Below, piece by piece: positions 1-64,000 of a stretch of DNA of 64,000 bases. Positions within the stretch are counted from its first letter, which is position 1; every line of letters starts with the position of its first letter. Source of the stretch: Calycina herbarum. Its lineage: Eukaryota > Ascomycota > Leotiomycetes > Helotiales > Pezizellaceae. Location of the stretch: NCBI GenBank assembly GCA_001414485.1, contig LLEY01000053.1:62001-126000 (forward strand). Reading direction: 5' to 3'. The position numbers and the translations under genes were made by a program. Under the pieces are notes generated by a model. That model was not told where the DNA came from. It was given only the letters and a program-made list of their open reading frames with translations, and made no database searches.

Positions 1-2
1 TC

Positions 3-317
3 ATCAAATTCATCCCCAGAGAAGAACTTCTTGCCCAGAGAGAGGAGAAGGCTGCGAAAGAACAGGCTAAGCTTGTGCAGAAGGAGGCTGCGAAATTGGC
101 ATTGCAGAAACAGGAACTTGAGAGGGCGGAGAAGGCAAAACAGAGTCCTTTAAACATGTTCCGGAATGATAAGTTTAGTGCTTGGGACGCGGAGGGGTTG
201 CCTACGCTTGATAAAGAGGGTAAGGAGGTCCCGAAGAGTGCGCTGAAGAAGATGAAGAAGGAGTGGGATAGGCAGAAGAAGGCGAATGATGAGTGGAAGG
301 CGAAGAATGGTGCGTAG
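3..317 (+). CDS. Cysteinyl-tRNA synthetase, C-terminal end (5' part outside window)
   Basis: Class I synthetase that charges tRNA-Cys in the cytosol. Only the last 104 residues are in the window; the frame is open from base 3 and no start is visible. The tail is a charged helical stretch rich in Lys, Glu and Gln, then a motif SPLNMFRNDKFSAWDAEG and a GLPT..DKEGKEVPKS segment before a Lys-rich end. That FR.D.FS.WDE.G.PT.D..G.E..KS pattern is what I know from the C-terminus of eukaryotic cytosolic CysRS. The catalytic HIGH and KMSKS motifs would lie upstream and cannot be checked. Stop TAG at 315-317. Confidence 0.82.
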   Translation: MKFIPREELLAQREEKAAKEQAKLVQKEAAKLALQKQELERAEKAKQSPLNMFRNDKFSAWDAEGLPTLDKEGKEVPKSALKKMKKEWDRQKKANDEWKAKNGA

Positions 318-738
318 ATAGTTTTTTTTTTTTTTGAGTGGCTTTGTTGAGCGGGATTAGAGGTGTCCAAAAGCACCTGCATAGAGGAATTGGACAATTA
401 TAGAATTGTGAGTTTTTGGCCCAATATACCCATCACGCTCTTTTTGGGGGGGCGTTAATATACTCTTCTCATTCCTCGAAACTATCAGATCTATGAATCC
501 AGTGTTCTCCAATACCAATTTTCATTGCCGTCTGTACAGATTTAGCACGGCACCCCAAACTCGCGTAGGTCTCTTCACATGAATCATTTCATCTTAACTT
601 CGTAATTCTTCCAGCATCTGCCTAGTTTTGTCTTTGATGGCCGCTCATATCCCCTCATTCCTAAACTTCAAATTAATCAAAGACTCAAACCAATTTTTCA
701 ATTTTTTTTCAAAGAAGTACTCACTTATCTCACTTTTT
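318..738. other. Intergenic, between two converging 3' ends
   Basis: About 420 bases between the end of the CysRS gene (+) and the end of the mutarotase gene (-). It holds several T runs (for example near 321-336) that suit 3' UTR and polyadenylation. I see no gene here. Confidence 0.6.
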
Positions 739-1247
739 CTAAGCCAAAGGAGTAACCCCCTTCTTCAAAATGATATTCCCATATTTCCTCGTTTCTCCCG
801 TGACAACAATAGCAAAAGCCCCCTTACTCCTCTCGTAATACTTGAAGCGTTCGATCTTCTCTATCGCCCCACTGTAGTGTGGCTTAAGTGCTTCCACGAA
901 AGCTGTTTCGACTGTTGGGTCGGCTGTGTCGCCTTCTACAACTTGCATCGTCATAACGGGTGTGACACCGTAGGTGTCCAGCTCGAAAAGTGGGAGAATT
1001 GCTGAGAGGAGGGCGGAGGATGAGATACCTAGCGATCGCTTGTTAGAGGGGGAAATAGGGGTTGGGGGCAAAAGGGAAAGGGGAGAGGGTTCCAACCATC
1101 GGCGCGAATAACTGGGATGTGAGGTGGACAGATGGAGTGAGAGGGGAAGTGGCAGTCTGCTAGGACTATTTCGTCGCCGTGGCCCATTTCTGCGAGCACT
1201 TTTAGGAGAGTGGGAGAGATGAGGGGGGAGATTCCTTTGAGGACCAT
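739..1247 (-). CDS. RbsD/FucU-family sugar mutarotase
   Basis: Two exons, 1097-1247 and 739-1028, joined across a 68-base intron (GTTGGA start, CTAAC branch site, TAG end), give 146 residues. The start [31 protein letters not shown] carries the hallmark MGHGD..VLAD.nFP pattern of the RbsD/FucU fold, in which the His of MGHGD is the proposed general acid/base. The C-terminal part has the [20 protein letters not shown] stretch seen in fucose mutarotases. These enzymes interconvert alpha and beta anomers of fucose or ribose, probably in the cytosol. The start at 1247 is the first ATG and sits directly before the conserved core. Family is clear; the substrate (L-fucose versus another sugar) is not. 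Confidence 0.85.
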
Positions 1248-2009
1248 GATTGCTGATTTTTCAGTTTTATATTTGGGAGCTTGAGGGTTTGAATTTTGAG
1301 TAAGAAATGTGAGGTGTTGTTGGTGAAGTTAAGGTTGGGAGGTGGATACTGTTAGAGGAAAACTAGGTAGGGTTTGAAGCGGGGCTACTGCGATCCACTT
1401 GGTGGAGTAAGGTTGTTGGAGTTGTTGCACGACAGTTTATGAAGCTGTATCTAACATGGTAAAAGCTTACTTGCGAGTGAAATTTTGTTCAATGAGTTGA
1501 ATTGGTTTGGGTGTTGTTATTGTATGCATATGCAACGCGATATGTCAGCGCCGCCCGGTGAAGCAAGGAAAGTTAATGGAAGCTAGGTTATGTACTATTG
1601 TAACTCTATTGCAATGGATTTTATTATCTGATAACACCCCATCAGAGGTTTCTGTCATTGGAATTTATATGATGGTTGGTTTCAACGAAGATTAGGTGAC
1701 GCTGATGGTTACTTGGTGAATCGAAAAGACTTAGGATACCTTCGCGTAAGGTTTTACATTTCTTTAAATTCTCTTAAAATTCTGGAACATCAGATATATT
1801 TGAATTGTATTGGAAACAAAAGTTCAGAAACTTACTTTCCTCCAATACATCCGCGAAACAAGATTATCTTAAATATATCGAACAAGTTAAACACTCAAGA
1901 GGTCTTATGACAAACAGTGAAACGAATGCATCTCAGGAAATGGGGCAAGTCATAAAACCAGTGATTGAACTTCAAAAACTACATGTAGAAGAAAATAAGA
2001 GTCAAGACT
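1248..2009. other. Intergenic region, promoter of the mutarotase gene
   Basis: About 760 bases upstream of the mutarotase start (-) and downstream of the TPR gene (-). Short open frames exist on the plus strand, but they show no recognisable protein features. Nothing further supported. Confidence 0.5.
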
Positions 2010-2729
2010 TCACTCTTTCTTTGCGCCTTCCTTCTCCTTGCTCTCAATCAAAACTTTCATCTCATCAAGTGCCTCCTTCTCTTCCCCTTGATACTTACCA
2101 AACTTCCCACCAACCATCTCATCAACAACCACAACACCCTCCTCATACATCTTCCATGCCACTCCAAATTTTCCTTGCAGCGCATAAATCTCCATCAACA
2201 TCCTCATGGACCCAAGTGCTTGAGGACTATGCGTCCCAAGCATTTCATGATTCTGAATATACTTCAACGAAACTTTAGTATACTCTTCCGCTTCCTCATA
2301 GTTCCCCTGCTCCTTTAAGGCAATTGCTAGCCCTCCTTGTAAACCCGTTATCGTTCCCACTCCTGTGGAAATTTCAATCAAATATCGTCGGATTTTCTCC
2401 GATTCGGCATGAGCACCGTAATAATGTTTGGTGTTTGCTTGGAGGACAAGGAGAGAACGATATCTTTTCGCTTCTGGGGATGAAAGGGGGCTTGTATCTA
2501 ATTTCGATTTTTCGGCGGCGATTTTGGTGGTGAGGATTTGGTCTAGGGCTTTGAGTTTTCCAACTTCCGAGAGTGATGCATCGAGTGGCATGTCTTCGAA
2601 TTCTTCAGTTGAGAAGGTTTGAAAGAAAGGGCGGGCGAGATTGTTTGGAACGGTCTTCCAGAATTCGCCACTGGGGATGGGACTTTCCCATGGGAACTCG
2701 GGATTGGAGGTTGTTGCTACGGCGGACAT
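2010..2729 (-). CDS. TPR-like protein of unknown function
   Basis: Single-exon gene of 239 residues from the ATG at 2729; an in-frame ATG at 2810 would add 27 residues that look more like leader than protein. The start after the initiator, roughly FPWESPIPSGEFWKTVPNNLARPFF, is an aromatic-rich region. Residues about 85-230 form repeated helix pairs, with a clear tetratricopeptide-like motif near GNYEEAEEYTKVSLKYI and another near GKFGVAWKMYEEGV. TPR helices normally mediate protein-protein contacts. No signal peptide, membrane segment or catalytic motif is visible. It starts away from the tyrosinase relic, so the 1.4 kb between them holds its promoter. I recognise it only as a TPR-type fungal protein; its partner is unknown. 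Confidence 0.7.
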   Translation of the reverse strand: MSAVATTSNPEFPWESPIPSGEFWKTVPNNLARPFFQTFSTEEFEDMPLDASLSEVGKLKALDQILTTKIAAEKSKLDTSPLSSPEAKRYRSLLVLQANTKHYYGAHAESEKIRRYLIEISTGVGTITGLQGGLAIALKEQGNYEEAEEYTKVSLKYIQNHEMLGTHSPQALGSMRMLMEIYALQGKFGVAWKMYEEGVVVVDEMVGGKFGKYQGEEKEALDEMKVLIESKEKEGAKKE

Positions 2730-4101
2730 CGTGAATTTGGGATGGAGGAAGTTTGATATGTCTTTGTATGAAGAGCTTGGGATCTGGGTAACTTTTAGTA
2801 AATGGATCATGAGAATGCGGACCTTTATTTACTTGGTTGTTGTTGCTGCCTGTTAGGCCAGGAATACTCTTACTTTGATTGGTTTCAAATGCTAGACTCA
2901 AAACATTGGTGTGGTGTACCTAGGCAACCGTTGAAATTTATGTCATGCGAATAGTATTCCTTATCATTCTTATCCAGCATAAATTCTTTTCTTGCCTTTC
3001 TTGAATTAAAATTACGTCACTGCTACTGATGTCCAAGCGAACCAAAAGGGGCGCTGTCACGTGATGCACGTGAGACAAGCTTAACGTAGGACATGGTGAC
3101 TTCTTCTCTATGCAGGTATGAACAATTCGAAATCATCTCACAGTCAGTTCTCAACTAAACTATCTAAAAATGGAGTGGTTCCAGAGTGGTATTCACGTGG
3201 TATCAACCCCTCAACTGGCAGGATCGTGCTCCCTGCTCAAAACATTTTCCCTTGAGCTTCCTCTTCAACCTCTCTTCAGGAGCCTCTACCAAACTCATTT
3301 TCGACCACTCATAGTTATTAGTACAGCACTGAAAGAAGACGACTCGGCCATACCAACGATCTCCGGGTCGCGATGCCATTTGAAGATGTGCAGCGCCTTA
3401 CGCCACGCAGCTCGTCTGCCTCGATTCGTTGAATGAGGCCTGTATGGTGCGACGTCCGGCAAGCGATGAATAAAAACAATTACTCTCCTTTTTTTTTACC
3501 TTGTCCGCATCGCCATCGTATGTTTTCCAACAGTTTACCATCTTTTTCCCGTGTACAATGAAGCAATTTTCTTCAAATATTGTCTTTAGGATATCTACGA
3601 TTGATGGTTGATATGTGTCGTGCATATGTTTTACAATCACCCATTTATCCTCGCGACTTGGAACGAACATCCCCTGAACCTCTAAACTCCAGTGGAGGCT
3701 GACTGGCTCCATCCCGACTGGTCCTTTCCTTATTTTCTCATGTCAGCCTCCTTGACACGCTGGGCCAACCAGTCATCATGATTGGCCCCTCTAGAGAACT
3801 CTTACCTACCTCTTGCCTTGTATTACCCATCCTTAGCTCCTGTGAAGAACAGTTTTTACTTGGCGTGGCATCTTTCCGGCGTGGACTCGATAATCACAAT
3901 CTCGAGGACCTCGTATTTCCCCATCAGCAAATGCAACCACCAAGTGCATTGAAAATCTTCAGCGTCCTCGTATACTCCATTTTGGACGAATCGGATAGGC
4001 AACACGTCTTGGCAGGTTGAAGAGTGGACTATAAGAAGATGCCGATACCTTGATTACCGTCCTTTTGAGAGACAAGCCACAGCATTCGTTTGAAGTTCAC
4101 G
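2730..4101. other. Long intergenic region between divergent TPR gene and tyrosinase relic
   Basis: About 1.4 kb. Besides the E-box pair listed separately, it holds a few short open frames (for example 3398-3712 on the minus strand) with no recognisable family, which I do not call genes. Confidence 0.5.
3013..3072. promoter_or_regulatory. Paired CACGTG E-boxes next to a CRE-like TACGTCA
   Basis: Two perfect palindromic CACGTG hexamers lie at 3058-3063 and 3067-3072, almost one helical turn apart, with a TACGTCA half-palindrome at 3013-3019. CACGTG is bound by bHLH factors and TACGTCA by bZIP factors in fungi. They sit about 330 bases upstream of the TPR gene start and 1 kb upstream of the tyrosinase relic. 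Binding is inferred, not shown. Confidence 0.35.
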
Positions 4102-5356
4102 ATGTTCTTTTCTAAACTTTCTCCCTCTACCTTGGCTGTGGCCACCACAATCTTTTTTGATGTTGCTTTTGCAAAATACCCCATCACTGGTAAGCACAGC
4201 CTCTTACATCCAACAACTCGAACTTACTATTGCATAGGTGTGCATACTGGAATAGATGCTACTACCGGTTACAGACCTCCACGTAGGGATATAAACGAGT
4301 TGGCTTTGGATACACCTCAATTGTATGAACACCAATTTTGGTCCCCTCAGTTCTGACGCTGACCTTTTAGTTCCTTGTATATACAAGCCTTAAACGCCAT
4401 GATGAACATTGATGAGCACGAGTTGACTTCATACTTTCAAATTGGAGGTGCACACATTTGGACTTCACAATAAGTATAAGCTAAACTTTGTAGGCATTCA
4501 TGGTAGGCCATTCATCGCCTGGGACGATGTGAATCCAGCAACCCCAGAGGATGGTATTCCAATTGGGTACTGCACCCACGGCAATATTCTTTTCGGTACT
4601 TGGCATCGACTATATCTTGCTCTCCTTGAGGTAAGGATGAAATTATACATGCTATTACACGAAGTCTAACAGTTTAACAGCAAGTCATGGCTGAACACGC
4701 CCAGACGGTTGCCAAAACCTACAATTCTGCGACCTTCCAAACTGCGGCAGATAATTTGCGAATGCCATTCTGGGACTGGGTTGTTCCAAACAGTCGATTC
4801 CCCGAAATAATGAAGACGCCAACTGGTAAGCGAAACCAACCCCCTACCATTAGATTATGTCACAAAAAAGACCACGAGTTAACTTTCACACTAGTTGAAA
4901 TAACCACACCAACTGGAGTTACAAATGTCACCAACCCCCTTTACAACTACAAGTTTCTCAACCATCCAGAACCAGAAGAATGGTTCCCCACAACCTAAGG
5001 AGCAGACGATGCATCGCTCGGGTCCAAACCATGGACATTGAGAAATCCAGACTCGAATGATGTTCAACGCGATCAATTAACCGATCAAATTCTGGCCGAA
5101 GATGGTTCTTTTCTTACCTCTGCAGTTGTGAGTTCTTCACGCAAATACGTGATTTTAGCTGGACTGATACTGATGTTTCAAAGTGGGATGTATTTTCTCA
5201 GACGAAGAATTTCAATAGCATGTCGACCAATGGAAATGGCGGGTATGTAACTTCTTCTCTCCCAATTTCTCCCTGACAGAAGAAAAGCGCCAATATGCTT
5301 TTAGTCCTACTTTTGAAAATTCTCACGGTACTATCCACGGTTTTATAGGAGGAAAC
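4102..5356 (+). pseudogene. Truncated tyrosinase relic
   Basis: Exons readable as 4102-4189, 4238-4322, 4371-4447, 4494-4630, 4681-4825, 4895-5127, 5202-5242 and 5305 on, with consistent intron phases. It starts with a hydrophobic leader, then YPITGVHTGID. It has the CuA centre of fungal tyrosinases: IHGRPF and the YCTHG..F.TWHR.Y block. This includes the Cys-x-His of the thioether bridge and the three copper-ligand histidines. Tyrosinases oxidise phenols to quinones in melanin synthesis. An in-frame TAA at 4996-4998 interrupts it, although homology continues behind it (FLNHPEPEEW before; NPDSN, DGSFLTSAV and NFNSMSTNGNGG after). At about 5356, just at the first CuB histidines (HGTIHGFIGG), homology stops and the rest of CuB is missing. 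It is therefore a dead gene, unless the short CuA product is made. Confidence 0.85.
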
Positions 5357-6081
5357 ACTAGAATTCTATTAAACGAGATCTCGGCTTTCTCGGGGTGTAC
5401 AAGACATACTTGCTGGGAAGAACCATATTTCTGCAAAATATCGCCAGAGCCACTGCTCAAATCGGCTGACTTGAAGAAATTCTTGACAGTGTCTAGGCTT
5501 ACAAAACTGATGAGCTGCGGCAGGCATTTACAGAATCCGGCAGACTGCCGAATGAGCTCATCTGCACCCGGTATATTTCCCCTGGCCAATTTACATAAAT
5601 CAACCTTTTTGTAACCGAAGTTCACCCCACAGGGCACCTTAATCTGTGTCTCTACAGTTCCTAATGAGGCAAAAAAGTCAGCATACTTAGAGAAAGAAGA
5701 TGTGTTGCTTTTAGTAGGCAAGGCACCAAGAATCTTACCTGGGGTGCATGTCCATCCATCGCACATCTTTACCCCCTTCCAGGATACTCCACATGGGTAT
5801 CTTCCCTTTAATTTCGTCTTACATTTGTCCTGCTAAAAACGGACAATGATCAGTAATAGTTTCCTTGAAACAGAATAGAACGAGTGAGAACGTACTTTAA
5901 AGAACTTCTGCTTGCGAGTCTTAGTAGCCAAAGTTGGAACCCTGATACTTGACTTACAACTTCCGAGGTTTTTGACCTGTACACATACTTCGTCAAGGGT
6001 GCTTGCAGAGGTGACCGCGATAAATGAGACTGCGTAAAGCAAGGTGATAAAAGTGTTGGAAATCCGAAACCACGACATCAT
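5323..6081 (-). CDS. Small secreted cysteine-rich protein, unknown function
   Basis: Exons 5896-6081 and 5323-5829, with a 66-base intron (GTACGT..GCAG), give 230 residues. Residues 1-26 form a clear signal peptide (hydrophobic core ITLLYAVSFIAV, small residues TSA at the cut site). The mature part has about ten cysteines, a basic patch (TKTRKQKFFKDKCKTK) around the splice junction, and YPCGVSWKGVKMCDGWTC. I do not recognise the family; size, leader and Cys content fit a candidate secreted effector. Its 3' end overlaps the tyrosinase relic in antisense, so its last residues (PPIKPWIVP) are the reverse of the tyrosinase CuB codons. The gene either lost its own end in a rearrangement or gained one there. 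Confidence 0.6.
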
Positions 6082-7069
6082 ATCTTTCTCAATGATGTTT
6101 TGCTATATTTTATGATAGTTAAGGGATTGAAAAGTATCCCGGTCATTTATGGATATTTAGGTTTCTAATAGAACAAAGAAAGAAAAATGAGCCCAGCAGC
6201 AGCAATATTCATCATTAATATGCACTCTGATGAAGAGACAAGGATGGGGAGTTTGCTACTTGGCTTTTCTGCTGCTGTTCCCAGACGGCCGACTGGGAGC
6301 AAGTAGTCTTTCGCATCTTTGGTGATTAAGGACAAAGATTCGCAAGCTTGATAGTTTGTGTTTGTGAAATTCCTACAATACTTGCTTGCAGATACTTCCA
6401 TTTGAAGGCTTCTTGGCAATTGCTTGGGGAATGGAAATTCAACACTTACAAATCGTTATTTGCGTTCGTATGCTGGAACATACCGCCCTAATGTTCCGAC
6501 TTCCAATACCCTGGGAATCTATTACTGTTCCCGGTACAGAATGTGGTGTCTCTGGAAAGGAGGAAGTGAAGTTGCTGTGCTAATTGGAATGGGGAGAAGG
6601 GAAGTTCCGCACATTGCCCCGGAAAGGGTGCTATCTGGCGTCTGGCGTTTTCTAGACTAGCAACTCCGCGGTATGCCAATGTTCTCTTGCTCGTATCATA
6701 TAGTGTTGTCAAAAAAGAAGGAATTAAGTTTAAAAGCCTGAATCGGTTTATTGGTAATCCCTAAAAATTACGACCGAGAAACAAATTCCCTGTCTACGGA
6801 GAGAGGACGGTTTATCCCGAGGTATTGGCATAAATACGAGGGTGTTTCTTTATGTTGAGGCGGTTGTTTAATTACATATTCATTCAAGTTGTTTATTTTG
6901 GACGCTCTTCTCGAGTCATTACACCAGAATGTGTCAGTGTTTACTTGGCAATGGGCTGATCATATCTTTCACACCCCGTTGTTTAGCCCAAGTGGGCGAT
7001 TTTCTTATGAGTAATTCTGCATTTTCGGCATCACCGCTATTCAATATGAATTACCATTTCGGCTTTCTG
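6082..7069. other. Rearranged stretch, no supported gene
   Basis: About 1 kb between the secreted-protein gene and the tannase fragment. A minus-strand open stretch at 6165-6419 ends in a hydrophobic tail, but it starts only at TTG and has no recognisable domain. I see nothing else that holds up. Confidence 0.45.
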
Positions 7070-7329
7070 GAAAAGGATATCTTCCGAAATAACCATGGAT
7101 TATTATCCAGAACCCTGTGAGATGTCAAAGATTGTTAACATGACAATCGCTGCCTGCGATCCCCTTGATGGCAGAACCGATGGTGTTGTATCCCGTACCG
7201 ATCTCTGCAAGCTCATCTTCAACCTCGACGACACCATTGGCGCAGCATACTCATGTGAGGCCACAAACAGTACCGGTCTTGGATTCAGCTTCGGCAGAAA
7301 GTACTACCCCAAAGTTGGAACAACGTGAA
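7070..7329 (+). pseudogene. Fragment of a tannase/feruloyl esterase gene
   Basis: About 80 residues in one open frame carry YYPEPCEMSKIVNMTIAACD, then PLDGRTDGVVSRTDLCKL, and later GAAYSC. The PPCEL..I...I.ACDP.DG..DGV......C pattern belongs to the tannase/feruloyl esterase family of secreted plant-polymer esterases; the Asp pair of the DPLDGRTDG loop lies in its calcium site. The Ser-nucleophile region upstream and the Asp/His region downstream are absent, and the frame stops at 7326-7328. A gene remnant near the tyrosinase relic, pointing to repeated gene loss here. Confidence 0.75.
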
Positions 7330-7769
7330 GTAGCCTTATTCACCACCGCTTTGAAAGTCCAATTTGTGAAAACCTCTGAGTAGGCTTCGAAACCATTTGA
7401 TAAAATGTTGATTTTCTATGTATTTCGTGTCGCGTATAATAAGGTAGGAGAGTGCCGGAGAGAAAAGACCGACGCTCTTACGCCACGTGTAAATTAATTA
7501 ATTGCAACAGAATGAATTCATTCAAGAAATCTAATCAAAATGTTCCAAGACAATTAACTATAAGAATCGAACTCAAGTATTGACATCCAGCCAGACTTGC
7601 AAGACTAAAACACATGTTCCCCAATTCCTAACACATAAAAGCCGTCGAATAAAGAGGCATCAGTCGTATCCTACACCGCCAGTCAATTTCAATTGACCTT
7701 CCTAGTACGATTTTTCATGAGGAGTACAAGATGGTTTCAAACCGATTTGCGCGTATGTACGAAACCCCC
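7330..7769. other. Intergenic, 3' side of the transporter gene
   Basis: About 440 bases of AT-rich DNA between the tannase fragment and the stop of the transporter gene. I see no gene or repeat. Confidence 0.5.
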
Positions 7770-9711
7770 TCATTCTATTTCCTCCAGGGCTTCTTCCCTT
7801 CCCTTTAGTCCGTAATCATGAACAAAGAATGTCGAGATGAACAACACCACCGCAAGTACAGCAAAAGACGTAAAAACACCGTGTATACCCTTCATATATA
7901 CCCTCGAGATCAACTCTCTGTCCTCAAGCGAGAGCTTCGACTTCGACAACCCCGCAAACGAAGATATTATTTCCGATATGAATTCTGGACTAAAGCGGTG
8001 CCGTAATCCATTTTGGAGAATGGTATTAAGAATCGCCCCAGAAACTTCAAAATAGCTCGAGTCAGTAAATGAATCCTCACGCTTGTATTTGACTGCTGAG
8101 CAACTCTCACTTACCTGTGATGCCGGTAGCAGCCCCGATGTCGCGCAGAAAATTCCTTACACTGGTGATACCAGCACGATCGATTTTTTCCGACCCCGCA
8201 AGTAAACCGACAAGAACTACAAAAGTCAGATATCATCGAAAATGGGCCAATAAGAGACAAGGTTAGCTCACCAGGCTGAAGCGAAACTCCAACTCCAATT
8301 CCCTCGAATATTCCGAAAGTCAATATCATCCATATCGGTGTAGTTTGGTCGTAAGTAAATTTTGCGCCCGCGCCGATGGCCCATAGTGCTGTTCCCACTG
8401 TAATGACAGAAACATAACGACCTAAACGCGAAATTACGATACCACTAAGCCCGGAGGTAATACCTGCAACGTATCAACACAGTTCTCCTCACATTGATGA
8501 GAATGCAGGATAAAAGAGCACTGAATCCGCTCAAGCATCGCAACTTGGAAGAAAAAAGGGGGTGCTTACCATGCGCAATAACCAATGGAAGAATGAAGAG
8601 CCCGGCCATCGTTGGACTCCACCCTCTGACGGCTTGAAGATACAGCGGAATGTAGAATAGATTTCCCCAGAATAACCATCCGATGAGTAGGTTCATAGCA
8701 AGAAGGATATTGGTTGAACGTCCATATTGAAGAAGGCGCCCTATAATTTAAACTTAACTTTGAAACTAATTTCTGGTGGCATTTTCACGTACTCGGCACG
8801 ATGGGGAACTTGACGACGTAGAATTCCAGAGCAACGAAGCCGCAGAAAAGAAGACACCCCGAAACAAGCATTATAATATGAACCGGCGACTTCCAAACAT
8901 TTGGGGTACCGCCCCTCGAAAGCGGAATCTGTTCAGATCGAGTTAGCTTTTCGCCGATAAAAATGTAAGAATGGAGACCCACCAATATCAAAACAATAGA
9001 AGTCATGCTAGTAGCAACACCCAACCAATCGACCATCTTTATCTTCTTCCAAACATTCTCAGGGGTCGTAGACTGAGGAAGTACAAGCCACAGGTATGCT
9101 ACCGCAAGCGCCGTTAGTGGGCAAATGAACCAAAACGCCCATCTCCAAGAGGTATTTTGAGTCAAAGCACCCCCAACAACAGGACCAAGCCCATTTCCGA
9201 ACGCAACGGCCATTCCCATTATGCCAAAGTAGTATCCTCTGTGTTCCAACGCAGTGATATCCGAAATCGTAATCTGAACAAGTCCGTTGAGAGCCCCAGC
9301 TCCGAATCCACTAAACGCTCGTGTGATATATAACTCTGCTGGAGTTTGAGAGAAGCCTGAGAGTAGGTTTCCCAGTCCCATGATGAGCAAGGCCGTGATG
9401 AGACATGGTTTTCGACCAAAAATATCCGAGAAGCGACCATTGATGAGTTGAATGCTAGTACTTGTCATAAGAAAACTGGCACCAATCCAAGATGTCGATG
9501 AACCGGTCTTCAAGCCGGAGGCTATTGCTGGAATGGAAGTCGTCACAGCAGTTTGGTCGAGAAACGAAGTAAAGTGTACAAGCGCGAGAGCTGGAAAGAC
9601 GATAAGAAGCCTTCGACGCGGCAATATATGTGACTGGTAATCATTTTGAGAATTCAGCAAAGGTGTGTTTTCGTTCGTGGCGTGTTTATCTGCAGAACTC
9701 GAACTTGCCAT
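7770..9711 (-). CDS. MFS drug:H+ antiporter, DHA2 (14-TMS) type
   Basis: Five exons, 8793-9711, 8570-8740, 8272-8463, 8115-8216 and 7770-8044, with introns of 52, 106, 55 and 70 bases, give 552 residues in one frame. It is a polytopic plasma-membrane or vacuolar transporter of the major facilitator superfamily that uses the proton gradient to export small molecules. Visible motifs: motif A as GRFSDIFGRK after TMS2, motif B-like ITRAFSGFGAGAL, and antiporter motif C as GNGLGPVVGGAL in TMS5. The N-terminus has a short hydrophilic tail with ENTPLLNSQ. Length and motif C fit the 14-helix DHA2 group, which includes toxin and azole exporters. Substrate unknown. The neighbouring dioxygenase on the same strand could hint at a metabolite, but no biosynthetic core gene is close. 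Confidence 0.88.
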
Positions 9712-10258
9712 AATTGAAAACCCGACAAGAGCGAAACAGAGTAGAAAAATTGAGAAAGAAGACGGAAACGAAAAAGAGAAAGAAGCCGAGAAAGCTTACT
9801 ACATGAATTAGGCTCACACGATCAAGAGAACCAACTGTCCTTGTGGCTTCTAAGCACACGGATTACGAATAAAGCTCATGGCTCCAGTCGGGTCCTCATT
9901 ACCATTCCCGTTCTTTCATGGTATGGCCGGTCTATTCCGCGAAAGACCCAATTCGAAGTTTCTCGCGAAGAAGTTACACCTCGTGGAACACGCGGGTGTA
10001 CGAGGCCCTATTTCGGTGCTGATCGACAGCTTGTGGTCTAGCGGAATGATTTCATGAGCAACAGAAAAATAAAGTTCAAACGAACTAATGACACCTGTGA
10101 GTTCTCTTGGAACGTACGGAATGGATAACAAAACCCATCACTAGAATATCTTACTAAATTAAAGTAAAATCATGAATGCATTTTAATCAGCTATTTTGAC
10201 CATAACAATTAACCCCTTCCTTCAACAAAAATGGACCCCATGGACATAATTAAGTCCC
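9712..10258. other. Intergenic, promoter of the transporter gene
   Basis: About 550 bases upstream of the transporter start and downstream of the dioxygenase stop. It starts with a purine-rich stretch (9714-9790). No gene seen. Confidence 0.5.
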
Positions 10259-11288
10259 TCAAGCATTCGTGAGGGAGGGAGCTGGCTTTAACCCGGACAT
10301 AGCCGTAAAAGGTGTGGCATCCCATCTCACTCTTCTGAGGTGGCGTTCCGGGTCATTTACTTCACTGTTTCCGTTGTTAGTGAAACCTGTTGGAGCTACG
10401 AGCTGAGTGATTGGAAATTCATACTTTCTTGCGTGTAACCACCTCCTATTATCTATCAAGACAACTGAACCCTTTGGTAATCTCTCCGGCGTCAATTGGA
10501 CTATCTCGGCTTTGATTTCAGAACCGTGAAGGACGTTCTTGAACTCTCTTAAAGCCCATTCAGCCGCTCCAGTCAAGGGGAGAATAATGTCTTCTCGGAA
10601 ACGCAAACGAGCAGATGTTGCGCCAATTTTTACATCGCCGATGTCTAGGAGACTGCCAACAATTTGTCTTTCATCGCTCTTCTTTATAAATTCTGGTGGG
10701 ACTTTGATCGCGAATTCGGGTCTTGAAAGGGTTGCTAGGGTTGGGGAAGACAGATATTTGACGACCTTGTCGACCTGAAGCACGGATGTAGTGCCGCCAT
10801 TATATCGATCATGCTGCAGAACATGCAGCGCGAAGAACCTTGGTGGCAATTTTTCGTAACTGCAGTCCGTATGCCAGGGAAACTCTTCCATCGTCTCGGA
10901 GCGAGCTTGGTGTGAAGAAGGGGACGATGGGGCTTCTGGTTTTGTTGTCGAAGAGCTTGGGCGGACATCCCAAAACCACCCTCTTGACGCACTGTGATCA
11001 ATTGGAAGGCCATGACCGTGGTGTTTGTGTAAATTGCGAATCAATTTCTCGAGGTATTCGCTTTTGTCGTCAGAGAAGCCCAGGCGAATCTTCACAATTC
11101 CATTCTCGGCCAACCTTGATTGGATGGATCTGACGTGTGTAGTCTCGTTGGAAGAGCTCAAAGCTGGAGCTTCGATGGAAGAAATTTGGGAAAAGTCCCG
11201 AGTATGGCGGGTCGCTTTGCCTGTCAGAAAGGGTAGGTTAGCATGGTATCTGGGTGATTTAGGTCTTCGGTACACCTACATAATGCAT
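10259..11288 (-). CDS. Fe(II)/2-oxoglutarate dioxygenase, TauD/clavaminate-synthase-like
   Basis: A tiny first exon (11276-11288, ATG CAT TAT GTA G), a 55-base intron (GTGTAC, branch GCTAAC, end ACAG) and exon 10259-11220 give 324 residues in frame. Without that intron the long frame has no ATG before the catalytic core, which is why I chose this start; it is the weakest point of the model. The catalytic facial triad is visible: HTD in EEFPWHTDCSYE, and the distal His in VVLIDNRRWLHARKYE, with Arg nearby for 2-oxoglutarate. The stretch PPRFFALHVLQ.D..NGGTTSVL is typical of the TauD/TfdA and clavaminate synthase-like group. The reaction is an oxidative hydroxylation coupled to 2-oxoglutarate decarboxylation. 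The substrate cannot be told. Confidence 0.8.
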
Positions 11289-13713
11289 GACTACATCTGT
11301 TGAATCCTTTCAGCTTCGTTGTCTGCAATACTCTCGATGGTAGCATAGTTGCACTGATATGCTATGGTGCTGGGAAGAAAATTATCTGTGGACAGTATTT
11401 GAGTGTTACTGTAGATGAAAAAGGAGTTGTCGGTGGGCAGAACAACAGGGAAACCACGATGAACTCTATGTAATGTGAAGAAAGGGCCCGACGAAGATCA
11501 ATAGCCAATATAGGACTAGATAATTGGGGTTGTTGTTGACATATTGTGCTTCGAAATCTACCCATATGGATGGAGAAGAATCGGGAAACAATTCGAACCT
11601 CCAGTGAACAGTTCGTATTTCTCGCCATGGCGTAGGCAGGGGAAGCTTGATGGTTCCATAAGTTGTTGAAACTGGCTTCCTGTACACTGCTGTGTGATCT
11701 TAGGCCCGATGCTGTATCTTCGAAAAGATAAATGTTTTGATGTTGTGTATCCTTGGTTTCATGCCTCGGCTCCAGTTTTGGTTCATAAACTGCTTCTCAG
11801 GTCAGACTCACTCCTGACCAAGTCTTCCTTATGGCACAAAAATTGATAACACGTCTACCCAGAATTATAAAGAAACATTATTTCTAGTGTTTTCTCAAGA
11901 CGTGTTTTATGTAGAGAGTGGAGAGGTATCTCAAGCACGTGAACTCAAGGCCCCCTCAATACCGTAGGCACAAAGGGGTATATGAATGCACTGGGGCGCC
12001 AAACTGTGTAAATGATTGTTATATTACACCGGACGCTCCCGCACTATCCCCTCAGATGCCATCAGGAACACCATGGACCGTGCGCGTAGATATGCTACAT
12101 CTTTTTCTATTTCAATTTAGCAATTTTTTATAGAAATAAGATTAAAACTCATAGACATCATATTTGAGAAGTTATTAACCTCTCTATGTACTTTTAGAAA
12201 GTTGAACTGCCTATATCGCTCGATGCGGCTTTGTTTATTTCATTACACTCGGGCCGTTTCCATGGTGTTCCTGATGGCATCTGAGGGGATAGGCAACTTT
12301 AGTATATACTTGTGTCTTTGCAAGCTCAAGCTGTGCTTCTGTACGTTGTACATGTGCGAGGCAGAGTCTCCCGACTTATGACGTGGAAACGACGTGCTTG
12401 TAGCTAAATGGAAACAAAAAACACAATCAGATGGCGAAAGCAAAAATTGTCTGGTATTCTACGGCCACTAGACCAAGAAAAGAAGCCCGTGAAACATTTG
12501 GTGCTCGTATACGGAGTACAGAGCCACACCAGCTCGGATTGTTTTTTAAATTGGGATCTCCAATGGGGGTTCAAGCTGTGCGCCCTGGAGTCCCAGAAGC
12601 CAGCAGTTCTTTGGGATCTGTGTAGTTTTTCCCCGGCACCGAATGGAGCTTGAGAGCGACCGAGGCAGCTGAGGTCACCTTCCAGGTCACCTTCCCCGGT
12701 CCTACTATTCGGGCCCGCATTTCAAAGGCATACAAATGGAATCGCTTATGAGGGTAAGAAAATCGACCGATTGCAGAAAGCGCAAGGTGTTGGGCACAAC
12801 TTAGAGACTTAGAGGATAACGCAAATCCACGAGCAACACTAGTTGTCTGGATTGTAATGTCCAAGCTTTCGAATCGCGTGATTCCATTTCTCGTTATACT
12901 CCGTATGTCACCCGACTTCTGGCAAAGCCTTCCCAACGCGGGTTGGGGTTTTTAACCTCCGGCTTTCTCGGCCGGAATTGTTTGATGCGTTCGACTTGAT
13001 TCGAGTTGGGTTTTCTGACTGCTGATTGTGAAGGTAAATGCAGAATGGAAAGTTGGGTTGTAGTTGGAATTCGGGATTTGCTGCATGGATAGGCTCACTA
13101 GCAATAGGCAGAGTTAGCAAGAAGTGTTTTAGAATTGAGTTACCTTTTCCCCTTGTTTTGAGCTCTGATTTGAGTGTTCATGTCGATGTGATGAAAGGTA
13201 GCTCAGGTTCGATGAGGGGAACCGGAGCCTGAAGAATGACGTGATGCCTAAGCGGCAGAAACTCGGGGAATTAAACAGACCTTCAAAAAGGGGGGCTGGG
13301 AACACGCCTGATATAACCCACCTCTTATAAACTTCGAACATTTGCAAGAGATTTATCAAACCATTTGCATTTTGTACTAGTTCTACGACATTCAACTAGG
13401 GGTTCTCTATGTTTTTGAAATTGCGGTGGGACTGAGAAGAAGCTTTCCTCGACCTTCCCAGGTTAACAGCCTAAATTTAAGAAGTTGTGCTTAAAACGAA
13501 GATCGAAAAGCTCCTCCGTCCCCACCTGTCAAGTACAATACGAGGCTTGGCTGCGGAGAGTGTTCAATTCTGGAAGGTGGGAACTTTCAAGCCCTGTAGG
13601 GATCCCCAGAACCTGTCCTTCTTCCATTTCATATATTTCAAGCGTTTGTCGACTCGTTTTCCCCTTTCCGTCATCCGTCTTCATTGCGTTTCCTTCCACT
13701 ATCTGGTATCATA
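11289..13713. other. Long intergenic region with an inverted repeat
   Basis: About 2.4 kb with no convincing gene. The longest open stretch, 12571-12936 on the minus strand (121 codons), matches no family I know and lacks support. The inverted repeat at 12044-12292 is described separately. The last 200 bases form the pyrimidine-rich leader of the aspartic protease gene. Confidence 0.5.
12044..12292. repeat. Perfect 34-bp inverted repeat with 181-bp spacer
   Basis: Arm one at 12044-12077 (begins CTATCCCCTCAGATGCCATC) and arm two at 12259-12292 are exact reverse complements over 34 bases, with partial similarity just outside the arms (ACCG next to one, CGG next to the other). The spacer is AT-rich. 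There is no transposase and I find no clear target-site duplication. It could be the end pair of a MITE-like element or the scar of an inverted duplication. Confidence 0.75.
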
Positions 13714-15028
13714 ATGTTTTTCGCAATCTCAGCAGCTGCTTTGTTCTCTCTGGCAAATGGCCATGTTCTCCCTCGACAAACTGCAGGATATCATTATATG
13801 CCAGTTGATTTTGACTATGGCAGCGACTCAAGAGTAACTACCAACATCACTTTTGGTACTTCTCCTGACGCAAAGCCTTTTAAAGTCGTTATGGATACAG
13901 GAAGTGCAAACTTTTGGGTAAGCTTGATGCAAACTCTTTTTGCACACATCACTGACATTGAAATAGATTTGGGAACCAGGGGCAGTTGTTCACTGGGGAT
14001 CGCCATATCTTGGTGTTATTGGACCTTGTAACCAGACAGTCCCAACCAGATATAATCCCGGCAACTCATCAACAGCTGTCATCACTCAAAAGGCCTCTGG
14101 CTACGCCTATGCTGGCAATGCAAAGATCGTGTCCGGTTCTCATTACTCAAATGACACCATCACGGTTCCGGGAGGAAATGGGCCAATTTCAAATGTCCAA
14201 TTTGCATTAGAAAACAACTGTCTTCTACGCCAGCGCGATGATGGCAGTTGCTCCTCAATCACCTACGACTTAGGTATTCTAGGGCTTTCTCCCAATACCC
14301 CAAATACCGCCGGCCCATCCTTCCGCCAAAATCTTCTTGACGCTGGCCAAATTGGATCCAAGACCATGGTCATGTGGTTCAACAAGCATGTTGGTGCTCT
14401 CGGAAGACTCACCGGAGGAATCCTCTTCGGCGCGATCGACAAATCAAAATACACAGGACCTCTGGTTCGAGTACCTAATGCAATCGATCCCGCATCACAA
14501 ATTGGTTACTACGTTTCGAAGCCTTTAATCGCCTTCAACGGCAAAACTTTCAATGGAACCCAGGATACGAACTGTCTTGTTGACTCCGGTGCTCATGCAG
14601 ATTATCTTCCAATTTCATATGGGACCGAGGAAACCAGTTTCTTTTCCGAGACTGGATTGGTGGACTATAATGGTATTGTGGCATACAATGGGACATGCGA
14701 CTCGATTCCACAGGACCTCTCGATCGCGTATACTTTCGCTGGTGTTGACGAGAACCAAAACGTTACCATTGATGTTCCTTTTCGAAACTATGCTAGAGGG
14801 GCAATTGTGCTTGATCCCGGATGGCAAGGAGGCGATGTTTGTGTTCTCAATTTGGAAGTGGGAGGGTGTATGTTTGGAGCTCCATTCGCTTCTGGGGCTT
14901 TTATTGCGGTTGACGACGGCGACAACTCGATTGCATTTGCGCAGGGAGGTATTTCAGAAGAAGGATCGGGAGTTGACAGCGAGCAGTTAGTTGTAATTAG
15001 AGCTGGAGAGAGCTATGATACCAAATAG
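13714..15028 (+). CDS. Secreted A1-family aspartic protease
   Basis: Two exons, 13714-13917 and 13967-15028, with a 49-base intron (GTAAGC..ATAG) right after the first active site, give 421 residues. Residues 1-17 are a signal peptide (FFAISAAALFSLANG). The first catalytic Asp is D61 in VMDTGSANFW. The second is D274 in CLVDSGAH, with Ser in place of the usual Thr, as in many fungal A1 enzymes. The flap region and several Asn glycosylation sites (NIT, NQT, NSS, NDT, NGT) are present. A1 proteases cleave peptide bonds at acidic pH in the secretory route or outside the cell. There is no obvious long pro-segment and no GPI signal at the end. It stands alone, without a protease cluster. Confidence 0.88.
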
Positions 15029-16229
15029 AAGTTACATATCAGTAATAAAAATTTGACTGCGATGTCCAGGCATAGTCCCATAAGTCCTTTCTTCTGATAA
15101 AGCAGTGTGTACACGAGAATTTAGCAATCATTTACTCTATTGATTGATATTGGATCGTTTTGCAGCTCTTTTACGTCTCCTTTTCATTTTGCCCCTCATT
15201 TCTGAGACGGGAGAAGTTTAAGATCTTGTTTAGCTTCTACAGTGAGTTGCGAGTTAAGCTTGAATTTGCCCACTTTTTTTGTAATCCGAGAAAATTTCTT
15301 GATTTCCCCCTTTTAGGCACTCTTTTACCTATTGATTAACAACAACATATCGCTGTCGAATGGATGTTATTCAGATCAATACTACTGAGCTAGCGGCCTA
15401 TATCGGCTTTTTCTACGGCTATATCATGTCAGCAAGGGTCTTCTAATCTCTATGCAGGGATAAGATTTACCTAACTTATGATGCTGGAGGCTGGAAACTA
15501 AGTTCCCTGTAGCGAGAGATTGACCCCTTTTCAATTCGGTTAGTACTAAGATATGTTAGACTTGGGGATATCGAGATTTACATATGTTCTACGTTTAGCA
15601 ATTCTTCAAACAATTCTTTTTGTTTGCGAAAGTGAGGGGGGATATTTGCTTGGGTTGTCATACCCACCACGGGCATGCACACCATATTTGAAAAGGCACC
15701 CCATCGGTCATAGAGTTTGTTCAACCAGGGATCACGCTCAAGGAAAGCCTGGGTATCAAGGTCAATTGTATCAAGACAACCCGATAATACAATGTAACGA
15801 ATTTACACAATAATAAACTTGAATGGTAGAAGCGAAGTAGTACACTAAAACCTCCTTTCTAGGCTAACAAGGATAGTTACGTCCGATCCGCGTAACAACC
15901 AGCACGGAGTGCATGTTAAACTTCGTTATATTTGCAGAAGGAATATAAGGGGGAGGATAATTGCTTGGATTACTACATTGATCGCCGCTTTTGGCCCGAA
16001 AGGTCTTCCATTCAGGGCGGTAATATCCCAATTACAATAGTATCGTTTTCTCTCCAAAACTGGCCACCATATTTGGATGATAGAGTTATAAACGATTGAC
16101 ATTAACAAATGACTGAAGTTTAGTAACCCGGGTCAACCGATGTTCATTCTTGCAATACACTACAGCTCATGCTCTAACAAGAGATTTTAACACATTTTGT
16201 TGTATACTTGATGCCGTCAGAATATTTGC
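15029..16229. other. Intergenic, convergent 3' ends
   Basis: About 1.2 kb between the protease stop and the kinase stop. Short open frames on both strands have no recognisable features. No repeat detected by eye. Confidence 0.5.
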
Positions 16230-19200
16230 CTAGGAGCCCTTGCTCGACCGAGCAGCCAACGCTCGGCTTTCGTCCAAGCCTGCCAAGTCTCCATGAGATA
16301 GTGTTTTTGTGATCTCCTTGTCAGGATTTGGAACATAAAGTAGCGGGTTTTCTGCGAGTTCTTGTTCCGTCTCTTCTTTGAGGGTGACTTCGACCACGGC
16401 TGGGCTTCTGGCAAGTCGTTTCATGGGCAACCCCTTTGTACAGTAATCTGGGACATTGTCGTCCATACATCTCAGATGAATTTTCTCAAACCTTTCTTTG
16501 AGCTGTCCGGTCTCCGATCTTAATTTCTCTTCAGAAATGATCACGAGCATCTCTCTCTCGATGATATCGAGTGTATCATGCAAAAATTGAGTACATCTGA
16601 CATTGTTATGCAGTTTATCAAAACACTGGCTGTGTATTAGTACTATATTCTTCTAGCGTTTCATTATTTTGTTCTTAACTCACATCTTTCACTTGCTTCT
16701 TCACCTGGGCAACATAAGGCTTCTTCTTCTGCTCTTTACCTTTCTGCTCTTCAGGCTCTTGACGTCCTTCTATCTCACACAGTGTAAAGAATTCCCTGCT
16801 TATTGTGCCATTCTTAGATGGGCTACTTCGTTCCTTCGAAAATTGTTCCAGAAGCTCGTAGCCACCAACCAGCCAAGTCACTATTTCAAAATACAGGCAT
16901 CCGAGTGTCCACACATCGTAGAGACGAGAAATTTTACCACCGTCGACGTCTCGCTCAGGGGCTCGATAACTGACCGGAACTTTAGGTACTTTGTGTTGAG
17001 GAATACTCGATCGACTAACTTTACTGTTGAAGGCTGTTAATCCCATGTCAGACAGCACGAGAATACCCAGTGGGTCGTCAGAAGATGAGAAAAGAAGAAT
17101 ATTGTCTGGCTTGATGTCACCATGTCTTCCGTACTTGTCGATTCCCTTTCCATGCAGATGTCCTGGTACATGAATAGTTGAGAGTGCAGACGTGAGACCA
17201 GAAAGTTGTTTTGAGACCCATTGAACGATCGTCCTACTCATATCTGGGTTCGGATTGACATCTTCCCAGTAGTAATCAAGAGTTCCATTTGCATACGGGA
17301 AAATGAAGTAGTATTTTTCTTCGAGAACAAAGGTCGCTAATAGAGTAACCAAGTGGCCATTAACTAGTCCGTTGAACCGCTGTAGTTGTTCGAGTTCATT
17401 TTGAAACTTGGCATTGTTGTTGAAATCCCGGTCATAAAGGCGTTTCACGGCAAAGAGTTCAGTGTTCAGACCAACCTGAGAGTGTATCAACATCATATAT
17501 TTAACACACAATTTCAACAAATTTTACTTACTTTTTGAATTATATCGCCGAATGAGTGAGTGTAGGGGTGTATTTTGACTTGAGACACAGATGCATAACC
17601 TCCATCGTGATGAGAGGGATAAGACACTGAGTGCGAAGATCTTTCCCTTGAACACCATGGCAATGTGGTTTTGTCATGGAAATAGTGAGTAGCGTTGAAA
17701 TTGAAGAAAGGTACAATGAACGCCGATTGCCGAGAAACAAAATAATCTTTCTTGTAAGGCTCTAACTCGTCGAAACATCCCAGTATTTCGCCTGGCTTCT
17801 TCTGGAAACAGATCTTTAGGTTTTTTCTACCTGAAGCTCTATTAATATAGACCGGCAAGTTTTGATCAGAGACGTGATCATTGATAAAACTAGAAATCTT
17901 GTCTTCTTCTTCCAATAACACAAGAAGCGCAAAAGTGCGGAGATATGTTTGTGTTTTTGTCTGTGTGAGTCCGTTTTGCGGTGGCTGGGCAAAATCGAGT
18001 TCAGTGAGACAGTCGTTCTCGGGTCTGATGCTGTCGAGATATTGGGACCCATTGGTTAACTTTTGACAACTCTCAAGTTTGGCTAAAACACGTCCTCTAG
18101 AAAGGATTTGAAGTAAGATTTTGTGTGGTAGGAACTCTCCCTTCTCCCCATCATCGACTATACTCTCCCGAAGTAGATCCTCAATTGGAGTCTTGGAATC
18201 CTCGAGACGATTTATAAACGTTCTTAGCTTTTCAAAGTATTCCTTCTCTGGGTATTCTTTGACAGGGAGATGTTTCCATCCAGAATCTATCTGCAATTCA
18301 TCTACATCTTGTTGGCCGACACCACCGCGGCTAATTTCATCAAAAATCGGAACACCAGTAGCAAGACTGCGGTCTGGCGGGTCTTGGAAAATAAGGTCTG
18401 CGGCCTCATCTCCAGGATCGAGCTCGCGGTCATCCTCGAGAAGTGTTGCTTCACTCTTGGAATTTTCAAACCAAGTGAGGGATAGAAGAGCAGCCGATTG
18501 TAGATGCAGAGCAATGTGACGTTGCAAATTGTCTTGTTCTTCATGCAGTGCTCCGTTTGAAGTAATAAGCTCCACGCTTGAATAATTGCAAAACGGGCAA
18601 TATTGAAACAAATCGAACTCAGCCCTAGCACTCCTCGTGGCCATTTCAGGGAGCTGGGATTCAGCAAATATCCCAGCATGATCCTTTTTCATGTGAAGAA
18701 TATACAAGTTTGGATTTTCAAATGACGAGGGGTCGTGTATAGGAGACAAACATTCCCAGTGTATAGGTGCATGTTCTGTTTGCATATGAGATATCCATTC
18801 CGAAAACACTCTGTAGGTTTTTTGTGGTGCGTGACACTCGTGAAATAGACATATGTAGGGGGCCAGATCCTTCATGACATGATCGCTACCAGCAGGCATT
18901 AGATTGCTGCTCAGTATGTATTGAACAAAACCAAGAAAATAGAGCAATGACTGACCTCCAGTGTTTGCCCGTCCCTTGTTTCTTTGGACACATGATAGAA
19001 CAATAGGGGCATTGGAACCACCCTGTTCCATCTACCTTAGGTTCAGCGGGAAAGTTCAATTGCGCAATTTGAGATGGAGTTCCGGGCAAGGCGCCTGAGG
19101 ATACTCTCGAAGTTTCGGTTCTTGGTGACTCCCCAACGTTCTTAGAGAGCTCGGAAGCTGATGTCTTTGATGTTGCATGTGGCCTGTTTGGTTGTGGCTC

Positions 19201-20120
19201 TAGTTCTGACTTTTGGGTTAAGAGTGGAGAAGCAGTTGACGTTATTGCCGGATGTCTCTTTCCGTGGGTTATACTTTTTCCAAGATTGGCTTTGGGAATA
19301 TGTCTTGACGCTAATTTCAGTTGGTGACTTCGGTAATAAGCAAGACGGTTGCGGCGCCTGGAGAGTGAAACAGCCAATCGATTCTGGAGAACTTCGTCTG
19401 TATGAGGGAACTTGATTTTTACAGCCTCGAGTGAAGCCCTGGAGTAGAGCTCGGTCAAGTTCTCTCCATCCGTCTCATCTCTGTCAACAAACTCTTCTGC
19501 CTTGAGATTGCGCTGGTGGGTTCTTGACTTCCGAACATGAGATGCCAATCTATTCAACCTACTTATCGCATCGACTACCTCCGAACGAGCCAACTCGACG
19601 GCAGCCGGAATTAATTCGTCTTTCTCCTGGTTTGCCGAGGACTCGATGGAGAGCGCGAGAGAGATAGTAGATAACGCTGGCGACGTAGCTTCAGTGGGCT
19701 CGCTTTCATCGGGCTCATTTTCATTGTTGGTAGCCTCGTCGGTTTCTCCCACTTCAATGTTTCCTACTGTTATCATAAGAAAGAGCAGTTAGAAAGTACC
19801 GCAGAGCTAGGGCTATGTTACCTACAATACGAAAGATTCTTGTCCAGGGCTTCCAATAGTTGCAATATCAACCGGCGAATCTCATCAAAATCCCGCAGGC
19901 GGTAATCAGCTGATACATGGCCTTCAGCAAAAACCCCAAGGTTGCTTGCCCAAATTTTGAACCTAGAGGTTTGTTTTTCTGACCACCAGGGATCGAATAT
20001 TTCATCGTTGTTCTTGTTTGAATTGGCCTCCTCTTCGAGGGAAACGCACAGACTAAACTTCCCCTCACAAACAGTTGTCCGGTCCCTAATAGTAAGCGTC
20101 GCAGAGGATGAAGTATCCAT
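16230..20120 (-). CDS. Zinc-finger/protein-kinase fusion, copy 1 of the mirror locus
   Basis: Five exons, 19826-20120, 18956-19766, 17532-18885, 16684-17475 and 16230-16625 (introns 59, 70, 56, 58 bases), give 1215 residues. Residues 1-100 are a helical N-terminus with SADYRLRDFDEIRRLILQLL. A Ser/Thr-rich linker follows. Residues 350-510 are a Cys/His module: CPYC.IMC, then HVMKDLAPYICLFHEC, W.SH...EH, CPFC and LQRHIALHL. I know this module from N-terminal parts of fungal NLR-like proteins. The kinase domain is C-terminal: AVK lysine K831, HGD catalytic D940 with K942 and N945, metal Asp D963 in SDMG (instead of DFG), RAPE and DVWTLGC. The Gly loop is weak (DGGYASV). It is head-to-head with the DUF7580 gene 165 bases away. 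Probably an active or weakly active Ser/Thr kinase; partner unknown. Confidence 0.8.
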
Positions 20121-20285
20121 GGTTTATCTTCAGTGTCTATCTTCAATACGTAGAAACGGATGCGAGGAATATTGGGTTTTATTTTTGCTGCGTCACATGA
20201 TGTAGGGACCTGCAGCTGAATACTCTTGCAGAGTGATCTATTTATTTCGCTGCTGAGGTTCATCAAGAACACAGCAATCTTTGCC
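20121..20285. promoter_or_regulatory. Bidirectional promoter of kinase copy 1 and DUF7580 copy 1
   Basis: Only 165 bases separate the two start codons, so both genes must share this region. It holds an E-box-like CACATG at 20194-20199, 74 bases from the kinase start. The partner pair has CACGTG at nearly the same distance. No clear TATA box. Confidence 0.5.
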
Positions 20286-22888
20286 ATGGCTTCGGGGTCG
20301 GCGCAACCGCCTATGGGCGATTTGCAATTGCTCGCCAGCATTATACCCAAGTTTCGTGAACTTGCTAAGTTTTACACTGGGGACGACAAGGCTGCACGCA
20401 AAGCAAGAGCTCAGCTACCAGATCGCGAACCTTTCTATACAAAACTTCATATGGAGTTCCGTGATCTGGACAACCTCCTCTCTGAATGGTGCTTTGGGAT
20501 CAGCATCTCCCCAAAGACAGAACGTGCGATAAAGCTGGCATTGAACGTCCTCGCAACCCGCTTCGTGAAGAGATCATTAATTGTAAGGCTCCGTAAATGC
20601 ACATTTGACTGGTGTTTTCTTTGGACTAATCGCAAATAGGTCCCGGAAAACTACCAACTACAACCCCCACAAGCTATTCTACGCGCCTTCGAACTACATA
20701 TAAATATGGCACAGGAGTCGTTGGGTCCGGCACAACTGCGAGAGCTTATAGTCCTGGCTGACGTAGGGGGAAAGGGAGACAAAGGAGACGTGGGCCGTCG
20801 AACCCGCCTTGTCAATGTGTTGAAGAACCTTTCTCGGGAACTTGAGCGGGCGAGAAGGGCAAGTTCTCGCCCGACTGTAGCCAAAACAAGAGCACACCAA
20901 CTGGCGGGAAGCAATTCTACAAAGTGGACTCGGCCTACAGAACCAATGGAAGTTTCCAACATTTCGCGCTCCTCATCAACGCATGTTAGGACGAACGCCG
21001 TACTACTTTATGAGCTCCTTAGTCAAAAATGGAATTGCGAGTGCCCCGAGTCTCATGTAGCATTCAACTTGCGGTTGGGAACTCGTCGAAAAAACAATCC
21101 CGAAACACTATTTAGAATACAGATGTCCCATAAATCGACCAGTTCAACAAGGTGGCAGGAAAGCGATATCAAGTTCGTGACAAAAACACAGTTATCATTA
21201 CATGCTCTCATCCGACACCATCTTATTGACTCCGTCCTAGGCAAGCGAAGACCTCGAAGGTTCATTTTGAGGCATCCAGCCACAATCCCCCTGCACTAAA
21301 AAGGGACAACTTGGAACGGCGGCCGGTCGAAAGTATTTGCGGTCTGGTCCACGAGTTCACCTCAAAACCCCATTGTCGATTGATGCTTCATGTTGACAAT
21401 GATAAGCTTTCCTGGTCCAGGGCAAGATTTACAAATGAGAAGTTATGGACGAGGGACCAAGTATTCTGGTGTGATTTTTTAAGACTTAGTGCTGCGACCC
21501 CTCTGAGCCAAGCCAAGAAACGGGACAAGTGCATCCTCCAACTCATTCTTGCCAATGGGTTTTTCAACTTTTATAAAGGTCCACGCCTGTTCCGAAATTA
21601 GGCCAAGACACAGATCTGCTTCTATCGGTCCAGCCAAGGATTTCTCTTGACGGATCCATACCTCTCGGTCCAATTCAGTCAAAATAGTGACTTTGACGAC
21701 AGCGAAAGGGACGAATTTCGAGTACACTCTTATCCTGGTATATTGACCTTAGGAATCTTGCTCTTGGAAATCGAATTAGGCCGAAGTATTGAAAGTTTAA
21801 GGCCAAATGATAGTCCCAACAACAGCGAAAATGTCTATCACGTTGATGCAGATTATCCCATTGCCCACGCCATGTTGGACGAGTGTCGTGGTGAATCTCC
21901 CGACGACTTCGTGAAAGCTGTGGAAGCCTGCTTAGACGATATGACATTTGCAGACAAGTTCGGCCAAAACTGCTCTTTCGATGATTCTATATTCCGACAA
22001 AGCATTTTCGAACATATTGTGGAGCCGTTAGAAGCGGCTCTTAGAACCATATATCCAACTTATGATGAAGCCCTTGATGAAGCGCCTTCTACCTCGGGTA
22101 GCACTTTCCGCCCCGTGAGTGGCTTGCCATTCAACCCCCCTCGGAATATACCCCCTACCGTTAACTTAGGTTTTATGGACATACATGAATCGCAAACAGC
22201 ACAAATTGGAGAAGACTCAGAAAGCCTAGCAGGTGACACCTCGGAAGAAATCAGCATCACTGAAGGATCTTTAACAGACAAACTCGCTTCTCCGCAGTTG
22301 CCTGGACCGTCCAGTAGTATTAGAAGGATCCCCCCCGGTTCTTCCGAGAAAGTGAGTATCTACAAAAGTGATTTCAGTACCAGTGCTAATATCAAGAAAA
22401 GGCCGACACATGGAACAGAGACATATTGCTTTACATCGGTTTCGAAAATATAGATAACCAATGGAAACCGGCTACTGCCCAGTTTGATACAGGGGCGCCT
22501 GGCGGCTATATATCTTCTGAAATGATCAACAGACTAGGCTTGGGTGCGTACAAGAAACAAACCAAAAGAATAGTCGGACTCTCTGTGGATGGAAAGCATG
22601 TGAAGTCACAACACAAAGTCTCGATCCACGCGAAAGGAGTTATGGATCATGACCATCACCTGTATAACTTCCAAGTTATCAAAGGTCTCCCAGTTAATAT
22701 CATCTTCGGGAGGGCAACGATCAACAAACAAAAATTTGCAATTCCTAATCCGGAGGCCGAACTTTGCCGACAACAACCCGTACAATGTACAGGTAACTAC
22801 ATGCTCCTCTTCAAGTCCTGCTGCCGGTGCTTTCTAATACTCTGCAGTTATTCAGCTTGACGAGTACGACTCGGACGATGTGACCTAG
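20286..22888 (+). pseudogene. DUF7580-retropepsin fusion, copy 1, with one in-frame TAG
   Basis: Exons 20286-20582, 20640-21190, 21241-22351, 22402-22792 and 22848-22888 keep one frame of 797 codons, except for TAG at 21599-21601 (codon 403). In copy 2 the aligned residue is Trp (LLKSWDKSHICFY), so TGG changed to TAG, a RIP-type G-to-A. No intron removes it without breaking frame. Residues 1-280 are helical; about 230-550 match DUF7580 as I know it (LLYELLSQKWNCEC, RRKNNPE, QLILANG, HSYPGILTLGILLLEIELG), a domain of fungal HeLo/NLR-type proteins. Residues about 660-770 are a retropepsin fold: catalytic D682 in AQFDTGAPGGYIS, and a VNIIFGR.TI stretch as in the second half of such domains. The gene is dead, read through, or truncated to a 402-residue N-terminal product. 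Confidence 0.75.
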
Positions 22889-23564
22889 ATTTCAGCATCC
22901 GCATGGGTACATAAGAACACCACCAGAATAGCAGCAAATCTTAAATATTGTCGATTTACTTTCCGAGAAGTTATGGAATACAACCCCCTGAAACTTTTTA
23001 TCCAAAGTGTCGACAAGCTTGAATGGATCAACTTTCCGGCTGTTCATGATCTGATCCCTCTTGGATTGTGCTAGGGAGGCAACGAGATCGTAATATCTTG
23101 AGCTAGGCGCGAACCAGGAATCCCTCAAACATTTTGTGATACCGAGAACTAATAGTTACCTACCTCATGTTTCCCCTATTCGAGCTATGTCTTGTTCCCC
23201 CAATATACAAGCGACTTTTGCTTGTTGCAGGGAAGGTTACTGGTTTCCTTGCTGGCTTTCAGAATATTGCTTTCAATGTTGATTTCAAATGAAATTCACC
23301 CAGCCGGTCACTGCGGCTTGAGAGAGTTCGCGCGGCAGTGATAGTAGAAGAACAAGATTATTTTGCATGTACATCGTCTGCTAGTTTCAATTTGCTGGCC
23401 ATCAGAATCGGAAGAAAGCAACAGTGAGATGAGGGGATGGCTGCTTGAATAGCTTGAATGTATCAGCTGACAGAGGGTACGTATTTCCTGTATTTACAGG
23501 TGCTCATGATGAAGCAAACAAGTTATAGTTTTCTGATGAAACTGATTGAATTGCCTCCAAGGAA
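22889..23564. other. Gap between converging genes of the locus
   Basis: About 675 bases between the stops of DUF7580 copy 1 and the small retropepsin-like gene. A 78-codon minus-strand open frame at 22892-23128 shows no known features. Nothing else seen. Confidence 0.5.
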
Positions 23565-24244
23565 CTAGTTTCTAGCAGAACCACTACCACTTTGCCCTGG
23601 GTTCCCATTGTTGTCTTTATTCGCGAGGGCTTCGGCTTTCTCTCTTAACATCTCCTTGTGCGTCTTGCTCTGTTTTTTGGAATCTTCCTTCCTCTCTTTA
23701 GTCTTCTTTTTTGTTTCTACTTGATTAATTAGCATGTAGAATAAAAGTAGAAGCAAAGTATGCGAACCTTTTGTTTGTTCATCAGCTGCAAAAACGAGAA
23801 TGGGATCCGAATCGTCAAATATAGTCTCATCTTTTGACAAAATATCGTGCCCAATGATGAGATGGCATGACTCTGGAATCGAGGCCGTAATGTTGAATTC
23901 CTTGAAGTGTGTTGTTACACCATTCGCCTTCTGCCACGTTACTTTCAGTACACCTGTTGATTCAAGTTCCACGCCGCGAAAAGTGGCAACGGCGGGTTTT
24001 GTTTTGACATTATGCCGGCTCTGTATAAGTTCTCGAAGCTCCTGTGAGATCCAACTGTTCGAACTTGAATCATCAATGAATGCTGGAACTCCCAATTTTC
24101 CGTTGGAATTATCGAAGACGTAAATTTCCCGAATGGTCGTAGCCGCGTCTGGCTGTTCAATATTCTGTTGTTGCTTCTCGTCAGTATGGATTGGGGATGA
24201 GATACGAAGATAAGGCTAGGTACCTGCAGTGTATCGGTCGCCAT
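23565..24244 (-). CDS. Small retropepsin-like protein with altered catalytic triad
   Basis: Exons 24224-24244 and 23565-24164 (59-base intron GTACC..ACAG) give 206 residues from the ATG at 24244. The core resembles the retropepsin domains of the flanking DUF7580 genes: VPAFIDDSSSNSWIS aligns with AIFDTGTLGNYIS, so catalytic D38 stays but the Thr-Gly become Asp-Ser. Further on, SCHLIIGHDIL matches the LPVNVIFGRKTI region. Loss of the Gly of DTG makes proteolysis unlikely; a binding or inhibitory role is possible. The tail is a Lys/Glu-rich coil (ETKKKTKERKEDSKKQSKTHKE) ending in a Gly/Ser-rich stretch. A 48-base segment at 23720-23767 has GT..AG ends and a GCTAAT branch site and is a multiple of three, so it may be an intron or encode a hydrophobic LLLLLFYMLI insert. 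Confidence 0.65.
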
Positions 24245-24579
24245 GCTATCTCTCGGCACTTGCGGTGATTTTACTTTTTCCAAATGCTTCCCTGCAACTT
24301 CCACCGATCAAAGATACTGGTGACGGGAACATGTTTTTATAACCCATAATAACCAATTTTTGTGCGACGAACTCTCACCGAGAAGAGGGCGGAGCATGCC
24401 TTGGAAAAATCGTCTTTGGGCGACTTTCATGCATTGCGGGCGCCTCATTTCAGCCCAGGGCCTGCATATCGCTGCCTAACAGCCTTCTTCAAATCGTATA
24501 CACCTGGCAATCGGCCCCCAGCTTTGTTGAGTGGAACTCTTGAGCAAATACATCACCCAAAGCGTCCGTGGGTTTCAAA
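24245..24579. promoter_or_regulatory. Divergent promoter of the central pair
   Basis: The small retropepsin-like gene (-) and the DUF6594 gene (+) start 335 bases apart, pointing away from each other, so this stretch must hold both promoters. It is the third head-to-head arrangement in a row. No specific factor site is convincing. Confidence 0.4.
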
Positions 24580-25578
24580 ATGGAGGGATATGCCAAGATT
24601 GCGAACCTTATGACCGAGGATCCTGGTCTTGCAATTTTCCGACGATTTGGAGCTTTGAATATGCAAAACCTGTTATACCTCCAAGCTGAGCTCGTTCAAC
24701 TAGAAGATGAATTGAAGGAGCAATCACAGCTTGATCATAGTAATGCTCAAGACAAATTTCGATACTCATTCTCAAGCAGCTGGATCGCAATGAAACTATC
24801 CGCCAAGGAAGAAGGATCTGGTCAACAATGGGAGAAGGTTTGCGAGATACAGGAGAAATTGCACAAGTATTGTATGTGTGCTGCCAGTTTTTGTGTATTC
24901 TTTCAGTTAATGGCATGATAGATCAACATCTCTTCCTCTCAACCGCTATTTCGAAAGCAAATCCGCCGAATAGGCATAATTTGAAATTCTTCCGAGAGTG
25001 GTTTGAGCGTGCTGATATGGGGAATCAACCTCTGCTTGATGATGACAAACTCGTATGGAATGGAGAACACGATAAAGATCTCATTGCGCTTGGTCAACCC
25101 CCTGGGGAGGATGTTGTCTCGAGGTGGTTCATCGACAATATGATACCACTACTCCACAGAAAATTCAGAAGTGGTGTGTCAGTAGGTAGAAACTCCCAGT
25201 CTCAAGATAAGATACTGAACCACCACATAGCAACCAGATTTAGAAGCGGTGGGATCACCATACTCGTGTTACTCCGATCGCCGCCTCCTTCGTTACATCA
25301 ATATCCTGAGCACCGTTATTTCGTCACTCTTCCCTGTTCTCGCAATGGTTGTTTTATCCTTCGTCCACAACACACAAGGACAGCTGTGTGTAATTGCTGC
25401 GTTTACTTCGATATTTGCATTTTGCCTCGCCTCAATCACAGAAGGACGAAGAATTGAGATTTTTGCTGCGACCTCGACGTGAGTGCTGCGGTTTTATATG
25501 TTCGGAAGTACAGGCTGATATTGATCCAGATTTGCGGCGGTTTTGGTGGTTTTTCTGGGCACAGCTACATCTGCTTAG
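24580..25578 (+). CDS. DUF6594 membrane protein
   Basis: Exons 24580-24871, 24922-25173, 25238-25478 and 25530-25578 (introns 50, 64, 51 bases) give 277 residues. The N-terminus EGYAKIANLMTEDPGLAIFRRFGALNMQNLLYLQAEL is the signature of the fungal DUF6594 family (GYP.IA..m...p..aifRRF..LN..NLLylQAEL). Next come PPNRHNLKF...W and ERADMGNQPLL, also typical. The C-terminal third has three hydrophobic helices (ILSTVISSLFPVLAMVVLSF; CVIAAFTSIFAFCLASI; FAAVLVVFLGTATSA) with the RRIEIFAATSTFAAV motif between the last two. That order is usual for the family. The membrane location is clear; the biochemical function of DUF6594 is not known to me. Its place at the centre of the mirror locus suggests it could be the membrane-acting component. 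Confidence 0.85.
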
Positions 25579-25634
25579 TGCCTTTCAATCTCAGTGACTT
25601 GACCAGTTAGCTTAGCTATCAATAAAGAATACTG

Positions 25635-28038
25635 TTACAGCTTACCTCCACATGATCTGCGCTGGCCACATAGTTCAGAGTCTGGGTTAGGCACTGCAAA
25701 TTTTAGTTCCTCGATTGTTTTTCTTCCAAAAATAACATTGACAGGCAAATTGATAATGACGACAAATTTATATGGGTGAGTGTTATAATCCCAGTCACCC
25801 TTTGCACGTAGCGCGATTTGCCGATCTGGTATCACCGTTGTACCGTTGAATGCCACACCCTTTCTGGTTTCGGCGGGTCCCAATGGTATCATGTCAGATC
25901 CCAACCCTAATCGATCAACCATTTCGAGTGAAATATAGTTCCCAAGTGTTCCCGTATCAAAAATTGCAATGGCAGGTTTCCAATGTTGATCCCAATCAGG
26001 AGCGAATCCCACATACAGATGAATATTTCGATGCCATTCCTCAGAGTTGCTTCCAGTAATCAAAGGAGTACTTGACTGCCCCGCATGCCCATTGGGAATC
26101 CTTTGAATGCTACTTTGCTTGGGTGCCGGAGTACTGTGTGGCCGAACTTGAGTTTCTACAGAGTTAACCTGTTCATGGCGAGTGACCCCAGGTGCACTGC
26201 GAGATTTGGGTAGTACTTCATTCTGGGTCGTCAGAAATGAACGGGTAGAGTGCTTTAGGCTTTGGCTTTCCGACGGCGGAGACCAATCGTCAACTCGTTC
26301 AATAGAAATATCAAAAACATTTTTGAGTGTGTTTTCCAATGGACGGACAATCATTTCGAGGGTCTTTTGTTGAAGAAAAGGATCGCCGAACGAATGTCGT
26401 CTATGAGACTTCTCGTTGAGTATGTCCGGATACAAACACGCTTTCACGGCTTTTTCGAAATGTACAGAGCTGTTACCTCTACATTCTCCAAGCATTTCGC
26501 ACGCAACATACCAATCTGTATCAGGATTGAGACCTTGAGTACTCGGTGCACCATGATGTGGTCGTTGGCGTTCAATTGGCCGACCCAGCTCGATTTCCAG
26601 GAGGAGAATTCCGAGTGCTAAAATTCCAGGATACGGATGCATTCGATTTTGGTCCTCGTCTTCGGAATCCACTTCTTTCAAAGGTTTGCATTGCGTAGAG
26701 AGATATGGTTTTGTCAAATCAAGAACAGCTTCGCCTCTAGCTTGGTAAAAACAGATGTGTGACTTGTCCCAAGATTTGAGTAGCCAAGGGCCTCGATAAC
26801 AGTGCAACAATGCATTCGCGAGAATTACCTGGAGGATCAACTTCTCTCTGATTTTTATTTCGTCGGGTATAGTGGTGCGCAGTTCCAGAAACTGTTCGAG
26901 AGATAGTAAGACTTTGTCCTCTCTCCAGGACTGAGGGTTGATGTAGCTTGGACTTAAATGCCAAAGTTTGTCGTCTTTGACAAGAAGATTTAATTGGCTT
27001 GGTTCCCTGATACTATGAACAAGCCTGCAGATACTATCAACTTCGACCCTCGGCTCTTCTGGTGCGGTGGATGAAAGCGGCGGTTTAGCTGTTGCTGATA
27101 TCCTTCGAAGATTCAATTAGATGTCTAGCAGTGGATCATGGTAAGGAAGCATACCTTGCTTTTGGCGCAAACCGAACATGGCTCTCCTGCCATTTTCCGG
27201 AGGATGAGCAGGAGAACAGCATTTTGAAGGAAGTATCGGGGTTGTTCTTGCGATGTGTAGCTAGTCGTAAGTTGACAGCTGTGTGGGGAGGGTGACCTTC
27301 ACAATTCCAACCCTGTTTGAGAAGCTCATAAAGGAATGTAATGTGGTCCCTGATATTCTGCGACGGGGAAGAACATGAATCACTTGCCCGTGCATTCAGG
27401 TCCCGGACCCGCCGCTCAACATTGCTCAATCGATCGACTCCAGATAATCCAGTCAAACTACGCATTAGCAGACCATTTAATTTTGCTAATCGTTTCACGA
27501 AACGATCGCGATTCTCCTTCTCATCATCGGCCAGGTATATCAGTTGACGCAGTTCTTCCAATCCCAAGCCCCCGTCATGGTTATTCGGTATTCGTTTCAA
27601 ATTATCATCTCGTTCTCGTAGAAGGCGTAGGTTGGGGTATTTCACCAGCGGGTGGAAATTGGAAGTCTACAAAATTCTGTGTTAGATTGCTTTTATGAGG
27701 AACGTAAAGCTTCTTACCGGTCTTTTGACGAAACGACTCTCAAGAACATCCAACGCGCGCGTCAAGGTTTGCAGGTCGAAATCGACTTTAGGGTTCCATG
27801 AAGAGAGGTTATTACCAAGGCAGAAGAGTTCAGTATGCAGGGCTAGAAAGAAGCTAATGAGAGAGCCTCGCTTTTCTTGGGCGGTGTGTTTGTTGAAGGT
27901 GCAAAGTTTGAGGAATACAGGTATAACGCTTCCCAGAAGCTGCATAAAATCTTTGAATTGTTGGGACATAGCAAAATAATACTGGATTTGTGATGAATCG
28001 ATCACCCAGCCTTCGGACCACGAAAGCTCAACAGTCAT
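25635..28038 (-). CDS. DUF7580-retropepsin fusion, copy 2 (intact)
   Basis: Exons 27718-28038, 27155-27666 and 25635-27102 (introns 51 and 52 bases) give 766 residues. The ATG at 28038 is first; an ATG at 27969 matches copy 1 better. The first two intron positions and phases equal those of copy 1; the two later introns of copy 1 are absent. The last intron of copy 1 may have a counterpart here (GGAG/GTAAGC near the end), so the C-terminal few residues are uncertain. Layout: helical N-terminus, DUF7580 (LYELLKQGWNCEG, RKNNPDTSF, LILQVILANALLHCYRGPWLLKSWDK, HPYPGILALGILLLEIELG), linker, retropepsin domain with catalytic D660 in AIFDTGTLGNYIS and LPVNVIFGRKTI. It has one DTG per chain, so a protease would need to dimerise. 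Head-to-head with kinase copy 2 at 113 bases. Confidence 0.78.
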
Positions 28039-28151
28039 TGCAGGTTCAGCTCACGGGAAAAAAGCAACCCTGCGACACACACACGTGATCATCCAACTCC
28101 CTTCTTCAGCTTCCAGGCTTTTCAAATTAGAAGTCCGGGACATCATTCACA
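28039..28151. promoter_or_regulatory. Bidirectional promoter of DUF7580 copy 2 and kinase copy 2
   Basis: Only 113 bases lie between the two ATGs. A palindromic CACGTG at 28082-28087 is 65 bases from the kinase start, mirroring the CACATG of the copy 1 pair. A CT-rich patch follows at about 28095-28115. Shared control of both genes is inferred from the short distance. Confidence 0.5.
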
Positions 28152-31100
28152 ATGGATACCCCCTTTGCTGGAGATTCAACTCTTACTTATTGCGCCAACG
28201 CCTGCCGCGAATTGTTTTACCGATGCCTATCTAACAATATCTTGTGTGCCTATCAACACGGCTGGCCTGAAAACCAGCTTGCGAGATTTGACATCTGGGG
28301 GGATAATCTGGGCCTCCACAGGCAGGGCCATGCCTCTGCGGACTATCGACTCCGCAATCACAACGAAGTTCGCAGACTACTTTTGCAGTTGCTAGGTACA
28401 TTGCATGAGAAACTTTCTTACAGTATGAATATACTGGCTCATTTCAGAATATAGCATTCTGCTAACTATCAAAACAGTTCATCAGAATGCGACAGAAGAG
28501 ATAGGTGGCGATATTGCTGCTGTGAGCACCGAAGATAACTCCCCACATTTGTCGACTGTGTCTTTTGTATTGTCTTCCGCGTCTTCATCCAGCTTGGACG
28601 ATGATCAGTGGTTGTCTGTTAGTGTAAAAGATGCTTGCTCTGAGGTCAAGGATATTATCAATCGGTTGAACAAATTGACCCTGTCTATCCGAAGGCCTTA
28701 CAAGTGGGATCAACCAACGGAGGCGGACTTTTATGTCGTCGAAGATGGGGATGGAAGAAACTTGACTGAATTCTACACACGTATCTCAACCTCAATCATA
28801 TGCCGAACTTTCCCAAGCGCACATAAAACTTTGCAACTACGCCTGATAAATTCTCTAGTTGCACGATACAATCGCCTTGCCTATTGCCGAAGGCAGAAAA
28901 ACCCTACATCAGAAGAGGACTCTCACAGCTTTCCTCGCGCCAGCCTTCCCCGGACATCTTCTCAGACCCCAGAGCTACTCGACAAGTTGGCCTTGTTTGA
29001 CACGGAATCCATAGATTTATCCGCACATCTGAAGTTAGAGGATATGGAGTTTCCTTCAGAACCTAGAGTTGCGGTGGAGGGATCTTTTACATGCCCTTAT
29101 TGTTTTATTCCATGTCCGCCGGAAGAGGCTAGAGGGGATTCTTGGAGGTAAGATATGCGTACACAAAACCAATCTTCCTGTTTTGGTTATTTGGCTTTTG
29201 TACTAACCTACTCATTCTCGTTTATAGGAATCATGTCATGGAGGATCTCGCTGCATATATTTGTTTGTTCCCCGACTGCACGAAACCCGATCAATCTTTT
29301 CAAACCGTGGGCGACTGGATTTCGCATATTCAAGATGAACATACCTCTGTTTGCTGGGATTGTTTATCGCCTAGCCATGACCCCGTTACTTTCGGACAGG
29401 AAGAGAAGTTTATCGACCACGTGAAACAAAGTCACCAAAACGCTTTCACCGATTCTCAGCTTCCGGGAATTGCAGCAATGTCAGCTAGACCCAACTACAA
29501 TCTTTTTCAATCGTGTCCACTGTGTGATTTTAGTAAGAGCACAACGCTTGATGCAGACCCAGTTTCACCCGGACACCAGGACGATTTGCAGATGCATATT
29601 ATAAACCATTTACGCTCCATCGCTTTACTATCTATCTATTGGCTTGAACATCCAGTTGAGACTCAAGATAGAACTTCATCTCAGGGCATAGTGTTGCCAA
29701 AGGTTGCCGCACTAGTCAAAGATAAGAATGATAAAGTGTTCGAGGGAGAAAGCGTGGAACGAAAATTATTCTTTGAAGAACTAAAACTAGGGTCTTCCAG
29801 CCTTGGGGATCATAAAAAAGGTTCATACTTTAAAAACTCTTTGGATTATGAGAGAGTATGTGACCCTTATTTGTGTTGTACTCAGCTAATCGTGCCAGGG
29901 TCCTGATTTGCGACAACAGCCTGCTAGAAACCCCCATCTAGTGGTCAGTTGGAACCCCAATCTATCTGTACAGTCTGACTTTCAAGGACTTGGTGTATCC
30001 CTTCCCTCGAAATCGCAAACAACACAAAGCAGCATTATCGAAGATGGTGGATATTCAAGTTACCTTGCAGACAATCGAACTTCAAGCCACCGACTTTCTC
30101 TGGCATCCTCCAGAGCCGAATTAGTCTCTTACTCGGACGGCGGATTCGCAAATACGAAGGATAATGTCGTTTCTGGGCAACTCGATACTACTGGAGATGA
30201 GGATGTTTTGAAGGAGGATGAGGACCTAGGAGAGTCAATACGCGTGGCTTTGCAACCCTCTCAGTCGGAGGGAAAACAGCAGAAATTTCTGCCTAATGAT
30301 TCTTTGGACAGGATCGTCTCTTGGCAACGAGTTCGGCATGAGCTCAGCCGCCACAGTATAGGGCCAAGCAAAGATCTGGACGTACTGGCGCACAAAATAT
30401 GGGAGGTAGCGTCACCCCCTTCTCCTTCAAAGACACGGCCCAAAGAAACGACAAGGAGGAAGATTTTTGCAATTTTGGGTCTGATGGAAAAACTTGAGGA
30501 CATTGTGGATTTCATTGATGCTCAGCTGTATGATTGCGACCTTCCTTTTTTGCTATCTGAAGGACCACGGCGAGGATCGCTACAAATGGACCGAAGATCA
30601 AAAGGTGGCCAGCATCCCATCGAGTTGTTTAGGAACTGGAAAAACTTTGAGCTTGAATCCTTCAACGCTTATCAGTGGCAGCTCACTGCACCATACTTTT
30701 CTTTGAGCCTTGAGAAAACTCGAAAACCGCAACATTATGTTCTGCAAAACGAGACAATTCTTCCGTTTATTGAAGAGGGGGAAGGTAACGAGCACCGTGC
30801 TGAAGGCGGTTACAGTGATGTTTGGAGGATTAAAATTCACCCAGCCCATCATAACTGGTGTGGTGGCCTGGTAAGCACAACTCGGCGCTGGCGTTGCTTA
30901 TTTCTCGGGCTAGTTCTTTTTGGTTGCCTGTCTAATATAACATATATAACAGGCTCCCCTTGATCGAATTCCTTCGTATGCCATCAAACGACTACGGCAT
31001 AATAACGTTATAGCTTTCTGCAATGAGGTATCTAATTTGAAGAGATTTAGCGGAAAAAGCCATGAGCACCTCATCAAACTTCTAGCAACATTCCTATGGC

Positions 31101-32514
31101 GTGATCAATTCTACCTTATTTTTCCGTGGGCAGATGGAAATTTGCTCGACTTTTGGAAATTGCACCCCCAACCGCCTGATGCTACAAAGGATCCCAGGAT
31201 GGCTCGATGGCTCTCTGAACAATGTCTTGGGCTTGTTGATGGACTGAAATCAATCCACAACGGAGACAACCAAAAAAGCAAGTCGGGTAATTATATACAC
31301 GGAAGACACGGTGACCTCAAACCTGAGAATATACTCTGGTTTAAGGACCGTACAGATGAGCGCTCTTTCGGTACGTTGAAGATTTCGGATTTTGGGCTCG
31401 CACGGTTTCATAGAACACAGTCAAATACCATGTTCAAAGCAGTCGCAATCTCACGGACCTATCGCCCACCAGAGTATGATATTGCTCACATGGTTTCTCA
31501 GAGCTTCGACATATGGACTCTAGGCTGTCTTCTGCTTGAATTTGTGACCTGGTATCTGTTTGGCTGGGAAGAAATTGAATCATTTTCCATGGAACGAGCT
31601 GCGGAGGATCGCCGGGAACTGCGCGAGGATGTTTTCTTTCACTCTATGCAAATTATGGCAGATGACGGGGTTTTAACTCTGGGTGCTAAGGCTAAACAGT
31701 CTGTCGTCGATGTAAGTCATTCAAAATTCACCCTTGCAGGGCAAACTTAACAAATTGATAGGAGTTTCAAAAGCTATATGAACACGAACGTTGTTCTGAA
31801 TTCATATTTGATCTACTCGAATATATCGAGAAAAGTCTCCTTCGAATAGGACCTCGTAAAAGAGCGAATTGCGAAAAGATTTTCCAGCAATTCACAAAGA
31901 TCCATAGGGAATGCTTGGAGGATCAGAGCTATTGCATTGATCGCTTACAGGCAGTACCAAAGCGCTCTGGGACAGATCTTTCTGAACTGTCGGCGTCCAC
32001 CCTCAACCTCGGCCCTAACATCCAAGACGCATTACGAAAAGTCAATCTCCCCCAACACACTGGACCTTTAGTAGACTGGAAAGGGAAGCTTCCAGAAAAG
32101 GCAACTTCAACCCCCCCAACGACACAACCAAGACCACTTGCGTCTATCTACAGGACAGCGACTGTACAGTCCAGTCACGGTAGCTCTGGAAACTATTGTC
32201 CCACACCGCAGTCCCCAAGCAGGAAGGTCGTCCATTTCACGGCCCATGGACCAGTTGAGGTTGTAGGACTCAAGAGCGAAATAGATACTCTACCACAAGA
32301 ACTAGAGATGCCTAAAATAAAATCCCATTCCTCAAATACCGATTGGCCCGAGGATGAGAGTAGCACGGTGGTTGGCAGCAGCAGTGGTAATCCAGAGTTG
32401 GCCTCAGAACAACAGACTAGTAAGTTGTTACCTGAACTCTCAGCGAAAAATAATAAGAAACACAAAGGGGTTAGAACTCGTTTAGCTCGGATATTTAGGA
32501 GAAGCCTAAGATAG
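28152..32514 (+). CDS. Zinc-finger/protein-kinase fusion, copy 2 of the mirror locus
   Basis: Six exons, 28152-28422, 28478-29147, 29228-29855, 29899-30870, 30953-31711 and 31762-32514, give 1350 residues. Architecture as in copy 1: N-terminal SADYRLRNHNEVRRLLLQLL, Ser-rich linker, Cys/His module (CPYC.IPC, NHVMEDLAAYICLFPDC, W.SHIQDEH, CWDC, CPLC, MHIINHL), then a kinase with all key residues: EGGYSDVW loop, AIK K859, HGD D968 with K970 and N973, DFG D993, RPPE and DIWTLGC. This copy looks fully competent. It has one more intron in the middle region than copy 1 (29856-29898), while the splice phases after SY, after the zinc-finger W and before the last exon agree. The extra C-terminal part is disordered and ends in a strongly basic helix (RTRLARIFRRSLR). 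The stop lies a few bases before the RIP block. Confidence 0.83.
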
Positions 32515-33582
32515 AATTACTAGGTACATTTATATATAATTTATTTTTATACTTTTTAAAAATGTCTAAGATTAAAAATATAAAATCTTATTCTAATTAA
32601 GATATAAATAGATTTAATAGTTAAGTATATTTCTTCGTTATACTATATAACTTATATAACGCTAATCTAATCTTATATTTCTAGTACTAATATAACTAAA
32701 TAATTAAATTATTATCTTATACTCTAAACTATACTAAAATAGATAATAATATAAGAATTAAATAATAATTTACCTATTATCTTATTATAAAGAGCACGTA
32801 GTATACTGAATAGAATAGTATATAAAACTTGAATAAAGACTAGCTAGGCCGAATAGCCGCTACCTAAGTGACTCGGCTAGAGGTCCGAGTCCTCGGCTAG
32901 TTATATAACAGCCTTAACTGTTACACTTATATATAAAAAGCTCTACTAAAAATATTATTAATTTAGTATAAGTATATAAGCTAAGTTTCTCTCTACTTCT
33001 ACTACTTCTACTACGACTTTTATACTCTTTTATTCTTTCTTTTACTTAATATATCTTCTCTAGAATAGCGTAAGATAAATACTAAGTCTATATAAAGATT
33101 TAAGTTTAGTGAATAAGTATAATAGTACGAAACGGATACTACTATAAAAGAGGTATATAGGAGTACGTTCGATAGAATAACATATATGAATACTAGGCTC
33201 TAATACGAAGGAAAAGACTAAATTAGCCTTTCTAATAGAGAGAGAGAGAGTATCTATATATAAGAGGTCGGATAATAATAAGGTCCGAACCTGACATTCC
33301 TAAGACTCGAACACGTATTCTATCTGATATATAACCCTTCTGGTATATAAACTATTATATTCCTAAACCTAGCCCGTATCTCTTCTAGCACGTAACCTTA
33401 GCTATTACGTAACCTGGACAATTCCTAATAACTGGCTATTATAATAAGCTCGGTTATTCTTTAGAAATTAGAATTCGTATTATTAGATTTAGTTAAATAG
33501 TTCTTATACTTAGAGAACTCTTCTCTTCTTATAGATAATCTAATTATATACTATTATATATTATCTACTATCTATATATTTA
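32515..33582. repeat. AT-rich, RIP-decayed repeat DNA, unclassified
   Basis: About 1.07 kb of very AT-rich sequence, dense in TA steps and stop codons in all frames, beginning directly behind the kinase stop. GC-richer islands (32850-32900; 33350-33440) look like remains of older elements, but I cannot assign a family. No gene seen. Confidence 0.7.
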
Positions 33583-34206
33583 ACGTGATCTATTACCGAG
33601 CTGCGTATATTACCGAGCTATGTACTTTTACTAACTTCTACTACTTTAAAATATAATAAATCAACTATAATAATAGATAAAACTTATTACTCTTCGAATT
33701 CTAATAAGCTAGATATATCTATAAGTTCTTAATAAGTTCGCGTATTATAACTAGTCTTTCTATAAGTATTATAACGTCGCGTAGTTGAAATCTCTTTCTT
33801 ATAATTTACTTTTCTAAAGTACTTATCGTGTTATATCTGCTTATTTACTTTATCTTAAGCTATAATATTATATATATCCTCTATAGTAAGTGTACCTCCT
33901 TAATAGATATAATTCTTTTTAGCTCTATAACGTTTAGAAAGTACCTTATTTACTGCTTAAAGTATACGTAGCTTAGTATTAACAAGAGTTAATTTATAAG
34001 CTAAACGCTCTATATCTTACTATCGCTTATTCTCGATTACTTAGTTAAACTATCTTACTCTTACTACGTTGATTAGTATAAGTAATAACTATTCTAAGAT
34101 AGATTTAACCTATTATAAAGTTAGTCTTATTAAAGTTATAGAAATCGCTATCTACTATACTATATTTCGCTTATATATTCTCTACTAGTCGAAACCACGT
34201 ACTAAT

Positions 34207-34438
34207 TATCACGATCTATATCTGAAGACAAAGGCACAAGAGTATATGTATATATATTTAAGAATTTAAAGCTATAGTTCTAAGAACGAGGGAATACGGA
34301 ATATATACTCTACGAAAAAGAGGTATTCCTACTAACTATAAAGAGCTTTTAATCTCGTTATAAATCCGTCTAAGCGTTGCAGCTCTGACGGTTACGTATA
34401 GGACCGAGAATCACGTGTTACAGACTAGCGCCGTAACA
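34207..34438 (-). repeat. LTR (3' LTR of the Gypsy element)
   Basis: 232 bases, the same length as the partner at 40080-40311. The differences I can see between the two are nearly all C/T or G/A, with this copy richer in T and A. That is RIP rather than neutral drift, so LTR divergence should not be used as a clock. Confidence 0.88.
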
Positions 34439-36409
34439 TTACCCCTCTTTTTAGAAAAAGCTTATCTATAAGCTTTATGTTATAACTGAATCGTCTATTA
34501 GATGATTGTAATCGTCTATTCTATCCTCCTACGCTCGTATCTAGCTTTGTAAAGCCCTTAGCAGACCAGCGCGGGCTAGATTAGCAAGGTGAAAATCGTG
34601 TAATTTGTATAGGTAATACTTAAAATTCGAGGCTAGATACTACTATAGATTAGGGTTATAGCCTAACTATTAAACCTTATATTAGAGCTTTCTACAAACT
34701 GCTTTTATAGCTAAGACTTCTTCTACTTCCTACTCTTCTTAATCTATAACCTATATTAGCAGGGGTGGTTCGTTTACCTATCTAAGTAACGGATCTATAG
34801 CAGCCTTACAGAGCAGTGACAGGTGGAATACAGGGTATATACAGAAGTGGTCTAGCAGTTCGAGCTAGAAAGAGTATCCTTTACAGGCTGTAATCTAGAA
34901 CGGACCCTCGTTTTGTCTATCTAGCTTATAGCTTAGCTAGTCTGTCTTCTAATTACAAGTCGATACCTAAACAAAGTCGTCTACGTTAAAGTCTACCGCT
35001 CTTTAAATCCGGTTCGCAGACCTTATATAACAGTCTTGTGCTTTACTAACTAATTCCTTTGCTACGGTCTAAGTATTGTACATTCTCTGTACGAGTGCCT
35101 CTATATCGGTCTAGTTAAGCTATTCGTAGACTGTTACAGATTTATCTAGACGGTTCTAATCGAAGGACGTAGTAGCTACGTATCTATTAATTACTTTAAA
35201 GAGCGAGAGCCTACCTAGACTCTTGTGTAGAAGCGTAAGCTAAGCGTAGTCTAGAATAGGGACAAGTTCGCTCTAGTTGTCCTAATAGTAACTAATAAAA
35301 GGCTATAGGCGTTGATTAATCTATTAGTTTATAATTTCGGTTTATCTATCAGTTTATAAGTAGAAAGTAGTAGATAGCTTAAGCTTTATACTAAGGATTC
35401 TATAGAATTTAGACTAGAAAGAAGAAACAAACTATAGTCTATAGTCTAAAACAATGCTTTATAGATAGCCGTAGGTTTAATAGATCTATATAACGTATAT
35501 TCGAGCTATATCTCGAGCTATAACTGTCTTTAGATAGAGGATCGAGACCGATTACTTAGTTAGGCGATCTATAACTACCTATAAGGTATTATAACCTTGT
35601 TTATTAGTAGGGAAAGACTTATAGTCTATAGTAATATACTACTAGGGACGTTCTAGAACTGGTAATAGGTATAAAAACCTAGGTTTACAGTTACGAGGAA
35701 CCGTAGTACGTCGACAGTCTCTGTAGTTACTAATATAGGTTTCTACAGACGTCTGTAAACCTTTCTACTAGTATCTACAGGCAAGGATAGCTACCGTCTT
35801 TGTCTGTCTAGGGTAAGCCGTAGATACTTATACGTAAGCTTCACAGATTAGGTCCGTCCGTAAGGTACCTTAATTAGGAACTACGAGTCTCTTTTACTAA
35901 AGAAGTAAGCCGTTCTCTATTATCTAGTTTTAGTACTCGTGGGTAGCTTTCGTTCGGTTATCTTCTAAGTCTGAAGAGTTATAGTTAGTAGTAAGTAACT
36001 AGTCAACAAGGTTAAGCAAGGGTTCTAAGGTAACTAGGGCTAACGTTATAGGAGGTTCTAATCGAGTAGTAATATATAGATTTAACTAATCAGACGTAAG
36101 TAAGGTTTGTTTTCTTATAAACGCTTTTAGGTTATTTTATAGGTTAACGTCTTAGTCTTAGCGTATTAGCGTATTCGTTTTCTTATTCTACTTACTAGAT
36201 TAAAACATAATTATAAAATAGAACTCTAATAGAAACTCTACTTATCTCGCTTACTACTAGTTTAAGGTTTTAGAGGTTATAAAGTACTCTAAAGCCTTGT
36301 AATCGGTGAAGACCTTAATCTAGGAGCTAGTCTAAGTAAGATCCGCTTGCTATTGTCTAAAAGAGTGTATAATAGCTAATATCTTCTTATCGTAGATTTA
36401 GTAGTTTAG

Positions 36410-37054
36410 CTTAGCAGGGTTTATCGTCTTTAAGAAGTAGCTTACAAGTCTCTATAGTTCGGTTTCAGATATACGTTATAATATTATAGCTATAACTACT
36501 CCGTTAGAAGTGTTAGTCTTAACTATAGTCTCTAAATCGGCTGTAAAGTAGTATAAGAGAGAGGTAGTAACTAAGGCTTCTTTTAACGTGTTAAAAGCCT
36601 TCTTATATTCTAAGTTAAACTTAAATAGTACTTCCTTACTTATAAGATGGTTTAGTAGACGAGTAATCTGTCTATAATCCTGAATAAAACGTTAGTAGAA
36701 GTTGTAAAAACCTAAGAAGGACTAGATACTCTTAATAGTACTAGGATATTTCTAGGAAACGATTACTAAGATCTTCTCTAGGTTAACTTTGATTCTATCT
36801 ATAGAGATAATAAAACTAAGGTACTTTATATAGGTAACGTAGAACTCTGTCTTCTTAATATCCACTTATAGCCTAGCTTTATAAAGCTGTTCTAAGACCT
36901 TATAGACGTGTTTAACGTGTTTAAGCTTATTATTAGAGTATATAAGAATGTTGTTAAGGTAAGCTATATAAAAGTTATTGAGATATTTTATAAGAACGTT
37001 ATTTATATACCTCTGGTACGTAGTAGGACCGTTAGTTAAGCTAAAAGGCAACAC
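36410..37054 (-). pseudogene. Reverse transcriptase/RNase H relic of the Gypsy element
   Basis: On the minus strand the sequence reads PFSLTNGPTTYQRYINNVL, then YIAYLNNILIYS: the polymerase motif YLDD has become YLNN. Further on come SFLGFYNFY.RFI and AFNTLKEALVTTSLLYYF, followed by an RNase H start with the first Asp changed (TNTSNGVV for TDASDGVV). Every change fits G-to-A on the coding strand. In-frame stops occur where Trp is expected. Confidence 0.85.
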
Positions 37055-38344
37055 CTTATATTTAAACGTGTTATAACAGGTCTAAAAGATTATAAGTTCT
37101 TCTAACTCTAGTTCTATATATATATAGTTAAAAGCTTAACGAATGTCGAGCTTTATAAGGATTTTAGTACTAGTAATTCGTATAAGAGTTTCGTCGATTA
37201 GTAGAAGAGGGTACTAGTTCTTACGAGTAAGGTTGTTAAGTTTCTAGTAGTTAATATAGAGCTATAAGCTTCTGTTAGGCTTCTTTATAAACAGTACTAG
37301 AGAGGCGAAAAGGGCGTAGCTAGGAATAATAAACCCTTTATTAAGGTTATTAAGAATATACTACTTTATAGCTAGAAGTTCCTTAGTTGTTATCCTATAT
37401 AATAGGCTATATAATAGGGTATTCGGACTTGTAAGTTCGATCTAGTAGTCGACTTAGTTTCGTAGTAGAGGAAGCTTATCTAAAGCTCTCTTTAAAAAGA
37501 TATCCTTAAAGTCTGTATATTTCTAGCGAACGTTCTGTTCTACTAGTTGTTTATCTAAAGCGTAATCTACTAAAGAGAGCTCTATATATAACCTATCTAT
37601 AAGAGTATAGTCGATCTCTTATAAGCTAGTAGAGAAGACTTTATTATCGCGCTTTTGAAGGTTAAGTTTAAAAGTAGTAGCTCTAATATAATAGATATTA
37701 ATAGCGAAGTCTTCTATAGGTTTATAGATGTCTGTAAGCGAGCTTATAGCCGCTTTACGGTCTATAACTGAACGTTTTCCTAAGAAGGATCGACAACGTT
37801 GTTAGCGGTTAGGAATAAGGACCTGTATTCTATTCTAGGCAGAGACGAGGTCTTGTTAAAAGCTTTCGTCTAGAATTTCCTCGAGAGTAACTAATAGCGG
37901 GGTTTAGCGCTGGCTTTGAGGTAGTATTAAATAGATTAATATAGGTTCTTCTGTAGTATTCTAACAGAGGTCGCGGTTCTCTATATCCTCCTAAGCCTAG
38001 AGGTCTAGTAGGGAGATAGTTATCGATTCCCTAGTAATAGGTATTAAGTAATTAAATCGACGAACTAGGGGAAGGGATTCTAGCTACTTAATCTTATAGC
38101 TACGGACTGCTAACTTTACGTTTACGTCTGTAAGCTATTAATAGCTGATAATAATATTATATCCTTTGATATTAGTAATTAGGAAGGGCGTATTAGTAAA
38201 CTGTCGTCTGTCGATACTTAGCGTTAAGCGAATAACGCGAGTAATCGCTAGTCCTTTATGTCTATTAAACCCTATAATTGATATTACGTGTAATAGCTTT
38301 TCTATAGCCTATCTATAATATTAACTTAACTAGTTAGCTAAAGC

Positions 38345-38710
38345 TGTGTTAATAAATAGCTATCTATTCGCTCTAGTATTAATAAGTCTAGTAGTATTAA
38401 AAGTATATCTATTCTTAATTAAAGTATATATAGTTATAAAAGCCTTTCCGCCTATTATACGACTTAGATTAAGAGGTTGAGATCTAAGTTTGTTTTACTC
38501 TAAAGAGGAGACTTGCTTTAGAGCTATTCTTTTCCTAAGTCCTTATAGACGAGTTCCTTATTAGTCGATTCTTCTCCAGACGCTTGTAGTCCGTAGGAGT
38601 CCGTAAGCGAGTTTTCAGCGTCTTCTAATAGCTTAATAGCTGTAGAGGGTTTTCGAGGAAGAGGGTATTTACTAGCGTAGTGCCTAGGTTCATCGTAATT
38701 ATAATAGATA
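38345..38710 (-). pseudogene. Gag zinc-knuckle and retropepsin relic of the Gypsy element
   Basis: On the minus strand at about 38666-38704, a CCHC knuckle reads YNYDEPRHYASKY, so the cysteines became tyrosines (TGT to TAT). At about 38365-38385 the protease active site reads NTRA where DTGA is expected, followed by a stop in place of Trp. Both are exact RIP outcomes. Confidence 0.7.
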
Positions 38711-40079
38711 ACGTCTGCTATATCCTAGACAGGAGTTGTACTCTTACGAGTGGGTAAAGGAGTCTTACGGTCCGTAACTAGAGAGTAACGGACCGGGCTT
38801 TGGGTTAGTGGATAACTAATAGCAGTACGTAGAGCCGGAAGTTGGTAAGTTGATCTGTAGCCGGTAAGGAAACCTCTTATAGATAGGCGGCGGTTGTAGC
38901 GAGCTATGAGGCGTTCCTTGATAGTTACCCCGTCTTAATAGACAGAGTAATAGCGGTTATATAACTGGTTAAAGGTTGCTAGGGTGGTTTAGACTGGCGA
39001 GATGCTTACTTAGAGAGCTAGTATAAGCTTCTGGTATAAATCTTTAGACTACTTACTTGACGGGATATAAGCCTTAGTTGTAAGGCTTAAGAAGGTTGCT
39101 TTAAACATAGTAAAAGTCTCGTCCTCTTATATCAAGAGTTTATAGAAGACCTTACGGGCCTCTACGGCTTCGTTACTATCTACGAATAAGGTATCTAGAT
39201 GTGTAAGTATATCTATAACGTCTGTAAATGAGGTAGAGGAACCGAAATCCATCTATGGTTCTAGGTGCTCTTATGCTACGCTGGAAGTAGCTATAAAGAC
39301 GAAGGTAAGTTTGTTTTATTCGTTCTTAAAGAGGTTCTTTCTTATTTTGCTAGCTAGGATAATCCGCTAGGCCTTATATAATAGGGAGATGCTGTTCTTA
39401 AGTTTCTCGCTATCTTAGAACTTACGAGTAGAATTGTTAGAACTAAATCGGGAACGGGAGGAGTTGGTAGTGGCCTCTTAGAGGGCTTGCGTATACTCGC
39501 GGCTTAGGAGAGGGTTGTTAGAGTGGTTTATAAGCAACGGGGTTTAGTAGAGTTATATATATAAAGAGAGGATTTTAGCCTATAAACAAACGTTTTCGTC
39601 CGCAGAAGGCTCGCTTATCGCAGGAAAGGCAGGCAAGGGAGGGGCGACTCTAGGGGTGTTATCCGGTTATTAAGGCTCGGTTTAAGACGAGCTAGTAGGT
39701 GTCTTCCCTTTTCTACCACGACCACTTCGAGTGTCGGCTATTATATTATTAGAAAGGAAGGAGGAGAAGGTAGGGAGAGGTTATAAAAAAAAAAGGTTGT
39801 ACAGGCCGTTATAGGCGTGTCTTTCGAGGAGATGAGTCGTTACGGACACAGAGATGCTCGAGGGATCCGTTTATAGGAAGAGGGGCCGTTATAGGCAGAA
39901 GAGGCAGGCCGTTACAGGCGTGCTTGTCGAAGAGATAAGTCGTTACAGACGCAGAGATGCTCGAGGGATAGTCGTAGTTACACTATTACGAGTATAAGAT
40001 CTTCTAGCTGTTATAAGCATAGAATCCGGTTAATATTATAGTCCTTTATAGAGAGTTAGGTTATTTCAGCTTTAAATAA

Positions 40080-40311
40080 TATCACGATCTATATCTAAAG
40101 GTAAAGGCACAAGAGTATATGTGTATATATTCGAGAATTTAAAGCTACAGTTCTAAGAACGAGGGAATGCGGAATATATACCCTACGAAAAAGGGGTATT
40201 CCTACTAACTGTAAAGAGCCTTTAATCTCGTCATAAATCCGTCCAAGCGTTGCGGCTCTGACGGTCACGTGTAGGACCGAGAATCACGTGTTACGGACCA
40301 GCGCCGTAACA
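40080..40311 (-). repeat. LTR (5' LTR of the Gypsy element)
   Basis: 232 bases, followed at the right by the target duplication CTAAT (40312-40316). It keeps more C and G than the left LTR, so it was hit less by RIP. It has the same TATCACGATCT plus-strand start as its partner. Confidence 0.88.
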
Positions 40312-41077
40312 CTAATTAACTTAGGATCTTTATATAAGGCTCTTTGAAAGTTATAAACGCGATTAAAATACGTCTTTAGCTCTAGTTATTAAACTACGAA
40401 TTGTTCTACCTAGCGCTTTCTAACGTGTTTTACTCTATACGTCTCGAGGAGGTAATTTACTATATCTTCTATATTAGCTAGCTAAGACGAAAACCCTCTA
40501 GAATCTCGATTAAATATATATCGAATAATTATTTCCTCTTCTAATTTCGTTAGCTTTAAACAATTGGGTTTAGTATCGCTACGAGAAGGTCAGCTGTTTA
40601 TTCTAAGACAAAGAGTAGATTTAGGAACTTTATAGATTTTTATAGCGTTTCTATAGCTTAATTTTCGTTTAGATGTTTAAATAGCTTTAATAGCTAATAT
40701 AATTCGTACTTCTTAAGTTTAGACTTGTATTATAGAAGAAGAAAACGCATGTTAAAGTAGTAGGGTAGTAAATTCGGTAAAAGTGCGCAGCTCGGTGATG
40801 TTCGCAGCTCGGTGATGGATCACGTTATATAATCGACAAAGTTATTATATTTCTCTTATACTATTTAACTAATAATAGAACAAGTCTCACAACCCACACA
40901 AACATTAAGAACAAGTCAAGGGCACTATTGATATATTCCCCTAATTTCCTGTCAAGATGCATGGTTCCGTGAAACCCATACATCCCATCCATGCGTCCCC
41001 GCAAAAAAAATGCGACATACCACCATAAAAACGCCCCAAAATGCATTCAAAAATGACAAAAATCCCACGCCTACCAT

Positions 41078-43447
41078 TCACTTCGGTCGTCTTAAGGGAT
41101 GAGCCTCCGTATTTCTATCCCTCAAAGTCAGCAACAAATCATTAACCCTTCCCTCACATCCCCTTCCCTTCACTCCCTCGTCCCCTCGCCCACCAACCAC
41201 AACAACCCCCAAACACCACACCAACCACCAAACCAAAAAAGGGAGGGGGAAAAAGAACACTTACAAAACATATTCATCCAAATTAACCACACTCGGCTCA
41301 CTATACAGCAAGTAAAAGTACTTCAACGTCTCCGCCAACCAGAAAGATTCCATCTCATCGACCTTCACGGGAAGCGCGTCCATCACATTATCGATAGCTG
41401 AGTGAGCGAGATCGGTCTTCGTGTGGGCCATGATGGATTTGAACATGTCCCAACCGGAATTCGCCCAGTAAGGGTCGGCGGTTATGCGGTGGAGGATGAA
41501 GACGGATTCTATGGCTTCGGGTCTAGTGGTTTTATTAGGTTTTGAGTTGCGATGGGAGTCTGGCTAGGAGAATGGGATGGAGAGCATTTCATGAGAGAAT
41601 GTAGGGCCAGGAATACGGTGACGGGGAACTCTTTGGTCGAACAAAAAAAACAGAACAGCAAGTTTAATTTTACAAATGAACGCAATTTCGGCATAATTTG
41701 TATATTCACGAAAGGCAAAACAAAACAAAAGGCAAAATCGGGGAAGGTCGAACATGGAAGAGCAGCGAAGGAGGGGAAATTGAAAAGCACACACCTCAAA
41801 AGATACCTTCCGTCTTGAATACCAGTCATCCCAGGCGCTAGCTTGCTGTACAGAACTTTATCCCGGATTGTCGTCTCATCTCCGGCAGGATCAATAGCCT
41901 TCATCCAAGTCTTCTGACTCCAGGGACAAGTTTTCTTACTCTTGCAAGGAACAGTCGTAAAGGTTTCCGGCATAATTCCAGAAACGGTACTTCTGTAAGC
42001 CCAAACACAGCCATCCGCAAGTCTAGCTCCATCTTTCACATCATCTGGCTTGTTGAAGATCTTTCCTGCAATGGCTACCATTCCTCCGGTAAAGCATGTA
42101 AGATGTTGGAGTTCAGGGTTCAATTTCAGGGGCTGTCCAGGGGCTCGGGTAACGGATCCTGAGATTAGAATATCCTCGTCTCCCATTGTCATAGGTCGGA
42201 AGAAGAGATCTTTTCTTGCGACAGCCATGAATTTTTCGTACATGACGCGGTATGTTTGGTCTTTTCCGCCGAGCATCATGTATTGCTTTGGAAGGTATTC
42301 ATAAGTCGAATCTGCTAAAGCCCCCAATGTGTACAATTCTTCTGATCCTTCAAACGGAGAACCAAGGGCAATTGTCTGATTTATCTTGGTGGAATCAACC
42401 GTCGCAGGCCACATCCCGGGCAACCCTGTATTATCCTGCCATTTCTCCAATTCATTCATCACCCTTTGTATCGCGTCAAAGTATTTTTCGTTTCCAGTAA
42501 TTTGTGCCAATCGAGTAAATTCGAGGGAAAGGGATCCGAGTACAGCGAGGACAATGCTCCGACTGGGCATGTGATTGTTTACACTGGGGTCAGTTCTAGT
42601 ACCTAGTTAGCATGCATTCCCGGAAAGAGACAAAAATAGTACATACGCAGACCAGATGTAATGAGGAGTGGGCATTCGATTTGGAGTATCAAAAGCTGTG
42701 TATAGAACCTCTGCCAATTCGACCGATTTCTCAATCAAAATGGGGTATTTCCCACCACTGAGATCCCACGCAGCCAGCATGCCCCCCAAATGTCGAATAG
42801 TGGTCTCAAACAAATTAATCTGGCAGTCCTCCTTGTGTGTAAAATCGAGCTTCGCGACGTCCTTCAATGCCAATTCAAATTCGTCGTATAGCTCCATAAT
42901 CCACAACGTATCCAGCGCATCAACCAATGTTGCAGCCCAGCCACAAAATGGTGTCTTGTATCCGCCATTAATGGGCTTCAATTCATCTTGCCCCCATGCC
43001 TCCTTCTTGTATCCCTTCCAGGCGTGTAGGAACGCCTTTTTAACCTCGTTCAATCGACCCAATCGCACCTGTTTCGCCTTTGCGCTTTCTGGAACAAGCT
43101 CATGTTGGATCTTTGACACTTTCTTCGACCCGCGAGGGAGAGGGATTGGGGATTCCACTGGGTACCGTTCAGGTCGTACGGGAGCTGATACAAAGTTCAA
43201 TTCGATGTGCGAGGAGGAGAAGGAATCGTGGAAGAAGTAGATGATGGCTAGCAGGAAGATGGCCAGTCCTGCACCCCGAACTACCTTCCGCGCGGGGCTT
43301 CTGCGCATCACCGACGCCTGTGGGGAACGACCGCGTTAGTAACGTGTTACTGTGGGGAGATGGAGGATATATTGCCAGACGTACCATGTACGAGTCGTCG
43401 AAACCTCGCACATGAATGCTGAGGTTGTCTTTGTCTTTGTATTGCAT
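41078..43447 (-). CDS. GH47 class I alpha-1,2-mannosidase
   Basis: Five exons, 43385-43447, 42647-43317, 41795-42595, 41265-41522 and 41078-41114, keep one frame for 609 residues; the last intron-exon step restores the conserved end NTEAHPLRRPK. It is a type II membrane protein: short cytosolic N-terminus, TM anchor AGLAIFLLAIIYFF, then a lumenal catalytic (alpha/alpha)7 barrel. GH47 markers: AFLHAWKGYKKEAWGQDELKP, GWAATLVDALDTLWIM, HLGGMLAAWDL, NNHMPSRS, GDEDILISGS, HLTCFTGGM and SVFILHRITADPYWA. It trims alpha-1,2-mannose from N-glycans in the ER or Golgi (or in ERAD). Subgroup (MNS1, Golgi or EDEM type) is open; conserved HLTCF with its Cys favours a processing enzyme. Its stop is 250 bases from the transposon border, yet it looks intact. 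Confidence 0.88.
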
Positions 43448-43816
43448 CTCGATTCGTCTCCCGGTATAAGAATTGAGATTTTGTTCTTAGGAAAGAACGA
43501 AGGGACCTGGAGCTGAAACCCAGGAAGCTCAAGAGGCAGGAGCCACCATAGCCGATACACCACACGTTCCCAACTGACCCGACACCTTGGCAGCGAAATT
43601 TATTAAATGGACAGATTAGCCGCAAAGCGAACAAGAGCAGTGCCCTTAATAGGTCATGTACGGAAGTATTTACACGAATAGCCCTTTTTCTGCAGGGGCT
43701 CGGCAGTATATTTTGGTTTGGGGGTGAGATTTACCTAAAAGGTAAGGTTAATAGACGTTGACAGGAATAGTCCCCACAAACTACCTGGAATGGAAAGTTA
43801 TCGGCCGTCAAAGGTA

Positions 43817-44061
43817 CACCAGGGGTTGTACTCATTCGTGGGACAGATTGTACTTAGTACTTAGGAACACTAAATCTCATCTAAGCAGTAAACAATCAAA
43901 GCAAATCCTATACATATTACTTAGATATTCAGCGAATACTTAACCAAAGATATTCTACCTAGAAAAGATAAAAGGTAGTAGTAAATAAAAAGATTTAGAA
44001 GCAGTTTGGTGTTCCTAAACCAAGCACAATCTGTCCCACGAACGAGTACACTCCCTGGTGG
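43817..44061. mobile_element. MITE with about 55-bp imperfect TIRs, TA target
   Basis: Left arm 43817-43880 (starts CACCAGGGGTTGTACTC) and right arm about 43995-44061 are inverted copies sharing TTCGTGGGACAGATTGT and then TTAGGAACAC. Both ends are flanked by TA (43815-43816, 44062-44063). The inside is AT-rich and too short for a transposase. It is therefore a non-autonomous mariner-type element, about 245 bases, lying between the mannosidase promoter and the DUF1857 stop. Confidence 0.75.
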
Positions 44062-44165
44062 TATGTATAAAAATACTGTGCGATCGAGCACATTGGTTGC
44101 CAAAATTCCATTAATTTCCCTTTCATAATCAATTATTTCACTCCGTTATCCCTTCAGATTCGGTA

Positions 44166-44645
44166 TCAAAACTTCCCACTCTTCACCAACTCCCTCATAA
44201 CAGAAATCGTCCCATTAACTGCCATCTTACTCATCCCCTTCTGTTTCTCCGTCAAAGCCTTCAACTCCTCCTCCGTCTTCCCAGGGTGTTTCCACTCAAA
44301 AATATAAGTCATATACAACTCCCCCTCCTCCCCCTCACTGATAACATTCTGCACCTTGCTTCCATCAACTTGCACGAATTCCACCCTTGAATCGCCAAAA
44401 GCCGTGACGGTCTCAGTGGCTTTTCGCTGGTCGGCGACGAAAACAACTTCTCGAACTGTGACGGGGTTTCCTGATTTTTGGTCGATGGACTCGGAGAGGA
44501 CGGTTGTGGAGGAGATTCCCCCTGGGACGAAGGTCTGAGCCGATTTGATCTTGAGTTGGAGCATAGACCAGATTTGTGAGCGGGTGAGGATTGGGGTTGC
44601 GCCTGAGGGGTTGATGGGCGCTGTGAAGGCGGTGTTTGTTGCCAT
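44166..44645 (-). CDS. DUF1857 (SRPBCC/START-like) protein
   Basis: Single exon, 159 residues, start ATG at 44645. The order ILTRSQIWSMLQLKIKSAQTFVPGG, then TVREVVFVADQRKATETV, then YMTYIFEWKHPGKTEEE and a C-terminal long helix matches the DUF1857 family of fungi and bacteria. This is a helix-grip (SRPBCC) fold that could bind a small hydrophobic ligand in its cavity. No signal or membrane segment, so probably cytosolic. Specific function not known. Confidence 0.82.
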   Translation of the reverse strand: MATNTAFTAPINPSGATPILTRSQIWSMLQLKIKSAQTFVPGGISSTTVLSESIDQKSGNPVTVREVVFVADQRKATETVTAFGDSRVEFVQVDGSKVQNVISEGEEGELYMTYIFEWKHPGKTEEELKALTEKQKGMSKMAVNGTISVMRELVKSGKF

Positions 44646-45004
44646 TTTGAAGGATTTTGTGAGTTTTGAGGTCTTGTTGGTGGTTTTTCTTTCTTGTTCG
44701 ATGTGGCGTTAATGCGATGAGGATGAGATGATGCTGAGATATGGTACTTCTTTCCTTTACTTATATACTCGAGCCATCGGTGACGAGTTGGATTACCAAG
44801 TCTAAGAATGAATCAATTGCAGACCGCTGTTGAGAAACCATTCGCACCTTCGCTCAAAAGATTTACCTCGGACGTCCGAGAGCCTTCGCCCGAGAAGAAG
44901 CGACTAAAATGATTTATAAAATTGTTTTCGAACTTTCTGGTTTTCTTCTTATGTCTCCGAGAGGAACCTTGGGGAAGTCTCCGAGAGCCCCAATGGCACC
45001 CCTG
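44646..45004. other. Promoter of the DUF1857 gene and left flank of the pogo element
   Basis: About 360 bases. A short minus-strand open frame at 44813-45040 runs into the transposon end and is not convincing. Nothing else seen. Confidence 0.45.
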
Positions 45005-45006
45005 TA

Positions 45007-47181
45007 ACCGATATCCCGGCCTCGTGCACGGTCCTGGCAAAAGCCCGCCGAAAAACCCCTCTTTTTACCTCGACCATCACCACTTTAACTATGGCTAGAA
45101 CAGACAAATCTCATCAGATCAACTTAGCGGTGGCAGCAATTGAAAGAGGAGAGCATAGCAATTTTACTAAGGCAGCTAAGAAGTATAGGTGTAACCGTAC
45201 TACTATCTCACAGAGGATTAGGGGCTTGACTATAACACGCAAAGACGCTACTGCCCTTTACCACCAAGCACTCACCAAGGAGCAAGAAGAAGTCCTGATT
45301 CGACAGATCAATAACCTTACCGATCGAGCAATACCCCCTACGTCTTCAATTATCAAGAACCTTGCAAAAGAGATACGTAGGAGCGCGGTAGGGAAGAACT
45401 AGACTAGGCAATTTATCCAAAGACACAAGGACAGGTTACATAGCAGCTATCTTAAGAACATTAAGAACTTAAGAGTAGTAGCTAAGTATACTCCTATGTT
45501 TACACTCTTCTTTACCTTAGTATTATATACTTTTTCCCCTCCTTATCTTAATTTAAGTATAAAAGCTAATATTGTCTTGTTTTCTCTAGCTTACGCAAGT
45601 TATCGAGAAATACAATATAACTACCGACAACCTATACAACTTTGACAAGAAGGGATTCCTTATAGGATTTAGCCGATCTATAAAGCGTATTATAAGTCTA
45701 GAAGCGTATACATCAGGCCGGGTTACAAAGAATAAGCAGGACGGTTCTCAAGAGTTTATTTCTCTACTAGCATATGTCTCGGCTATTAGGAGAGCTATCC
45801 CGCCGCTTCTTATTTATAAGAGCGCGTCAGAAGACTTACAAGGCTCCTAGACAGAGGATGTTAAAGAAGACAGGGCATATTTCGGTTTATCAGAAAACGG
45901 CTAGTCGTTAAACCAGTTTAGCCTAAAGTGGCTAGAAGACGTCTTTAAGAGACACATAAAACCGAAGAGCGCAAGGGCATACCGGCTACTTCTTATAGAC
46001 AGCCACTCCTCGTATGTCAACATGAAATTTATCGACTTTGTATTCCGCTATCGTATTATTATTATTATCCTTCCTCCTTATACTACACATCGGCTCTAGC
46101 CTCTTAACGTAGGCCTCTTCTAACCCCTCGCTACATTCTACAGCAACGAGCTAGAAAAGCTCCTTACTACTTCTAATAGATTAGTCTCTATATCTAAGAG
46201 ATTTTTCTACAAAATGTTTAAGACAGCCTAGGATCTTACATTCACAGAACACAACATTACACATGCCTTCGAGAAGGCTGGAATCTAGCCAATTCAGAGC
46301 GCAAAGATGGTTACCCAGGTGACAAAGCCTGCCTCGCCAGTCAAGGAACCTGTCAAAGGCATAAAAACACCCCTTACATCAAAAGCTATACGACACGCGT
46401 TCTTAGACTTTGAAAAGTCTCCATCTAAGCTCAAGGCACACAAGGTCTTTACTTCTATACGTACTCTTTCCTCTCAAGTCTCTATTCTTAAACACGAGAA
46501 CCAGGGGCTGCGAATAGCTATTATTCTTAAGAATCAGAAGAGAAAGAAGGGTAAGAGACTTAATCTTTGCAGGGAAATTAGCTAGGGAGTAGAGGTATAC
46601 TCCCCTAGGAAGGTTATACGAGCTCGAGAGTATCAGGCTAAGGAAGAAGAGGCAAGGGAGGCTGAAGAACAGGCAAAGGAAGAGAGGAGAGAGACAAGAA
46701 AGGCGAATGCTCTTAAGAGACAACGTAAGAAGGAAGAATTAGCTAATAAGAGAGCAGAAACCCAGCTCTATAAGGAGCTGGCTGCTATAACTCCAAAGGC
46801 CTTAAAACAGACAAAATGTATACGTGTCCCACGAAAAAGGACTACTCTACATATGCCTCAAGTTAAGAAAGGAGCTAAAAAGGGACAAAAAGAGCTAGAA
46901 AAGCCAACTTTAATACTTAAACTTAAGGTTAGAGTTCTAGCTAAAGTGGTAGCCCTACAATTGAAGGAAACTAGGTTAGGACAGTAGATTAGGCTGCTAC
47001 TCCGTGCTCGCACATAGTTTTTTGTACTTATTCTCTAATTAACTACCTTTTATCTATATCCCTACTTAATTATATACAAATTTAATAAGTGGTTGTTGTG
47101 ATATATAACTTTTAATATAGTGGGTGACATTCCGAGGGGGCGGGCTTTTGCCAGGACCGTGCACGAGGCCGGGATATCGGT
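45007..47181 (+). mobile_element. pogo-type DNA transposon with perfect 43-bp TIRs
   Basis: Inverted repeats at 45007-45049 and 47139-47181 are identical over 43 bases (start ACCGATATCCCGGCCTCGTG), flanked by TA on both sides (45005-45006, 47182-47183). The element is 2175 bases and holds a transposase pseudogene on the plus strand. TIRs stay GC-rich and perfect while the coding part has several TAG stops. Confidence 0.88.
45091..46989 (+). pseudogene. pogo/CENP-B-type transposase, inactivated
   Basis: The first 104 codons are open (45091-45402): an HTH domain (FTKAAKKYRCNRTTISQRIRG) and a second HTH/CENP-B-like part (LTKEQEEVLIRQINNLTDRAIPPT). The first stop, TAG, stands at a Trp position (GKN*TRQF). 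DDE pieces follow downstream: YNFDKKGFLIGF, LLLIDSHSSYVN and PLNVGLF, where the expected Asp of PLDVG.F has become Asn. After the DDE domain comes a long Lys/Glu-rich tail with RKRTTLHMP. TGG-to-TAG and GAT-to-AAT changes fit RIP. No functional protein is expected. Confidence 0.85.
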
Positions 47182-47183
47182 TA

Positions 47184-48411
47184 GCAGATCAAAAAGTCCC
47201 CGGAAAATCTCCAATTGCTTCAACGAGTTTATAAGCAAAGTGAGCAGGTCGCAGGACACCAGGGTCGCATTCGTAGTACCTACAACCCACTCAATAAACG
47301 ACTCCAATATCTTTGAACATGAGACCAATCGGGTTAGGATTTAATTCCAACTAAAATGGCCGGTCAAGGTCTCGAAAGCATCTTGTCATCGCGAAAGTGT
47401 GATTCCGAGGTGTAATTTGCGTGTACAGTGCCATCCTGTGGTGATGTTCTGGGGCCAAAAGCAAGTTGCAAGTAAGCTCCCAGTTATCGAGTAATCTGCT
47501 AGATATTTGACAGATAAGCTACTGAATATCGGGTAAGCTACCAACTATTTGGGGGCCAAAAAAGGTTGCAAGTAAGCTACTAAATGGAACCTTATCACCA
47601 GCTACTGGAAAGAGCGATACAGAGATCACCTCGTCCTCTTACAGTGACGGAAAAACCGTCTGTATTCCTACACCAAAAGAGATTAGAAAACTACTAAATA
47701 AATATGGAAGGAATCTTTGATAGCTAATTAACAGTATGGGGTTATATGGATATTGTTTTAGCAGTTGTTCGATTTCAAGGCTATTTTTCAGAGAAACAAA
47801 TATGGACGGTTTTCCTCTCAAACTCTACCATTTCTTATGGACTACCCCACAACCACGCTATTACCGTTAAAAATTAAAGCACTATCAAAATTGGCAATTT
47901 TGTTATCTGGAGGCAGTTTATATTTCTTATGCATTTTTCAAATTTCTGTTAAGTATAGAACAGGGTGGTGTAAATCTTACGGAGTGCAAAAATCAGTCCC
48001 TAGAGGCGGTAGACAAAATAAGTCACAGCAATTGACACTACGAAACTTTCAACCTCGACGTATAGAAATCGCAAAAGCAAAACAAAAATAGCAGTAGATG
48101 CTAAGGACGCTAAATAGTTATTTGGTCGCTGCTGCGAAGTTTTTGTTCAGTTTGCGTTGAGCTACACACGTTGCGTGTAGTTTTAAGTCCGGCAGGTACG
48201 AACCTAAAGTATTTACTGCCGCTTTTAATATCCATCGCCAGGGAGGTTCAGCCTCATCGTCATGTAGTCAGGATATCCCATATTAGTACAACTCAATCAA
48301 TCTCCCACCATACTCTTGATTCCTGCTTCGCCTATCAACGCCTGCGCAATCGATCTCTTCCTTCTCCACACTCCAAGGCCGACGAATTACCTGTTTCATA
48401 CCATCGCAAAC
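47184..48411. other. Intergenic, right flank of the pogo element
   Basis: About 1.2 kb. A near-repeat of about 25-30 bases containing GTTGCAAGTAAGCT occurs twice (about 47450-47490 and 47550-47585). Several short open frames lack features. Its right end is the promoter of the F-box-like gene. Confidence 0.45.
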
Positions 48412-50298
48412 ATGGTATTGCTGGATCTTCCCGACGAAATTCTTCTCGATATCATCAAAGAAACCATCCCAGAACATTTCGAGGACTTCGCACTATCATG
48501 CAAAGCCACATACCGCATATGTGGCCAATTTCTCCTAAATCACAATCGACTAAGAAAACGTTTCAGACATTTCAGTTACGATCGCGCAGATTGCGTACTC
48601 AATGGAGAGGATGATATCGCCTGCTACTCGCCATTCCAGCTGCTCACCAGAATTGCAGACGACCCTATCATTTCAAGATACATTGTTTCGGCAGACTTCA
48701 GACCACTGGATGCGCCTGTGGGATTGGTGATGAAAGAAGCTGCGGATCACCCCGAAGCTTCTCCAAATTTATTACGTTTGCTTCAAGGCTCTCTTTATCT
48801 AAAACGAGTCGATGTGGATGCTTTGGCTGTTTACGAAAAGTTCAAATATAACTGTGAAAATTCCAGTCTGGAGGATTCTCTTGCGACACTCTATCATGTT
48901 TCCAATCAAAGTACTTATTTTTGTTTTGTTCTTTTGTTCTTTTCTTGTGTTGTGTGTAGCCTCCAATTTTACTCGACTTTTGCCTACCGAACTCTTATGC
49001 ATTCAAAGGGAACTTTAGTTTTATTAGGCTGACTTTTAAACACTTTAGTTGCCTTTTTCATCCTGCTAACACTTCTGCCTAATGCAATTGACTTGGCACT
49101 CCACAGGGATTGGAGCGAGTGGCGTAGGCTTGATTTGGGTATCAATCAGGTCGAGCTGTTGAACGATATCGCGAACGAAGCCAACAACAATCCGTGCAGT
49201 CGGGCAAGCCTTTCTAAACTCACGACCATACTTCCCTCGACCGGATTTGGCTATGATAAACGCCGTCAACTCTCCAGTTTTGTCCCCTTTCTCACGATCA
49301 GATCCGTACGGAATTTCTACACCGGTAGCTGCCTGGCAATTAATGATGGTCGCACTGAGATTCCATTTGAGTTGCCATATCCATATACATTTCACAGCTC
49401 TCTCGAGGTTGTCGAATTAGCTGGTACAGCTGTGGATCCAACAGAACTTAAAAAGTTCCTGACCGGTTTGCCACGTTTGCGAAGTTTGAAATTATGTTTT
49501 GAGGTCAAGTGGCATGGATGTGGTGGTTATGCGAATGCGGCTGCAATCATGGACGCCATCGAAGAGAATACCTGTGAGACTTTGGAAACACTCTCTTTCT
49601 CGTTACTTTGGTATCATGGCGGAAGAGAATCAGGTGTCAAATCAATGAAGCGGTTTAAGAGATTGAAAGAAGCGGAATTGGACATCAATTGGTTGAGGGG
49701 CCCACCAATGGAAGAGCACCATGTGCGATGGCGTGACAGCGAAAAGTTCTTTCTCTCTTCTGATATCCCTCACCTTGTTGACATTCTCCCTTCGTCAATC
49801 GAAAAGCTTATTCTTCTGGTGGAAAAGCACCAGAAGCTACCTGAACGTACATCAGAAATGAATAAGCTTTTTGAAAATATTGCCCCGGAAAAGGATAGGA
49901 AACTCCCCAATCTGAAAGAGATCGTTATCCGTAATGGAGAACCGAAATCGCGTCAAAATACGCCCCCATCATCTCCACGATTTGATGCTTCTGAATGGCT
50001 CCTCTTATCTCCAACATACTCTTCTGATAGCGGTTCTTCAGCTGTGTTGGATAACTCGACAAACATCCCAGAAGACCTTTCGGACTCTCAGGAGTTGGCT
50101 GGATGGAAAGATAGTCTGGAAGCACTTGGCCCCTCTGTCAAGGTTACTATAGAAACTGTCAGATTGAGAACTGGGTTCAAGGCATGGGAGGCGCCACTTA
50201 TGGCAGGATTTATGCATGATTTTGAACAGAGGTTTAGAGCACAAATTCGCGACTGTAATTCTTTGGAGTATTTGGGGCTTTACCCAAGATTGAATTAG
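48412..50298 (+). CDS. F-box-like protein
   Basis: Exons 48412-48910 and 49049-50298, with a 138-base intron (GTACTT, branch GGCTGAC, end TTTAG), give 582 residues in frame. The N-terminus LLDLPDEILLDIIKETIPEHFEDFALSCKATYRIC follows the F-box pattern (LP.EIL..I......D...l...sC+..y). After the splice, FFILLTLLPNAIDLAL and later VVELAGTAVDPTELKKFLTGLPRLRSLKLCF have leucine-rich-repeat spacing. F-box proteins link substrates to SCF ubiquitin ligases through Skp1. The start is the ATG exactly before the F-box. A Ser-rich loop lies near residues 465-515. Substrate unknown. The intron must be used, since the first exon runs into stops. Confidence 0.75.
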
Positions 50299-50568
50299 AA
50301 GGTCATCAATCCCGGAAACATTCATCTAACGGGATGGTAAGTCTGGTTTATGGTTGGAGAGTCCGCTTCTTGAAATAAATTCTTGAACTGTGGTGGTGCA
50401 GTGTCTTTCTAGGAGATTAGCCGGCTAGACTGGCTTCCTATTGATTTACAGGGGCGTTTGCACAACTTTCCAACATAACACTAACACACATAGACATGCC
50501 CTCCAAAAGCTAACTTCTACACCAAATAAAAGAACACCCCCAAAGTTCTCAGCACTCAACCACCAAGT

Positions 50569-51693
50569 ATGTCACACCCCTTGCTAATTCTAGGTGGTTG
50601 TGGCTTTTTAGGCCACCACCTTGTTGTCCATTTCGCCCAGGACCCAAATTTCGGCTCTGTCCACGTTGTTAGCCGGTCTGCTGCAAAAACCAAGGTCCAT
50701 GTCGATGGAGTGATGTACCATACTGGAGATATCACCCACCACGGCTCTACCAAGCAGTTGGTTCTCAAAATCAAACCTAACGTCATAATTCATGCCGCCA
50801 CACCATCCCCAGTCAGCGGAAAGCCCAAAGAATATGAAATCGTAACGATTCAAGGAACCCAGAACTTATTACAAATCTCAAAAGACTCCGAGTTTGTGCA
50901 AGCATTCATCTTCACTTCCTCATCAACAATGGCCAAAGGTCGCGAACATCTCAACCTAACAGAGGACTGTCCCCTCGCTAATGAAGATCCCAAAATGCCA
51001 CCTTACGCAAGAACAAAAGCCATTGCCGACCTCATGGTATTGAAAGCCAATAACCCGCCCAAGAAAACATCCAAAAACTCATTTTGGGAAGGACATCTCG
51101 CAACTGGTACCCTCCGCTTCCCAATTATCTATGGAAGCCATGATCGCGAAGGGATACCAGGCTGTCTCAATGCTCTCCAAAAGGGCCAAACAAATATCAT
51201 CCTTGGCGATGGTAAAAATCTCTGGAGCTTTTGTAGTGTGTATAATGCAGCGAAAGCACATTCCCTCCTCGCCTCCGCACTCCTAAATCCTCATCCTAAT
51301 CGTCTAGAGGCTGATGGACAAGCTTTCAACATCAACGATGGTCATCCTCGACTATTCTGGTCCTATGCACCTACGGCATGGAAATACGCTGGTCATAAAC
51401 CCTCTCGGAATGAAAGGATTTGGAATTTACCAGAGGGGGTGTTGTTGGTTCTTGCTTCGGTGTTGGAATGGGTTTACTGGGTTTTTACGTTGGGGAGGAA
51501 AAGACCGTTTAAATTGGGGAGACAGCAGATTGAGTATATGTGTTTTACTCATACTTATGGTATCGAAAAGGCTAGGGATAGGTTGGGGTTTGAACCGCAG
51601 GATGACTTTGAAAGGGGGATGAAGGAGGCTGTTTTGTGGTCTTTGGATTATGATGGGTGGAGGGAGAGGTTGAAGGGTGTTGTTGATTGTTGA
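50569..51693 (+). CDS. 3-beta-hydroxysteroid dehydrogenase/ERG26-like SDR
   Basis: Single exon, 374 residues. Extended short-chain dehydrogenase: Rossmann motif LLILGGCGFLGHHLV at the N-terminus, HAATPSP at the end of the nucleotide fold, catalytic FTSSST and YARTKAIAD (YxxxK). A hydrophobic segment VLLVLASVLEWVYWVFTLG in the last quarter suggests membrane association. This pattern fits the 3-beta-HSD/isomerase family, which includes the C-3 sterol dehydrogenase ERG26 of ergosterol synthesis. The divergence suggests a paralogue rather than ERG26 itself. The reaction would be NAD(P)-dependent oxidation of a 3-hydroxyl on a sterol-like or terpenoid substrate. Confidence 0.82.
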   Translation: MSHPLLILGGCGFLGHHLVVHFAQDPNFGSVHVVSRSAAKTKVHVDGVMYHTGDITHHGSTKQLVLKIKPNVIIHAATPSPVSGKPKEYEIVTIQGTQNLLQISKDSEFVQAFIFTSSSTMAKGREHLNLTEDCPLANEDPKMPPYARTKAIADLMVLKANNPPKKTSKNSFWEGHLATGTLRFPIIYGSHDREGIPGCLNALQKGQTNIILGDGKNLWSFCSVYNAAKAHSLLASALLNPHPNRLEADGQAFNINDGHPRLFWSYAPTAWKYAGHKPSRNERIWNLPEGVLLVLASVLEWVYWVFTLGRKRPFKLGRQQIEYMCFTHTYGIEKARDRLGFEPQDDFERGMKEAVLWSLDYDGWRERLKGVVDC

Positions 51694-51990
51694 GTCTTCG
51701 AGATTGGATGTCCGGGATAGATGCTCGGGTTGTATGGATGTTTTCCGCTACCCTTTCTCTCTCTTTATTTAATTTCAAAGAATTGTAGAAGACCACCAAC
51801 GGAAATAAGGTTCACAGAATCACGAAGTGCCCTGCTTCTGCTGGCCTTTACACGGTACGCTGTGGGGTCGATGTCGAGGCACAGCAGTTCGAATTTCCCA
51901 AATAGGCCTCCGCCAACATGTACTTCTCCACTTCCCAATTCTCGATATCGAACATTCATTTGTCCTCTTATCTTTCAAATCCATACCCAG

Positions 51991-53057
51991 CAGTGTGAGA
52001 AAAGAGTAGAGTAGAGTAGAGTAGTGACCACTACTCTACTCAACTCAATCGATTTTAAGTACTACTCTACTCTACTCATAGTACTCTGAGTAACTCAGAG
52101 TAGTACTATGAGTATTCGGGCCGTATCGGGCCGGGCCGGGACGAGGCTCGGAGTGGCGTCGGAGTGGCGCTCCGGGGCTGCCGGGAGCTTAAGTAAGATC
52201 TTCTTTCTACTCTATTTACTATGTAACTTCTTTAATAATAAATTAGCTATTAATTATCTAATAATAAATATAAGTACTTAACATATATAATTAGTAATAT
52301 TACTAATAATAAGCTTTATAAGTCTTATAAAAACTACTTTAAAGAAAAGAGAGTTAAAAGAGAAGTAAGTAGCTCTGTGACAGCCATGCAGGAGTAGAGT
52401 AGAGAAGTAGTCTATTCGTGGTATCAACGCGGATACTAAGGTAAGGAGAGAAGCAGAGAGTGTGGTCGCTCTCGCTCTATTTAACTACGCTAAGCGAGTT
52501 CTCGGTAGAATCTCGGGAAAGCACGGAATGTGACTGAAACTGTCACAAACTCTTTACATATTTTATATACTAAGTTTCTATACTAATTAGCTTATTACGT
52601 TTACTCCTTTACGTTAGTAGAAAGTTAATAAGCTTAACTATCCGGTTTTATCTATATTAGCTTAGAAGTATCTATAAGTTCTAGCTACTTTAGCTCCTAG
52701 TAAAAGAGTCTTTAGTTAGAGAGCTAATATAGTTATAAAGCAACGAAATAGGCTCTCTAAAGAGACTGTAGAAGCTATAATTAGTTTAAAAAGCTAGGGT
52801 CTTTATCTAGAAAAAGAGACTAAAGAAGAAAGAAAGAAGAGAAAGAAAAAGGATAAAAATATAGACTTTAAGGATAATTACTTTATACTTTAGTTATTTG
52901 TTTCTATTTATAGTATACTACTTAGAGCACTACTTAAGTAGTTATGAGTAACTACTCTACTCTACTCTACTCAACTGAAATTTAAGTACTACTCTACTCT
53001 ACTCTACTCACACTACTCAGAGTACTACTTGAGTACCTGAGTATTCCTTGCTCACAC
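51991..53057 (+). mobile_element. hAT transposon relic, internally deleted
   Basis: The 8-bp target duplication ATACCCAG stands at 51983-51990 and 53058-53065, the hAT hallmark. TIRs begin CAGTGTGAG at both ends. Within it, at about 52610-52815 (+), decayed codons read like the hAT C-terminal dimerisation domain: PVLS..A.KYL, APSKRVFS and NRLSKETVEAIISLKS, with stops. Both sub-terminal regions consist of AGTAG/CTACT repeats and a near-direct repeat (about 52028-52100 and 52950-53030). The length is only 1.07 kb, so most of the transposase is gone. It ends 80 bases before the P450 start codon. Confidence 0.85.
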
Positions 53058-53137
53058 TGATACCCAGTATGAGATAATTGGATTCTATCAACGACGATTG
53101 ACACGTGTACACCAACACCAACCAACTCCCCGGGTAA

Positions 53138-54850
53138 ATGAGTGGCAATGTCGAAGTTGGAACTTCAAAAACTCAGAAATATTGGTTCTTGCCATTCGTT
53201 ATTATGACGAGCAGCTTCAAGTCTCCTGTGCTACTGGCTATCTTGATTGTACTTGCAAGTTTCCTCATACGAAGATTGTTGAAAAACAAGCTCAAGCGAA
53301 ATTCAACTTCTCAAGAGCCACTATGTATTCCCGCCACATTTCCATTCATTGGTCATACGATTGGAATATTTTGGTACAGAACGGGTTATTATACCAAACT
53401 CTGGTATGTTTTTCACTCAGAAATTAAACAAAGCCAACTCCCTCCAGCAAGAAATATAACCTCCCAATCTTCTCAATGTCAATCCTAGGCTCCAAAACAC
53501 ACATCACCACCTCACCAGACTTGATCCAAGCCGTCCATCGCCAACCGAAGGTAGCATCATTCTGGTTCTTCGAAGCCCACTTTGCTTCATTGCTAGGTGG
53601 TGTCAATAAATCTTCTTCAAAGAACTTTGCCGCCAACCTAGAACCTGAATCTAAAGAGCCAAGTCTTTTGGTTGAGGGTTTGAAGAAAATACAACATGCG
53701 ATGTCACCACAAGGTGGGATAAATGAGATGAATCGTACAGCGGCCAGAATAACGAAGTCGTGGTTGGATGAGACGGAAGTGAAAGTATGGAAGGTGGTGG
53801 ATCTTTGGGATTGGGTACAACATGTTATTACGATTGCGACGACGGAGAGTGCTTATGGAGATGAGAATCCGTATCGTGATGAGAAAGTGGAAAGTGGGTT
53901 CTGGTATGTTTACTCAATCCTCTTTCCGTGGGTTGGAAAAGCCAACTAATGAGATGAAAAGGGACTTCGCCGAGGGTACTATCAGTGTATTAATCGCAAG
54001 TGGGATACCGAAAACCAGTTTCATCGCTTCTAAACCTATAGCGGGTCGGGAAACAGTCGTCAAAGCGATGGACCAATATTTCTCCTCCGGTGCGCATCAA
54101 AATGGCTCTTCGCTAGTGAAAGCTAGGTACTCTGCTTTAAATGGAAATATCGACGATGCAGATATGGCTCGATACGAATGCGTCAACGGAATAGCAATTC
54201 TCGCAAACACAGTACCCACTGCTTTTTGGGCAATCTATCACATTTTCTCCGACCCTCTTATTCTCAAAGAAGTCAGAGAACAGGTAGAATCGATAATGAC
54301 CTCCTCTGAATTATCAACTAGCGAGGGGTTAACCCGCAAAATCGATTTAACAAGATTAAAAGAAGCACCACTCCTCTCCTCCTCCATCCAAGAAGCATTG
54401 CGTCTCCGCGCAACAGGAACCGGTCCCCGAATGGTAATGCAAGATCTCCATCTCGGCTCACAAAACTATCTCCTCAAAAAAGATTCCGTCATTATAATCG
54501 CCAATAAAGCACTTCACCATAACAAAGAGACTTGGGGCGAAGATGCAGATATCTTCCAAGCAAATCGTTTCTGTGGGAAAACCCCTATGGATGCATTTCG
54601 GGGTTTTGGGGGTGGAGTAAATCTGTGTCCTGGACGGAATTTTGCTATGATTGAGGTTTCGGCTCTGGTGGCGATGTTGGTTATGAGGTTTGCTTTGGTG
54701 CCGGAAGCGGGTGGTATATGGAGGGAACCGGGGCAGGATTTGACGAATATGTCTGTACAGACTGCGCCTCCGATGAGAAAGGTTGTTGTGGATATTGTTC
54801 CGAGACAGGACTTGGAGGAGGCCAGGTGGGATTTCGACCTCGAAGGCTAG
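53138..54850 (+). CDS. Cytochrome P450 monooxygenase
   Basis: Exons 53138-53403, 53448-53903 and 53962-54850 (introns 44 and 58 bases) give 536 residues. N-terminal anchor: SPVLLAILIVLASFLIRRLL. Family motifs: ExxR as EALR in SSIQEALRLRATGTGPR, a PERF-like FQANRF, and the haem loop FGGGVNLCPGRNFAM with the proximal Cys. The I-helix region (NGIAILANTVPTAFWAIYHI) lacks the usual AGxDTT acid-alcohol pair, having ANTVPT instead. That resembles CYP7/CYP8-like (prostacyclin-synthase-type) enzymes, which rearrange or hydroxylate unusual substrates. It is ER-bound and would oxidise a small lipid-like molecule. A later ATG at residue 23 is an alternative start. The promoter is compressed by the hAT relic 80 bases upstream. 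Confidence 0.87.
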
Positions 54851-54873
54851 AGCTATTCATTTGAAACTTATAA

Positions 54874-55281
54874 AGCTATCGGTAGGCAGCCTACAAATAG
54901 CTGGAATCCCTTTAACGGCTATTTTTGAGTAACCCGTAAACAGCATGTTTCCTTTTTTGCAACTATTTACGGGTAACCCATGAACAGCTCTATTCCCCCG
55001 GCTATTTCCAGGTTACCTGGAAACAGCTCGTCGCTTTTGAAACCATTTCCGGGTAACCCCCGCAATGGCTGGACTTTGGTAGCTTAATTGTAGGAATCCC
55101 GAAGAATTCTTCAAGGTATTAGTAGTAAATAGCTGAAGTTTTCCCTCAGCTACTGGTAGTTCACCTATAAATAATCATCGTTTTTCATTTTTTCAGTTCT
55201 ATCTTTTGCGGTTATTTGTAGGTAACCCATAAATAGCCAGATAATATTTTCGGGCTATCGGTAGGTCACCTACAAATAAAT
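54874..55281. repeat. Array of about eight imperfect palindromic hairpins
   Basis: Units of 27-32 bases, each a near-palindrome around a GGGTAACCC-like or GTAGGNNNCCTAC-like centre, with GCTATT.. at one foot and ..AATAGC or ..AACAGC at the other. Positions: 54874-54902, 54917-54944, 54960-54989, 55001-55027, 55041-55070, 55148-55175, 55210-55239 and 55252-55281. The best unit (55001-55027) pairs 12 of 13 bases per arm. They start about 25 bases behind the P450 stop, so some may sit in its 3' UTR. Not a known family to me. Confidence 0.75.
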
Positions 55282-56042
55282 TGGATATACAAAAGCCTTA
55301 AACTTAGTTCTCGCAGGATCCGGCTTGTAATCGATGTTTCTTACATGTCTTTTGGGTTTCTTGGTCATTTTTGTGGCTGTCCTGGCGCAAAATATTGTTC
55401 CATTTCAAGATTTTGAGGCTTCCTTGGCCCGTCTTTCGTGGTTTTCTGGGCTTTCTAGGCGATGTAGCCACGATGCCGAGATTGACGACCTTCCAGAAAA
55501 TGCGAAGAAGCAAAGTATTACGTTTTGTGCAGGTCTTGGATTTGCTTGGAGCGCTTGTCTGGGGTTTCTGGGGAAATTAGGGAGGTGGATATGAGTTGCG
55601 GGGTGCATGAAGCTAAATTGGCTGGTTTTGGGGGACTTGGTTGTTGTGACTAAATACTTACTAGGTATGGCAGGTGGTTGAGGCTCAGAGGGTATCTGTT
55701 ACGTATTGGGAGGCTGGGGAAGGGGATGTGAGAATGGATGGCGCATGGACTTGGTAACTGAAAGAGTGATTGGTTGGTGGGAGGCAACGACAGGAAATTG
55801 TGAGTAAGGTCGAATTGATCGAAATGAACAATTTCGGTGATAATGTTGAACTCCAAACAAACGGACAACACGGGGGTTTGGGTGAGGGAACAGGTTACAA
55901 AGGTCGTCTCAATAAAAGAACATATAGATTCTACAACAACTAAAAATTGTTCCCCCTAACTACGTAGGTAATACACCATCGATTAAACATCTATCCCAAC
56001 GCCATCCACTTATCTCACCCCACCCATCTAGTATATGACTAT
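55282..56042. other. Intergenic region
   Basis: About 760 bases between the hairpin array and the permease stop. Open frames of 60-90 codons exist on both strands without recognisable features. Confidence 0.5.
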
Positions 56043-57974
56043 CTAGAACAAATAAACACATACCCGTCTCCAAGCAGGGTACGCAGCAACTTGCGCCTTG
56101 TAGGCATTAATAGCATCCCAATCAACCTCTCTACGCCCAGTATCAACATCAATATTCTTGGTTCTCAACCAACCCGGTTTCTTCCAGATCCATCCGCATG
56201 CGAAGAAGAGCATGACAACTGGAAGAGCGAGGTAGGCCTTGAAGAAATCCTCGGCTGTGCCGATGGAACCGTCTTCATGGCTAAGTGGGTAGAGAGCTGT
56301 CCAAAACTGCGAGTACAATTAGAATCGAATATTGTGAAGTCAGGAAAGGGGGAACATACCTGAGCGACCAAAACCAAGAAAATCAAGATCAAACCACACC
56401 AAGACCCATAAACACCAAAGACAGCCTTGAAAGGAATCTCGTCAACAGTGTGTCCATGATAAGCCCAAGCCTTACGGAATCGGATGTGGGCCAAACAGAT
56501 AGATCCCCAAGTGAAAAGAGCAGCAAGACCAGAAAGAGCAAGTAACCAATCGAAAACGACTGTTCCTTGAGAACTCAAGGTGACGTAGCCGATAACACCA
56601 CAGACGAGAATAGTAATGGTGGCGGGGAGTGGACGACCTGCTCGATCAACGTAGCTGAACATCTTGGGTGCGTATCCGGTCTCGGCAAGAGCACAGAGGG
56701 TACGTGATCCACCGTAGACACCGGAGTTACCGATGGAAATCACGGAGACGAGGATGACGAAGTTCATGAAACTATCGTAACCCTTGAGACCAGCATCTTT
56801 GGCAGCGATAACGAATGGAGAGGCGGCGACATCGATGAAAGGGTTGGCACCGAGGAGACGCTCATCGGTGGAGTCGACGAGGAGACCGACGAACATGAGA
56901 CCGATGATGTAGAAGAGGGTGATACGCCAGAAAACCTGTTTGATTGCGCCAGGGAGTGCTTTGGCTGGGTTCTCGGATTCGGCAGCTGCGAGACCAACAA
57001 GTTCGGTTCCTGAGAAGGCGAAAGCGGCTGTGACGAAGACGGAGCAAACACCTTTGAAGCCGTTCTTGAAGGCTCCTGGATCGTACCAGAGTCGGGCGCC
57101 CCAGTATTCAGAGTATATACCGTTTTCTGGTCCACCACCGCAAACTTGTGTGAATTAGTATATGTGTACGTTGCTGGAGTAAGGTATAGTTAACATACCG
57201 AGAACCAAACCGATGATCATAAAGGTAACAACTGCCCCAAGTTTCAAGATAGAAGACCAGAACTCTTCTTCGGCAAAACCAAGGACACCTGCGACGTTTA
57301 TTAAAACAATCGCAACCAAGAAAACCGTAATCCAGACTGCAACATTTATATCATCATTCCAATATTGAACGGTAAAACCAGCAACGACAAGTTCGAGTGG
57401 GAGGACAATGGCCCATTGGAAGACATAGTCTGCGATTCGTTAGAACATATTGACCTCGGCACAGTGCATGATAACTTACTCCATCCCATAGCAAAACCCC
57501 AAGAAGCATCGATGAAGCGTGTAGAGTAAGTGTAGAAACCACCAGAAACAGGATACATAACGGCGAGTTCACCAAGAGCATAGACGACGTTAAAAATCAT
57601 GACTCCCATAATAGCGAAATCGATGAGTAGAGTAGCTGGACCCTTGATCGATATTAGCTCTGCGCTCCAAGCTAACGATATATTCAACTTACACCCTTGT
57701 TAAGAGCACTTCCGGAACCGACGAAGAAACCAGCACCGATAGATCCTCCAATTGCAATCATTTGAAGATGGCGGGGCTTCAAAGTCTTGTTCAGCTGATT
57801 CTCATCGACTAGAGTGCGCTTCTTGAAAGATTCTGGAGTAACACCCATTCGAGTCCAGAAGCCGTATTGGTGAGCATCACTGGGTACAGTAGTTTCGTAA
57901 ACAGGAGATTCATCACTGTTAGAGCGTGTTCCCAAACCGATTTCTTTCTCTCCGGGAGCCTTTAAGTCCGACAT
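56043..57974 (-). CDS. Amino-acid permease (YAT/APC type), with an apparent one-base frameshift
   Basis: Exons 57693-57974, 57480-57642, 57199-57429, 56360-57145 and 56043-56306 (introns 50, 50, 53, 53 bases). About 574 residues if one base is ignored. A plasma-membrane amino-acid/proton symporter of the GAP1 type: LKPRHLQMIAIGGSIGAGFFVGSG in TMS1, GELAVMYPVSGGFYTYSTRF, GTELVGLAAAESENPAKALPGAIKQVFWRI, and SVISIGNSGVYGGSRTLCALAETGYAPK. Twelve hydrophobic segments can be followed. At 57119-57121 the coding strand has GGG where GG would keep the frame through the conserved CGGGPENG/IYSEYWGARLWYDPG region; as given, a TGA follows at once. I chose the ATG at 57974 (MSDLKAPGEKE). Either a real lesion or a sequence error. 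Confidence 0.85.
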
Positions 57975-59281
57975 GATGGTTGATGTCTCGATTAAAATGC
58001 GGGGAAGGTAGACAAAATGGACAAGCTCTAGAAAAGAGAGGACGGACAAACCAAAATCAAAGTACTCTCTGGGGAGGGATCTGCCATTTATACCACGCGC
58101 TGGATCTACAACAAGGCGGCCATTCCGTGGTAAAAATATACCCAGAGGCGCGGTTGGACCATTTAATCACCTTGGCCAGTCATTTGAAGCAGATAGCACC
58201 GAAATGACCAACGTGTGGCAGCCAATTTCTCAAAACAATACCACCCTTATCTGAGCCAAGTGAGGAATCCCCTCTACAAACTTCGATCCAAGAACTCAGG
58301 GCCTTCCCTCGGCGGAGCGACAATGTACAGATGCTGGTCCACTTGAATCCACGCTGCGACGGTTCAATTGTCACGCAGAGCTTGATAAGTACTGTCAAAA
58401 CAGCCAATCGGAAACTACTCTGCTGACGGGTTGCGATCAAACGGGGAAGGAGTGAAGAGTTGGGGAACTTTCTAGACGCTTGGGAGCTTCTTGGGAAGTC
58501 TTGGTGCTGTCTTGGAAAACCCTTGGAATTCTGGTAATATCTCCAGAACGCGTGACCGACGCGCTGTCCTCGGGTCGGTTCTGATGCGGGGAAAACGCAC
58601 TGGGAGCATTACGAGACACCGTGCTGGAACAAGAAGGTAGGGAAACGTTTAAGCGAGGTACCAAAGTTGACGACAATGATGTTTTTGGGTTGAGAGAGAC
58701 CTGCTTCCCGGATTCTGAATGTGTAAGAGGCAATACCAACAGCCAAGTGATTGGAAGTCAATTGGGAAAATACTGCCCTCGGACAGCGCTTGCCTAGCCC
58801 TTGGCAATGGGGCGAAGGAAGAATTTGACGACAACAGTCCAATAAAGGCCCCATATTGCGATTTCTAGAAAAATATAGTCCCGGGAAGAAAGCGAGTACG
58901 TGGCCAATCAAATGTTCAAAAATACCATCGGATTGGGACGGACGACGTAAATTCGATATGAATAAAACTTCAACCCCTGAACCTATTTAAAAAGGAGACA
59001 ACCATAACCCGTTTTTTATCGCGTTTCAGGGATAATCTCCTTGAGGAATGCGCCATCCAGGCCGTTGTAAGCTCGTAATTAAGCACGATAAGAGAACCCC
59101 CGTCAATCGTTGACCCAAACCAATGACATTTGACAACTGTCTGATGGTTGCCATGACTCCATGCCGCCATATTTCAGATGTAACCAATACGCCTTCGCTA
59201 TGTAGAAAACACAACCCCCAAACAGATCCTTTGTGTAATTCACACAACCAGATGTAAATAATTGTACTCGGTATCGCTGTT
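57975..59281. other. Intergenic, promoter of the permease gene
   Basis: About 1.3 kb upstream of the permease start and downstream of the CFD1 stop. It includes the GATA sites listed separately. No gene or repeat recognised. Confidence 0.5.
58191..58388. promoter_or_regulatory. Three HGATAR sites upstream of the permease
   Basis: AGATAG at 58191-58196, AGATAA (as TTATCT) at 58247-58252 and TGATAA at 58383-58388 lie 217-414 bases upstream of the permease ATG. HGATAR is the site of AreA/NIT2-type GATA factors, which control nitrogen-source permeases in fungi. Regulation is inferred from this fit; the motif is short and can occur by chance. Confidence 0.35.
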
Positions 59282-60258
59282 TTATGAAGTTCCCCTCTCC
59301 ACAGCGACAACGACATCTCTAGCGATATCTCGGAACACAGGTTGCAAGGAGCATTCCGTATACTTTTCAACCAGTGGACTGGACTCATTGAGTTCGGCCA
59401 TATTCTGGTTTTTCCCAAAAGCCTCTCCTTTAACCATGGTTCCCTCGGGATACACTGGTATTCTTCCCGTCTCGACTAACATGATGAACTGGGGGTCAAT
59501 GGGGACGGTTCCTAGGAAGCTGACTTTGAAATCTTCCGCCATTATCCTGCCACCACCTTCACTGAAAATATGTGTGCACTCGGAGCAATTAGGGCACACG
59601 AAGCCACTCATATTTTCCACCACTCCAATAACATTGATGCCCGTTTTGACACAAAAGTTCAGCTCTTTTTTGACATCTGCGGTTGCTACGGCTTGTGGGG
59701 TAGTAACAACCACGGCCCCGGCCACTTGTCCTGGAAATGCGTTCTTGAGTAGTGTTTCTGCCAGTGAGATATGTTCATCCGATGTTCCTGGGGGAGTATC
59801 GATCAAAAGGTAGTCAACCTCACCCCAGAGCACGTCTGACAGAAATTGACGCACCATGGCTGTCTTCTTGGGACCACGCCAAACCACCGCATCCCCCCTC
59901 TCTCGCAACAGAAAGCCCAAGCTCATGCACGCAAGAGATCCGATGCCCGCCGCAGGATTGGCAGCATGAACGGGGACTGGCACCCATCCACCGGGTGCTT
60001 GTGTAACTTTCGAGCCCTCGATGCCAAAAAGGCGGGGGATGGAGGGACCGGTGAGGTCGATATCGAGAATACCAACAGAGTGGCCTGCGAGAGAGAGGGA
60101 GAGGGCGAGTTGTGTGGTGACAGACGATTTCCCCACGCCACCCTTGCCCGAAAGGACCTGCGCTTGTCAGAGGGGTGTTTGGATGTGTTTGGGCCTGGCG
60201 TGATGTGCGGAGATGTGAGACTCACAAGAACGATATGCTTGACCTTGTCTAGCGACAT
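59282..60258 (-). CDS. CFD1: Cytosolic Fe-S cluster assembly ATPase CFD1 (NUBP2)
   Basis: Exons 60226-60258 and 59282-60157 (68-base intron) give 302 residues. The join restores the deviant Walker A of the Mrp/NBP35 family, [11 protein letters not shown], split by the intron. Other features: [14 protein letters not shown], Walker B region [30 protein letters not shown], and the bridging-cluster motif [12 protein letters not shown] with its CPxC. The absence of the N-terminal Cys-rich extension distinguishes it from NBP35; the length fits CFD1. CFD1 and NBP35 form the cytosolic scaffold that builds [4Fe-4S] clusters for nuclear and cytosolic proteins. It starts 371 bases from the divergent acidic-protein gene. 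Confidence 0.92.
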
Positions 60259-60629
60259 GCTGAGATGGTTCGGATCAAGTAATAGAGGTTGAATTGAATC
60301 GGACGGAGATGTGGTGGAGTAACATTTTGAAAGCGCGTCTGGGAGATATGTTTCGGAGGGAGACCGGACTTCTTATCGATTAGCAAGCAGGTGAGGAGAG
60401 CTGTGGCTGGAGGAATGTGGCTGGAGGAATGTGGCTGCGGCAAAAGCGCTTCCAGCCGCTTTCGACGGAGCCACAAGGCCGTGCATGGTATTGTCTGCTG
60501 AAGGAGCACCGCGAACTCCACACTCCATACACACCAACATTGCCTCTCAACAACAGTATGGTCGTGTTTTTGTGCTAATTTGCTTCAGCCTCAATCTCAA
60601 CATGAGATTCTCCCCCCGATTCTATAATT
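60259..60629. promoter_or_regulatory. Divergent promoter of CFD1 and the acidic DFGDF protein
   Basis: The 371 bases between the two start codons must drive both genes. There is a tandem 14-base repeat (GGCTGGAGGAATGT, twice, at about 60407-60434). No TATA box is obvious. Confidence 0.4.
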
Positions 60630-63305
60630 ATGGACAACCCTTGGGGATCACCTTGGGCAGATGAAGCGGAATCTCCAAGTACCAACACCACCTTTACGAA
60701 ACAAATCGAGACTCCTAGACCGAAAACGCCAGCGCAAGCTCCCAGCTTAGCCTTCCAACCATCAACAACCTCGCCTTGGGACGATATTGGTGGAGATAAT
60801 GGCGACAATGATTTTGGAGATTGGGCAGAAATGCCCTCTGAGAAGCCTAGCTTTGGGTTGGACGGCGGAAACGACGGATGGAGTGGAACCATAAATGGCG
60901 ACAAGGAGTTGGGAAAACAAAAGAATGACGACTTTTCAATTGCTTGGGACGACGATGTAACCATTGAGAACACAATCTCAGAGCCAAATGTAGCCCCCAA
61001 CCCATTGCCAAAGGTTGAGGGGATAGTACGGCTACCATCCCCAGATCCTTGGTCTTTCGAACCGGAAACGATTACGGCTCCCATTATACACGAAAGCGAG
61101 AAATTGAAGGATGAAGGCAGCGAGAAAGATGGGATACCAACAAAGACTACAGAAAGAGATCTTCGGTCGGAAAATGTTCGTTCAGATTCTGCCATAGAAT
61201 TGTTGCCTGAATCGGATGATGCAGCACCTTCGAACACAGCAGTGCAGCAGGAGAAGGTTGAGGAGGAGGCTATTCTAGACGACCGGAAAGTTGCTGCGGA
61301 TGTTGTAGTAAAAGAAGAACCTTCAAACTCAAATGGACCCCCATCTTCACGGCCCTCTTCATCACCCTCGGATCGAAGTCAGCATGACGAAATATTCTCG
61401 GAATCCCCTCGAACTTCTTTCGACGAAGAACCAAAGTCGCGTCCCCAAATACCTAGAAAGGTATCTTCAAAGGTGCAGGAGCTGGTTGAACACTTTGATA
61501 CAATCGCGAAAAAGGAGGAGGTCTCTGTTTTGACAAGCACCAAGGTCACAAAGGATGGCGTAGATATCCCCGATACGGAGAAATCTGAAGATGCTGGCTG
61601 TAAAGATGAGCAGAGTGTAGATATCGAGAGTGAGGATGATGACTTCGGGGACTTTGGAGAATTCGAAGAGTTCGAAGAAGGCCAGTGTGGTAATGAAGCG
61701 ACGATAGAACAGAACGAAATTATGGCTACGGCACCAAAAGTTGATGTAGAACAACCATCGTCTAGGAGTACGGTGAAAATGGATTATGGGGCGATCACCT
61801 GGACCCCAGATACGTCCTTGCTAGGGAAGATTTATCCAGATCTGAAAGCAAGCCCAGTTCCGGAACGGTGTTTTATACCAGACAATATTCCTCACGATTC
61901 ATTTACATCTACGGAAGAACGCAAGATGTGGTATCGCGTTTCCAGGTACGGTCCAATGAGACAACATAATACTGGAGACGACGAGAATTATGTCCGAGTA
62001 AATTGGAAAAAGTCACAAGTTCGTGGCGAGACTCTAAAGATTGTGGCTCGATGGATTGAAGAAGACCGTATAAGTGGGCGTGTGGTTCTTGGTGGTGGCA
62101 GCAAGGCGGGCTCTATCTTCGGCTGGAATGACAAGAACTCGAAACCTGCCTCTATCTCTGCTGCATTTGCAGAGAGGAAGCCAAAGAAGAAAACAGAGCC
62201 TGTTCCCGTTCCTGTCGCCGTAGACGTCCCCAGAGAATGGCCAAAGGGCCTAGTCAAAGAGCGTTCTGCCTCTCATAGTCGCTCTTCATCAAAAGTCCGG
62301 AGGAAAAGTTCAGTGAAATCTACAACGAGTGTGGGGGATGTTAAGAATGAAAAGTCTTCTCCATTTCCCGTCGCCAATTTTGGGTGGAATACAGATACTG
62401 TTGCTGAAAGCCCTAAGAAGGCTTCAAGCAGACCTTCATCCTCTCATAAGAAGTCGGGTTCCAAATCCAGCATCACTTCCATCACGAAGGCCCCTTCACC
62501 AAAGCAAAATCGGCCACCACGAAGCCTGCACTCATCTACAGGCAGTGTTTCGAAAATAGGAGACTTTTCGCCGCAATCATTGTTCCCTGCTACCAAGCTC
62601 GAGACTATCCTGTCTCCTTCCTTGGTCAAGCCCTCTCTATCGACGATCAACACCGGTCAACTCCCGCCCGTTCAGCCTGTCACGAAAATCCAAGATAGCT
62701 TCGGTGACGATGATGATTGGGGTGATATGATATCTTCTCCAGCCACTGTCACCACAGCTCCAGTCTTGCCACTGAACAAGTTGCGGCATAAGAAATCCCA
62801 GAGCTTGGCAGGGAATGTTCCGTCGGTGAAAGGCACAACAGCAGCAACTATACCCGGAAACAACCATCGTCCATCTGTTAGTTTTGATCAGATATTATCT
62901 CCTACACATCCGTCCTCTCAAATTTCAAGCCCAGTAATTAGTCCTGGCTTTGCACCACCTATCCAACCTTTTACTTCAGATGTACCAACAGCTCCTCCAC
63001 CACCATCCAGCACCGTCAGTGATCCATGGGCCTCCGCGGATTTCTCATTCTTCGATTCCGCGCCAGCTCCAGTTCCTACGGTTGTGGCCAAACCAAAACT
63101 TGTATCAAAGGCGAAGAGTAAGCCAAATTCGGTACCCAAACCAAGCCCACTGAAATCTTCTTCATTAGCTGCAGCGCCTGTTAGTGCATCTCCCTCACCA
63201 ATCACGCCCAATACCGGACGATCAAAAGAAGAAATGGAACAGGATAGAATCGTGCAGAGTGTATTGAAGACACTCCCAGATTTGAGTTATATGTTCAACA
63301 GGTAA
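60630..63305 (+). CDS. Large acidic, mostly disordered protein with DFGDF motifs; possible adaptor-accessory protein
   Basis: Single exon, 891 residues, ATG at 60630. It begins MDNPWGSPWADEAESPS and is rich in Pro, Ser, Asp and Glu. Short acidic-aromatic motifs recur: SPWDDIGG, NDFGDWAEM, DDDFGDFGEFEEFEE and DDDWGDM. Such DFG-acidic-F and W-acidic motifs bind the ear domains of AP-1 and GGA clathrin adaptors in aftiphilin and yeast Laa2, so an AP-1 accessory role is my best guess. The only part that looks folded is about 385-500: ERKMWYRVSRYGPMRQHN...YVRVNWKKSQVRGETLKIVARWIEEDR. A Ser/Lys-rich stretch (SRSSSKVRRKSS) follows. It ends with a short helix EEMEQDRIVQSVLKTLPDLSYMF. Function not certain. 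Confidence 0.7.
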   Translation: MDNPWGSPWADEAESPSTNTTFTKQIETPRPKTPAQAPSLAFQPSTTSPWDDIGGDNGDNDFGDWAEMPSEKPSFGLDGGNDGWSGTINGDKELGKQKNDDFSIAWDDDVTIENTISEPNVAPNPLPKVEGIVRLPSPDPWSFEPETITAPIIHESEKLKDEGSEKDGIPTKTTERDLRSENVRSDSAIELLPESDDAAPSNTAVQQEKVEEEAILDDRKVAADVVVKEEPSNSNGPPSSRPSSSPSDRSQHDEIFSESPRTSFDEEPKSRPQIPRKVSSKVQELVEHFDTIAKKEEVSVLTSTKVTKDGVDIPDTEKSEDAGCKDEQSVDIESEDDDFGDFGEFEEFEEGQCGNEATIEQNEIMATAPKVDVEQPSSRSTVKMDYGAITWTPDTSLLGKIYPDLKASPVPERCFIPDNIPHDSFTSTEERKMWYRVSRYGPMRQHNTGDDENYVRVNWKKSQVRGETLKIVARWIEEDRISGRVVLGGGSKAGSIFGWNDKNSKPASISAAFAERKPKKKTEPVPVPVAVDVPREWPKGLVKERSASHSRSSSKVRRKSSVKSTTSVGDVKNEKSSPFPVANFGWNTDTVAESPKKASSRPSSSHKKSGSKSSITSITKAPSPKQNRPPRSLHSSTGSVSKIGDFSPQSLFPATKLETILSPSLVKPSLSTINTGQLPPVQPVTKIQDSFGDDDDWGDMISSPATVTTAPVLPLNKLRHKKSQSLAGNVPSVKGTTAATIPGNNHRPSVSFDQILSPTHPSSQISSPVISPGFAPPIQPFTSDVPTAPPPPSSTVSDPWASADFSFFDSAPAPVPTVVAKPKLVSKAKSKPNSVPKPSPLKSSSLAAAPVSASPSPITPNTGRSKEEMEQDRIVQSVLKTLPDLSYMFNR

Positions 63306-64000
63306 GGTAGTAAGACGGAAAAACCGAAGGCCAAAAATGGTCAGTTGTGAAATGAAGTCATGAAGGAAAGGGATACACGGCGTTTATTTTGAACATTGAA
63401 ATTATTTAGCGAGCATTAGTGGTGGGGTATAGGGGGTTTATTTATATAGCATATGGCTTCTATTGGATATTGTATAATAGCCTCACTGGGTTTCACGGAG
63501 TTTTCTGGGATGGAAATGACTGAAATGTAAAACCATTTCTATGGGAGTTTTGTCCTGGTTGGTGTAGCGGGATTGGTACGTGACTTTTTACTGTTGAGGG
63601 GTGATCGAGACCATCTTTCGGATGTCATAAATGAATTGGGGAACTTGATCCAGTAAGTCTCAATTGATTAGATTAAATTTGTACTACATTGGGTATCCAC
63701 GAACGAGCCCAGTTCCTCCCACCAATAAAGTTACAGGGATGACGCTAGTGGCGGGGTAGGGCAGAAATTCGGATTTCCTGGCAAAAAAGTGACAAAAATC
63801 ACTCATCAACAACACCTCAACTCCTCAACTCCTCAACCATTGCACCTCACACTTATACTGCCATTTTCCTGGCGTACTGAACAATCCATATTCTGCTACG
63901 GCTTCTCGCCAACTCCACAAGCTTCTCGAGCGAGAATTGGCGCACGAATTGTCGAGGTAAGTCCAGATACAACACCGGGAATTTGCTCCTGAAAGGCGCT
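63306..64000. other. 3' flank of the acidic-protein gene to window end
   Basis: About 700 bases. An open frame at 63789-63992 (67 codons) with no known domain may be the start of another gene or chance. Nothing further supported. Confidence 0.4.

What the first reader, a model, noticed from the sequence alone, without database searches (positions are those of the whole stretch)
16230..32514. Mirror-image locus of three head-to-head gene pairs: kinase / DUF7580-retropepsin / retropepsin-like + DUF6594 / DUF7580-retropepsin / kinase
Seen: six genes alternate strands (-,+,-,+,-,+). The outer two pairs are paralogous in inverted order and share architecture, intron positions and phases, yet the proteins differ strongly, so the pair has been kept together for a long time rather than duplicated recently. 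Known: the zinc-finger module, DUF7580 and DUF6594 are all families I associate with fungal NLR/HET-type non-self recognition. Inference: kinase and DUF7580-protease form a co-expressed signalling unit, with the DUF6594 membrane protein as a possible effector and the small retropepsin-like protein as a regulator. I know of no described system with this composition.
Basis: partly seen in the sequence, partly recalled or inferred. Interest (0 to 1): 0.92.

Follow-up and report, generated by a model that had tools for sequence, protein, structure and literature searches.

The report
Paired fungal sensor and pseudokinase genes
This stretch of a fungal genome holds two mirror-image copies of a two-gene module that recurs many times in the same genome, back to back each time: a zinc-finger sensor-type protein beside a dead-kinase protein, a set-up that looks like a self/non-self alarm and whose parts are swapped from copy to copy.

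Summary
The layout is real: six genes on alternating strands, the outer pairs inverted paralogues. The main result lies outside the window. The recurrent unit is not kinase + retropepsin but a head-to-head pair of a zinc-finger (ZnF) N-module gene and a DUF7580 gene: 16 of 22 detected ZnF genes lie beside one of 24 DUF7580 genes, all 16 divergent; 0.12 expected. In other copies read, the ZnF module carries NACHT-WD40, NACHT-ankyrin, ankyrin or BAG parts, and one DUF7580 partner carries a subtilisin. DUF7580 resembles kinases but lacks catalytic motifs: a likely pseudokinase, on a low-confidence model. Best reading: a fungal non-self-recognition or cell-death module in which an NLR-like sensor (here a ZnF kinase) controls a pseudokinase effector (here with an aspartic-protease-like tail). 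Pairing is shown in this one genome; function, phosphorylation and cell death are inferred. DUF6594 and R are probably passengers. New variant of a known kind.

The parts
16230..20120 (-). K1: ZnF N-module (res. 1 to about 510) + protein kinase, 1215 aa, 5 exons, no internal stop
   Evidence: Pkinase 55 bits; FAVK 828, HGDIKPDNI 938, SDMG 962
20121..20285 (.). 165-bp shared intergenic region K1/D1
   Evidence: its local similarity score to the D2/K2 spacer was reached by 2 of 200 shuffles
20286..22888 (+). D1: N-terminal part + DUF7580 + retropepsin-like tail, broken by in-frame TAG at 21599-21601
   Evidence: two pieces scanned apart
23565..24244 (-). R: small protein (about 194 aa; start and introns uncertain), no family; probable passenger
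24580..25578 (+). E: DUF6594 protein, 282 aa, 4 exons; probable passenger
   Evidence: (198.7 bits)
25575..27969 (-). D2: N-terminal part + DUF7580 likely pseudokinase (res. 185-516) + retropepsin-like tail with DTG, 747 aa, 4 exons, no internal stop
   Evidence: (169.6 bits)
27970..28151 (.). 182-bp shared intergenic region D2/K2
28152..32514 (+). K2: ZnF N-module + protein kinase, 1350 aa, 6 exons, no internal stop
   Evidence: Pkinase 76 bits; YAIK 856, HGDLKPENI 966, SDFG 992

Best explanation
The locus is two inverted copies of a recurrent two-gene fungal module. One gene makes a sensor/activator with a fixed N-terminal zinc-finger module and an exchangeable C-terminal part (NACHT-WD40, NACHT-ankyrin, ankyrin, BAG or, here, a protein kinase with intact catalytic motifs). 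The other, read from the same spacer in the opposite direction, makes a DUF7580 pseudokinase with an exchangeable tail (none seen, subtilisin or, here, a retropepsin-like aspartic protease domain). Proposed working: on a non-self or damage cue the sensor engages the pseudokinase of its own partner; in this copy the kinase of K probably phosphorylates it; that change lets the tail proteases dimerise and cut a target, or frees the helical N-terminus, ending in growth arrest or cell death. Shown: pairing, orientation, module swapping, kinase motifs in K, missing catalytic motifs in DUF7580. Inferred: physical interaction, phosphorylation, protease activity, cell death, recognition role.
Confidence: 0.55

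Rival explanations
1. The pairs are conserved because of a shared bidirectional promoter or co-regulation only; ZnF proteins act as transcription or stress regulators and DUF7580 proteins as housekeeping pseudokinases, without recognition or cell death.
For: C2H2 fingers can bind DNA (general knowledge); short spacers of 165 and 182 bp; no recognition phenotype known; a BAG domain in one partner fits stress control.
Against: NACHT-WD40 with near-identical repeats, NACHT-ANK and ANK partners, tail swapping and 16 diverged pairs in one genome look like immune-type turnover, not housekeeping.
Confidence: 0.2
2. One reading: kinase + DUF7580-protease signal unit, DUF6594 membrane effector, R as regulator.
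For: All lie within 16 kb, and the coding ends of E and D2 overlap by 4 bp.
Against: DUF6594 matches about 48 places and none of the others lies within 20 kb of a DUF7580 gene; R occurs once in the genome and has no family.
Confidence: 0.08
3. A chance arrangement or a simple recent inverted duplication.
For: Among the 11 pairs compared in this genome, K1/K2 and D1/D2 are nearest relatives in the ZnF and DUF7580 domains (46% and 44%).
Against: Linkage and orientation recur 16 times against 0.12 expected; the proteins differ by more than half.
Confidence: 0.03
4. A decaying island: the module was functional elsewhere, but here D1 is dead and the locus borders a strongly mutated AT-rich repeat, so it is a relic.
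For: TAG in D1; repeat-induced-point-mutation-like composition at 32-40 kb.
Against: K1, D2 and K2 are open over 12 modelled introns and K1/K2 keep their catalytic motifs; composition of 16-32 kb is like most of the window.
Confidence: 0.14

Closest known systems
DUF7580-Peptidase_S8 proteins of other fungi (P0002-P0006, P0008)
   Same: Same N-terminus and DUF7580; 37-43% identical to D2 for P0002-P0006 and 26% for P0008; P0006 lacks the start
   Different: Tail is a subtilisin, not a DTG retropepsin-like domain; genomic neighbours not known here
Gasdermin/protease two-gene clusters (HET-Q1/HET-Q2)
   Same: Adjacent genes, one a protease-bearing sensor (PMC10197012 section 15, read whole)
   Different: No gasdermin among the six genes; the protease-like tail is fused to a pseudokinase
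NWD2/HET-S receptor-effector pair
   Same: NLR gene next to its death effector (PMC9815663 passages; PMC3321046 and PMC4344463 seen in a listing)
   Different: ZnF module at the front of the sensor; no HeLo domain found in D2; amyloid motifs were not searched for
RIPK3/MLKL necroptosis relay and fungal HELL-kinase/pseudokinase proteins
   Same: Active kinase plus a pseudokinase partner (PMC12881547 section 18 and passages)
   Different: No 4-helix bundle detected; extra protease-like tail; phosphorylation not shown
Head-to-head NLR pairs of plants
   Same: Divergent sensor/helper genes, often with a shared promoter (PMC12258605 passages)
   Different: Here at most one partner is NLR-like; that paper found head-to-head NLR pairs rare in Sordariales (13 of 225 two-NLR clusters)

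Membership tests
ZnF/DUF7580 head-to-head pair (defined here) | ZnF N-module gene and DUF7580 gene adjacent and divergent | tested here: met
   both window pairs and 14 others
Fungal NLR | NACHT or NB-ARC domain | tested here: not met
   none in K1/K2 at E<=1; present in partners at C40 and C59
Fungal NLR | C-terminal ANK, WD40 or TPR repeats | tested here: not met
   none in K1/K2 at E<=1
Protein kinase (K1, K2) | kinase domain with Lys, HxD and DxG motifs | tested here: met
Pseudokinase (DUF7580) | kinase-like fold | tested here: inconclusive
Pseudokinase (DUF7580) | catalytic motifs absent | tested here: met
   0 of 18 sequences, some partial
MLKL/HeLo-type executioner | N-terminal 4-helix bundle or HeLo domain | tested here: inconclusive
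   no Pfam hit; helices predicted at low confidence in a relative
Retropepsin-like protease (D1, D2) | D-T/S-G active site | tested here: met
   FDTG in both
Retropepsin-like protease (D1, D2) | profile match over cut-off | tested here: not met
   14.7-23.6 bits against 24.3
Retropepsin-like protease (R) | D-T/S-G active site and profile match | tested here: not met
   DDS; no protease family
Gasdermin/protease cluster | gasdermin gene adjacent | tested here: not met
   no gasdermin among the six genes; the rest of the window was not scanned
Heterokaryon incompatibility locus | polymorphism and death on fusion of unlike strains | not testable with these tools
   one genome only

The most novel reading that the evidence does not exclude
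The locus encodes a fungal kinase-to-pseudokinase relay analogous to RIPK3-MLKL in which the sensing part of an NLR has been replaced by an active kinase and the executioner carries an aspartic protease, one instance of a general swap-in/swap-out two-gene immune platform (ZnF sensor / DUF7580 pseudokinase) present in about 16 copies in this genome.
Probability: 0.25. Interest if true: 0.9.

Novelty: new variant of a known kind. Interest (0 to 1): 0.72.

Why it matters
If right, fungi have a head-to-head sensor/pseudokinase module of a kind not mentioned in the passages I read of a 2025 survey of Sordariales NLRs, which looked for NLR-NLR pairs and found them rare (PMC12258605). It gives a likely role to an uncharacterised Pfam family (DUF7580) and to an N-terminal zinc-finger module, links kinase/pseudokinase signalling to fungal NLR-like receptors, and offers a ready natural series of part swaps (NACHT-WD40, NACHT-ANK, kinase; subtilisin, retropepsin-like, none) for testing how receptor and effector recognise each other.

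Tried and rejected
Considered and rejected: kinase/retropepsin as defining parts (no K-family kinase match in the ten other loci read; the capped kinase list shows none within 10 kb of the six pairs known by coordinates only); DUF6594 and R as parts of the module. HeLo-type N-terminus: no sequence support. Both structure models came out poor; the first fold search showed only subtilisin matches to the tail of a relative in its 50 rows shown of 980. D2 tail against the PDB by sequence: nothing at E<=10. DUF7580-S8 alignment in viral contigs: no relative. Locus-tag adjacency in other fungi: the D relatives PAC_10213 and G7Y89_g12760 and the ZnF or kinase relatives PAC_08149 and G7Y89_g3744 do not carry neighbouring numbers, which does not support pairing of these particular hits. 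One origin of the retropepsin-like tail in D1 and D2: neither supported nor rejected (AU p 0.072). Kinase parts of K1/K2 as sisters: rejected at p 0.010 with a long-branch caveat; the test was run after the tree was seen. Six of the 16 pairs (C369, C56, C266, C317, C4, C83) are known by coordinates only; C83 has a 7.1-kb gap and is the least sure.
Full report
WHAT IS THERE. The window lies at contig C329:62001-126000 of a 68.8-Mb assembly. I rebuilt six gene models by hand from open frames and canonical splice sites. K1 and K2 begin with a module holding C2H2-type zinc-finger motifs (ZnF N-module; no Pfam family over E 1 in it; named from the spaced Cys/His) and continue into protein kinase domains (55 and 76 bits) that keep the catalytic motifs. 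D2 has DUF7580 (169.6 bits) and a C-terminal domain with DTG, weakly like aspartyl proteases (PF13650, 14.7 bits, under the 24.3 cut-off; D1 tail 20.6-23.6 bits). E is a DUF6594 protein (198.7 bits). R has no family. D1 has an in-frame TAG at 21599-21601 within DUF7580. Whether that is a null allele, a pseudogene or a sequence error I cannot tell.

PARALOGY. K1 and K2 are 36% identical over the N-module and 30% over the kinase half; the D1 pieces are 32% and 38% identical to D2. Intron sites agree in 4 of 4 (K1 in K2) and 3 of 4 (D1 in D2), with one extra intron each in K2 and D1. Among 11 pairs compared in this genome the window copies are each other's nearest relatives in ZnF and DUF7580 domains (46% and 44%; next 34% and 31%). 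Two results complicate this. With relatives from other fungi added, D2 stands outside a group of D1 and five S8-tailed proteins (support 81/84, not starred), while D1+D2 as one clade is not rejected (AU p 0.072). And the kinase domain of K2 is nearer to another kinase gene of the genome at C347 (50%) than to K1 (39%), and a K1+K2 clade is rejected (AU p 0.010) with K1 on a very long branch. Of the kinase relatives from the protein search, three also match the ZnF profile (P0012, P0032, P0061), and K1 groups with one of them, P0032, and with P0040 (92/87). So a ZnF-kinase fusion exists in other fungi, and the kinase part may have its own history.

THE CONSERVED UNIT. DUF7580 has 25 matches, 24 genes after merging exons. 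I read the surroundings of ten other DUF7580 genes. None had a K-family kinase match, but eight had a gene with the ZnF N-module, all divergent; a ninth, C140, has a weak one (22 bits), also divergent; C212 has none. Two coordinate searches with ZnF segments gave 22 ZnF genes in the genome. Sixteen lie beside a DUF7580 gene, all sixteen divergent, 15 with 2.1-3.4 kb between the matched domains and C83 with 7.1 kb. Expected within 8 kb by chance 0.12; Poisson tail 1e-28. The two queries came from paired genes, which could favour paired genes; a query from another fungus (P0088) found 11 genes, 7 paired, 5 of 9 without the window. Unpaired: 6 of 22 ZnF genes and 8 of 24 DUF7580 genes (C140 among the eight). 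Counts from this tool are lower bounds.

PART SWAPPING. ZnF partners: C40 NACHT (116 bits) + WD40 with 11 comparable repeats, mean pairwise identity 71%; C59 NACHT (38 bits) + ankyrin; C34 and C68 ankyrin; C229 BAG; in C326, C146, C246 and C140 nothing clear among the frames scanned. DUF7580 partners: C40 subtilisin; in C59, C326, C229, C146, C34 and C140 the open frame ends within about 10 codons of the DUF7580 match, in C246 within 60, though a tail in a later exon is not excluded; C68 not judged. In the protein search D2 had eight hits: its own exon, six DUF7580-S8 proteins and one DUF7580 protein without protease. P0088, a Phialocephala NACHT-ankyrin protein, carries most of the N-module and is 60% identical to C40 in the ZnF segment, although C40 has WD40: a repeat swap. 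Near-identical repeats in NLRs are linked to fungal non-self recognition (title and abstract start of PMC12222747 in the listing; otherwise general knowledge).

CO-DIVERSIFICATION. Distances of ZnF and DUF7580 domains correlate over 11 pairs (r 0.76, p 5e-5). Without the window pairs and C140, r 0.69, p 0.013; with C40 and C59 also removed, r 0.28, p 0.24 on six pairs. So partners match at subfamily level; finer matching is unproven.

WHAT DOES NOT BELONG. DUF6594 has 86 matches, which I merged by hand to about 48 places; apart from the window none is within 20 kb of a DUF7580 gene. R matches only itself in the genome.

HOW IT PROBABLY WORKS. See best explanation. The strongest inference is context: a fixed N-module fronting NACHT-repeat receptors, paired with a second gene, is the pattern of fungal receptor/effector clusters (PMC10197012: section 15 read whole, other passages; PMC9815663 and PMC12258605: passages; PMC12881547: passages and section 18). 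The next is the kinase/pseudokinase pairing and its apparent fused versions. The protease role rests on a DTG motif, sub-threshold profile scores and the subtilisin tails of close relatives, a swap between unrelated protease types.

LITERATURE. No paper in the library holds DUF7580 or DUF6594. Searches for retropepsin-like + fungal + NLR, and for subtilisin/gene-pair, HeLo-like/pseudokinase, acuF/zinc finger/NACHT, head-to-head/NLR and protease/incompatibility combinations listed nothing that by title, abstract start or the passages read describes this pair. Only open-licence papers are held, so this is weak evidence of novelty.

LIMITS. One genome; no other fungal genome could be scanned with neighbours; six pairs by coordinates only; no expression data; organism unnamed (the species of the nearest D relatives point to Helotiales, inference from general knowledge).

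Noticed in passing
window 32500-40000: AT-rich block (GC 0.32-0.40 in 2-kb steps) with TpA/ApT 1.7-2.0 and (CpA+TpG)/(ApC+GpT) 0.32-0.38, the mark of repeat-induced point mutation, directly after K2.
   Followed up: partly
window 21599-21601: In-frame TAG in D1; the neighbourhood shows no repeat-induced-mutation composition.
   Followed up: partly
L047:3282-8414 (C40): ZnF-NACHT-WD40 gene with near-identical WD repeats, head to head with a DUF7580-subtilisin gene.
   Followed up: partly
G000 C319:228993-231221 and C325:313837-315954: Kinase and DUF7580 matches in one frame: apparent kinase-pseudokinase fusions; DNA not read.
   Followed up: partly
G000 C376, C340, C190, C257, C18, C46: Six ZnF-module genes without a detected DUF7580 match on their contigs; partner unknown.
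   Followed up: no
G000, about 48 places: Large dispersed DUF6594 family (86 matches), some members close together (e.g. C199, C112, C38).
   Followed up: no
window 13600-15028: Open frames resembling a secreted pepsin-type aspartic protease beside K1 (motif read by eye, not scanned).
   Followed up: no
G000 C59:32814-33965: Transposase-like frames (HTH_Tnp_Tc3_2, DDE_3) just after the C59 DUF7580 gene.
   Followed up: no
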